Origin: a virus
Length of the DNA stretch: 36,041 bases
Strand: one strand, 5' to 3'
IMG/VR virus record: IMGVR_UViG_3300037504_000198
Span: 1 to 36,041 of that record
The translations under genes were made by a program, and so were the position numbers. The notes below the pieces were generated by a model, which saw only the letters and a program-made list of their open reading frames with translations, was not told the DNA's origin and did no database searches. Below, one piece after another: positions 1-36,041 of this stretch (the stretch's first letter is position 1; every line of letters begins with the position of its first letter).

Positions 1-433
1 CGTTACCACCGCTAGCACGCTGTACTTTATTAAAGATAACGCTAGCATCACCCATTGACAATTGGCTACCTGTAACTGTTAGTGTGGCATTAGGCGCTAG
101 TACATTAACCCCATCTTTTACTGTTAGCCCTTCTGCATAATTGCCATTATCAAAGCAAACAATAGCATCTCCACTACTAGCAGCAGACATAGCAGCAGTA
201 AAGGTTAAGAATGCAAGTTCTATAGATGTACCTGCATTGCTGTCGTTACCGTGCTTCCCTACATAATATATATTTTGTTCAGCTACAGCATAGTCAGAAG
301 CTTCTATCTGTCCTAGTATGTTACCTATTTGAGCACGGGTATATATATCAGATATACCCGGTTGTAACAGTACATTATCTGTTCTAGCAGGGGTTGTATC
401 TTCTGTATAATCCCATATGATTTTATCTGCCAT
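1..433 (-). CDS. Beta-helix type tail fibre/spike protein, N-terminal part (cut by left edge)
   Basis: Open from ATG at 433 to the left edge without a stop (144 codons). An AAGGA ribosome binding site lies upstream. Residues about 60-75 read YYVGKHGNDSNAGTS, the block that commonly opens phage right-handed beta-helix spike or appendage proteins, and is followed by a repetitive Ala/Gly/Thr/Val-rich stretch (AATLTVTGSQL-like rungs). The first 45 residues would be the virion-attachment part. It lies downstream of the glycosyltransferase-like gene and a 55-aa ORF in the late minus-strand block. It is probably the N-terminal piece of the same gene whose C-terminal part is cut by the right edge. 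Fold assignment is from sequence pattern; receptor-binding or structural role is inferred. Confidence 0.7.
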   Translation of the reverse strand, partial: MADKIIWDYTEDTTPARTDNVLLQPGISDIYTRAQIGNILGQIEASDYAVAEQNIYYVGKHGNDSNAGTSIELAFLTFTAAMSAASSGDAIVCFDNGNYAEGLTVKDGVNVLAPNATLTVTGSQLSMGDASVIFNKVQRASGGN

Positions 434-442
434 TATAGTTCC

Positions 443-610
443 TTATAGTGCTGCTAAATTATCTCCATTAACGTCTACTACGTCGTCATTGTTTGTGTCT
501 ATGATAACCCCAACAATAGGCGGAGGGACATTACCAGCACCCTTAAACCTTTGCATTTGTAAGAAGTACCAGCGTAATGCTTGCCAGTATCTAGCTTGTG
601 TATATCTCAT
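443..610 (-). CDS. Small hypothetical protein, 55 aa
   Basis: ATG at 610 overlaps the TGA of the upstream glycosyltransferase-like gene (ATGA), and TAA at 443 is followed after 9 bases by the fibre gene ATG, so it is a tightly packed member of the late operon. The N-terminal half is aromatic and basic (MRYTQARYWQALRWYF), the middle has NVPPP, and the C-terminal half is acidic with DTNNDDVVDVNGD, a run resembling a calcium-binding or dockerin-like DxNxDG loop. No known family was recognised. A small virion component or fibre accessory protein is a guess from position only. Confidence 0.6.
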   Translation of the reverse strand: MRYTQARYWQALRWYFLQMQRFKGAGNVPPPIVGVIIDTNNDDVVDVNGDNLAAL

Positions 611-1347
611 TCTAAAGCCTCTGTGAATACGTCATACTCCACAAAACGTACAACGTTATCTTTGTCAGGGTACATTATAGACGCAACCGGTTTACCATCC
701 GCATTTACTTGTGTAATATGCCCGCACTTACAAGATAGATTGCACCTTTGCTGTACTCCGTGTTTAATACAGTCAACTGAAAAGAACATATCACTATGTG
801 GTATCTCCCCGGTACTTGTATGATCTTGCCATCCTACCCTAAAGGGCAACCAGGAAAATACATCCTTATGTATTAGTGTACAGCCAAAGCCTACACCGTC
901 ACAATCTATAATGCTATCAAAATTAGCTTTGTATACATCTGGGAAATTACTTATAGATATACCCGCTATATTAGCCTCATCTATACCTAACCAACAAGAT
1001 GTTATATAAGGGTGATATCGGAATACATACATACCGTAAGCTACACCGCTATTACAGTCTAGCAATAGCTGTATAGTATTAGGTGGTATGATCATATCCT
1101 CTTCTACAAAGAGCATATAGTCATAACCCATAAGTACCGCTATATCCCTTGCTTTGTTCTGTTTATCGGTTAGGTTATTACGCCCCCTAGGATCGTAATT
1201 ACCTTTGTCGTCTTTCGTTGTATATCCCTGCCAAGGTTGAAAATAGTCAACGGTGTACCCGTCAGGGATATCTAGCTCATAGATGCACCTCAAGGTATGC
1301 TCATTGATCTTTGTGTGTACCGGAGTAACAATTAATATACTAGGCAT
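607..1347 (-). CDS. Glycosyltransferase-like protein (GT-A fold)
   Basis: The 246-aa protein opens with MPSILIVTPVHTKI, typical of the first strand of family 2-like glycosyltransferases. An acidic VEEDMIIPP patch at residues 81-89 sits where the metal-binding DxD-type motif lies. CDGVGFGCTLIHKDVF (about 150-165) matches the acceptor-side segment seen in phage GT-A proteins. RBS GGGG precedes ATG 1347. Being among structural genes just upstream of a fibre gene suggests glycosylation of a virion protein or of a host surface glycan, but donor and acceptor cannot be read from sequence. The late C-x-C pair (CKCGH) near 205 may bind metal. Confidence 0.65.
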   Translation of the reverse strand: MPSILIVTPVHTKINEHTLRCIYELDIPDGYTVDYFQPWQGYTTKDDKGNYDPRGRNNLTDKQNKARDIAVLMGYDYMLFVEEDMIIPPNTIQLLLDCNSGVAYGMYVFRYHPYITSCWLGIDEANIAGISISNFPDVYKANFDSIIDCDGVGFGCTLIHKDVFSWLPFRVGWQDHTSTGEIPHSDMFFSVDCIKHGVQQRCNLSCKCGHITQVNADGKPVASIMYPDKDNVVRFVEYDVFTEALE

Positions 1348-1370
1348 ATATCCCCCTTTATGCCTTTCGA

Positions 1371-1409
1371 TATAGCCTACCTGTAAAGGGGTAAAGCAAG
1401 CAGGCTATA
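1371..1409. other. Inverted repeat between late genes
   Basis: TATAGCCT (1371-1378) pairs with AGGCTATA (1402-1409) around a 23-nt loop, between the 173-aa structural gene and the glycosyltransferase-like gene. No U-tract follows on the minus strand, so an intrinsic terminator is unlikely; RNA processing or partial attenuation is possible. Confidence 0.4.
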
Positions 1410-1426
1410 CCTTAGGCATTATATAA

Positions 1427-1948
1427 TTATTCTGCAATCTCTGTTTCCGTAGTAACGGATACATCACTATCACTAGTAGCCGGAGGATAACGTACATCGG
1501 CTGTTAGAATATGAAGTGTGGCAAAAGTATTAGCACTGCCACTTTTCATAATAGCTCGCAAGTACCGGGTGTTAGCGGGCAATGACTGTGCATCAGTTTG
1601 AATTACTGTAACCCCCTGTACAGATGTACTATCCTCTCCGGTTAATTGGAAAGTCTGTACATCTTCGCCTACAGTCAAAGTATTATATTCCGCAACACCC
1701 CCACTAGTATTACCATACTTATTACCTACAGCAGTACCACCAGCACTTGCACTTGTAAGTACACCATACTGAATAGTAGCATCAACGGTACCAGTACCCA
1801 ATGATCGCAAGATAAAAGCTACTTGTCGTGTTTCATCCATATCGATAACATCTGATGTAACTTGCTGTGTAGCTCCTGCAGCGTCACTACCATCAATAGC
1901 CGCAACGTACAAGCCAGTGCGTTCCATAATTCGATCAATATAACTCAT
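1427..1948 (-). CDS. Probable virion structural protein (decoration or head accessory)
   Basis: 173 aa, low in charge, rich in Thr, Ser, Gly, Ala and Val, with an MSYIDRIMERTGLYVAAIDG start. The style (alternating beta-strand pattern, no Cys) is that of small phage head accessory or decoration proteins encoded just after the major capsid gene. Its start overlaps the end of the methyltransferase-like gene by ATGA (1945-1948), so translation is probably coupled. A precise family could not be named; the structural role is inferred from position and composition. Confidence 0.55.
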   Translation of the reverse strand: MSYIDRIMERTGLYVAAIDGSDAAGATQQVTSDVIDMDETRQVAFILRSLGTGTVDATIQYGVLTSASAGGTAVGNKYGNTSGGVAEYNTLTVGEDVQTFQLTGEDSTSVQGVTVIQTDAQSLPANTRYLRAIMKSGSANTFATLHILTADVRYPPATSDSDVSVTTETEIAE

Positions 1949-2517
1949 TGTTTTATCTCCATAATAGCTAATGGGTATACCTTCCCATTAACAGTGTATT
2001 TATATCCGTACGTATCTGCTATATAGTCTATAGCGTCTTTTACTTCAGGTATTTGTAGATCGTGGAATAATACATATTCCGGTTGCAAGGATACAATATG
2101 CTCAAATTCTTTAATTACTTGTTTGTATGTGTGTTCAGTATCTATCAATACGATCTGTGGATAGATACGCATAGCAGCATAGTCAATACTTGTGCTATCC
2201 CCTATGATATGCTTTACATTCGTACATTCTTTCGGTATGTATTGGGAGCAATCTTCTATATCCACAGTATGTACTATAAAGCCTCTGTGAGCAAAAGCTG
2301 ATGTACTTACCCCCCAACGTGTACCCAATTCCAGTACAATACAATTTTCCGCCATACGTTCTATCAATTCTAAATGTTCAATCATATCAGATGGGAAGCA
2401 GAGATTTTTATAGTACCAATTATCATATGGATCATCGTACTCTTTAGGTACTATAGCCATTTTCCCATCTAGGGAATAGTACATAGCTGCCATATGTTCC
2501 GTATTAAGTTTAAGCAT
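1945..2517 (-). CDS. SAM-dependent methyltransferase-like protein
   Basis: 190 aa. ENCIVLELGTRWGVST is a class I methyltransferase motif I (GxGxG-like, here GTRWG), HTVDIED is the acidic strand-2 position, and QIVLIDTEHTYKQVIKEFEHI plus YVLFHDL match the motif IV/V region of the methyltransferase_24 / cephalosporin-hydroxylase-like group. The substrate is unknown. It sits between the protease-capsid fusion and a small structural gene, an unusual place for a modifying enzyme. Modification of a virion protein or of surface glycans with the nearby glycosyltransferase-like protein is a hypothesis. Confidence 0.65.
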   Translation of the reverse strand: MLKLNTEHMAAMYYSLDGKMAIVPKEYDDPYDNWYYKNLCFPSDMIEHLELIERMAENCIVLELGTRWGVSTSAFAHRGFIVHTVDIEDCSQYIPKECTNVKHIIGDSTSIDYAAMRIYPQIVLIDTEHTYKQVIKEFEHIVSLQPEYVLFHDLQIPEVKDAIDYIADTYGYKYTVNGKVYPLAIMEIKQ

Positions 2518-2542
2518 ATTGTATCCCCTTTTCCTTTACTTT

Positions 2543-4525
2543 CTATGCAACACTCGACTTCACACAGAAGCTAACACGTTCGTTATCCAATGGCCCTACA
2601 GGGATGCTAGCATTCATCAATGGTTGACCATCAGTACGAATAGTTGCACGCCATACCGTTTGTCGTTTACGGAATGCAACGTGTTCACTCATAGCAATTT
2701 CCAAATTAAGGTCTTGCCCAATAACGTACTTGTTAAAGTCTACTAGTGCAAGGCCCCCACTAGCATAGTTACCTGCCATAATCTTAGACCGATACATAGG
2801 AATGCCAAAAAGCATTGCAGTAATACGTCCATTGATATCAGGCAGGAACGTCAATGCACTATCGTTATCAGCATTCAATGCCATAATATCAGCATAGAGC
2901 AAAGGATGTACAAGCCAGATAGCGGTATCAATACATTCAGGGTCAAGCTTCACATACATATCACTAAGTTCTGCTACAGTGATACCCGTAGCGGTTACAT
3001 CACTTGTAAGTGTAGCAGGAGCATTCAGTACTCCAAGGGGTTTACCTACACCATTACCACGGATATAGGCATAATCTTCAGTGTATGCAGCAGCAGCAGT
3101 AAACAATCGCATCAAAAGGGCTTCCAAGCCGATAGCGTTATTATCTAGCAGTTTATTAGTTACAGGAACGCTAGTGGTTGCTTCATTGCTTTTCAATTCA
3201 ATCTGTCTGAATTCAGGTTCAGACTGTTTATCTGTAGCACCTTCAGCAGTCCAGTACATAGCCAGACCACCCAACATTGGATCGGTACCCTCTGTCCAAG
3301 TCTGGTTATAATCAATCCCAGGAATTTCAATATTCCCGAAAGGGATAGGCTGTACCATTGCACGGGGCCTAACAATCTCCATACGTTCGATAGTAGCCAT
3401 AAACTGGTTAAGAAACTGTTGAGGTACCAGGTAACCCCCATCCTCTCCCGTACCAGTATTCAGCACTTTCAAAGCATTAGCAGGATGCTCGTTATAAACC
3501 TGCTCGATACGTTCATAGTCTTTCTGTGCTACTGCTTTGAGGAAACCACCAAACGATGTAGCTTCATTCTCTTTCGTACCGCCCCCAACTTTACCCGTCT
3601 TAACGTCTTTCGTATTACTCCACATTTCAAGTAGCTGGTCTACTTTAGCATTGTAGTTTTTAATAGTAGCTTCAAGGTCTACAATATGCCCATCTTCTAC
3701 ATCTTTTGCTGTGTACTTCTGATCTTCTGTCATTGTGTTACGATCTCCATTTAAGTCTTTAACTTCTGATATACCAATAGTCTTACTTTCAGCCGGAGTG
3801 ACCGTTAAGCTAATCTCTCCTGCTATCCAGGTCTTTAAATTCCCGTTGTCATCCTTTTCCAGTGTGTGGGGTAATGACCCTGTACTTAACCCTAGCCGTT
3901 TATTAGCTACTAGCTTTCGTATACCCTCCAGGTACTTGTTAGACTTGTCTAGCTCCATTTCAAACCATACGCCAGTATCATCTAGCGCATAGTCTGTAAC
4001 TTGACCTATGGTACCCTTTAGGGTTTCCATATTATGCGAATAGTAGACAGGCATACCTACAGGACTACGCTTAAAGCCTAGTTCAGTATCCTTGTTAAAG
4101 GTATCTCCTACAAGATCAACAGTACCGAATACAATACCATAGCCTGCTACCTTTACATAGTTTTCATCTTCTGAAATAAATTTAACGTGCATAGACTTAC
4201 TGCCTTTATCCGGGTTAAATGCCCAATTCCTTAGCGATATATCCCTTTTGCTATAAGGGCATTCTTCGCTAACTTGTTCACCCTGTTCACCGTTTTTCAT
4301 TCTGTTTATAAAGCTAATCGTCTTATTTGCGTCTTTAATATCGTTATCCGTCCATTCACTCTTTTTCTTACGTAGTAATCGAAGGTTACGTTTTATGGGT
4401 GAGCGATCTAAAGATGCCTTTTTACTGCATTCGGTATCCGCCCAACTCTCTAATTCAGAAGCAGACATATTTACGGTAGCTTTATACTTACTGAATACTT
4501 CATTTAGTTCGTCTTTATCTGGCAT
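2543..4525 (-). CDS. HK97-type prohead protease fused to major capsid protein
   Basis: 660 aa with three parts. Residues 1-110 are a basic helical extension with SADTECSKKASLDRS-like and FINRMKNG segments, seen in some phage protease/capsid precursors. Residues about 112-260 are the serine protease (U35/S78 type): VAGYGIVFGTVDLVGDTF, candidate catalytic His164 in YYSHN, Ser214 in GLSTGSLPH and Glu237 in EISLTVTPAES. Residues about 320-660 are the HK97-fold capsid: GEDGGYLVPQQF, PRAMVQPIPFGNIEIPG, and late IPMYRSKIM. Residues 265-310 are charged and likely act as the scaffold (delta) domain. Self-cleavage would release mature capsid. It follows the holin-like gene by 3 bases. Confidence 0.88.
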   Translation of the reverse strand: MPDKDELNEVFSKYKATVNMSASELESWADTECSKKASLDRSPIKRNLRLLRKKKSEWTDNDIKDANKTISFINRMKNGEQGEQVSEECPYSKRDISLRNWAFNPDKGSKSMHVKFISEDENYVKVAGYGIVFGTVDLVGDTFNKDTELGFKRSPVGMPVYYSHNMETLKGTIGQVTDYALDDTGVWFEMELDKSNKYLEGIRKLVANKRLGLSTGSLPHTLEKDDNGNLKTWIAGEISLTVTPAESKTIGISEVKDLNGDRNTMTEDQKYTAKDVEDGHIVDLEATIKNYNAKVDQLLEMWSNTKDVKTGKVGGGTKENEATSFGGFLKAVAQKDYERIEQVYNEHPANALKVLNTGTGEDGGYLVPQQFLNQFMATIERMEIVRPRAMVQPIPFGNIEIPGIDYNQTWTEGTDPMLGGLAMYWTAEGATDKQSEPEFRQIELKSNEATTSVPVTNKLLDNNAIGLEALLMRLFTAAAAYTEDYAYIRGNGVGKPLGVLNAPATLTSDVTATGITVAELSDMYVKLDPECIDTAIWLVHPLLYADIMALNADNDSALTFLPDINGRITAMLFGIPMYRSKIMAGNYASGGLALVDFNKYVIGQDLNLEIAMSEHVAFRKRQTVWRATIRTDGQPLMNASIPVGPLDNERVSFCVKSSVA

Positions 4526-4528
4526 ACG

Positions 4529-4807
4529 CTATCCTTTGTCTGTACTGCGAGTATTAGAGCCTAGTCTATTCTCAATTCTAGTAACCCTCTGCTCTAAAGT
4601 ATGTAGCATAATAGCTTGCCCTCTTAGTGTTTCAGATATCTGATCTTGGGTATCTGCTATACGTTCAAATAGGTCTTCTTGTCTATCAAAACTATTTTTA
4701 AAGATAGGTGCAAGTGTTCGCAATGCCAAATAGCTGATAATTAAAAACGCTAGGGGGAAACTAACTTCCCCTAGCGCTGCAATAAATTCAATGTCTAGAA
4801 ATTCCAT
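4529..4807 (-). CDS. Holin-like membrane protein
   Basis: 92 aa with one clear hydrophobic segment (about residues 9-35, FIAALGEVSFPLAFLIISYLA) and a charged coiled-coil-like tail (about 42-85, EDLFERIADTQDQISETL). Its ATG overlaps the last base of the amidase stop codon, so the two are translationally coupled. The size, single N-terminal membrane helix and position next to the amidase fit a holin or holin-associated protein. The long coiled coil is also seen in phage haemolysin-XhlA-like proteins, which is the main alternative. Confidence 0.6.
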   Translation of the reverse strand: MEFLDIEFIAALGEVSFPLAFLIISYLALRTLAPIFKNSFDRQEDLFERIADTQDQISETLRGQAIMLHTLEQRVTRIENRLGSNTRSTDKG

Positions 4808-5559
4808 TATTCATCTCTGTGTACGCCGCTAGAATGTATAAAACCTTTACCATAATTGCTGAGTGTTTGATACCATATGTCACTATCATCTACCTGTTGC
4901 CCCATTACAGCAGCGTGTATATATTCTCTGTAATCAGATGGTAGTGTTAGTATAATTCGACTATCGGTATTTGCTCCCTCTCTGATCGTAGCTTTACCAT
5001 TATGTATAACCCGGTACCATCCCGGTGAAAAGTCTTTATCCTCTTCAGGTTCAGAGGGTTGCACAGGCTTGTACGTACCATTACGGTATTCGATAACGTA
5101 CGGCATTAACTTACCGGGGCAGGGAGTATTTGATAACTCCTGGTGACCTACGACGTTACTAGTGTGTATCCCATACTTTCTACGCAGATCATCTATTAAC
5201 ACATAGAGATTAAATACCTGTTCTTTTGTAGGCTCTTCATAACTCCCCAAAGGGCAAAGGATACCTAAAGTATGCTTGTTGCCCCATATGTTTGCTGTAT
5301 GGTAGCTTTGTCGTATATCCCTGGTTTGGTATTGGTTGCCCCACTTATCAATTACAAACGTGTACGCTATGCTATCGTTAGGTATATTTGCTATGTGATA
5401 CCTGGCATAGCTTTGGAGTATAGCTATTAGCTGATCTTCATTCTTATATTGTGGGGCTACATCGTTACCCGCCGCATAATGAATAGTGATACCTTCTACC
5501 CTTTGCATATAGGGTTGTGTCCAGTTAGATACGGGCATTTTATGAATAATGTTTTTCAT
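4807..5559 (-). CDS. Endolysin: N-acetylmuramoyl-L-alanine amidase with SH3-like domain
   Basis: 250 aa. The amidase_2/PGRP domain covers residues about 15-155: GITIHYAAGND with zinc ligand His27, YTFVIDKWGNQYQTRD, and VVGHQELSNTPCPGK with ligands His139 and Cys147. Residues about 170-250 (PGWYRVIHNGKATIREGANTDS...) look like an SH3b cell-wall-binding domain. There is no signal peptide, so export would depend on the adjacent holin-like protein. It starts 2 bases after the terminase stop with GGAG as ribosome binding site. Lysis genes between terminase and capsid are unusual. Cleavage of the muramoyl-L-alanine bond is known for the family. Confidence 0.9.
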   Translation of the reverse strand: MKNIIHKMPVSNWTQPYMQRVEGITIHYAAGNDVAPQYKNEDQLIAILQSYARYHIANIPNDSIAYTFVIDKWGNQYQTRDIRQSYHTANIWGNKHTLGILCPLGSYEEPTKEQVFNLYVLIDDLRRKYGIHTSNVVGHQELSNTPCPGKLMPYVIEYRNGTYKPVQPSEPEEDKDFSPGWYRVIHNGKATIREGANTDSRIILTLPSDYREYIHAAVMGQQVDDSDIWYQTLSNYGKGFIHSSGVHRDE

Positions 5560-5560
5560 C

Positions 5561-6784
5561 TTAGCTCCAAAGCACTAAAGGTACATCGTCTTGTCTAACG
5601 GCTTTATATGCCAGTGCTAGCGATATAACCATATCATCATTGTATCCACTGGGGGCATTATAGGTTATAGCTCCGAGACTAGACTTTTTGCTTTCATATG
5701 CTGCTAGTTCATCTATAAGTTGCTGGCTATGATCTAACGTCTTATCTACAGATAGGGTACCCTGCTCAATGGCAACCGCTAAATTCTCTATGATCTGTTT
5801 CTTGCTGCTGTTAGTCGTATGGAATGGTTCAATGGGTAAATTGCTACCTGTTAGCTTTTCAACTATGGGAGCAGATAAACCATTATCTTCAATGACGATA
5901 ACTTCGGGTTTATACCGCTGGTACATTTCAATGATAGTAGCTATCTGTCTGTCAAATGACATATCCTGGTATACTCGTAGATCAATGACAGAGGTACCCT
6001 GCATAACGGTTATCGCTGTATTGTCCCCTGATCTAGCTAAGTCTATGCCAAAGACACATATTCCCTTTTGGGAACCAACTTCAGGGTTACCAGCGGGCTG
6101 TAACAATGCTGACAAGTTCGTAAATACTCCCGTATCACTTTCTAAGAAGTGTGCTAGTATCTCTGTTCTGAATACACGTTCAGGTAGTGCCTGCTTTAGC
6201 TGGTCTAGTTCATCTTTATCTATAAACGGGTTGTCGTAAGTGGTAGCCCTAAAACTATGCCATAGATACGGATTACGTTTAGTTTCTTGGAATAGATAAT
6301 AAAAATCATTGTACCCATTTGGTGTACTGATAAACAAAGACTGCCCTTTTAGATCGATTAGTGTAGGGCGGATAACTTTATTAAAAACATCTTTTAATGC
6401 TTTAACATATGCCGCTTCATCGATAACTACAAAAGCATAGCGTTGCCCCCTAACCTTATCTGAAGTATTTTCATTTTCGAGTGACCAGTATGTTATGGTT
6501 GCCCCATTAGGTAACAGTATTCTTTTGTTCTGTCTGTCATATCGGGCTATAGGCTCTAAGATCGTACAGGCACGATCATACATTGATGTTAGCTGTTTAT
6601 AGCTAATAGAGAAGTATGCAGTATCGTAACCAGTGTCTAAGGCTTTGGTTATTACTAAGTCTGTTCCTAGTAACGATTTACCTACGCGGCGCGATGCATT
6701 TACCACTACAAAGCGATATTTGTTAAAGCTATCCTTTATTTCACTTTGCAAAGGGTATAGTTTAGGTAGCGTTATCGTTTGCAT
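5561..6784 (-). CDS. Terminase large subunit
   Basis: 407 aa, a typical length for a compact TerL. The ATPase part has VVNASRRVGKSLLG (Walker A, 28-40), AFVVIDEAAY (Walker B, 117-126) and FISTPNG (coupling motif, 151-157). The C-terminal RNase H-like nuclease has FGIDLARSGDNTA (Asp248), VIVIEDNG (Glu299) and GYNDDMVISLA (Asp383/384). It packages DNA into the prohead through the portal. The ATG at 6784 has an AAGGTGA ribosome binding site and lies 23 bases inside the end of the upstream HNH gene. No obvious small terminase subunit was found next to it. Confidence 0.92.
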   Translation of the reverse strand: MQTITLPKLYPLQSEIKDSFNKYRFVVVNASRRVGKSLLGTDLVITKALDTGYDTAYFSISYKQLTSMYDRACTILEPIARYDRQNKRILLPNGATITYWSLENENTSDKVRGQRYAFVVIDEAAYVKALKDVFNKVIRPTLIDLKGQSLFISTPNGYNDFYYLFQETKRNPYLWHSFRATTYDNPFIDKDELDQLKQALPERVFRTEILAHFLESDTGVFTNLSALLQPAGNPEVGSQKGICVFGIDLARSGDNTAITVMQGTSVIDLRVYQDMSFDRQIATIIEMYQRYKPEVIVIEDNGLSAPIVEKLTGSNLPIEPFHTTNSSKKQIIENLAVAIEQGTLSVDKTLDHSQQLIDELAAYESKKSSLGAITYNAPSGYNDDMVISLALAYKAVRQDDVPLVLWS

Positions 6785-7421
6785 AATTCACCTTCGCATA
6801 CCCTTTATACTCTAACCATTCGAATACATCTCTGTGTTGCTTACTAGCATTACAGGAATGACAACAAGGGATAATATTCTCAGGTACGTGCTTACCACCT
6901 TTACTAATAGGGGTTAAATGGTCTAAAGTAAAGTTATCAGTAGGGTTATTACAGTAAGGGCAAACACCATTACACGATGCTACCATTGTATCCCATTGAT
7001 CCCGTGTAATCATAAATACGCTTTTATCTCTCTGTCTAGAATTACGTCGTTTATAGTTATAGCTACAGGTTGCTTTACCTTTATCACTTGTGCGGTATTT
7101 CTTATCACTCTCTTTCTTCTTACCTGATAGCTTATATGCCTGTGCTTTAGCAGATACACAATCACTACACATATAGTTTAACCCATCTTTCTCTCTCTTG
7201 GATTTACTATACTGTGTATGGGGCTTAATTTCTCCACAAATACCACAAATCTTATATTCAGGTATATCTATCTGTGTACGAGCTTCATTCTTTACCCGTG
7301 CCTGTTTAACTGCTACCCTAGCACACTCTTTGCACCAGGAGTTATAACCATCTCCTTTTCTAGATCGTTTACCGAATTCAGTATACTCTTTCGTTTGCTG
7401 GCACTTAGTACACTGTTTCAA
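6762..7421 (-). CDS. HNH endonuclease beside terminase, two zinc fingers
   Basis: 219 aa from a TTG codon at 7421 with a strong AAAGGGG site 7 bases upstream; no ATG fits better. It has two tandem four-Cys fingers: CTKC...CKEC (about 4-34) and CGIC...CSDC (about 59-88). A basic linker follows, then an HNH domain: CPYCNNPTDNFTLDHLTPISKGG, NIIPCCHSCNASK. The C-terminus overlaps the terminase start. Such free-standing HNH genes next to terminase are usual homing endonucleases; in some phages they also assist packaging cleavage. It has two paralogues in this window (9870 and 25788). Confidence 0.88.
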   Translation of the reverse strand: MKQCTKCQQTKEYTEFGKRSRKGDGYNSWCKECARVAVKQARVKNEARTQIDIPEYKICGICGEIKPHTQYSKSKREKDGLNYMCSDCVSAKAQAYKLSGKKKESDKKYRTSDKGKATCSYNYKRRNSRQRDKSVFMITRDQWDTMVASCNGVCPYCNNPTDNFTLDHLTPISKGGKHVPENIIPCCHSCNASKQHRDVFEWLEYKGYAKVNYANDNAT

Positions 7422-7434
7422 TGTTTACCCCTTT

Positions 7435-7590
7435 CTAATCGCTGGCATATTCTACCATTGCATTCAATTGATTAGCCTTATATTCAGCATACTCTTTCGA
7501 GTAACCCTTACTTTCAAAGGGAGAAAATGTATGCCACCCTATATAATAATGTTTGATACCTTCAAAGTATTTAACTATGTGATACATCAT
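7435..7590 (-). CDS. Small hypothetical protein, 51 aa
   Basis: MMYHIVKYFEGIKHYY start with GAGGG ribosome binding site; ends in TAG at 7435. It overlaps the end of the 73-aa gene by 20 bases and ends 13 bases before the HNH start codon, so its spacing is that of a real operon member. It is aromatic-rich (Tyr, Trp, His) and ends acidic. No family recognised. Confidence 0.5.
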   Translation of the reverse strand: MMYHIVKYFEGIKHYYIGWHTFSPFESKGYSKEYAEYKANQLNAMVEYASD

Positions 7591-7792
7591 TATCCCTCGC
7601 AAGTTCATCTATATATCTAACAAAGATTGTATGTTGCTCATCTTTATCTGCAGCATTCATTTCAAGTTCTAAACGCTTTAGAGTGACGTATGCAAATATA
7701 ATCTTGTTAATTGGGATGTTTTCTATCTGTGCTAGCTGTAATGCCTCTATGAGACGATCTTTAACTAACTGTAAAAGTTCATTTTCACTCAT
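7571..7792 (-). CDS. Small helical protein, first gene of late block
   Basis: 73 aa, mostly amphipathic helix (ELLQLVKDRLIEALQLAQ; KRLELEMNAADKDEQ). It is the first gene after the non-coding boundary at 7793-8244, with an AAGG site. The place just upstream of terminase is where a small terminase subunit is expected, but 73 aa without an evident HTH is too short to make that call. Function unknown. Confidence 0.6.
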   Translation of the reverse strand: MSENELLQLVKDRLIEALQLAQIENIPINKIIFAYVTLKRLELEMNAADKDEQHTIFVRYIDELARDNDVSHS

Positions 7793-7844
7793 CTTTTAAC
7801 CTTATAATTTAATAACTTTTTAATGGACCTTGTGTTACTCCCAC

Positions 7845-7853
7845 AGTATAACA
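7845..7853 (-). promoter_or_regulatory. Candidate late promoter (extended -10)
   Basis: On the minus strand TGTTATACT forms an extended -10 element (TGn-TATACT) about 55 bases upstream of the first late gene. No good -35 is present at 17 bases, which is usual for extended -10 or activator-dependent promoters. It differs clearly from the TTGACA family promoters of the early units. Evidence is a single motif. Confidence 0.3.
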
Positions 7854-7948
7854 ATCTATTCCAAACTTTCTCTTTCAGTGTAACATTCCGCTACAACAAA
7901 GGGTATTATAACGAGCTAATCACTCAAAACACACTTGTCAAGTATTTT

Positions 7949-7968
7949 GCTGCTTGCGCAGTGTAAAC
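7949..7968. repeat. Intergenic 16-base repeat, copy 1
   Basis: GCTGCTTGCGCAGTGTAAAC. The core CTTGCGCAGTGTAAAC recurs at 8699 and 12150, always outside genes. Here the downstream ACTGCC half of the inverted repeat seen in the other two copies is missing. Confidence 0.75.
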
Positions 7969-8100
7969 ATCTTCAAAAACCTACCTATATGCCCTCCTAA
8001 GCTACGATAACCCACTAACCAGTACCAACTATCACATAGCTATCTATAAGCCCTTAGAATGTCACACAGTTAGAAATTAAGCCTTTACCCATATACTGAC

Positions 8101-8118
8101 TAGCCGTAGGCATTAGTT
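8101..8118. repeat. 18-base intergenic repeat (inverted copy at 33149-33166)
   Basis: TAGCCGTAGGCATTAGTT is the exact reverse complement of 33149-33166. The adjoining ATATACTGACTAG is also present at the distant copy but in direct orientation, so the two loci share both pieces with one piece flipped. Confidence 0.75.
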
Positions 8119-8192
8119 GAAAAACCACTGCATTGTAATGCCTTAGAAATTTAGTTAAAATGCCCTCAGAGCATTCTATGAAGAAAGCATAA
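8111..8192. repeat. Boundary repeat A (about 80 bases, related to 29603-29685)
   Basis: Matching blocks in order: TTAGTTGAAAA, ATTGTAAnGCCTTAnAAATT, AGAGC(C)ATTCTAnGA, GCATA. The match is imperfect (roughly three quarters identical by eye) but colinear over the whole length. ACTGCATTGTAATGC inside it also recurs exactly at 19870. The copies flank the 21-kb early region. Confidence 0.65.
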
Positions 8193-8194
8193 AG

Positions 8195-8224
8195 AAACCC
8201 CTAACCAGTAATGGCTAGGGGTTT
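8195..8224 (-). terminator. Intrinsic terminator of the minus-strand early block
   Basis: AAACCCCTA (8195-8203) pairs with TAGGGGTTT (8216-8224), with an additional CCA/TGG inner pairing round GTAA. On the minus strand the stem is followed by CTTTATGCTTTCTTC, a U-rich tail. It sits 20 bases after the stop of the last early gene, and separates the early block from the terminase block. Confidence 0.8.
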
Positions 8225-8244
8225 AGAAGGTATAGTATATGGTG

Positions 8245-8568
8245 CTATGAATACATTTCTTGTATTATTTCTGTAGCCGCATCAATGACAGCTTTGTGCA
8301 ATCCGGTTACGTGATATACCCTGTCAAGGTTAGCTTTTGTCAATTCGTGTTCACAACCTTTAATAGCATCGTAACGAATATGAGTTACTTTTGTAACACT
8401 TGGGTAAAACCACATAGCTACGTCAAAAGAGATATGCACCGTGTCTTGCTCTTCGTACCATTGATCATCACTGACTATGGGTAGAGTGATAATAACCGCT
8501 AGTGTTGTGTCGTTGACTTCTTCTTCTGCTATATCGAATGTGATACCGGCTGTTGTGTAGTCTTTCAT
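8245..8568 (-). CDS. Hypothetical early protein, 107 aa
   Basis: Acidic N-terminal half with predicted beta strands (AGITFDIAEEEVNDTTLAVIITLP), then a mixed helical C-terminus ending ATEIIQEMYS. AAGG site before ATG 8568; transcribed from the promoter at 8606-8634 and closed by the terminator at 8195-8224, so it forms a one-gene unit. Having its own strong early promoter suggests expression soon after infection, as for host-takeover proteins. No family recognised. Confidence 0.65.
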   Translation of the reverse strand: MKDYTTAGITFDIAEEEVNDTTLAVIITLPIVSDDQWYEEQDTVHISFDVAMWFYPSVTKVTHIRYDAIKGCEHELTKANLDRVYHVTGLHKAVIDAATEIIQEMYS

Positions 8569-8592
8569 TGTGATTGCCTTTCTATATGTTGT

Positions 8593-8634
8593 TTAACTTG
8601 TGTTCAGTATACACCCTATACCATTGTTTGTCAA
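8593..8634 (-). promoter_or_regulatory. Family promoter P1 (minus) with ACAAGTTAA box
   Basis: TTGACA at 8634-8629, 17-base spacer, TATACT at 8611-8606, ACAAGTTAA at 8601-8593 over the expected start site. Upstream is TTACTTGTAAATTA, a block shared with the other family members. Drives the 107-aa gene. Confidence 0.85.
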
Positions 8635-8698
8635 TACCTTTTTAGAGGTAATTTACAAGTAATTTGCTTTCATAAAAACCCCTGACTACTAATAGTTA

Positions 8699-8718
8699 CT
8701 TGCGCAGTGTAAACTGCC
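8699..8718. repeat. Intergenic 16-base repeat, copy 2
   Basis: CTTGCGCAGTGTAAACTGCC. GCAGT and ACTGC form a short hairpin round GTAA. It lies between the end of the 64-aa gene and promoter P1. Its flanks CCCTG and CAGGG followed by TTTTT on the minus strand could make the whole stretch a terminator for the 8736-9763 operon. Confidence 0.7.
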
Positions 8719-8735
8719 AGGGCATTATGAGCTAT

Positions 8736-8930
8736 TTAGTTATAGTATATCTCAGGCTCTCCAAACAATCCTAGATCAATGGTAGGGCTAATGCTATAGC
8801 CTGTAACACTATCGCTGTCAGGTTCTAGCATATGAATGACCTGACTTTCGGGTATATAGTGTACATAATAATCATTGCCAATAAAGAAACCTACAGGATA
8901 ATAGCGGGTGCCCATCTCATCTTCATACAT
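8736..8930 (-). CDS. Hypothetical protein, 64 aa
   Basis: Tyr- and acid-rich small protein ([18 protein letters not shown]...). ATG overlaps the preceding stop in a TGATG arrangement with AGAGGGG upstream, so it is coupled to the 73-aa gene. Last gene of the operon starting at promoter P2. No family recognised. Confidence 0.6.
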
Positions 8931-9151
8931 CAGTAACCCCTCTCTTTAATAAGCCTATAAGCATTCTGTATAATAAGCCTGTTCATACCCGGATGTATAC
9001 GTCGTATAGCTGTTATGTTTATCAATCCCCTATGCCACAATACCAACGATGAAAGGATATTCCCATACTTGTGGCAGGCATATAATTGTTTAAGGGATAG
9101 ACGATCATATAGGCTATACCTATATTCTTCTCTTAGTAGTTTATCATTCAT
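8930..9151 (-). CDS. Hypothetical basic helical protein, 73 aa
   Basis: The ATG at 9151 overlaps the TGA of the upstream 57-aa gene (ATGA), which favours it over an in-frame ATG at 9190 that lies inside that gene. It is Arg/Tyr-rich and helical ([34 protein letters not shown]). A small DNA- or RNA-binding role is possible from charge alone. Family unknown. Confidence 0.55.
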
Positions 9152-9321
9152 AGTTTTATCTGTTCTAACATAAGAGTTTCTGCATACCATTTAGCACTTT
9201 TGAACATATGATGATCTGGTGTATATACTTGTTGCCCATCGTCTATACTTACTATCTCTCTGTCTCTAAAAGTTACGTGCCATACCAGCGATTGATCTTT
9301 AATCTTTATTGTGTATTCCAT
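9148..9321 (-). CDS. Hypothetical protein, 57 aa
   Basis: MEYTIKIKDQSLVWHVTFRD start; beta-rich N-terminal half and a helical end ([12 protein letters not shown]). It begins 3 bases after the stop of the 61-aa gene and overlaps the next by ATGA, filling an otherwise empty gap in a compact operon, which is the main support for its being real. No family recognised. Confidence 0.55.
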   Translation of the reverse strand: MEYTIKIKDQSLVWHVTFRDREIVSIDDGQQVYTPDHHMFKSAKWYAETLMLEQIKL

Positions 9322-9324
9322 TGC

Positions 9325-9510
9325 TCAATTCTCTTCTTCAAATGTAAAATCCCATTCATCAAAATATGTGCAGTTTCCTTCTAAATCCCATTCTATGCGG
9401 TACCCTTTCATACCATCCCCTTGATCCTCCCACTTACCAATTACTTTGAATTTGCCATTTTCCATAATGGCATTGCCGTTGCTATCTTTCTCTACAATGA
9501 TACCTTGCAT
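9325..9510 (-). CDS. Hypothetical acidic protein, 61 aa
   Basis: Acidic, aromatic, beta-hairpin-like (KDSNGNAIMENGKFKVIGKW; FDEWDFTFEEEN). AAGGGA site before ATG 9510. The repeated G-N-x/G-K-F pattern suggests a small beta-sheet protein. It resembles the many short acidic early proteins of phages, some of which are nucleic-acid mimics, but nothing specific can be said. Confidence 0.6.
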   Translation of the reverse strand: MQGIIVEKDSNGNAIMENGKFKVIGKWEDQGDGMKGYRIEWDLEGNCTYFDEWDFTFEEEN

Positions 9511-9523
9511 AACAAATCCCTTC

Positions 9524-9537
9524 TAACGTTAGTTACT
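9524..9537. repeat. TAACGTTAGTTACT motif, copy 1
   Basis: The same motif occurs at 15710 and, with one change at the end, at 15696, each time in the leader of a short minus-strand gene. It contains the palindrome TAACGTTA. Possible operator or leader element. Confidence 0.45.
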
Positions 9538-9542
9538 TTCTG

Positions 9543-9572
9543 TATGCCCGCTACTAACTTGTAACGGGCATA
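9543..9572. other. Hairpin between 58-aa and 61-aa genes
   Basis: TATGCCCG (9543-9550) pairs with CGGGCATA (9565-9572), with a possible extra TAC/GTA pairing. No U-run follows on the minus strand, so it looks more like an mRNA-stabilising or processing hairpin than a terminator. Confidence 0.55.
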
Positions 9573-9586
9573 TAACCTACTATACG

Positions 9587-9763
9587 CTATTCAGTCTCAA
9601 AACCCTCAAAGTAGTCTACCATTTGCTGATAGTTCATATTGCCGATATAGCCAGTATCGTCACGGTAATCGTAAACTGCTACAATAATATCAGTGCGATA
9701 GCTGAAAGAACCAATAACTTCGTCACCCTGCATAACCGTATTGCCATTGATTGTGATGTCCAT
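9587..9763 (-). CDS. Hypothetical protein, 58 aa
   Basis: First gene of the operon read from promoter P2, with AGAGG before ATG 9763. MDITINGNTVMQGDEVIGSF is beta-rich, and the C-terminus is acidic (MVDYFEGFETE). It was found by reading the leader of the promoter. Size and charge fit a small early protein. No family recognised. Confidence 0.6.
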   Translation of the reverse strand: MDITINGNTVMQGDEVIGSFSYRTDIIVAVYDYRDDTGYIGNMNYQQMVDYFEGFETE

Positions 9764-9792
9764 TACTTACCTCTTTCTTATATGTTTGTTGT

Positions 9793-9834
9793 TTAACTTG
9801 TACTAAGTATACACCCTACACAACCACCTGTCAA
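9793..9834 (-). promoter_or_regulatory. Family promoter P2 (minus) with ACAAGTTAA box
   Basis: TTGACA 9834-9829, 17-base spacer ending GGGTG, TATACT 9811-9806, ACAAGTTAA 9801-9793. Upstream TTGCTTGTAAATTAGTGG is nearly the same as the block upstream of P7. Drives 9763 to 8736. Confidence 0.87.
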
Positions 9835-9869
9835 TACCTTTTTGCCACTAATTTACAAGCAATTTGCTA

Positions 9870-10469
9870 TCAATATTCAAAGCTAAACGGTATACCTTTA
9901 GACAGCATCCATTCAAAGGGGTTATGGGCATTCTTGCTGCAATTACAGGATATACACGCGGGTACAATATTGTTAGCTGTGTGTGTACCTCCCTTACTGA
10001 TAGGGATAAAATGATCTTGTGTTAGCTTTACATCGGTTGCCCCACAGTATGAGCAAGAATGATTACACTCTGCTTTTATCTGTTCCCATTGCTCTTCTGT
10101 AAGCATATCTTCGGTAGGGGTGCCCATCTTCTTTACATAGCGTACCTTTTCATATTGGCGGGCTTTAAATAAATTCTTATCCCTCCATTCCTTTTGCTTT
10201 TTCCTATACTCTTTACGGTATTCCTCATCTGTCTGATACCGAGAAGTACGAACTTTGCTGTATTTCTTACGGTATTCTTTCTCTTTCTCCCTAACCTCAG
10301 GGTTATTAGCCCTACGTTGCCTCATAACCTCTCTGTTCTTTACTCGCATACATTCCTTACAAGTACCTCTATAGTACCTGTTAGGGCGTTCTTTGTCTTT
10401 TCTAGTTGGGAAGTGGGATAGCTCTTTCTCTATCCCACAAACACTACATACTTTTGTCACGTTGAACAC
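9870..10469 (-). CDS. HNH endonuclease beside ribonucleotide reductase
   Basis: 199 aa. An N-terminal four-Cys finger (VCSVCGIEK...CKECMR) is followed by a long basic helical linker rich in Arg, Lys and Glu, then an HNH domain: CSYCGATDVKLTQDHFIPISKGG, NIVPACISCNCSKN. GTG at 10469 is used here; a GTG at 10460 that overlaps the RNR stop as GTGA is an equal alternative. It lies directly behind the RNR gene with overlapping ends. It is probably a homing endonuclease; target and activity unknown. The closest relatives in the window are the HNH genes at 6762 and 25788. Confidence 0.87.
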   Translation of the reverse strand: MFNVTKVCSVCGIEKELSHFPTRKDKERPNRYYRGTCKECMRVKNREVMRQRRANNPEVREKEKEYRKKYSKVRTSRYQTDEEYRKEYRKKQKEWRDKNLFKARQYEKVRYVKKMGTPTEDMLTEEQWEQIKAECNHSCSYCGATDVKLTQDHFIPISKGGTHTANNIVPACISCNCSKNAHNPFEWMLSKGIPFSFEY

Positions 10470-12127
10470 AATCCTGTACTACAATTAGAATATTCACTAT
10501 CGGCTACATACCCGTTACTTTGCAAAGCATCTATCAAAGATACCTGTGTAAGGGGTTGCCCTGCCCTTGATCCGTTTGCGTACACTGTTATCCCCCTTAG
10601 CAAAGGCATATACTCCAATATCACACGCTTATAATAATCCAATGTACTTTCATCATTCCCTGGTGTACCCCATTGTGGCAAGTTAATAGTTGAGCTAATA
10701 GCATTATCGGTATATCGCTGTATGTTTGCTTGCATCTCTACTCGATGCTTAAACCCTTCCGGTGTAGCCAATGACAAAGCATCTGTGAATGGTTCATAAG
10801 GGTTAACCTTACCAGACTGTACTAGCTTTAGTACGTATGGGTCTATAGTTATCTGTTCTTTACGTTCGTTACCAGACTGATAGCGCCATAGGTATGCAGC
10901 TGCAAAGATTGGTTCACAACCAGATGATACCCCGCCAGCAACACGGCTAATACTGCCTGTTGGGGCAATAGCATTAACCGCTATAGGTCTAGCAAACCCA
11001 AACCTACTAGCATACTTATTAGCATAAAACCGTGACATAAGTTGAAACTGCTTTATCCATTCCTCTAGTTCATCATTCCATTCATACGCATAACCCCTAT
11101 TTAGTAGCCAGTTATGCAAGCCAAAGAAGCCTACACCCAAACGCATATTGTTAAGTGCTACCTGTCTCATCTCTTCTGTGGGGTACAAAGAGGTTGCCCG
11201 TACAATAAGCGCTGTGATTACTGCATACTTTACTGCCTGCTCCATTTCTGATAGTGTGCTGATGTTTGCTAGATTGATACTTGCTAGTGTACAACTATCC
11301 CCTGATTGATTACTGATAACTTCGGTACAACCGTTGCGGTAGATATTATCATCCCAATCATACTGGATACCCGGCTCTCCTGTTTCAAACATATTACGCG
11401 TAAGCATATCAAATACTTTTACAGCGTGGGTATGGTCTTGGTGGTTGCTATCGTTATAAGCTACTAGAAAATCAAGATCAAACCTGACAGAAATGTTATG
11501 TATATCAAGCGTTGCTACTGCATATACGTCTTTCTCTTTTGCTGCTTTCTGTTCGTCCGTCCAGTTCTTAGACTGTATAAAACGGAATATATCCCCGTGT
11601 TTCCAGTGTAGGCTAGCATAGCAAGCGGCTCTTCTCGTATTCCCTTGCCGTATATGTCTAGCTGTTTCGTTTACCATCTCCATTAGACTAACAGCACCAC
11701 TAGCAGTACCCCCACTACCGGCGATATAGCTACCATACGGACGTATCAAAGAGTAGTCTATCCCTACTCCTAGACCACGCATAAGAGACATAGATGTATC
11801 GTGTAGCAATTTAGCCCAAGCTTCTGCACTATCCTCTACACCAAACAAACCGCAATTCTGCATATAAGCTTTTGGTTTACCCGCACCAAAAAGTACCCTA
11901 CCACCAGGTAGATAACGCAATGATGTAAGTTGCTTAAACATCTCTGCTTGTTCGGTATATGTCAGGTACCCATCTGTAATACTTACTACCCGCTTACAAC
12001 CCTCAGAAAAATGTTCATAAATCGTAACAGGTTCTAACTTTTCTTGCTCAGGGTTATACACATAAACAGTATCACTATACGCTGCGTACTTACTATTCCA
12101 TATAACCTTACCAATATCATTCAACAT
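10457..12127 (-). CDS. nrdJ: Class II (adenosylcobalamin-dependent) ribonucleotide reductase
   Basis: 556 aa. It reduces ribonucleotides to deoxyribonucleotides using B12. Visible catalytic parts: Cys92 in MQNCGLFG and Cys279 in GDSCTLASINL (active-site redox pair), NGCTE at 265-269 (the Asn, thiyl-radical Cys267 and Glu of the NxCxE motif), PTGSISRVAGGVSSGCEPIF near 400-425, and C-terminal shuttle pair Cys549/Cys554 (CSTGLC). No separate small subunit gene is near, and the layout matches class II rather than class I. At 556 aa it is shorter than most dimeric enzymes and shows no N-terminal ATP-cone. AGAGG site at the start. Supplies dNTPs for the replisome encoded on the other strand. Confidence 0.88.
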   Translation of the reverse strand: MLNDIGKVIWNSKYAAYSDTVYVYNPEQEKLEPVTIYEHFSEGCKRVVSITDGYLTYTEQAEMFKQLTSLRYLPGGRVLFGAGKPKAYMQNCGLFGVEDSAEAWAKLLHDTSMSLMRGLGVGIDYSLIRPYGSYIAGSGGTASGAVSLMEMVNETARHIRQGNTRRAACYASLHWKHGDIFRFIQSKNWTDEQKAAKEKDVYAVATLDIHNISVRFDLDFLVAYNDSNHQDHTHAVKVFDMLTRNMFETGEPGIQYDWDDNIYRNGCTEVISNQSGDSCTLASINLANISTLSEMEQAVKYAVITALIVRATSLYPTEEMRQVALNNMRLGVGFFGLHNWLLNRGYAYEWNDELEEWIKQFQLMSRFYANKYASRFGFARPIAVNAIAPTGSISRVAGGVSSGCEPIFAAAYLWRYQSGNERKEQITIDPYVLKLVQSGKVNPYEPFTDALSLATPEGFKHRVEMQANIQRYTDNAISSTINLPQWGTPGNDESTLDYYKRVILEYMPLLRGITVYANGSRAGQPLTQVSLIDALQSNGYVADSEYSNCSTGLCST

Positions 12128-12145
12128 ACATACCTCTCATAGAAT

Positions 12146-12169
12146 GCTGCTTGCGCAGTGTAAACTGCC
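12146..12169. repeat. Intergenic 16-base repeat, copy 3
   Basis: GCTGCTTGCGCAGTGTAAAC followed by TGCC, directly in the leader of the RNR gene. It combines the left flank of copy 1 (GCTG) with the right flank of copy 2 (TGCC), and contains the GCAGT/ACTGC inverted repeat. Confidence 0.75.
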
Positions 12170-12204
12170 CGTAAAGGCACTTCAAACGGCTTCTAACGAA
12201 CGAA

Positions 12205-12237
12205 ACAGACTAGAGTAATAGTTATACCCTAGTCTGT
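12205..12237. terminator. Hairpin / probable terminator upstream of RNR
   Basis: ACAGACTAG (12205-12213) pairs perfectly with CTAGTCTGT (12229-12237) round a 15-nt loop. On the minus strand it is followed by TTTCGTTCG, a weak U-tract, and would partly end transcripts from the 87-aa gene before the RNR gene. No RNR promoter of the TTGACA family was found downstream of it, so read-through may be needed. Confidence 0.55.
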
Positions 12238-12264
12238 AATTTTAGCCCTTAGATTGTCTCTTAG

Positions 12265-12528
12265 TTAAATTCGTACGTGCTTACTATAGGTGACTAAAAA
12301 ATCCTGTACAAAAGAGCACATATCATCAAGTGTACATACCCCAATAAGTACCGCTCCCCAATAGGAACATATATAAACCTGCTTCTCTTCTACCGAATAC
12401 GCAATATAAACTTCTTTGTTTATGTGTATAGATATCCCTGGAGTATTCGTTACAGTTAACGTTCCTATCTGTACATCGTACCCCTTAAGATCATTAATTA
12501 CCTGTTCCACAATATGGGCGGGCAACAT
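12265..12528 (-). CDS. Hypothetical protein, 87 aa
   Basis: GAGG site before ATG 12528. Alternating beta pattern (VQIGTLTVTNTPGISIHINKEVYIAYSVEEKQVYICS) with a helical end (DDMCSFVQDFLVTYSKHV). It lies between MazG and the RNR, so a role in early metabolism is possible by context only. No family recognised. Confidence 0.6.
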   Translation of the reverse strand: MLPAHIVEQVINDLKGYDVQIGTLTVTNTPGISIHINKEVYIAYSVEEKQVYICSYWGAVLIGVCTLDDMCSFVQDFLVTYSKHVRI

Positions 12529-12553
12529 TATTAAACCTCACTTAGTACATACT

Positions 12554-12904
12554 TTAGCGGTTATCCCCTTCACCTATTAGTACACCCCTTGCCTGACGGC
12601 TCTTCAACTTGTCTACATTAATTTGTGCAACCTCATCGAGTGTATACCCTAGTTCATAAGCTAATACCGCAACGTGATAAAGAACGTCTCCAATCTCATC
12701 AATGACAGTTTCCTCCGACACTTCTGTATCTTTGCGAATAGCTTTACCTACTTTACCTGCTACCTCCCCTGCCTCACTGGCAAGGTTAAGCGCATTATAA
12801 AGTACCCCTGTTTCATAGCTTGCACCCATTGAACTATCAGCAAGTGTTCGCTGGGGATACACTATAGTAGCTTTAGCCTTTTCCTGGTATTCGTTGAGTT
12901 CCAT
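12554..12904 (-). CDS. mazG: MazG-like nucleotide pyrophosphohydrolase
   Basis: 116 aa. The ExxE...ExxD metal-binding signature of the all-alpha NTP pyrophosphatases is complete: LASEAGEVAG (Glu44, Glu47) and VIDEIGDVLY (Glu70, Asp73). The family hydrolyses (d)NTPs to monophosphates; phage MazG proteins have been linked to nucleotide pool control and possibly ppGpp handling. It is coded close to the class II RNR, which fits a nucleotide-metabolism unit. The CDS ends with acidic GEGDNR. Confidence 0.88.
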   Translation of the reverse strand: MELNEYQEKAKATIVYPQRTLADSSMGASYETGVLYNALNLASEAGEVAGKVGKAIRKDTEVSEETVIDEIGDVLYHVAVLAYELGYTLDEVAQINVDKLKSRQARGVLIGEGDNR

Positions 12905-12926
12905 ACTTACCCCTTAATAATAACAT

Positions 12927-13088
12927 TCAAAACTTATACGTATCCTCCCCCACAAACCCCCAAAAGTCTTTGCAAATATTCATTTTGTAACATACAAACG
13001 CTACAATATGAGTAAAAATAAAAACAAAAACAATAATCAAAAATGTGATCATTATTGTTGCAAACACAATACCTGTTGCTTCAAACAT
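12927..13088 (-). CDS. Small single-pass membrane protein, 53 aa
   Basis: MFEATGIVFATIMITF start, with a very hydrophobic segment at residues 7-33 (Ile, Phe, Val), then a short Cys-containing tail ending in GEDTYKF. A GGAAAGAG site precedes ATG 13088. The positive residues (Lys, His) are on the C-terminal side. Strand and spacing fit the operon. Candidate for membrane-active early function such as superinfection exclusion; no evidence beyond topology. Confidence 0.6.
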   Translation of the reverse strand: MFEATGIVFATIMITFLIIVFVFIFTHIVAFVCYKMNICKDFWGFVGEDTYKF

Positions 13089-13121
13089 ACTCTTTCCTTT
13101 CTATATCACACCGCTTCCACC

Positions 13122-13685
13122 TCATACTGTAATTAGTTCCTTACTCCAGGGCAATGTGTCAACCCAAGACAAGAATTCAAGCCAGTAATCATATCTGTGT
13201 CCCTTACGATCTAGATAGATACGACGTAGTGTTTGGTAATTAAATTTATACACGCTGGTGTACAGATACCCCATAGGCAAACTATCTACGAGTGTTTTGA
13301 AATCTTTATTTGCCCGGAGGGTATTCAGGTATTCTATATAAAACTCCGGTAGTGGTGTACTGAAATCGTCTTGTGTCAAAGGACGTTTTAAGATCGTGTG
13401 CATTGTACTACTGCTACAGCGTACCGTGTCTACTTTATACGTGTCTAGCTGATTACAGAAACGGTCATTACCTACAAGTCGAACCTTTACTTCTACCAAT
13501 CTGATAGCTTTACCGTGACTATCACCACGCTGTACAAGACCACTTAGCAACTTACAATCTTTGTACCCTAAAGTATCCGTTTCATAACTGCTATCTAGTT
13601 TAGCTAAAGATGTACCGCCATAACTTAACCTTGCACCATAGGCAGCACTGTAAAACCCCTGTACACTATACGTTGTAATCTCCAT
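13122..13685 (-). CDS. Conserved phage protein, possibly ThyX-related
   Basis: 187 aa. DTYKVDTVRCSSSTMHTILKRPLTQDDF (about 82-109) and the C-terminal LRRIYLDRKGHRYDYWLEF...LPWSKELI match a pattern remembered from a phage family that is sometimes annotated as thymidylate-synthase-complementing (ThyX)-like. The classical ThyX RHRxxSxNxxSxR motif is not present, so the enzymatic assignment is not supported by the sequence itself. Nearness to RNR and MazG agrees with dNTP metabolism. Treat as a conserved protein of uncertain function. Confidence 0.5.
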   Translation of the reverse strand: MEITTYSVQGFYSAAYGARLSYGGTSLAKLDSSYETDTLGYKDCKLLSGLVQRGDSHGKAIRLVEVKVRLVGNDRFCNQLDTYKVDTVRCSSSTMHTILKRPLTQDDFSTPLPEFYIEYLNTLRANKDFKTLVDSLPMGYLYTSVYKFNYQTLRRIYLDRKGHRYDYWLEFLSWVDTLPWSKELITV

Positions 13686-13697
13686 TTCATACCCCTT

Positions 13698-14360
13698 TCA
13701 TAACCCTTTCACTATTTGTTGTATCCTTCGTTTACTAACACCATACTTAGTGCTTAATTCAGTATACGTCATCCCGCTTTGTTTGTCAAGTATGATCTTT
13801 TCGTTTCGTGTTATTTCACTATCTTTCACCCCTATACTACTATCTATTTCGCTACTCTCTGTATTTATTTCACCCTCTGTTTCACCCTCTGTTAAATATA
13901 TTTCGTCTAACAATAAACCTATTTCGTTTATTTTGTGGTGCAGTATATCTATTTCGTTATTTATTTCTACGTCTACAGTGTCGTGTTTTGTAGGGGGTGA
14001 AATATGTAAGCTAACATCAGCTACAAGGTAAGCTAACGTAGCCAATGGTACACCGTGTATTGCAGCAAGTACGAAAGATAACCATACCGAACTGTATACC
14101 ATTTCTACACTAGCAGGATAGAGTACAAACATACTATGCCCTACATTCCACAACACGCTAACTATAACTGCCATAATACTAACACGTTTAGCTTTCGTGC
14201 TGTCAATGAATACTAGCGAAACGTATGTTAGTTCGAATGCTAGTGCTGTGATCCCAGCGATGTACCACGGTACAAACAAAAGTGAAAAGCTATAGATACC
14301 ATAGCTTGCTGATAGTGCAAGTAGTGAAATAGGTAGCAACGTAATGTATTTTTGTTTCAC
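13698..14360 (-). CDS. Membrane protein with cytoplasmic helix-turn-helix tail
   Basis: 220 aa. Four membrane segments at about 5-30, 32-53, 58-82 and 88-115, then an acidic linker with a coiled-coil-like part (128-155), and a C-terminal HTH (residues about 195-219): GMTYTELSTKYGVSKRRIQQ, of the Hin/resolvase-like or sigma-region-4-like kind. The arrangement suggests a membrane-tethered DNA-binding protein. It overlaps the upstream gene by ATGA and belongs to the RuvC/GIY operon. Role could be regulation from the membrane, DNA tethering or plasmid-type partition. Architecture is seen; function is inferred. Confidence 0.75.
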   Translation of the reverse strand: MKQKYITLLPISLLALSASYGIYSFSLLFVPWYIAGITALAFELTYVSLVFIDSTKAKRVSIMAVIVSVLWNVGHSMFVLYPASVEMVYSSVWLSFVLAAIHGVPLATLAYLVADVSLHISPPTKHDTVDVEINNEIDILHHKINEIGLLLDEIYLTEGETEGEINTESSEIDSSIGVKDSEITRNEKIILDKQSGMTYTELSTKYGVSKRRIQQIVKGL

Positions 14361-14695
14361 TCTCGTTTCTCCTGTAGTTTCGTCAATGATCGTATTGTAC
14401 TTCCACCCTGTTTCCAGGTATCTACACCATCAAACTCGTATGATTTCATCTTGTTTGCTAACTGTTTCATCTTGCCTTTCGTACCTATGCATATAGCTTG
14501 CAACGTTTTGGTATGGTAGAGTATCCATACATTACTTGTATTTCGCCCTAACCTTACACACTTACCTATAGCGAAACTTTCATCTATAGACGAGGTATCA
14601 GTTACTTCATACCAATCATATACAGGTGCCCATATTTCACCTTGAGGGTGAGGTGTACGTCTATATGTTTCCCTATACCACAAATACATTACCAT
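14357..14695 (-). CDS. Hypothetical protein, 112 aa
   Basis: Aromatic N-terminus (MVMYLWYRETYRRTPHPQGEIW), a beta-rich middle (NTSNVWILYHTKTLQAICIG) and a basic end. Overlaps the RuvC-like gene by 7 bases and the HTH membrane protein by 4. No family recognised; context suggests a DNA-processing operon. Confidence 0.6.
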   Translation of the reverse strand: MVMYLWYRETYRRTPHPQGEIWAPVYDWYEVTDTSSIDESFAIGKCVRLGRNTSNVWILYHTKTLQAICIGTKGKMKQLANKMKSYEFDGVDTWKQGGSTIRSLTKLQEKRE

Positions 14696-15162
14696 ACCTC
14701 CAAAGCTCCCCCATACCGCTTATATACATCTGCCAACACTATAGCGTCTAGCACGTGTTCTGATACGTTATCTGGTACCTGCTCATATACCGTTTCACTT
14801 ATATAATTCCACGTTTCACTTTTGTTGCAACGTAACGGCAACCCTAACACTTTACGTACCGCTTTAGGTTCAACCCGATACACATAGCTTTTAGAGAATG
14901 CTGCAATAGCCCCAATAAAGCTATGCAGTTGCTCCTGTTGTGATATCCGGGCCTTAAACCTATATTTAGTTGCGTCTATCAGAACTGTACTATAATTCGG
15001 TATGTGCAACGCTACACTTTCAGCTATGTCTATAATGTCATTCATCGAACTGCTAACAGATAAACCTAAATTGCTATCATCTGCCAGTATGTACAGATTA
15101 TTATATCTGTCTAACTTTACCATTCCTGCTGATCTTAGTGATACATCTATCCCTATGATCAT
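14689..15162 (-). CDS. RuvC-like Holliday junction resolvase
   Basis: 157 aa, close to RuvC length. RNase H-fold features: MIIGIDVSLRSAGMV (Asp6), YSTVLIDATKY (Asp63, at the position of the strand-4 acidic residue), RVEPKAVRKVLGL (basic helix) and SEHVLDAIVLADVYKR (Asp139, His137 nearby) as the C-terminal catalytic site. It would cut branched replication/recombination intermediates, needed before packaging. The gene begins 62 bases inside the end of the GIY-YIG-like gene. Confidence 0.8.
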   Translation of the reverse strand: MIIGIDVSLRSAGMVKLDRYNNLYILADDSNLGLSVSSSMNDIIDIAESVALHIPNYSTVLIDATKYRFKARISQQEQLHSFIGAIAAFSKSYVYRVEPKAVRKVLGLPLRCNKSETWNYISETVYEQVPDNVSEHVLDAIVLADVYKRYGGALEVW

Positions 15163-15421
15163 ATCTCTTTATAACCTCCTCTATAAGTGCTAACACTTTA
15201 ACTATATCATCTATATCAAACCATTCGAGATGTACGTGATATTCCGCTAGTACATTATGTACTAAAGTCTCTATAATCCTATTGCTGATCTTCCAATATC
15301 TAACAATGTATAGCTTGTGGGGGTTTCCACTTTGCAAGTTTTCAAGCCTACGCTTTACATTGCCAGATATACCTACCTTAAAGTAATTGCTCCCTTTCTG
15401 TTGTATTAAGTATAAGTACAT
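15101..15421 (-). CDS. GIY-YIG superfamily protein (T5orf172/MUG113-like)
   Basis: 106 aa from ATG 15421. YLYLIQQKGSNYFKVGISGN followed by RLENLQSGNPHKL is the GIY-YIG-type core (YLI / KVGIS) with the conserved Arg, and ETLVHNVLAEYHVHLEWFDI carries the conserved Glu. In this subgroup the activity is often unknown, but the fold is nuclease-like. Overlap of 62 bases with the RuvC-like gene implies coupled expression; joint action on DNA structures is possible. A TTG at 15436 is a weaker alternative start. Confidence 0.75.
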   Translation of the reverse strand: MYLYLIQQKGSNYFKVGISGNVKRRLENLQSGNPHKLYIVRYWKISNRIIETLVHNVLAEYHVHLEWFDIDDIVKVLALIEEVIKRYDHRDRCITKISRNGKVRQI

Positions 15422-15438
15422 AAGCCGCTCTAACAAAA

Positions 15439-15468
15439 CTGATGCCCGCTATATGTAGCGAGTATCAG
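15439..15468 (-). terminator. Intrinsic terminator after 64-aa gene
   Basis: CTGAT...CGCTA / TAGCG...ATCAG stem with two interior weak pairs and a CATA loop, followed on the minus strand by TTTTGTT. Placed between the 64-aa gene and the GIY-YIG gene, so the latter's operon is fed by read-through or has a promoter not recognised here. Confidence 0.7.
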
Positions 15469-15478
15469 ATAAATATAT

Positions 15479-15673
15479 TTAGTAATGTGTTTCCAAGTGA
15501 TACCTGTAAATCGTCATATTAAATCGTTTACTTAGTTCTTCTGCTAGTTCCCTCTCCACTACAGCGGCGTCTTTAAGATAACCAATATCGTGGTACTGCT
15601 TTTCTCCATTAAACCAGTAATTAGTTATAAAAAGCTGTTCCCCATCAATCCAGGTTCCGACTACATAATACAT
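15479..15673 (-). CDS. Hypothetical protein, 64 aa
   Basis: MYYVVGTWIDGEQLFITNYW, beta-rich start, then a helix (AAVVERELAEELSKRF). AGAGAG site. Its leader carries two tandem TAACGTTAGTT motifs (15696 and 15710). No family recognised. Confidence 0.6.
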   Translation of the reverse strand: MYYVVGTWIDGEQLFITNYWFNGEKQYHDIGYLKDAAVVERELAEELSKRFNMTIYRYHLETHY

Positions 15674-15695
15674 TGTGTAACTCTCTTTCTTTTTA

Positions 15696-15723
15696 ACGTT
15701 AGTTCTTTTAACGTTAGTTACTA
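15696..15723. repeat. Tandem TAACGTTAGTT motifs, copies 2 and 3
   Basis: TAACGTTAGTTCTT (15696) and TAACGTTAGTTACT (15710) lie 14 bases apart in the leader of the 64-aa gene, on the same face of the helix only loosely. The third copy is at 9524. They may be regulator sites; the short unit makes chance recurrence possible. Confidence 0.45.
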
Positions 15724-15727
15724 TGTG

Positions 15728-15916
15728 TTAACTCTTAACTACAAACACTTTATACTTGCCCGATTTATCTACAATACAACTACCATCTTCATACACAATA
15801 GTGTAATGTCCTGGTTTAGAAGGATAGATAACTTTGATTGTCCCTGTATTGTCCCATACTTTCTTATCGCTTCTAGTCATACTGTAGTACGCTGTTGCTA
15901 GTGTTGTTACTTGCAT
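15728..15916 (-). CDS. Hypothetical protein, 62 aa
   Basis: Start chosen at ATG 15916 (MQVTTLATAYYSMT) because AGAGG precedes it and promoter P3 lies just upstream; a longer reading from further upstream would run through the promoter. Basic beta-rich protein ending DKSGKYKVFVVKS. First gene behind P3, so an early gene. No family recognised. Confidence 0.62.
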   Translation of the reverse strand: MQVTTLATAYYSMTRSDKKVWDNTGTIKVIYPSKPGHYTIVYEDGSCIVDKSGKYKVFVVKS

Positions 15917-15948
15917 TGTGTTACCTCTCATCCTTTTTGTATAATCAC

Positions 15949-15991
15949 TTAACTTGTAATCAATTATACACCCTCCGCTACCATTTGTCAA
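15949..15991 (-). promoter_or_regulatory. Family promoter P3 (minus) with ACAAGTTAA box
   Basis: TTGACA 15991-15986, 17-base spacer ending GGGTG, perfect TATAAT 15968-15963, then TGATTACAAGTTAA with the box at 15957-15949. The upstream block (TTTGTAAATTGGTTGCAAGA) overlaps the 3' end of the helicase gene. Confidence 0.88.
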
Positions 15992-17151
15992 GTACTTTCT
16001 TGCAACCAATTTACAAACAACTTGCGCATACGTGCAGCTGGTAGGATCAGCGTTATGGGTTTGTTGTCTCTCAGTGCTGATCTGAAAATGAATTGTATCA
16101 GTTCTGTTAGTGCATATTGATCATTGTCAAGTGGTATCTTATGTTGTTCACAAAAGCGTTTAATCTCCGGTTTATAGTTCCTTGACCATAGGTAGAATAT
16201 AACGGTTTTGTCTTTGTATTCATTGGTAGCTCTGGTATTTACTGCAAGCCAGGTAGCAGTTTTATAGCGGGTACCTCGTAGTTTATCCCATTGATCTTTC
16301 GGGCAAGTAAAGAGCATATCTTCTATCTTGATATGTGTGTTATTCCCTAGGAATGCAGTAATCTTTTTCTTTAGCTCTGGCTTCTTTATCTTCTTTTTCC
16401 AGTCATTCCAAGTATACGAGTAACCTAACGCTGTTATACCGCTAACATCTGGCATATTTATTAGTTCCCTGATCTCTGCTTTTACTTGTGAACTAGACTT
16501 CATAAGTTCCGGTTTTATCATTCTAACCAGCAAACAATGAGACGTTAACCAGGAATAGAACAAAGAGTTTATAAACTTATATGTTAGGATATATACTTTA
16601 CTGAATTGCTTAAGTATAGCCGGGGATAACTCCGCTATAATTATATTCTCTTCAAACAAGTATGCAAGTCCGCTTTTACAAGCACGGTATATAATATGTT
16701 CTACTTGATCTTGTTCTTCATCATAGTCATCTATGTTACCCATAAAGAGCAAGCGGTTATCTGTAGATACTACTAAGTCCCCACCGTTTAGCATATTCCG
16801 CAATCTACCACGCGATATATCATAGGTGTCTATAACGTCTAATGCCTCATCTATAACCAATGTAGTGTTAGCGGGTATCTCTGCACTATCTAACTGTAAG
16901 AACAAAGCGTGTGTAGTAGCTATATTATGATGGCATATGCTTTGTCTAAACCCCTCCCGCAAAGTATACTTTGTTTCAGATAGCATAGGCATAGGCTTTA
17001 TAGTGTTATTTATAGCTTCGCATATACGATCTTGTTCTTGTTTTAGGGGGGTAACATATACAAACCTTTCCCCACTTTCCTTTAACTGGTTTATAATCCA
17101 GGTAGTTTTCCCCGTACCGGGTAGTTCATCAATTACATAAATCTCTGTCAT
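15988..17151 (-). CDS. SF2-like helicase/ATPase
   Basis: 387 aa. MTEIYVIDELPGTGKTTWII carries Walker A (residues 9-17), ANTTLVIDEALDVID carries the DEAL-type Walker B (Asp101, Glu102). The C-terminal LIQFIFRSALRDNKPITLIL is the motif VI-type Q-x-x-x-R-x-x-x-R segment. This arrangement recurs in phage DEAD-like helicases. It likely unwinds DNA in recombination or replication restart. It is the first gene of the minus-strand early block and faces the plus-strand replication genes across a shared control region. Confidence 0.78.
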   Translation of the reverse strand: MTEIYVIDELPGTGKTTWIINQLKESGERFVYVTPLKQEQDRICEAINNTIKPMPMLSETKYTLREGFRQSICHHNIATTHALFLQLDSAEIPANTTLVIDEALDVIDTYDISRGRLRNMLNGGDLVVSTDNRLLFMGNIDDYDEEQDQVEHIIYRACKSGLAYLFEENIIIAELSPAILKQFSKVYILTYKFINSLFYSWLTSHCLLVRMIKPELMKSSSQVKAEIRELINMPDVSGITALGYSYTWNDWKKKIKKPELKKKITAFLGNNTHIKIEDMLFTCPKDQWDKLRGTRYKTATWLAVNTRATNEYKDKTVIFYLWSRNYKPEIKRFCEQHKIPLDNDQYALTELIQFIFRSALRDNKPITLILPAARMRKLFVNWLQEST

Positions 17152-17229
17152 ACATTCCTCTTTCTGTTAGGGGTAAGCATATAGACGTGCTTACCTTGTA
17201 AATTTTAACTGATTACAAAGCCTTAAAAA

Positions 17230-17258
17230 TAGGGGTTCCGCATAAAAAAATCCCCCTA
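17230..17258 (-). terminator. Leader hairpin with U-tract before helicase gene
   Basis: TAGGGG (17230-17235) pairs with CCCCTA (17253-17258) over a 17-nt loop; on the minus strand it is followed by TTTTTAAGG. It lies between promoter P4 and the helicase start, so it would act as a leader attenuator instead of an end-of-operon terminator. The loop is long and the stem short. Confidence 0.45.
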
Positions 17259-17315
17259 AATATACTATAAATATAAGACGGACAAAGAAACAAAAATGTT
17301 TCAGTGACATCTATC

Positions 17316-17345
17316 AGTATACCACGGGTACTATCTGTTTGTCAA
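17316..17345 (-). promoter_or_regulatory. Promoter P4 (minus) for helicase
   Basis: TTGACA 17345-17340, 18-base spacer, TATACT 17321-17316. The ACAAGTTAA box and the usual GGGTG before the -10 are absent, so it is probably regulated differently from P1-P3. Confidence 0.7.
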
Positions 17346-17388
17346 TGTTTGCAACATATTGTTACCATTTAACGTCTAATATGTAACA

Positions 17389-17407
17389 GCGGGCCTTAAG
17401 GGCCCGC
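17389..17407. other. GC-rich hairpin in divergent region
   Basis: GCGGGCC TTAAG GGCCCGC: seven perfect GC pairs in an AT-rich setting, the strongest short hairpin in the window. No transcript is expected to end here unless P4 or P5 reads backward, so it may insulate the two divergent units or take part in replication initiation. Confidence 0.65.
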
Positions 17408-17474
17408 ATTTACCATTTATCATTTAATTTATAATCCGTATCTCATAATCTCTTTGTCACATATCGAGTAACAC

Positions 17475-17512
17475 ATATCAATATCTGCCATTGTAAAGGA
17501 ACATATTGATAT
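17475..17512. repeat. Inverted repeat upstream of promoter P5
   Basis: ATATCAATAT (17475-17484) and ATATTGATAT (17503-17512) are perfect inverted copies with centres 28 bases apart, ending 13 bases before the -35 of P5. The placement suggests an activator or repressor dimer site or an origin element. Confidence 0.5.
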
Positions 17513-17525
17513 TTGAAATTGATAC

Positions 17526-17568
17526 TTGACAACACATAGAACCTGTGCTATACTTGATTACAAGTTAA
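17526..17568 (+). promoter_or_regulatory. Family promoter P5 (plus) with ACAAGTTAA box
   Basis: TTGACA 17526-17531, 17-base spacer, TATACT 17549-17554, TGATTACAAGTTAA with the box at 17560-17568. It is the likely main promoter of the plus-strand early genes. Unlike P1-P3, P6 and P7 it lacks the upstream CTTGTAAATT block. Confidence 0.87.
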
Positions 17569-17593
17569 GCGAATAGAGAAAGCGAGGTAGATA

Positions 17594-17809
17594 ATGTTAC
17601 GTTGGCATTTAGTTACAATAGAGCAAGCTATAGAATATTATTATGATGATCTGGTATTAGAAGCGAGTGTACCAGATAGTGGTACACAATTCTTTGTAAA
17701 AGATATCAAAGAAGATGACGAGGGAATAGGGGTATATATAAATGGTACCTGGTTTCCTTGGGGGCAGAAGATACACATAAAGATATTGCCTGTTTGTAGA
17801 TATTTGTGA
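17594..17809 (+). CDS. Hypothetical early protein, 71 aa
   Basis: First gene after promoter P5, with GAGG before ATG 17594. MLRWHLVTIEQAIEYYYDD then an acidic loop (DIKEDDEGIG) and a beta-rich end. Its size and place match phage early control proteins. No family recognised. Confidence 0.62.
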   Translation: MLRWHLVTIEQAIEYYYDDLVLEASVPDSGTQFFVKDIKEDDEGIGVYINGTWFPWGQKIHIKILPVCRYL

Positions 17810-17830
17810 ATAAAGAGGGGAAATGAGGAA

Positions 17831-18082
17831 ATGAAAATGTTTTTGTACGCTTATGCGGTTACAGCTAGGAAAGGAAATATTGATGGTACGTTTGCGGTAG
17901 GAACAATGGCAGGTGCTAATATTGCACCAAATGATAAGAGGGCATATGAGATTGCTATAGGTGTAGCTAAAGATAAATTCCCTGGTTATGCAGGATGGTC
18001 TAAACACGATGCTTACTTGTGTGCAATACCAGAGGAATATGTTAACCAGAATGAACTAGACAGGTATGGAAACGGGAAATGA
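17831..18082 (+). CDS. Hypothetical protein, 83 aa
   Basis: MKMFLYAYAVTARKGNIDGTFAVGT, then KRAYEIAIGVAKDKFPG and a C-terminal acidic/polar part. GAGG site before ATG 17831. It shares with the next gene a pattern of beta hairpin followed by a helix ending in K-x-F-P-G (KDKFPG here, VELFPG there), hinting at a common small fold and an old duplication. Confidence 0.62.
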   Translation: MKMFLYAYAVTARKGNIDGTFAVGTMAGANIAPNDKRAYEIAIGVAKDKFPGYAGWSKHDAYLCAIPEEYVNQNELDRYGNGK

Positions 18083-18285
18083 AGTATCACATTATTCTAG
18101 AGACTAACGGTACAGTTAAGCAGCTATCACAAAGAGCACATACATTTAATAAAGCTATTAGACGGGCTAGGAAACTAGCAGTAGAACTATTTCCTGGTAA
18201 GGGTTTGACAAATACTTCTACAGGCTGTATACTTAAAGAGTACACAGAAGTTTATGTACTAGAAAGCGGGGGAATGGATATATAA
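18079..18285 (+). CDS. Hypothetical protein, 68 aa
   Basis: MKYHIILETNGTVKQLSQRA, then a basic helix NKAIRRARKLAVELFPGKG and a beta-rich end. Overlaps the previous stop by ATGA. The helix-FPG pattern resembles that of the preceding 83-aa protein. At its 3' end the reading frame of a further ORF opens (see 18320). Confidence 0.6.
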   Translation: MKYHIILETNGTVKQLSQRAHTFNKAIRRARKLAVELFPGKGLTNTSTGCILKEYTEVYVLESGGMDI

Positions 18286-18319
18286 GATTGTAGCAGGATG
18301 TAAAGTACTAGAGAGCTAT

Positions 18320-18460
18320 GTGGAATATGAGTTTGAAGTAGTAGCTATTTGGTATTGGGAAACAGAAGAGGATAAATGTACAACCCCTATTCTGTTTAAA
18401 AATAAAGAAACAGCGGAATACGTAGCAGAATATTTGAATGCAGATGTAATGGAGGTTTAA
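18320..18460 (+). CDS. Small hypothetical protein, about 46 aa (start uncertain)
   Basis: Read from GTG 18320, which has GAGAG at a good distance: MEYEFEVVAIWYWETEED... ending in ADVMEV at TAA 18460, 3 bases before the SSB gene. The frame is open further upstream, from 18263, and that part also looks coding (YKIVAGCKVLESYVE), but contains no ATG, GTG or TTG. Either it starts at GTG 18320, uses a rare codon such as ATT or ATA, or is made by frameshifting out of the 68-aa gene at GCGGGGGAA. Confidence 0.5.
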   Translation: MEYEFEVVAIWYWETEEDKCTTPILFKNKETAEYVAEYLNADVMEV

Positions 18461-18463
18461 GTT

Positions 18464-18982
18464 ATGAGTAATCAATGGCAGAAATTGGCGATGGATATGA
18501 CTTCTAGTGCTGACGGTGGTAGTATTGGGTTTGTGAAAGATACTAAAACGGTATTGAAGATTGTAGCCCCACCTAATGCTAAAGAGGAATTTAATACCGA
18601 TTGGTTTATGGAATGGTACCAAAAGTACCCCGGTAGTGACAAAGCTACCCGTAAATTTATGATCTATGCTGTAGACGTTCAATCCCAAGAAAAGAAAGTA
18701 CAGCCTTGGGTAATAGGAGCATCAGTTATGACACAAATAATCTCTTTGGTTAGTGATAATGATTACGATGTTCTTAGCCCAGATAACGGTACGCCTGTAT
18801 CTATTACTAAGCAAGGAAGCGGAATGAACACACGGTATAATGTACAAGCCGCTCCGAAAGTATTTGATAGCTCTAAATATAACACTGACAGTTGTATGTC
18901 TTTGTCGGAAGCTGTAGCACAGCTAACAAAGCCAAAGGATAGCAAGCCCGCTAATAATGCCGATACTGAGATCGACTGGTAA
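18464..18982 (+). CDS. Single-stranded DNA-binding protein, T4 gp32-like
   Basis: 172 aa. The stretch DATRKFMIYAVDVQSQEKKV-like, then GASVMTQIISLVSDNDYDVLS and ITKQGSGMNTRYNVQAAPK match the OB-core of gp32-type SSBs common in phages. An acidic, flexible C-terminal tail (NNADTEIDW) is the usual docking site for replication partners. GGAGG site before ATG 18464. It protects ssDNA and would recruit the helicase, primase and polymerase encoded downstream. Confidence 0.78.
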   Translation: MSNQWQKLAMDMTSSADGGSIGFVKDTKTVLKIVAPPNAKEEFNTDWFMEWYQKYPGSDKATRKFMIYAVDVQSQEKKVQPWVIGASVMTQIISLVSDNDYDVLSPDNGTPVSITKQGSGMNTRYNVQAAPKVFDSSKYNTDSCMSLSEAVAQLTKPKDSKPANNADTEIDW

Positions 18983-19011
18983 ATTGATAGCAAATTGCTT
19001 CATAAACCCTA

Positions 19012-19053
19012 TTGACAGATACGTTGATAGGGTTTATACTGTACACAAGTTGA
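19012..19053 (+). promoter_or_regulatory. Family promoter P6 (plus) with ACAAGTTGA box
   Basis: TTGACA 19012-19017, 17-base spacer ending AGGGTT, TATACT 19035-19040, ACAAGTTGA 19045-19053 (one base different from the others). Upstream AGCAAATTGCTT matches the P2 and P7 block. It starts the second plus-strand operon. Confidence 0.85.
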
Positions 19054-19082
19054 TAAACAAGTATACAGAAAGGCAATGAGTT

Positions 19083-19358
19083 ATGTGGACAGACAAGACG
19101 GTAGCAGCAACACCAGTAAGCAGAATTGTACGGGAAACTGAAAAGGCTTGGTTGATTAGCTTTGGAACAGTATCAGTCAACAGTGACGCGGAACATACTT
19201 ATTGGTTTCCTAAATCACAAACAGAGGTTTATGAAACTAGCACTTACTTGTTTCTTGTTTGTCCCGTATGGCTTGCTAAGAAAACCTTTTGTCACATTGC
19301 ACCTTATGGGATGGTAGGGTATTACAACAATCTACAGGACTTTGAAGCCAGTATATAA
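19083..19358 (+). CDS. Hypothetical protein, 91 aa
   Basis: First gene behind P6. MWTDKTVAATPVSRIVRETE then beta strands (AWLISFGTVSVNSDAEHTYW). It includes two Cys and many aromatic residues (VCPVWLAKKTFCHIAPYGMVGYY). Stop overlaps the next start as TAATG. No family recognised. Confidence 0.62.
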   Translation: MWTDKTVAATPVSRIVRETEKAWLISFGTVSVNSDAEHTYWFPKSQTEVYETSTYLFLVCPVWLAKKTFCHIAPYGMVGYYNNLQDFEASI

Positions 19359-19372
19359 TGAGGGAGGTATCT

Positions 19373-19401
19373 GAGACTATAACCTCACTGGTTATAGTCT
19401 C
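19373..19401 (+). promoter_or_regulatory. Hairpin bridging a ribosome binding site and start codon
   Basis: GAGACTATAACC TCACT GGTTATAGTCTC is a perfect 12-bp stem with a 5-nt loop. GGGAGG lies just upstream (19361-19366) and ATG 19409 lies 7 bases downstream. Folding leaves about 13 unpaired bases between them, nearly a working Shine-Dalgarno distance. No U-tract follows, so it is not a typical terminator. Confidence 0.6.
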
Positions 19402-19408
19402 TAATAAT

Positions 19409-19564
19409 ATGTTATGTGTATGGTGTAAGAAAGCAACAGCTAAGTATGGCAGTCCAAAGCTTTGCTATAAATGTTATAAGAAAAGAGCTAAGATCAAACA
19501 AGCTTCTATACTATCGGAACATAGTAACTTTTATGCCAGTAAATTAAAGGAGAAAACACAATGA
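19409..19564 (+). CDS. Small zinc-ribbon protein, 51 aa
   Basis: MLCVWCKKATAKYGSPKLCY: CxxC...CxxC spacing (CVWC, CYKC) followed by a Lys/Arg-rich helix KKRAKIKQ. ATG 19409 was chosen because the hairpin-bridged GGGAGG serves it and the residues before it are low-complexity codons of the hairpin itself; an in-frame ATG at 19358 would give 68 aa. Nucleic-acid or protein binding is likely. It ends overlapping the next gene (ATGA). Confidence 0.6.
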   Translation: MLCVWCKKATAKYGSPKLCYKCYKKRAKIKQASILSEHSNFYASKLKEKTQ

Positions 19565-19842
19565 ATGCTACAGACAAGCTACTCGCAGAAAAAGAAAGTG
19601 AATACGGGCAAGCGTGGCTAATAGCGGGTTATTGGTTGCATCATAAGGCTGTAAGGGATAGCACATTGTTTACAGATAGTCTCTTTGCACATAACTTTGT
19701 TCTCATACTGTCTAAGCTTGCTAGAGCATTGCACAGCCCTTACAACATCGATCACTGGAGAGACGCGGCGGGTTATGCAACGTTGGTAGCTAACTGGTTG
19801 AGTGAACATTTCCCTGAAGATGACACACAGAAGCCCTTTTAA
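19561..19842 (+). CDS. MazG-like/DUF6378-type phage protein
   Basis: 93 aa. The helical pattern ending FVLILSKLARALHSPYNIDHWRDAAGYATL closely matches the C-terminal core of DUF6378-like phage proteins, which are distantly MazG-like but lack its complete ExxE/ExxD metal site. YGQAWLIAGYWL is the N-terminal counterpart. It is a second, distinct nucleotide-pool-related candidate besides the true MazG at 12554. Biochemical role unproven. Confidence 0.65.
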   Translation: MNATDKLLAEKESEYGQAWLIAGYWLHHKAVRDSTLFTDSLFAHNFVLILSKLARALHSPYNIDHWRDAAGYATLVANWLSEHFPEDDTQKPF

Positions 19843-19865
19843 GGCTAGTTTTTTACTACTAATTT

Positions 19866-19925
19866 ATATACTGCATTGTAATGCTTTGTATATAATTAAC
19901 ACTAAGTGATTACAATGCAGTATAT
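19866..19925. repeat. 17-bp perfect inverted repeat upstream of PP-loop gene
   Basis: ATATACTGCATTGTAAT (19866-19882) and ATTACAATGCAGTATAT (19909-19925), loop 26 bases. It contains ACTGCATTGTAATGC, also found exactly at 8127. The loop ends CACTAAGTG, similar to the ACTAAGT of the 33-kb inverted repeat. On the plus strand TATTTTCT follows, so it could be a terminator or mRNA-processing element. Confidence 0.7.
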
Positions 19926-19992
19926 GTATTTTCTAGAAACTAAGAAGTTACGTGATAGTTGTATCGAGTAGATTGTTAGATGAGGCAAGACA

Positions 19993-20826
19993 ATGGATAA
20001 ACAACAGATCATAGACCAGCGGATACCTGTTATAGCGTCGTTTAGTGGGGGGAAAGATAGCACCGCACTTGTTCTATACCTACTATATGAAAGCGGTATA
20101 TCTAAAGAACAAATACATATTTTGTTTGCTGATACAGGATGGGAGCACCAGCACACATATGAACAGGTAGCTTTAATGAAAGAGATACACCCGGTGGATA
20201 TTGTACGATCTAAGAAATACCCTGGTGGTATGCCTCAACTTATGAAAGAGCGAGGTATACCTATACAGAAAGCACGCTTTTGTACACAGGAACTAAAAGT
20301 GTTCCCTATCAGAGAATACTTGCAGCAATTTGATAGTTATGTACAGGCTAAAGGTATACGCAAAGAAGAGGCAACAGCTAACAATAATAGAGATGTAGAT
20401 GAATTCGAGTTTGATCTAGGAACTATGATGTATTCCTGGTATCCCATCAAAGATTACACTTTGCAGGATGTTTGGTATATACACCACAGGTATGATTTTA
20501 GGATTAATCCCTTGTATGATATGGGGTTTAGTCGAGTTGGGTGTGCACCTTGTATCTTTGCTCGTAAGGGTGAGCTAGCTAAATGGAATGAACTAGCAGA
20601 GGACCACATAGACACTATCAGGAAAGCGGAAGAACAGAGAAACTTTCCCTATATTAGCCCCACTGGTAAACCTAAGCAGTACCATAACAAGGTATCTAAT
20701 AATGGTAAGCCGTATGCTGATATTGACAGTATTATGAAATGGGCTAATACAGCGAGTAAAGATCATAAGCATTACAATCCAGATGAGGATATACAGGGTA
20801 CTTGCAGTGAAGGGCTATGCGAATAG
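19993..20826 (+). CDS. PP-loop ATPase, PAPS reductase-like
   Basis: 277 aa. SFSGGKDSTALVLYLL (residues 17-32) is the PP-loop SGGKDS. HILFADTGWEHQHTYE is the following ATP-pyrophosphatase strand. Cys97 (ARFCTQELK) and GCAPC (Cys184, Cys187) may bind Fe-S or act in redox, and the C-terminal tail has a Cys271/Cys276 pair (CSEGLC). Phage proteins of this family are generally annotated phosphoadenosine phosphosulfate reductase; DNA phosphorothioation or tRNA thiolation roles cannot be excluded. No dnd partner genes are near. Confidence 0.78.
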   Translation: MDKQQIIDQRIPVIASFSGGKDSTALVLYLLYESGISKEQIHILFADTGWEHQHTYEQVALMKEIHPVDIVRSKKYPGGMPQLMKERGIPIQKARFCTQELKVFPIREYLQQFDSYVQAKGIRKEEATANNNRDVDEFEFDLGTMMYSWYPIKDYTLQDVWYIHHRYDFRINPLYDMGFSRVGCAPCIFARKGELAKWNELAEDHIDTIRKAEEQRNFPYISPTGKPKQYHNKVSNNGKPYADIDSIMKWANTASKDHKHYNPDEDIQGTCSEGLCE

Positions 20827-20836
20827 AGAGGTACCT

Positions 20837-21913
20837 ATGAAACAGGAGAGATTAATCTATCTAGCCACTATTCTAACACTACCGGAACTGCCAAAGGTAT
20901 TACAACGATATGTACCTTTGTACGATGTTATACAGGGCATTCAGAATTACGGTATAGTCGGGGTATCTGCTAATATAGAAAGTGTGCCAGATCAGTTAAT
21001 GGGTATGGTACGTAAAGGCAAGCAAGCCGGTGATACCGGTACTGTAGCAGAATACAAAGCTATCATAGCTGATATGGTGTACCACGGTGTATCTACTAGC
21101 AATCTAACAGGCAAGGAAAAGGTAGAGCTATATGCTGTGTTAGATCAATGGGTTAAAGCACAGCATACGTCACTTGTAGAAAAGAAGGTATCCTCGTTTG
21201 ATAAATCACTAGAAGTCACAGAAGAACAGGACTTCATTTTTAACACTGGATTTACCCCTATTGATACATTGTGTGATGGGTTACCATCAAATAGTTTTGT
21301 ATTGTTCTTAGCCCATACAGGTGCAGGTAAAACTTCTATAATGTTGTCTTTGGCAAATGATCTAGCATATAACTACCGTGTTGTGTATGTCACTTATGAG
21401 ATGAGCGACAACGCAGTAAGATATAGAGCTAAACATATGCCTAACCTTTGTACTAAAGATGTACTGCTATCTGGTAATGTCACGCTCGAAGAAATAGAAC
21501 AATATGCAGATGAAGATACGATCATCATTGTAGATTATCTGTCACTGGTACCTTACCCGGCTATGGAACTACGGCATAAGCTATCAGGTATCGCTGCAGA
21601 GCTTTTACGAATATCTACTAAATGTAAAGCGGTTATCAGTGCGCAGCAAGCAAAGAGAGGATACCCACTAAGCTTAGAAAGTGGTTCAGAAAGCTTTGCA
21701 GTTAGTCATTATGCTGCTTTGGTGTGCGGTATTAGCAAAGAAGGGAATGATTATAACTTTCCCGGTTACACTACGGTGGAAATAGAGACGTTTAAGAATA
21801 GGTATGGTAAAGCAGGTAATAAGGTTGTATTCCCATTTAACTATGCTACATTGCAGTATGAGCAGGTATCAGTTAGTGGGGATAGTCGAATAGATTATGA
21901 TGCAGATTGGTAA
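20837..21913 (+). CDS. DnaB-like replicative helicase
   Basis: 358 aa from ATG 20837, chosen because GAGAGG lies 5 bases upstream; an in-frame ATG at 20783 would lie inside the PP-loop gene. Helical N-terminal domain (1-130), then RecA-fold: FLAHTGAGKTSIML (Walker A, 157-170), YVTYEMS (motif H1a), TIIIVDYLSLVPY (Walker B, 228-240), VISAQQAKRG (motif H3) and a C-terminal DNA-binding motif (FKNRYGKAG). It would unwind the fork with the primase two genes downstream. Confidence 0.88.
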   Translation: MKQERLIYLATILTLPELPKVLQRYVPLYDVIQGIQNYGIVGVSANIESVPDQLMGMVRKGKQAGDTGTVAEYKAIIADMVYHGVSTSNLTGKEKVELYAVLDQWVKAQHTSLVEKKVSSFDKSLEVTEEQDFIFNTGFTPIDTLCDGLPSNSFVLFLAHTGAGKTSIMLSLANDLAYNYRVVYVTYEMSDNAVRYRAKHMPNLCTKDVLLSGNVTLEEIEQYADEDTIIIVDYLSLVPYPAMELRHKLSGIAAELLRISTKCKAVISAQQAKRGYPLSLESGSESFAVSHYAALVCGISKEGNDYNFPGYTTVEIETFKNRYGKAGNKVVFPFNYATLQYEQVSVSGDSRIDYDADW

Positions 21914-21927
21914 GGGAGGTTATACAA

Positions 21928-22197
21928 ATGGCAGTTAGTAGTAATATGGTAGATACACTTTTTACACTATTAGAAAGCAGTATAGAGACTATTGTAGGTG
22001 AGATAGGGCATACACAATGGGAAGCCAGGTTACATATTGCTCCTAGAACATATAAAGCATTAGAATATCGAGGATATATAACGATAGTTGATTATGGGTA
22101 TGCAAAAGCCTATAGGTTAACTGCTAGCGGTGAAAAGTATTTAGAAAAGTATCATTCTGAGAAATATTATGAGTTACAAAGCAGGGACGATACATAA
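21928..22197 (+). CDS. Small winged-helix-like protein, 89 aa
   Basis: ATG 21928 with GGGAGG upstream. RLHIAPRTYKALEYRGYITI followed by Y-A-K-A-Y-R-L-T-A-S-G-E-K-Y reads like the recognition helix and wing of a MarR/PadR-type winged helix, including the RLTxxG end motif common to such domains. Located between helicase and primase. It may be a helicase loader or a regulator. Assignment rests on short motifs. Confidence 0.55.
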   Translation: MAVSSNMVDTLFTLLESSIETIVGEIGHTQWEARLHIAPRTYKALEYRGYITIVDYGYAKAYRLTASGEKYLEKYHSEKYYELQSRDDT

Positions 22198-22954
22198 TGA
22201 TAACTTATTTGTTAGGTGTCCATATTGCGGTGATAGTCAATCAAGGCAGTATATCGGTCATCTATCAATTCAGATTGAAACCGGGCTATACTACTGCTTT
22301 CGTTGTGGAGTATCAGGTAAATTATCCCCGTTTGACTTTATAGACGTACTAACACAGTATGACATTGAATGCCCTTCAGAGCAATTGTGGGGCAATTTAA
22401 GAGACAATAGAGACTATATGGGTACTAACTATCAGGATAGTCGTTTTAGTCTCTTAGATCGTCACACAGACAGTAAGGGTAATGTTACTGTAGCTATGAG
22501 AGATGTACACGGCAACATTACAGGATACCAGCATAGAACACTAGACAAACGGATAAAGACAGAAGGTACCCGGAGTTATGGTTATGTTGGTAGCTCGCTG
22601 GTAAATACTGACTATATACGAATTGTAGAAGGGCCTTATGATGTTGTATATGATAATGATGTTTGTGTTTTTGGTTCTTTGTCTTATGGTATGGTACAGC
22701 GATTAAAGTTATATACATTGTTACTTGCGCCTGATGCTGATGTTATACGGCAACGGAGTAAACTACAGTCATTTACTTGTATGGTTGACAAGCTACTGGT
22801 AAAGGGTTATAATATTAAAGGGGTAGAAATATTTGAAAGCGGCTATGATCCGGGGAGGGCTTATGAAGAGAACAGACAAAGAACGGTGTTACCATCAGCA
22901 GAGTTTATCAGTACCGCTAAACAGAAGTTACAAGGTATTTCCAATAATTATTAG
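22169..22954 (+). CDS. DNA primase (zinc ribbon plus TOPRIM)
   Basis: 261 aa. Zinc ribbon: RCPYCGDSQ (Cys17, Cys20) and CFRCGVSG (Cys43, Cys46). TOPRIM: RIVEGPYDVV (Glu154 and Asp158) and LLLAPDADV (Asp189, Asp191). At 261 aa it is a minimal DnaG-like primase with a short middle region. Starts 29 bases inside the preceding gene with only a weak ribosome binding site, so coupled translation is likely. It primes lagging-strand synthesis with the DnaB-like helicase. Confidence 0.87.
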   Translation: MSYKAGTIHNDNLFVRCPYCGDSQSRQYIGHLSIQIETGLYYCFRCGVSGKLSPFDFIDVLTQYDIECPSEQLWGNLRDNRDYMGTNYQDSRFSLLDRHTDSKGNVTVAMRDVHGNITGYQHRTLDKRIKTEGTRSYGYVGSSLVNTDYIRIVEGPYDVVYDNDVCVFGSLSYGMVQRLKLYTLLLAPDADVIRQRSKLQSFTCMVDKLLVKGYNIKGVEIFESGYDPGRAYEENRQRTVLPSAEFISTAKQKLQGISNNY

Positions 22955-23087
22955 TTACGATGGGGCTGAACGAAAATCTTATAGAGTAGTCCTATTTGTA
23001 AACGCTTGCTTCATAGCACAGTATTTTTATAAAACAGAGAAGGGCGCTACTAACAGAGGTGAAAGATTTGTGAAAGAAGGGAAATAA
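22863..23087 (+). CDS. Hypothetical basic protein, 74 aa
   Basis: ATG 22863 has GGGAGGG just upstream and opens in another frame within the primase 3' end. MKRTDKERCYHQQSLSVPLN, then a beta-rich part (RKSYRVVLFVNACFIAQYFY). The last base of its stop is the first of the methyltransferase ATG (TAATG). The long overlap (92 bases) and good site favour it being real. No family recognised. Confidence 0.55.
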   Translation: MKRTDKERCYHQQSLSVPLNRSYKVFPIIISYDGAERKSYRVVLFVNACFIAQYFYKTEKGATNRGERFVKEGK

Positions 23088-23698
23088 TGCGAGTATTAGT
23101 AGCTTGTGAATATAGTGGAATAGTTAGAGATGCTTTTGCAGATAAAGGTCATTATGCTGTTAGCTGTGATCTACTACCAACAGAGAGCGTAAAGAGTGAA
23201 GGGTACCATTACCAGGGTGATGTAAGAGACATACTATATGATAGTTGGGATATGATGATAGCTCACCCTCCCTGTACTTACTTAGCTGTTAGTGGGGCAA
23301 GATGGTTTGATGAAGATAAACACGGTGATAAAGCCTGGGAACGTAAACAATTAAGGTTAGAAGCTATAGACTTTGTAAACCTATTATGGAATAGTGGTAT
23401 ACCGAAAATAGCTATAGAAAACCCTGTTGGCTTTCTTAGTAGTATGTGGAAAAAACCTTCCCAGATAGTACAGCCTTATTATTTTGGAGATACAGAATAT
23501 AAGAATATATGTTTATGGTTAAAAGGTTTACCATTACTAGAGAAAACTAATGTAGTAGAACCTACGGTATACGGATACAGAAATAACAAGAAACAAGGTA
23601 AGACGAAAGTATACTACACACATAAATGTAATATACCTAAAGACCGTAGTAAGTTTTTTACAGGGATAGCTAAAGCAATGGTAGATCAATGGAGTTAG
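23087..23698 (+). CDS. DNA cytosine-5 methyltransferase-like protein
   Basis: 203 aa. MRVLVACEYSGIVRDAFADK (motif I with FxGxG replaced by EYSG), AVSCDLLP (motif II acidic), MMIAHPPCTYLAVSG (motif IV with the catalytic Pro62-Cys63), IAIENPVGF (motif VI ENP, Glu111). There is no recognisable target-recognition domain, and the protein is much shorter than true Dcm enzymes. It may be a solitary phage methylase protecting against restriction or an enzyme on dCMP-level substrates. Same operon as PolA. Confidence 0.72.
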   Translation: MRVLVACEYSGIVRDAFADKGHYAVSCDLLPTESVKSEGYHYQGDVRDILYDSWDMMIAHPPCTYLAVSGARWFDEDKHGDKAWERKQLRLEAIDFVNLLWNSGIPKIAIENPVGFLSSMWKKPSQIVQPYYFGDTEYKNICLWLKGLPLLEKTNVVEPTVYGYRNNKKQGKTKVYYTHKCNIPKDRSKFFTGIAKAMVDQWS

Positions 23699-23710
23699 AA
23701 AGGGTATAAA

Positions 23711-25786
23711 ATGCATATAGTAGAGTATGGCATCGATACAACGTATATGCTAGTGTTTAGCAATGGAATAAACAAAAAGTTAGTATCAGAGTTTGGGGAT
23801 TGCATTGTATTAGATTTAGAAGCAAAGAAGGTACCAACCACAAAGCGGTTTTACTCCGAACTAGAGACAGAGATAGCTGAATATAAACCCCAGCGTATAC
23901 TAGCAATTGGTACTGTAGCTAGCAAGGTATTGCTTAAAGAAAGATACTCTGATATTCGCAAATGCCACGGTGGATTGTTTGCAATGTCAGATGGTAGTAT
24001 TGTAATCCCTGTCTATGAACAGTACGCAGATAGGGATATAGAGCGGGCTAAAACATTGCAGTATGAAGTACCAGAATACCAGGAGGTAACAGAGCTACCA
24101 ACGTTAGAAGGTGATGTATATATAGACATAGAAACAGATGGGTTAGAAGCTAATACGATTACATCTATACAGCTAGGGGATACCCGGAACGTATACTATA
24201 TCGCTAGTCCATCAGCTAAACTACTAATTGAGCTATATAATTACTTGTCAGGTAAAGGCGGTAAGATCATAGGGCATAACCTTATATCGTTTGATCTGCC
24301 AGCACTGAGTAAGCATACGGGTTGTGAATGGTTGGGTATCCCAGATATATACGATACTATGATCCTAGCACATAACAGAGGGTTGAAACCCCTAGGACTT
24401 AAACATTTAACAACAATGCACACAGATGTAAACAACCCTGATGCTTATGCACAGGCAGCACATAGCTTTGATAAAGTCTATGCGGTAGCTGATATTGTAG
24501 CTACCAGGGCATTGTATCAGCGATTAGTACGTAAGGGTATACGACCGATTGATCATCTAACTATGCAGACAGCTATCGTATTCCAAAAGTCACACCAAAG
24601 GGGTATAGCAGTAAATAGGGATACCCTGCTAACAGAGCAGCAAAAGCTACAGGTAGACATTGATACTTATATGGAACAGTTAGAAGATTATGGGTTAATC
24701 AATTGGAATGCTAATAAAGAAGTGTCGGAGTTTCTAGCAGCTATGGGTATTCCACTTACTGAAAAGACAGCAGGAGGTAACTATAGTGTAGCTAGTAAGG
24801 TGCTAGAAGATCATAGGGAATGGGAAGTAGTGGATACCCTACTAAAGTATCGGGAAGCGAATAAGCTACTAAGTACGTTCTATGATAAGTATGTAGAATT
24901 AACAGCAGATGGTACGAACACTATACACCCGGAGATACTAATAACGGGAACAGACACAGGTAGATCATCTTCTAGAAACCCTAACATTCAGCAGACAAGT
25001 AGCAATGTTAAGAATGTGTTTGTTAGTCGTTATGAGCAAGGGTATATTGCATCGTTTGATCTGGCACAAAGTGAATTAAGGTGTGCTGCTATTCTGTCTG
25101 GTGATAGCAATCTAGCAGACGATCTTAATTCCGGGGATATGCACAAGAAAACCGCTGCTAGTGCATTCGGCATACTCGAAAGTGAAGTTACTAAAGATAA
25201 GCGCCAACTAGCAAAGATGATTAACTTCGGGAACATCCTTTATCTTGGCAGCGTTAAGGGTATTGCTAACCGCAGTGGTGCAGATGAGGAGCTACTAGAA
25301 AAAGTAAGTCAAGCAGCAAAGGAACGGTATCACGTCTTTACCTCTTGGCAGGAATATCAAATACATCGCTTCACAAAGACTATGAAGCTAGTAGATACAT
25401 TTGGTCGTATACGGGATTTAGAGCCAGTTAAAGCTAACGGGTATGGTAATGGTATCGGAAGTGTTAAGCGGGCTATAGTCAATACTCCTGTTCAGGCACT
25501 ATCGGCATACCTTTGCTATTACTTGGGGAATTACATAGAAGATCGTATGCCTGGTACCTTTATCGCTAATGTACACGACGCGGTATATTGCGATATTCCT
25601 GCAACAAAAGTCGATGAGTTTCGTATAGTATGTATAGATGCTTTTGAGTATCTGAACCATATACCAGAACTTAACTCATTGCCAGGATGGTATTTAGTAT
25701 CAGTGCAAGGAGAGCTAACCTTTGCAGAGACAATGAATGATTACGGTGTGGAGATTGACACTTTATTGACAAGTAAAAAGGAGTAA
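23711..25786 (+). CDS. polA: DNA polymerase, family A, with 3'-5' exonuclease and UDG-like N-terminus
   Basis: 691 aa. Residues 1-120 include PQRILAIGTVASKVLL and a CHGG pattern like the back half of uracil-DNA glycosylase family 4, without its GEAPG motif. Exonuclease: Asp139/Glu141 (YIDIETDGL), Asn190/Asp195 (GHNLISFDLPAL), Asp261 (YAVADIVAT). Polymerase: TGRSSSRNPNIQQTS (417-431), Asp450/Glu455 (SFDLAQSELR), O-helix Arg498-Lys502-Phe506, His622-Asp623 (VHDAV). The O-helix end reads FGNILYLG, two residues longer than the usual FGxxYG. The 5'-3' exonuclease is a separate gene two ORFs downstream. AAAGGG site. Confidence 0.93.
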   Translation: MHIVEYGIDTTYMLVFSNGINKKLVSEFGDCIVLDLEAKKVPTTKRFYSELETEIAEYKPQRILAIGTVASKVLLKERYSDIRKCHGGLFAMSDGSIVIPVYEQYADRDIERAKTLQYEVPEYQEVTELPTLEGDVYIDIETDGLEANTITSIQLGDTRNVYYIASPSAKLLIELYNYLSGKGGKIIGHNLISFDLPALSKHTGCEWLGIPDIYDTMILAHNRGLKPLGLKHLTTMHTDVNNPDAYAQAAHSFDKVYAVADIVATRALYQRLVRKGIRPIDHLTMQTAIVFQKSHQRGIAVNRDTLLTEQQKLQVDIDTYMEQLEDYGLINWNANKEVSEFLAAMGIPLTEKTAGGNYSVASKVLEDHREWEVVDTLLKYREANKLLSTFYDKYVELTADGTNTIHPEILITGTDTGRSSSRNPNIQQTSSNVKNVFVSRYEQGYIASFDLAQSELRCAAILSGDSNLADDLNSGDMHKKTAASAFGILESEVTKDKRQLAKMINFGNILYLGSVKGIANRSGADEELLEKVSQAAKERYHVFTSWQEYQIHRFTKTMKLVDTFGRIRDLEPVKANGYGNGIGSVKRAIVNTPVQALSAYLCYYLGNYIEDRMPGTFIANVHDAVYCDIPATKVDEFRIVCIDAFEYLNHIPELNSLPGWYLVSVQGELTFAETMNDYGVEIDTLLTSKKE

Positions 25787-25787
25787 T

Positions 25788-26387
25788 ATGGACAGTAAGG
25801 TTTGTAATGGCTGTGGTATTAATAAACCTATTAGCGAATACTATAAGGCAGCTAAAGGTAAAGATGGCTATAGAGGTAAATGTAAGGTTTGTGATAACAC
25901 TCGCACAAAAGCGTATTATCAAACTCCACAAGCTAAAGAGAAAAGGAGAGTATCTGCTAGTTTGTGGAGAGCAAACAACAAAGACAAGATCAAAGAGTAC
26001 AATAAGAAACACGGGCATACTGCATACTTAAAGTATAAAGAAACAGAGCACGGTAAAGAAGCAAGGCGTAGGGGAGAGAAGAAGTACAATAAATCTACTA
26101 AAGGCATTTTGAGAGACAAGCGTAAACAGCATAAAAGGAGAACTAAAGTGAAAGATGGGGGAACATTCACCAATGAAGAATGGCAAGATCGTCTACTCGA
26201 ATACAACTATTGTTGCGCATACTGTTATAAACCATTCCCTGTAGATGAGCTAACAATAGATCATATGCAACCGTTAAGCAGGGGAGGTACTAATACCATT
26301 GATAATCTTGTACCTGCTTGTAAATCGTGCAATAGTCGAAAGAAGGATAAGACGCCACTAGAGATGCTACAAAAGGGGTTGATGTAA
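25788..26387 (+). CDS. HNH endonuclease beside DNA polymerase
   Basis: 199 aa with a strong AAGGAG site. N-terminal finger VCNGCGINK...CKVCDN, long Lys/Arg-rich linker, then the HNH core: CCAYCYKPFPVDELTIDHMQ, PLSRGG, NLVPACKSCNSRKK. Begins one base after the polymerase stop and ends overlapping the exonuclease start (TAATG). Same domain order as the HNH genes next to terminase and RNR; a typical free-standing homing endonuclease placed between two replication genes. Confidence 0.88.
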   Translation: MDSKVCNGCGINKPISEYYKAAKGKDGYRGKCKVCDNTRTKAYYQTPQAKEKRRVSASLWRANNKDKIKEYNKKHGHTAYLKYKETEHGKEARRRGEKKYNKSTKGILRDKRKQHKRRTKVKDGGTFTNEEWQDRLLEYNYCCAYCYKPFPVDELTIDHMQPLSRGGTNTIDNLVPACKSCNSRKKDKTPLEMLQKGLM

Positions 26388-27130
26388 TGAAATACTTAGA
26401 TGCGGGATATGTTGTATTTAGTTACGCTTATAGAGGTGGATTTGATGCTTGGGTAAAGGATAGGGCTATTTACTCTAAGTATGCGGGTTGTACTTTTGTT
26501 ACAGAAGGTTTCAAAAGCATACGTAAGCAGATATACCCGTGGTACAAATTGAATAGAGATACTGATAAACTTACTGATAAGCAAATAGAGGTACGGGAGC
26601 TAACTAAGCCCATTTGGAAGGATATATACGACAATGCTATGTTTCAAACGGTATTCAATTCGATTTTAGAAGCCGATGACATTTTAGCTATAAAGGCTTT
26701 GCAAGGGTTCACAATCGTAACTTGTGACAAAGACCTTGCACAACTACCTGAATGGTGCAACATTGAAAAGTTAGACGGTACACCACTACGTACTAACCTA
26801 TATGCTGGTCTACCAAAGTCTATGCACTATTTGGAGATGACACCAGATCGTTATCTCCTAACCTTGTGTTTGTACGGTGATAAGAGCGATAACATACCAC
26901 GTTTGATACCTAAAGGCAGTAAGGCTATAAAGGAAAGCTTAGATATTTATGAAGCGGGTAATCCCTGGGAATTAGCATACAACGAGTATGGTACTGCATT
27001 GCTAGATAACTTATACGCTGCCATACTCCCTAACCCATACGCTTTACAAGGTAGGGTATTAGATAAAGAAGAGGTTTATAATTTAGTAAAAGAAGGGGAA
27101 TATAACCAATATGTATTTGAACACATTTAG
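26387..27130 (+). CDS. 5'-3' exonuclease / flap endonuclease
   Basis: 247 aa. LEADDILAI (Glu95, Asp97, Asp98), VTCDKDLAQL (Asp114, Asp116) and LYGDKSDNIPRL (Asp165, Asp168) are the metal-ligand motifs of the FEN/PIN-like 5' nuclease family, with the helix-hairpin-helix beginning after the GDKSDN motif. It would remove RNA primers and flaps, supplying the activity missing from the neighbouring PolA. The N-terminal MKYLDAGYVVFSYAYR lacks the usual first catalytic Asp in a clear DG/DA context other than Asp5. Confidence 0.83.
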   Translation: MKYLDAGYVVFSYAYRGGFDAWVKDRAIYSKYAGCTFVTEGFKSIRKQIYPWYKLNRDTDKLTDKQIEVRELTKPIWKDIYDNAMFQTVFNSILEADDILAIKALQGFTIVTCDKDLAQLPEWCNIEKLDGTPLRTNLYAGLPKSMHYLEMTPDRYLLTLCLYGDKSDNIPRLIPKGSKAIKESLDIYEAGNPWELAYNEYGTALLDNLYAAILPNPYALQGRVLDKEEVYNLVKEGEYNQYVFEHI

Positions 27131-27404
27131 CGGATATATCAATGAGGGTACTACCTGGAACAAAGTAATAACTAAAGAAGAAAGGTCAGAGCTACTAAGA
27201 TCACAGAGGGTACCTTATGAACTTGTTAGTACACCCTGGTTATACAAATGGTTTCTAGTAGCTGAGAAAGAAATATGTTATATGCAGGATACTCGTTTTG
27301 ATTTAGCGGAGTTAGCAGCTGATGTACACCTCGCTTATAAGAGAAAGAACTATACAGAGTTTAAGGCATTGCTACTAGAGTTTATACGAAGGGGGAGGTA
27401 TTAA
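27111..27404 (+). CDS. Hypothetical protein, 97 aa
   Basis: Starts 20 bases inside the exonuclease gene with GGGGA upstream. Helical, charged (ITKEERSELLRSQRVP; LAADVHLAYKRKNYTEFKAL). Its stop overlaps the next ATG (TAATG). Context: DNA replication/repair operon. No family recognised. Confidence 0.6.
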   Translation: MYLNTFSGYINEGTTWNKVITKEERSELLRSQRVPYELVSTPWLYKWFLVAEKEICYMQDTRFDLAELAADVHLAYKRKNYTEFKALLLEFIRRGRY

Positions 27405-27748
27405 TGGAATGTTATGTATATATACGTGTAAGTACAAAGGCACAAGCAAAGCACGGGTATAGTTTAGGCGGGCAAGAAAGAGATTGTCTCATATATGCTG
27501 ATAAAATAGGGGTTAATGTAGTCGAAGTAATATGTGATGTAGGTAGCGGAACTAAGATGCTACCTGGTATGCAACGTATATTAGATAGTGATGTACCGGG
27601 GATTGTTGTATACTCATCTGATAGGCTAACACGCTGTCCCGAAATAGATAAAGAAATTCATAGGCGCAAATCTGTATTTATAGCCGATGAATTAGAAAGA
27701 AGGTTTACGAAGGAACTAGAGGGGAGTATTAAATGTTTTATGGTGTAG
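27404..27748 (+). CDS. Serine recombinase catalytic domain without DNA-binding domain
   Basis: 114 aa. MECYVYIRVSTKAQAKHGYS has Arg8 and nucleophile Ser10 in the YIRVST context. GYSLGGQERDC (Gln24) and VYSSDRLTR (Asp73, Arg74, Arg77) complete the resolvase/invertase active site. The protein stops after the region of the E helix; no C-terminal HTH or zinc-ribbon recombinase domain follows in any frame. It is thus either a truncated integrase/resolvase or a stand-alone catalytic subunit. Followed with a 16-base overlap by membrane proteins and an FtsK-like ATPase. Confidence 0.82.
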   Translation: MECYVYIRVSTKAQAKHGYSLGGQERDCLIYADKIGVNVVEVICDVGSGTKMLPGMQRILDSDVPGIVVYSSDRLTRCPEIDKEIHRRKSVFIADELERRFTKELEGSIKCFMV

Positions 27749-28155
27749 CTATCACACTATGGTTACTTGGCTTATGGTTTACATATGACGCTATGAACTT
27801 TATGGGTGCGAGTAATCCACTAATCACAGCGTTTATAGTACAAGTAGTGTTGTCCTTCGGTCAATCGCTTATAGTCAATGAAAAGTACAAGGCACTCCCA
27901 CAAACACAACAGAAGATCATACTTGTATTTGCTGTAGTGTTTATTAGTTTAGATGTATGGCTTAACTATAGGGGACTGGAGGGTAAGCTAGGGAACTTAC
28001 ACGCTATAATGCCGACACAAATACAACAGCAAATAGCCGCTGTAACGTTTAACAATTTAGCACAATGGTTTGCTGCTGTGGGGGTTAGTGTATTAGCTGA
28101 GATACTTTTTAATGTAGGTAAGGTAGGTAAAGTAAGAGGGGGGCATATGCAATGA
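27733..28155 (+). CDS. Four-helix membrane protein, 140 aa
   Basis: Hydrophobic segments at about 3-20, 28-48, 61-80 and 108-128, short loops and a basic C-terminus (GKVGKVRGGHMQ) likely cytoplasmic. GGGGAG site. Lies between the recombinase and the ATPase genes with overlapping ends, so it is probably part of the same function, such as anchoring the ATPase. No family recognised. Confidence 0.68.
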   Translation: MFYGVAITLWLLGLWFTYDAMNFMGASNPLITAFIVQVVLSFGQSLIVNEKYKALPQTQQKIILVFAVVFISLDVWLNYRGLEGKLGNLHAIMPTQIQQQIAAVTFNNLAQWFAAVGVSVLAEILFNVGKVGKVRGGHMQ

Positions 28156-28280
28156 GTGAAGGATTGATTATAGCTCTGTTGCTCTTCTCTCTATTGCTTT
28201 ATGAATGGGGGTTATGGGAATGTGGTTACAACATAATGAAAAGGTTCTTTTATTGGCTCTTTCGGTTACTCTCACAGTAG
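28152..28280 (+). CDS. Very small membrane protein, 42 aa
   Basis: MSEGLIIALLLFSLLLYEWG start at ATG 28152 that overlaps the TGA of the preceding gene. One hydrophobic helix (4-18) and an aromatic/basic tail (MKRFFYWLFRLL). It overlaps the ATPase start by about 60 bases in another frame. Reality rests on start-stop coupling and the amphipathic composition. Confidence 0.42.
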   Translation: MSEGLIIALLLFSLLLYEWGLWECGYNIMKRFFYWLFRLLSQ

Positions 28281-28999
28281 TGTTAATTGGAGTACGTGGT
28301 ACTTTGGCTATATTGGCTGTGTATGGAGTTATAAGGGCTTTGTATATTTATAGGCGATATTGGTATCAAGTAAAGAAAGAGAAGCGTACTCCGGTACCTC
28401 TTACTTTACAATTAGCAAATGGTGTCCGGGTAAATTATAAGCATTTATCTAGTATGGGTATATCAGGTATGCCAGGATCAGGTAAAAGTACATATGCAGC
28501 GTACTTACTGAAACAAGTAACAGGTATGACTATTTATGTATTAGATATACATTACCCTGACAGTCAATCTTTAGGAGCAAGGATAGAACGAGAAGGGATA
28601 CCAGCAAAGATTTATAGTGGTATAGATCAGATAGAAGATCATCTATCAGAGATGAGAGACGGCATAACTGTTATAGATGAGTACACATCTTTGTTAAGGC
28701 AAAAGCCTACACTGAAATCCAGGGTACTCGACTATGTACAACAAGGTAGAAAGTATAAATGTTATATATGGCTTATAGGGCAACATTGGTCTAGTAAAAG
28801 TGCTGGGGGTACCGATATTAGAGACAGCCTTGTAGCTTTTGCAGCACTATACCAAAAGGTAAAGGATGGGCGTATGAGTACGGGTCTATCAGATATACCT
28901 GATACTGGCAAGTTACGGCATAGCCAGGTATTGCTTGTGGTGTATGGTAGAGGTATACAAGGGGTTTATACTTATGATAGTAAATTACTTGCAAATTAG
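28220..28999 (+). CDS. Membrane-anchored FtsK/HerA-like ATPase
   Basis: 259 aa from ATG 28220, preferred over in-frame ATGs at 28205 and 28214 because GGGGG lies at a usable distance. Two membrane segments at about 8-24 and 27-45, then a RecA-fold ATPase: MGISGMPGSGKSTYAAYLL (Walker A, 83-91), ITVIDEYTSLL (Walker B, Asp153/Glu154), IWLIGQHWSSK (sensor Gln188), DIRDS (Arg201). The FtsK/TraG/VirB4/HerA group pumps DNA or proteins at membranes. In a phage this suggests plasmid-like DNA transfer or partition, or a Zot-like assembly factor. Ends exactly in the upstream block of promoter P7. Confidence 0.75.
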   Translation: MWLQHNEKVLLLALSVTLTVVLIGVRGTLAILAVYGVIRALYIYRRYWYQVKKEKRTPVPLTLQLANGVRVNYKHLSSMGISGMPGSGKSTYAAYLLKQVTGMTIYVLDIHYPDSQSLGARIEREGIPAKIYSGIDQIEDHLSEMRDGITVIDEYTSLLRQKPTLKSRVLDYVQQGRKYKCYIWLIGQHWSSKSAGGTDIRDSLVAFAALYQKVKDGRMSTGLSDIPDTGKLRHSQVLLVVYGRGIQGVYTYDSKLLAN

Positions 29000-29012
29000 T
29001 GGAAAAAAGGGG

Positions 29013-29056
29013 TTGACAAGTGGTGGTATAGGGTTTATACTTGATTACAGAGTTAA
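29013..29056 (+). promoter_or_regulatory. Family promoter P7 (plus) with ACAGAGTTAA box
   Basis: TTGACA 29013-29018, 17-base spacer ending AGGGTT, TATACT 29036-29041, TGATTACAGAGTTAA with one inserted base in the box (29047-29056). Upstream TTACTTGCAAATTAGTGG matches P2 and includes the stop codon of the ATPase gene. Confidence 0.86.
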
Positions 29057-29083
29057 GTAATACACAAGAAAGCGAGTGACACA

Positions 29084-29299
29084 ATGTTAGATGTATCTAA
29101 AGGCGATACAGTATTCAATCATAGGAACAGCGGACGTAACATTGAATGTACAGTAACTAAAGTTACAAAGGGTTTTGTGTGGTGTACAGTTAAAGGTAGC
29201 AATGGTACTGTACAGGATAAATACAACAAGCGAACGGGTATGCTGGTTAACCAGGCAGTATGGGAAAATGATTACATCACTATCGAAAAGGAGGTTTAA
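29084..29299 (+). CDS. Hypothetical protein, 71 aa
   Basis: MLDVSKGDTVFNHRNSGRNI, then KGFVWCTVKGSNGTVQDKYN: an SH3/KOW-like small beta-barrel pattern, rich in Lys, Thr and Val. First of two genes behind P7. RNA-polymerase- or ribosome-interacting early proteins have this look, but no family was recognised. Confidence 0.62.
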   Translation: MLDVSKGDTVFNHRNSGRNIECTVTKVTKGFVWCTVKGSNGTVQDKYNKRTGMLVNQAVWENDYITIEKEV

Positions 29300-29301
29300 A
29301 A

Positions 29302-29511
29302 ATGATTGTATTTTCTATTGCTAAAGGCCGATACAATGTGTACAAAGATGGTAACCAGCTAGTCGGTTATCTAGTTCCTGAAGTTGAAGGATTGTATAGA
29401 ATTGATACCCGTTACCAGGTAACTCGAATTGTAGAAGAGGGTAACTCTACACCACAAGGTACAATGACAATGCAGGAAGCAAGGAACTTGTTTGAAGCTA
29501 TCTATTGTTAA
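29302..29511 (+). CDS. Hypothetical protein, 69 aa
   Basis: Strong AAGGAGG site. MIVFSIAKGRYNVYKDGNQL, beta-rich, ending in a short helix TMQEARNLFEAIYC. It starts 2 bases after the preceding stop and is closed by the terminator at 29525-29554. No family recognised. Confidence 0.62.
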   Translation: MIVFSIAKGRYNVYKDGNQLVGYLVPEVEGLYRIDTRYQVTRIVEEGNSTPQGTMTMQEARNLFEAIYC

Positions 29512-29524
29512 GATCATAACTGTT

Positions 29525-29554
29525 AAGAGCCTATCCATTACCGGGTAGGCTCTT
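29525..29554 (+). terminator. Intrinsic terminator of the plus-strand block
   Basis: AAGAGCCTATCC attacc GGGTAGGCTCTT: a 12-bp stem with one G-T pair and a 6-nt loop, followed by TGTTATTCTC. It lies 14 bases after the last plus-strand gene. On the minus strand the leading AA side gives a weak U-run too, so it may also stop the converging late transcript. Confidence 0.88.
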
Positions 29555-29602
29555 TGTTATTCTCAACTAACGATATACCCTGCCCCATATACCCCCATAC
29601 CC

Positions 29603-29685
29603 CTTAGTTGAAAATCACCCTTATTGTAAAGCCTTATAAATTAGCCTCAAACAGCCTGAGAGCCATTCTAAGAGGTAAGGCATAG
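29603..29685. repeat. Boundary repeat B (related to 8111-8192)
   Basis: Colinear with copy A: TTAGTTGAAAA, ATTGTAAAGCCTTATAAATT, GAGAGCCATTCTAAGA, GGCATA. It sits in the convergent gap between the plus-strand early terminator and the end of the minus-strand late genes, so the pair of repeats marks both ends of the early region. Confidence 0.65.
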
Positions 29686-29747
29686 TAGCATACCAGTTAG
29701 TAGTCTATCGTGTCTTAAAATGGCGGATATTGCCCTTTTTGAGCATT

Positions 29748-30272
29748 CTATGGTGTGAGTACTTTAGACAGTATGATAGCTTTGTTATTCGTTCGGTCAA
29801 GGTAGATACAAAGGTTATCCCGCGGAGTGAGGGTTATAGATGTTGTACCATCACTGTATTCCCCTGAATTGATAATGTCTACATCTTGATTACTTGTAGT
29901 TGCGTTTTGTATTGATATAATCTGTGCTGTACTATCTATTGCTTTTGTACGAACTAAAGTAGCATTATTATAAACGTCTATAGTATCGTTGAGTATATCT
30001 ATTTCGATCCTTGTCATTGTAGGAACAAGAGAAAAATAATTAAACAGTTCCTCTAAAGCATCCGAAGAGTTAGTTAAAGCTATATTACCTAACCATAAAT
30101 CTCTGTAAGTATTACCTATATTAGTTTTAATTGTACTATCATTTAGTGCATATGTTGTTAGACTATTCATAGTAAATTTCTTTGTGGTTTCGGTACTGCT
30201 ATCTACAATTACCCCAAGGTCAGTACCTTCTAAAGAAGTAAGATCGTCAAAGTCTATAATTCTATGTACCAT
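29748..30272 (-). CDS. Fibre-like structural protein, paralogue of the next gene
   Basis: 174 aa from ATG 30272 (GGGG upstream); the frame is open to 30299 but only from a TTG. The N-terminal IIDFDDLTSLEGTDLGVIVD followed by S-x-T-x-x-TTKKFTMNSLTTYAL matches that of the 30275 gene (ISELTDLASLADADDIVVVD...TTKRTGMDTIATY), the modular start found in many tail fibre or appendage proteins. The rest is beta-rich (NTYRDLWLGNIALT; SGEYSDGTTSITLTPRD). Last gene of the late block. Exact virion location unknown. Confidence 0.6.
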   Translation of the reverse strand: MVHRIIDFDDLTSLEGTDLGVIVDSSTETTKKFTMNSLTTYALNDSTIKTNIGNTYRDLWLGNIALTNSSDALEELFNYFSLVPTMTRIEIDILNDTIDVYNNATLVRTKAIDSTAQIISIQNATTSNQDVDIINSGEYSDGTTSITLTPRDNLCIYLDRTNNKAIILSKVLTP

Positions 30273-30274
30273 AG

Positions 30275-30772
30275 TTACCCCACATATATACCAAGACAAG
30301 TACTAGTTACTACATACGCGAAAAATACTTCATATGACGCTAGTACAAAGTTAGTTGCACCACCTACCCCTGGTACTTCTATACCACCCCCACCTCCAGG
30401 TGCTTCTACAGTAATACTATAAGCACTATTATTGTATATGACAAGAAGGTACTGACCTGTATTATCATATTGTACTGTAGTACCTCCCCCTGTATCCGGG
30501 TTTGTAAGGTTATAATACGCAAATATAGAGGTACTAGCAGGTGATGTCAGGGTTACAGTACCAGATGTTGCACTTAAGTCTTGCGAAATTTGTTCAAAGC
30601 TATCCTCTGCCGCATCACTTACACCGCCTAGAAATATACTAGAGGCAGCCATATACGTAGCTATCGTATCCATACCAGTACGCTTTGTGGTATCATCAGT
30701 ATCGTCTACTACTACGATATCATCAGCATCAGCTAAGGATGCAAGATCAGTTAATTCAGATATTTTAGGCAT
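30275..30772 (-). CDS. Fibre-like structural protein, glycine-rich C-terminus
   Basis: 165 aa. N-terminal L-x-x-L-A-D-A-D-D-I-V-V-V-D-D attachment-type module shared with 29748, then beta strands and a Gly-rich EAPGGGGGIEVPGVGG turn, typical of fibre tips or trimerised collars. Two bases separate its stop from the paralogue's ATG. Structural role by similarity of style and position; no enzyme motif. Confidence 0.6.
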   Translation of the reverse strand: MPKISELTDLASLADADDIVVVDDTDDTTKRTGMDTIATYMAASSIFLGGVSDAAEDSFEQISQDLSATSGTVTLTSPASTSIFAYYNLTNPDTGGGTTVQYDNTGQYLLVIYNNSAYSITVEAPGGGGGIEVPGVGGATNFVLASYEVFFAYVVTSTCLGIYVG

Positions 30773-30789
30773 TATGTTCTATCCTTCAT

Positions 30790-31290
30790 TTATAGGGCTA
30801 TCTGGTTACTATCTTCTGTCAATATATCCAGGGAGCTTTCAGTTAACAATACATCAAAGGGTGCCTGACCTTCAAACGTATATGTACCATAGTTCGTAGT
30901 GTCTGCACTTTCCCATCTTAAGTTAACCTCTTTACTAAACTGATGGGTATATGGGCTTTCTACACTTTCAACCCGGAACCGATACCCTAAAGCTAGAAAC
31001 CAATCTCCTGTAGTAGGATCATCTGCTGTAGTAGGTACACCAGGGTTTACATATTTAGGTATAAAGGCTTTCCAAGTCTGTACCAGGATGTATTGATCTG
31101 CGCTCTCTTTCAATTCCCTTTGTGTACCTACATACTCAACCCTGCAGCTAAATGTATCCTGTTTAGGGTTAGCAGTATTAAAGTTAGGGTCAACTGTAGC
31201 AGGAGTATAGAGTTTAGCTTCTGTGGGGTAAGACGCTAACACTACGCTATATATAGACTGTAATTCAGTATCCGATAGGATGACGCTCAT
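30790..31290 (-). CDS. Probable head-closure / neck protein
   Basis: 166 aa from ATG 31290, chosen for its AGGAG at 5 bases; an in-frame ATG lies upstream at 31311, inside the connector gene. LALGYRFRVESVESPYTHQF resembles the core of small head-completion or head-closure proteins (gp10/gp16-like), where a GDRF/RVxxVE segment is common. It follows the adaptor-like gene with an overlap, matching usual connector order. Family call tentative. Confidence 0.5.
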   Translation of the reverse strand: MSVILSDTELQSIYSVVLASYPTEAKLYTPATVDPNFNTANPKQDTFSCRVEYVGTQRELKESADQYILVQTWKAFIPKYVNPGVPTTADDPTTGDWFLALGYRFRVESVESPYTHQFSKEVNLRWESADTTNYGTYTFEGQAPFDVLLTESSLDILTEDSNQIAL

Positions 31291-31822
31291 AGATACTCCT
31301 ATATGGGTCATAGTCGCTCATATCAATACTATGTGTCTGTGTCATCTTATGGTACATCTCTGCTAGTTTCTCCAAAGTTTCGATACGATCGAAACGACTA
31401 AATGTACCCTCGCTAACAGTCATTGAATATTCATTTTTGATCTTAGCGATTAAGATGTTGCACGTTAGGTATGCCGCGCTATAAATATCGTAATAGTAAC
31501 CATCCCACAGGTATGCACAGATACTATTATCGGGTGTGGTTAGGGTAAATACTCCATTGGTTAGATCAGCGGTATGGGCTAGGGTATTATCATTTTCATC
31601 TTTGATAGTTGGGGCATTCGTATCACCTTCCCAATAACCTGTACTAGCCCGCCAGTATTCCCCATCTTTATCTAGTTTAGTTAGCTTATGCCGTATAACC
31701 CGTTGCCCATTTAGGTCTAGTATGTCCTGGTACTGATCTTCAGTTAGATCAGCGTTAGACGTATCATATACGAGTAGTTCTAAAGTATCGACAAGGGATA
31801 CCATACCTGTTCTAACTGCCAT
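31265..31822 (-). CDS. Probable head-tail connector (adaptor) protein
   Basis: 185 aa. Helical N- and C-terminal parts with NSICAYLWDGYYYDIYSAAY in the centre and RIETLEKLAEMYHKM near the end. The pattern (YYDIYSAAYLTCNILIAKI then FSRFDRIETLEKLAEMYHKM) is that of phage gp6/gp15-type adaptors, which form a ring under the portal. AGGAG site. Position after the MuF pieces and before the closure-like gene supports this. Confidence 0.6.
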   Translation of the reverse strand: MAVRTGMVSLVDTLELLVYDTSNADLTEDQYQDILDLNGQRVIRHKLTKLDKDGEYWRASTGYWEGDTNAPTIKDENDNTLAHTADLTNGVFTLTTPDNSICAYLWDGYYYDIYSAAYLTCNILIAKIKNEYSMTVSEGTFSRFDRIETLEKLAEMYHKMTQTHSIDMSDYDPYRSIYERHPIGY

Positions 31823-32137
31823 CTATATTACTCCTCGGAATATACCCACTTTCTCTAAAGTGCAACGACAATTTGGATGGTAGGGAGGTGTATTCTTCAT
31901 ACGTTTAGCAATATCTGCTACACTATCATCTGAATTGACGATTATAATAGTACCATCCATACGCTTACACAATTTACACGTTTTACTATCTCTAATAGCT
32001 GATACTTCATATCTGCGCCTTTCAGGTTTCTCTTTCTGTTCCCTTAGTCTATCTTTTGTCCTGCCACCTATTCTTCGGGCTATATTAGCAATACCCTTAG
32101 CAATAGCACCTATACCCCTAGTAATAGCACCTAACAT
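31823..32137 (-). CDS. MuF-like head protein, C-terminal cysteine module
   Basis: 104 aa. The C-terminal half SKTCKLCKRMDGTIIIV...TPPYHPNCRC has the CxxCxxxDG and PPxHPNCRC signature of the Mu gpF / SPP1 gp7 minor head proteins (Cys54, Cys57, His87, Cys90, Cys92). The N-terminal half is a basic helix (MLGAITRGIGAIAKGIANIA RRIGG). The alpha-helical MuF core with its TE motif is in the preceding gene, so the protein looks split. It probably sits at the portal inside the capsid. Confidence 0.75.
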   Translation of the reverse strand: MLGAITRGIGAIAKGIANIARRIGGRTKDRLREQKEKPERRRYEVSAIRDSKTCKLCKRMDGTIIIVNSDDSVADIAKRMKNTPPYHPNCRCTLEKVGIFRGVI

Positions 32138-32150
32138 TATTCACCATCCC

Positions 32151-32633
32151 TTATGCTTTAGCATCCCATATTTCATCAATCAAACCATTGTAAAGCATCA
32201 TCATACCCGTCGCACACATAGCGGTTAACCGGGTGGTTTCAGTTACCGTTATCGACAATGCCCTTTCCTTTGTCAATGGTTCATCATTCTCTTTGAGTAG
32301 CTTAATAAGATCAGGCACAAAGCTATCAGCAAAGGGGTTAAGCACTTCAATGTATAGATCATACCAGGGTACATCAATCTCGAATTCTTCACCGCCTACA
32401 TTATCTGATACATATGTAGCTATGATCTGGTAATACGTTTCGATTAGTGGTTGCTGTAAATCATCGAGAGTACCAGTAGAGAATATAGGCTGTATGGTTG
32501 CATACATCTGCTTTTCGTATTTATCGAGATCAGATAGCTTTATAGCCTTATGGGAGTGGGTACCAGCTACTTCATTGATCTTCTGCGCTATCTTCTTCGT
32601 CTGTATCAGTTTTGTTGGTTTCTTCTGTTTCAT
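32151..32633 (-). CDS. MuF-like head protein, helical core
   Basis: 160 aa from ATG 32633 with AGAGG; upstream ATG at 32660 lacks a site. All-helical, ending ALSITVTETTRLTAMCATG and IDEIWDAKA. In whole MuF proteins the T-E-T-R helix is followed directly by W-A and the CxxC module; here the stop comes at that place, and the CxxC module is encoded by the next gene in another frame. Overlaps the acidic 155-aa gene by 62 bases. Confidence 0.6.
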   Translation of the reverse strand: MKQKKPTKLIQTKKIAQKINEVAGTHSHKAIKLSDLDKYEKQMYATIQPIFSTGTLDDLQQPLIETYYQIIATYVSDNVGGEEFEIDVPWYDLYIEVLNPFADSFVPDLIKLLKENDEPLTKERALSITVTETTRLTAMCATGMMMLYNGLIDEIWDAKA

Positions 32634-33039
32634 CTGATACCTCTTCCCCTTCTGTATCATCTTCTGTCATCTCTTTATCAGTATCATCTTCTTTATCATC
32701 ATACATCTTTGCATAATCAAATACAGCCTTAAGAGCTTCAATGCTAGACTGTAGTGATCGCATAGTAGTTTGATAACCCTCGATTACCTCTGACTGATCT
32801 ACTGCGTTAGATGCTAGCATATCTGTATCTACTTCTATGCCAACAATAGCAAGTGCAGCATTGACAGGTACTCCCATTGCTACATATCGGTCTACTACTT
32901 TAGCTTTAGCATACATCTCGATAACATCTGTTGGTAGGTCTACCGTTGACAGGTTATCTATTCGGGTGTTTACTTCTGCGATCTTCTCTGCTAACATTGC
33001 TAAAGCGCTGTCTATCTGCAATGTATATTCATCTTCCAT
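32572..33039 (-). CDS. Acidic scaffold-like head protein
   Basis: 155 aa. The N-terminal helices (LQIDSALAMLAEKIAEVNTR) are followed by a strongly acidic tail (about 118-155, Asp/Glu/Thr repeats ending TDEEDSAEDQ). It directly follows the portal gene. Acidic low-complexity tails at this place suggest a scaffold, portal-associated or minor head protein. No family motif recognised. Confidence 0.52.
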   Translation of the reverse strand: MEDEYTLQIDSALAMLAEKIAEVNTRIDNLSTVDLPTDVIEMYAKAKVVDRYVAMGVPVNAALAIVGIEVDTDMLASNAVDQSEVIEGYQTTMRSLQSSIEALKAVFDYAKMYDDKEDDTDKEMTEDDTEGEEVSDETEETNKTDTDEEDSAEDQ

Positions 33040-33076
33040 TTATTGCCTCTCTCGCTGATTGTGTGAGTGCATAATA

Positions 33077-33136
33077 AAATACCTGACTACAATCACTTAG
33101 TGTATATTGTGTACTAAGTATTACAATCAGGTATTT
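33077..33136. repeat. Nested inverted repeat between portal and acidic head gene
   Basis: Outer arms AAATACCTGA (33077-33086) and TCAGGTATTT (33127-33136); inner arms ACTTAGT (33095-33101) and ACTAAGT (33113-33119); TACAATCA is also repeated directly (33088 and 33122). Right after the portal stop on the minus strand. Related in sequence to the 19.87-kb inverted repeat. Possible terminator, processing or protein-binding site. Confidence 0.65.
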
Positions 33137-33148
33137 AGTAATCTTATA

Positions 33149-33166
33149 AACTAATGCCTACGGCTA
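33149..33166. repeat. 18-base intergenic repeat (inverted copy of 8101-8118)
   Basis: AACTAATGCCTACGGCTA, exact reverse complement of 8101-8118, followed by ATATACTGACTAG, which is a direct copy of the block beside the other locus. It ends at the stop codon of the portal gene. Confidence 0.75.
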
Positions 33167-33174
33167 TATACTGA

Positions 33175-34398
33175 CTAGGATAAACTCTTAATTGCTTTAA
33201 GAAACTTAGAAGGATATGGCAAGCGTATAGATTTACTGACATTCTCTTCTGGTTCAGGTTTCTCTATTGGCATCGTTACAGGTTCCGCTGTAGGATTATC
33301 TTCTATAGGCTCATAATCTAACATAGCACGTGCTTCATTCTGTAGCAAAATATCTTTACCTTTAATCAATGTTGCTAGTGCCTGTGCTTTCTCTAATTCC
33401 TGTTGCTGGTATACTTCTAGCTTCTTAGGTTCAGGTATAAATTCTAAACTATAGGGTGCTAGCAATTGCATATTTATCTGCTCAAAGATGAATTCTGTTT
33501 CAGGTATAATTGTATGTGTATAGAAGTTGATCCTATCTGACAAAGATGTAGCATAGTTTGCAGCATCAGCACTTACTAAGCTATGGGGTATCCCTAACGC
33601 TGCACAGATATGTTTCTCTCTACGTTCGGTTATATCGTTATCCTTTAGCTCTTCAATGCCAGCACCTATAACAATAGGCTCAACCTTACTAGACAGTACA
33701 GCAGTAGTCCAGGCATTACGAATACCTGATAGCATTGACTGAAACCAGTTAGTTAGCTCGTCTTTATGCTTTTGTGTTGGGTTACCTTCTACCGATAGCA
33801 CAGTAGCTTTAATAGCACCCCTATCAAAGTAACCACTAGCAAAGCGATCTATACCGTATAGTGTAGCCGCGCTATTAGCTGCTACATAAGCGGGAGCTAC
33901 ACCATACCAACCTTCTGAACCTACAGACGGAAGTTCAAAAGATACTAATTCATCTGGCTGGAATTGTATATGCCTACCACTATAAACACTATCTATACCC
34001 GCCCAATAATCATAGCGAACTAAACCCTTACCAGACTGATAGAAAGGCTGTACTAATGTTGGCAGTAACCACACAGGTACGGGTATTCTATTTTCAATAT
34101 CTTTTGTCCAGTATGCCCTACCATATAGACATATAGCCGCTTCAGTTCGGTATATGAGCTTGTGTACATTATCTATAATCGGTTTATAGATCGTGTTATC
34201 GGTAACATCAGTACCATTGCGTTCTACTCGATAGGGCATAGCAGCTATAGTCTTTGCTCTAATGTCTATAGCTCGATACAAGTATGGTACTGATGTATAT
34301 AGTTTATATGTATCAGATAGACTATTTGACGATACTGATCTCCACAAATAGTCATCATCTGTATACGTCTTTTTACCGTCAAATAGTCTAAATTTCAT
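33175..34398 (-). CDS. Portal protein, HK97 type
   Basis: 407 aa. YKLYTSVPYLYRAIDIRAKT is the typical N-terminal helix; QPDELVSFELPSVGSEGWYG, then NSAATLYGIDRFASGYFDRG, and later FQSMLSGIRNAWTTAVL, ITERREKHICAALGIPHSLV and NYATSLSDRINFYTHTIIP all follow the HK97-like portal pattern (stem, wing and tunnel). The dodecamer forms the DNA channel at the capsid vertex. Unusually, it lies far from terminase and capsid, after fibre and LamG genes; elsewhere the order terminase-portal-protease-capsid is usual. Confidence 0.9.
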   Translation of the reverse strand: MKFRLFDGKKTYTDDDYLWRSVSSNSLSDTYKLYTSVPYLYRAIDIRAKTIAAMPYRVERNGTDVTDNTIYKPIIDNVHKLIYRTEAAICLYGRAYWTKDIENRIPVPVWLLPTLVQPFYQSGKGLVRYDYWAGIDSVYSGRHIQFQPDELVSFELPSVGSEGWYGVAPAYVAANSAATLYGIDRFASGYFDRGAIKATVLSVEGNPTQKHKDELTNWFQSMLSGIRNAWTTAVLSSKVEPIVIGAGIEELKDNDITERREKHICAALGIPHSLVSADAANYATSLSDRINFYTHTIIPETEFIFEQINMQLLAPYSLEFIPEPKKLEVYQQQELEKAQALATLIKGKDILLQNEARAMLDYEPIEDNPTAEPVTMPIEKPEPEENVSKSIRLPYPSKFLKAIKSLS

Positions 34399-34700
34399 TA
34401 AAAGTATTCCTTGATTAGTGTTTGAATATAGTTTACCCGTGTAGCAAGCCAGGCACGATCATACGTTGTATCGTCAGAGATATTAGTATCAGCAAGTTCT
34501 GCAATACCAACCAGGATATCTCGCATACTAGCACCGTCACTAACCCCTGCCATAGTAGACCTTGCAGGATCATCTGCTGCTGCTGCAAGGTTGTTACCTT
34601 TTACCCGAAAGGTATCAATTGCCTGTACCAATTGCTTACGGGCTGTGCTTACATCTGCCGCCAACGGTTTATTTGCAGTTACAATATTTTGTGTAGCCAT
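34398..34700 (-). CDS. Small structural-operon protein, 100 aa
   Basis: Ends overlapping the portal start by one base. MATQNIVTANKPLAADVSTA, helical, with DDTTYDRAWLATRVNYIQTL at the end. GGAG site upstream. It resembles in style short linkers/assembly proteins before portals, but no family was recognised. Confidence 0.58.
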   Translation of the reverse strand: MATQNIVTANKPLAADVSTARKQLVQAIDTFRVKGNNLAAAADDPARSTMAGVSDGASMRDILVGIAELADTNISDDTTYDRAWLATRVNYIQTLIKEYF

Positions 34701-34723
34701 TATGTGTTATCTCCATTTTTTAC

Positions 34724-35413
34724 CTATACAAAGGGGTATGTTAAACCACTACCACTATTGTACAATTGTGTTATTTCTGATGACGTTAGTTCACGGTTCC
34801 AGATACCAAACTCGTCTATTCGAGTCCCGCTAACTAAAAGATTATCTACTCCCCCTGCTGCAGCTCCTAGTACCCGTTGCCCGCTATACGATGCAAGTAC
34901 GGATGCAGTCGTTGTTCTGTCAAGGGTGGCGTTTAGATATATGTTTAACGCCCCGGTTGAACTTAATGTGAAAGCTATATGTGTCCACGTGTTCAAGGCA
35001 ACGTCACTTGTAGAACGTACCCAGCCTGTCCCAGACCCTGACCACCATTGCCATTTATTTATATTAATAATGGCAATACCAACACCATACCCAGGAAAAG
35101 GCGATATGCTGCTATAGCCTGTAAAGATATTTTGTCTTTGCGCCCTATCCACGGCATATACCCAGCCAGCAATACTGATAGCTCCGGTAATGTTCAATGA
35201 GGAATTGGTTACAGTAAAATAATTGCTGCCATCAAAACTAGCAGCATTACTTATCTTGCCCGTCGCAAACCCTACACTGTTGTTATCGGTCAGGTCATTA
35301 TTATTAGCTGTACTATCGAAACGTGTACCTGATGTTTCGTCTAGTTTCCAATAAGCTACTAAGTTATTAAGTAAAGGATTACCAGAAGGTATAAAAAGTA
35401 TATTCTTAATCAT
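34724..35413 (-). CDS. LamG/concanavalin-like domain protein (adhesin)
   Basis: 229 aa. NNLVAYWKLDETSGTRFDST is the opening motif of LamG/Laminin_G_3 jelly-roll domains; AASFDGSNYFTV, ISIAGWVY, WTHIAFTLSSTGALNIYLNA and IDEFGIWNRELTSSEI are its successive strands. The whole protein is essentially this domain with a short N-terminal anchor. Likely a glycan-binding virion appendage. GGAGG site. Lies between the beta-helix fibre gene and the portal operon. Confidence 0.87.
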   Translation of the reverse strand: MIKNILFIPSGNPLLNNLVAYWKLDETSGTRFDSTANNNDLTDNNSVGFATGKISNAASFDGSNYFTVTNSSLNITGAISIAGWVYAVDRAQRQNIFTGYSSISPFPGYGVGIAIININKWQWWSGSGTGWVRSTSDVALNTWTHIAFTLSSTGALNIYLNATLDRTTTASVLASYSGQRVLGAAAGGVDNLLVSGTRIDEFGIWNRELTSSEITQLYNSGSGLTYPFV

Positions 35414-35422
35414 TTATACCTC

Positions 35423-36041
35423 CTAGTCTAGCTCTTCAGTATACTCTATAGTCAGGCTCATATCTTCACAACTGCTATTTGAACTAACCGTCAGTACAAT
35501 ATCATCTCCACTACTAGCAGTATTTGACGTGCTATGTGTTTGTACATCTTCTGTACTAGAAACACTATTCGCGGTACCACCTAAAGCAGTAGTATTGATC
35601 TTAACTGTAGCAGTACACGTACCACTAGCTGACCTCGTTGTAACCTTTGTAATCGTTATCGCTTTAGGTATATTAAGCAATAGCCTGTAGTCTTTATCGC
35701 CAGGGCTTTCAATGAATACACTGGCGCTATATGTCTGTGTACGATCATCAGCTATAAACTTATTCAGTGTACCAGCGTTAGTCTTTGTACCACTAGCAGT
35801 ACAACCTATAATATCTAGTGTTGCCCCACTAGCAATATTCCAAGCGGTATCTGCTACTATCTCATTGCAAACAAGGTGCAATGTACCTGCATCTATATCT
35901 AAAGCAACCGTACCAGTACGTGTACCCAATTCTAGTATATGCTGTATTGTAGCTACACCATTTTCCCCTGCTACAGACTGGTGTATACCTACTGCATTAT
36001 CACTATTAAGGTATAGATCATCCCCGGTTACGTGATAATGT
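35423..36041 (-). CDS. Beta-helix fibre protein, C-terminal part (cut by right edge)
   Basis: Open from the right edge to a stop at 35423 (206 codons visible); no true start is inside (an internal TTG at 35929 continues upstream in frame). Starts HYHVTGDDLYLNSDNAVG, then VATIQHILELGTRTGT, rungs such as NIASGATLDIIG, and ends in a beta-sandwich-like Thr/Ser-rich part (TVSSNSSCEDMSLTIEYTEE). It is the plausible continuation of the fibre gene cut by the left edge. Confidence 0.7.
   Translation of the reverse strand, partial: HYHVTGDDLYLNSDNAVGIHQSVAGENGVATIQHILELGTRTGTVALDIDAGTLHLVCNEIVADTAWNIASGATLDIIGCTASGTKTNAGTLNKFIADDRTQTYSASVFIESPGDKDYRLLLNIPKAITITKVTTRSASGTCTATVKINTTALGGTANSVSSTEDVQTHSTSNTASSGDDIVLTVSSNSSCEDMSLTIEYTEELD

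Follow-up and report, generated by a model that had tools for sequence, protein, structure and literature searches.

A perfect hairpin between a strong Shine-Dalgarno sequence and a distant start codon in an uncultivated phage: a candidate accommodated ribosome-binding site

How does a ribosome select the start codon of a small cysteine-motif gene (gene B) when the strong Shine-Dalgarno (SD) sequence ahead of it is separated from the ATG at 19409 by an overlong spacer that contains a perfect hairpin? Hairpin-bridged ribosome-binding sites (RBSs) rest on few worked examples, among them T4 genes 25 and 38 and the differently built thrS of E. coli. If the reading favored here is true, the longer spacer and stem of this junction would widen the known limit of what the 30S subunit can bypass, and genes of this kind can be overlooked when starts are called by their distance from an SD.

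The window, which is the entire stretch of DNA that was analyzed, spans the whole of an uncultivated virus record (36,041 bases, 39% G+C). The virus is an unclassified phage with genes for a major head protein, a portal, a terminase, a family A DNA polymerase, a DnaB-like helicase, a gp32-like SSB, a PAPS-reductase-like protein, a methyltransferase, and a class II-like ribonucleotide reductase. No blastn match to positions 18464 to 20826 was found among 50,697 phage records, and no DNA neighbors were found in plasmids. The identity of the polymerase to those of 80 viral loci did not exceed 31% (best segment). By these sequence comparisons, the window phage appears to be far from the records searched. 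The SD, hairpin, and ATG 19409 lie at a gene junction in a probable early/replication operon of the phage (Table 1).

Table 1. Positions of the features at and around the junction of genes A and B
Feature	Positions	Strand	Remarks
Promoter, TTGACA-17-TATACT	19012–19040	+	Upstream of gene A; one of a near-consensus promoter family in the phage
Gene A, 91 aa, function unknown	19083–19358	+	Stop TAA (19356–19358) overlaps ATG 19358
Alternative start, ATG in TAATG	19358–19360	+	Would give a 68-aa product; its SD is weak (about −3 to −4 kcal/mol)
SD, GAGGGAGGT	19360–19368	+	One of the strongest SDs of the window; the 9-mer pairs with the anti-SD at −12.3 kcal/mol
Perfect 12-bp hairpin, loop TCACT	19373–19401	+	About −17.7 kcal/mol; confined to the spacer between SD and ATG; lacks a T-tract
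Gene B from ATG 19409, 51-aa CxxC...CxxC protein (zinc-ribbon-like)	19409–19564	+	Stop overlaps the ATG of the next gene at 19561
Gene C, 93 aa, DUF6378-like	19561–19842	+	Own SD, AAGGAG

The element GGGAGG, which a sequence-only reading of this DNA had placed at 19361 to 19366, is present but lies one base further on, at 19362 to 19367. The same one-base shift applies to the spacing. The proposed shortening of the spacer by folding would be from 41 nt to 12 nt rather than from 42 to 13. The longer figure is the distance from the last G of GGAGG (19367) to ATG 19409, and the shorter is what remains when the hairpin is skipped (5 nt before and 7 nt after the stem; 11 nt if counted from GGAGGT). 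The hairpin, GAGACTATAACC-TCACT-GGTTATAGTCTC, was found to be perfect over 12 bp, with a 5-nt loop, at exactly 19373 to 19401. It was also correct that no start codon follows the SD at a normal distance; no ATG or GTG is there in any frame, and no TTG was seen there.

The hairpin is the only perfect stem of at least 12 bp (loop of 3 to 8 nt) in the window, and 20 dinucleotide shuffles yielded none. Across phage DNA, perfect stems of at least 12 bp occur about once per 53 kb (84 strand listings, equal to 42 stems, in 2.23 Mb). SD-like 9-mers as strong as that of the junction lie inside other genes of the window phage, at 26281 and 24080 on the plus strand and at 9994 and 12769 on the minus strand. 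Because such stems recur and such 9-mers sit inside other genes, the hairpin alone or the SD alone is unremarkable; it is the arrangement of both that is remarkable. To evaluate chance, 35,426 positions of the transcribed strands of the window phage were examined, with a 29-nt stretch skipped at every one. The chance of an ATG 2 to 12 nt downstream together with an SD just upstream was 0.065% for an SD of −12 kcal/mol or lower and 0.34% for an SD of −9 kcal/mol or lower. The arrangement is real and is more than chance.

In predicted folds, the stem had a probability of 0.999 at 37°C and of at least 0.99 in all contexts at temperatures between 25 and 60°C. The SD and the ATG were predicted to be unpaired at 37°C with probabilities of about 0.7 and about 0.6 to 0.7, respectively. 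Longer folds added three UAU/AUA pairs below the stem (probability of about 0.5 to 0.9) and also paired the 9 nt after ATG 19409 (unpaired probability of about 0.05 in the 101-nt fold). Such pairing just after the ATG could hinder initiation and would speak against maximal initiation. The fold energy was 3.1 standard deviations lower than that of shuffled sequences in the 101-nt fold but only 1.4 standard deviations lower in the 181-nt fold.

A temperature switch, which had been suggested for the hairpin, did not survive modeling. The stem persists at 60°C in the model, with a probability of 0.99, and the SD lies outside the stem, so an RNA thermometer was rejected. An intrinsic terminator was rejected as well, because the tail TAATAATATG has no T-run and the hairpin is not among the 10 terminator-like sites in 17100 to 29800. 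There were no Rfam matches at gathering score in the window.

The last base of the TAA stop of gene A is the A of ATG 19358. Because the frame is open from that ATG through the hairpin into the CxxC gene, ATG 19358 (68 aa) and ATG 19409 (51 aa) are alternative in-frame starts, 51 nt apart. The window phage relies on SDs, with a median near-SD energy of −7.1 kcal/mol over 45 other assumed starts. Neither of the two candidate starts has a near SD of such strength. The value for ATG 19409 was −2.2 kcal/mol, and 3 of the 45 other starts were as weak or weaker. The value for ATG 19358 was −3.0 kcal/mol within 0 to 12 nt, or −4.0 kcal/mol at 14 nt; a weak SD alone does not exclude this start, because 7 of the 45 other starts had near SDs that were weaker still. 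Only ATG 19409, among 47 starts examined, combined a far SD of −7 kcal/mol or lower with a spacer fold of −4 kcal/mol or lower.

The coding character of the stretch between the two starts was evaluated against 319 in-frame 16-codon stretches drawn from 16 genes; the model used to score a stretch excluded the gene it came from. The 16 codons from 19361 to 19408 scored −2.02 bits, below 315 of the 319 stretches (4 were as low), and were outscored by all 16 gene starts. Wrong-frame stretches that scored as high or higher numbered 78 of 319 in one frame and 23 of 319 in the other. This result favors 19361 to 19408 as leader rather than coding sequence and favors ATG 19409 as the start. The low score may derive in part from the hairpin itself, because a perfect palindrome limits codon choice. 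A start at 19409 puts the first cysteine two residues after the methionine, and the small cysteine-motif open reading frames in two other loci (L069 and L044) likewise have a methionine near the first cysteine.

The spacer-shortening reading is the best supported because there is no near SD at 19409 and a weak one at 19358, the stem is formed with the SD mostly open, the 5′ extension codes poorly, and the architecture is like that of T4 genes 25 and 38. It is also the most economical, and it is probably a new example of a known mechanism. We judge it probable that the junction is an accommodated (split) RBS of the T4 gene 25/38 type. Translation of gene A would end at UAA 19356 to 19358 and expose the strong SD (GAGGGAGGU). 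The 12-bp hairpin beside the SD would stay folded and protrude from the 30S subunit. The folded hairpin would leave an effective spacing of about 12 nt between the SD and AUG 19409, from which the 51-aa CxxC/CxxC protein would be translated. Two steps of this account are inferred, namely, that the 30S subunit tolerates the hairpin in its folded state and that initiation takes place at AUG 19409. Because the SD lies just behind the gene A stop, gene B is likely to be coupled in some degree to gene A translation.

Several features by which an accommodated RBS is recognized were found at the junction, namely, an overlong distance from SD to start, a predicted stable hairpin located wholly in the spacer, and the lack of a competing near SD. 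Counted against this assignment are the open frame from 19358, the recurrence of TAATG overlaps, and the internal SD-like 9-mers. The effective spacing of 12 nt (11 nt from GGAGGT) is at or slightly beyond the T4 values of 5 and 11 nt and is at the long end of the range.

The likeness to T4 genes 25 and 38 that had been proposed held when the T4 regions were folded alongside as controls, with the same SD-hairpin-AUG geometry. According to a review, the spacing is reduced by structure from 27 to 11 nt in gene 25 and from 22 to 5 nt in gene 38, mutations that destabilize the structure reduce initiation, and gene 25 is supported by reporter, DMS, and phylogenetic data (PMC3014915). Folded here, the gene 25 start region gave a 7-bp stem of −7.4 kcal/mol with an SD of −5.8 kcal/mol, and the gene 38 start region gave a UUCG-capped stem of about −14 kcal/mol with an SD of −9.3 kcal/mol. 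The gene 26-25 junction resembles that of the window in that its SD is too far from the AUG, the entire hairpin lies between the two, the effective spacing is about 11 nt, and the position is intercistronic with a one-base stop/start overlap. However, the SD and hairpin of gene 25 lie inside the end of gene 26 and its AUG overlaps the gene 26 stop, whereas in the window both elements come after the stop and the AUG lies another 51 nt downstream. The window also has a longer spacer (41 versus 27 nt), a longer and more stable stem (12 bp and about −17.7 kcal/mol versus 7 bp and about −7.4 kcal/mol), and a stronger SD (−12.3 versus −5.8 kcal/mol). Gene 25 is backed by mutants, probing, and conservation; the window case is known from sequence and predicted folding. 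T4 gene 38 shares the order SD-hairpin-AUG and an SD directly 5′ of the stem, but its stem is GC-rich with a UUCG cap and its spacer is shortened from 22 to 5 nt, in contrast to the AT-richer stem and the shortening from 41 to 12 nt in the window. In E. coli thrS, a hairpin reportedly stands between a single-stranded upstream domain that binds the ribosome and the remainder of the site, unlike the window hairpin, which separates the SD from the AUG. What thrS has in common with the window is a folded hairpin within the RBS, which in thrS is accommodated (PMC3936740).

Relatives of gene B were sought in several collections. The description of gene B as a zinc-ribbon gene is based on cysteine spacing, which is CVWC and then CYKC, and not on a family match, as there were only weak, subthreshold Pfam hits. 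In tblastn searches of phages, gene B had no match at an E value of 1 and nine weak matches at an E value of 10 (best E value, 2), all inside unrelated genes. The single match in viral contigs (locus L001) was rejected because it overlaps a 400-aa open reading frame in a different frame and its gene context is unlike that of gene B. In genome contigs, 0 of 99 stretches were confirmed. No relative of gene B was thus found in the searched collections, which may omit near relatives, and hence these gave no conservation or covariation signal. The exact hairpin arms were found elsewhere in neither viral contigs nor genome contigs (0 in each). The helicase, SSB, and DNA polymerase, used as single queries, had no viral relative, and the helicase had none in phages either. 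Among the 160 loci gathered from methyltransferase and polymerase alignments, which serve as background only, there was no relative of gene A or gene B.

The survey for similar junctions covered the window and 165 loci, together 166 records and 2,230,949 bases. The filter called for an SD of −7 kcal/mol or lower within 20 nt upstream of the stem, fewer than 5 T in the 8 nt after it, an ATG or GTG 1 to 10 nt after it, and an open reading frame of at least 40 codons. With stems of at least 7 bp, 17 rows passed; 1 was dropped for a near SD, and the other 16 had none. Of these, several resemble stretches of GC-rich coding sequence and probably passed by chance. The survey undercounts, because the requirement for a perfect Watson-Crick stem of at least 7 bp and an SD of −7 kcal/mol or lower would miss T4 gene 25 (SD, −5.8 kcal/mol) and gene 38 (G-U pairs).

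Among the 16 rows, only the window and one other site (L156:5082) had a 12-bp stem and an SD of −9 kcal/mol or lower. That site, at 5060 to 5120 of contig IMGVR_UViG_3300020020_000063, reads TAA-AGGAGG-C-hairpin-TCTGATC-ATG, with a perfect 12-bp hairpin. Its ATG is the start of a gene for a 95-aa protein that has the motifs CPTC and CTCKC and is encoded between an endolysin region and an exonuclease gene. It has in common with the window the TAA stop, the SD, the perfect 12-bp hairpin, the 7 nt that follow, and the ATG of a small cysteine-motif gene. Unlike the window, it belongs to an unrelated phage and has a GC-rich stem with a pyrimidine tail, because of which an intrinsic terminator is also possible there. 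The L156 site may offer a second accommodated RBS from nature; alternatively, its hairpin may be a terminator that lies behind an SD by coincidence. It had no relative besides itself in the searched collections.

The main rival to the spacer-shortening reading is termination-reinitiation at the TAATG overlap, in which gene B would start at ATG 19358, the 68-aa protein would include the segment encoded by the hairpin, and the SD and hairpin would be incidental or would slow the ribosome. The overlap is perfect and the frame is open through the hairpin. The phage has other one-base gene overlaps (starts at 26387, 27404, 34398, and 4807), of which that at 4807 has a weak SD (−2.9 kcal/mol), and SD-like 9-mers inside genes are not rare in the window phage. 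We nevertheless regard reinitiation as unlikely. The near SD of 19358 is just −3.0 to −4.0 kcal/mol, the codon usage of the 17-residue extension falls below that of 315 of 319 coding stretches, and one of the strongest SDs of the phage would have been left before a hairpin and an in-frame ATG by chance (0.065 to 0.34%).

Another possibility is that both starts are used. Reinitiating ribosomes would unfold the hairpin and make the 68-aa form, free ribosomes would use the SD-hairpin-AUG path to make the 51-aa form, and translation of gene A would set the ratio. The two starts share a reading frame at a distance of 51 nt, and the hairpin begins 15 nt past the last stop base of gene A, which, judging from the size of the ribosome footprint, would be about the front edge of a terminating ribosome. 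Termination would thus not need to open the hairpin, and elongation from 19358 would have to. The weak SD and poor coding character of the longer form make this possibility rather improbable.

It is very unlikely that the hairpin has a role other than spacing, whether in mRNA processing or stability, as a protein or DNA operator, or as the 5′-end hairpin of a transcript from a promoter at 19331 to 19359, with gene B starting at 19409 without a useful SD. The palindrome is perfect, TATAAT at 19354 to 19359 is part of a 10/12 promoter match, and SD-poor starts do exist in the window phage. However, 10/12 promoter matches are at chance level, with 45.65 expected per shuffle (both strands, spacers of 15 to 19), and the promoter was rejected on this ground. 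The hairpin has no T-run, is absent from the terminator scan, and has no Rfam match, and its half-sites are not clearly repeated. A repeated operator was rejected on a count of 8 half-site matches with two mismatches against 4.04 expected (5 of 100 shuffles reached 8), as was a repeated palindrome on a count of 8 palindromes with three mismatches against 4.60 expected (10 of 100 shuffles reached that number), the site itself being included in both counts. A hairpin without a spacing role would also leave the strong SD unexplained.

Highly doubtful, too, is a two-state switch in which ACCUC (19382 to 19386), in the 5′ arm and loop, pairs with the complementary SD, so that opened or nascent RNA would hide the SD and closure of the hairpin would both free it and shorten the spacer, as part of a recurrent stop-SD-hairpin-AUG module before small cysteine-motif genes of unrelated phages whose cysteine-motif protein might bind the hairpin and regulate itself. 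In RNA limited to 19356 to 19389, the predicted fold (−5.9 kcal/mol) pairs the 5′ arm and loop with the SD region, and in the model the full hairpin displaces this pairing once the 3′ arm exists. This fold and the second case in L156 count for the switch, both weakly.

Several other features of the window phage were observed. Near-consensus promoters of the form TTGACA-17/18-TATA(C/A)T lie on the plus strand at 17526 to 17554, 18205 to 18233, 19012 to 19040, 22785 to 22813, and 29013 to 29041, and on the minus strand at 15991 to 15963, 8634 to 8606, 9834 to 9806, 13789 to 13761, and 17345 to 17316. Promoter matches of 11 or 12 exceed those in shuffles (3.0 and 0.1 expected per shuffle, respectively, both strands). 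Several members of the family have AGGGTT/G before the −10 box and a sequence like ACAAGTTAA immediately behind it, which hints at an extension of the promoter specific to this phage; the intragenic sites (18205, 22785, and 13789) do not have the downstream part. Three HNH/endonuclease VII-like genes (6762 to 7421, minus; 9870 to 10469, minus; and 25788 to 26387, plus) adjoin the terminase, ribonucleotide reductase, and DNA polymerase genes, a placement as expected of mobile homing endonucleases. The 114-aa protein encoded at 27404 to 27748 (plus) has only a partial N-terminal domain of a serine recombinase (resolvase) and is probably truncated. The gene listed from TTG 21907 (plus) more likely starts at ATG 21928, which has the SD AAGGGAGGT at 21912. 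A terminator-like hairpin at 29525 to 29554 (plus) lies between the ends of convergent plus- and minus-strand gene blocks.
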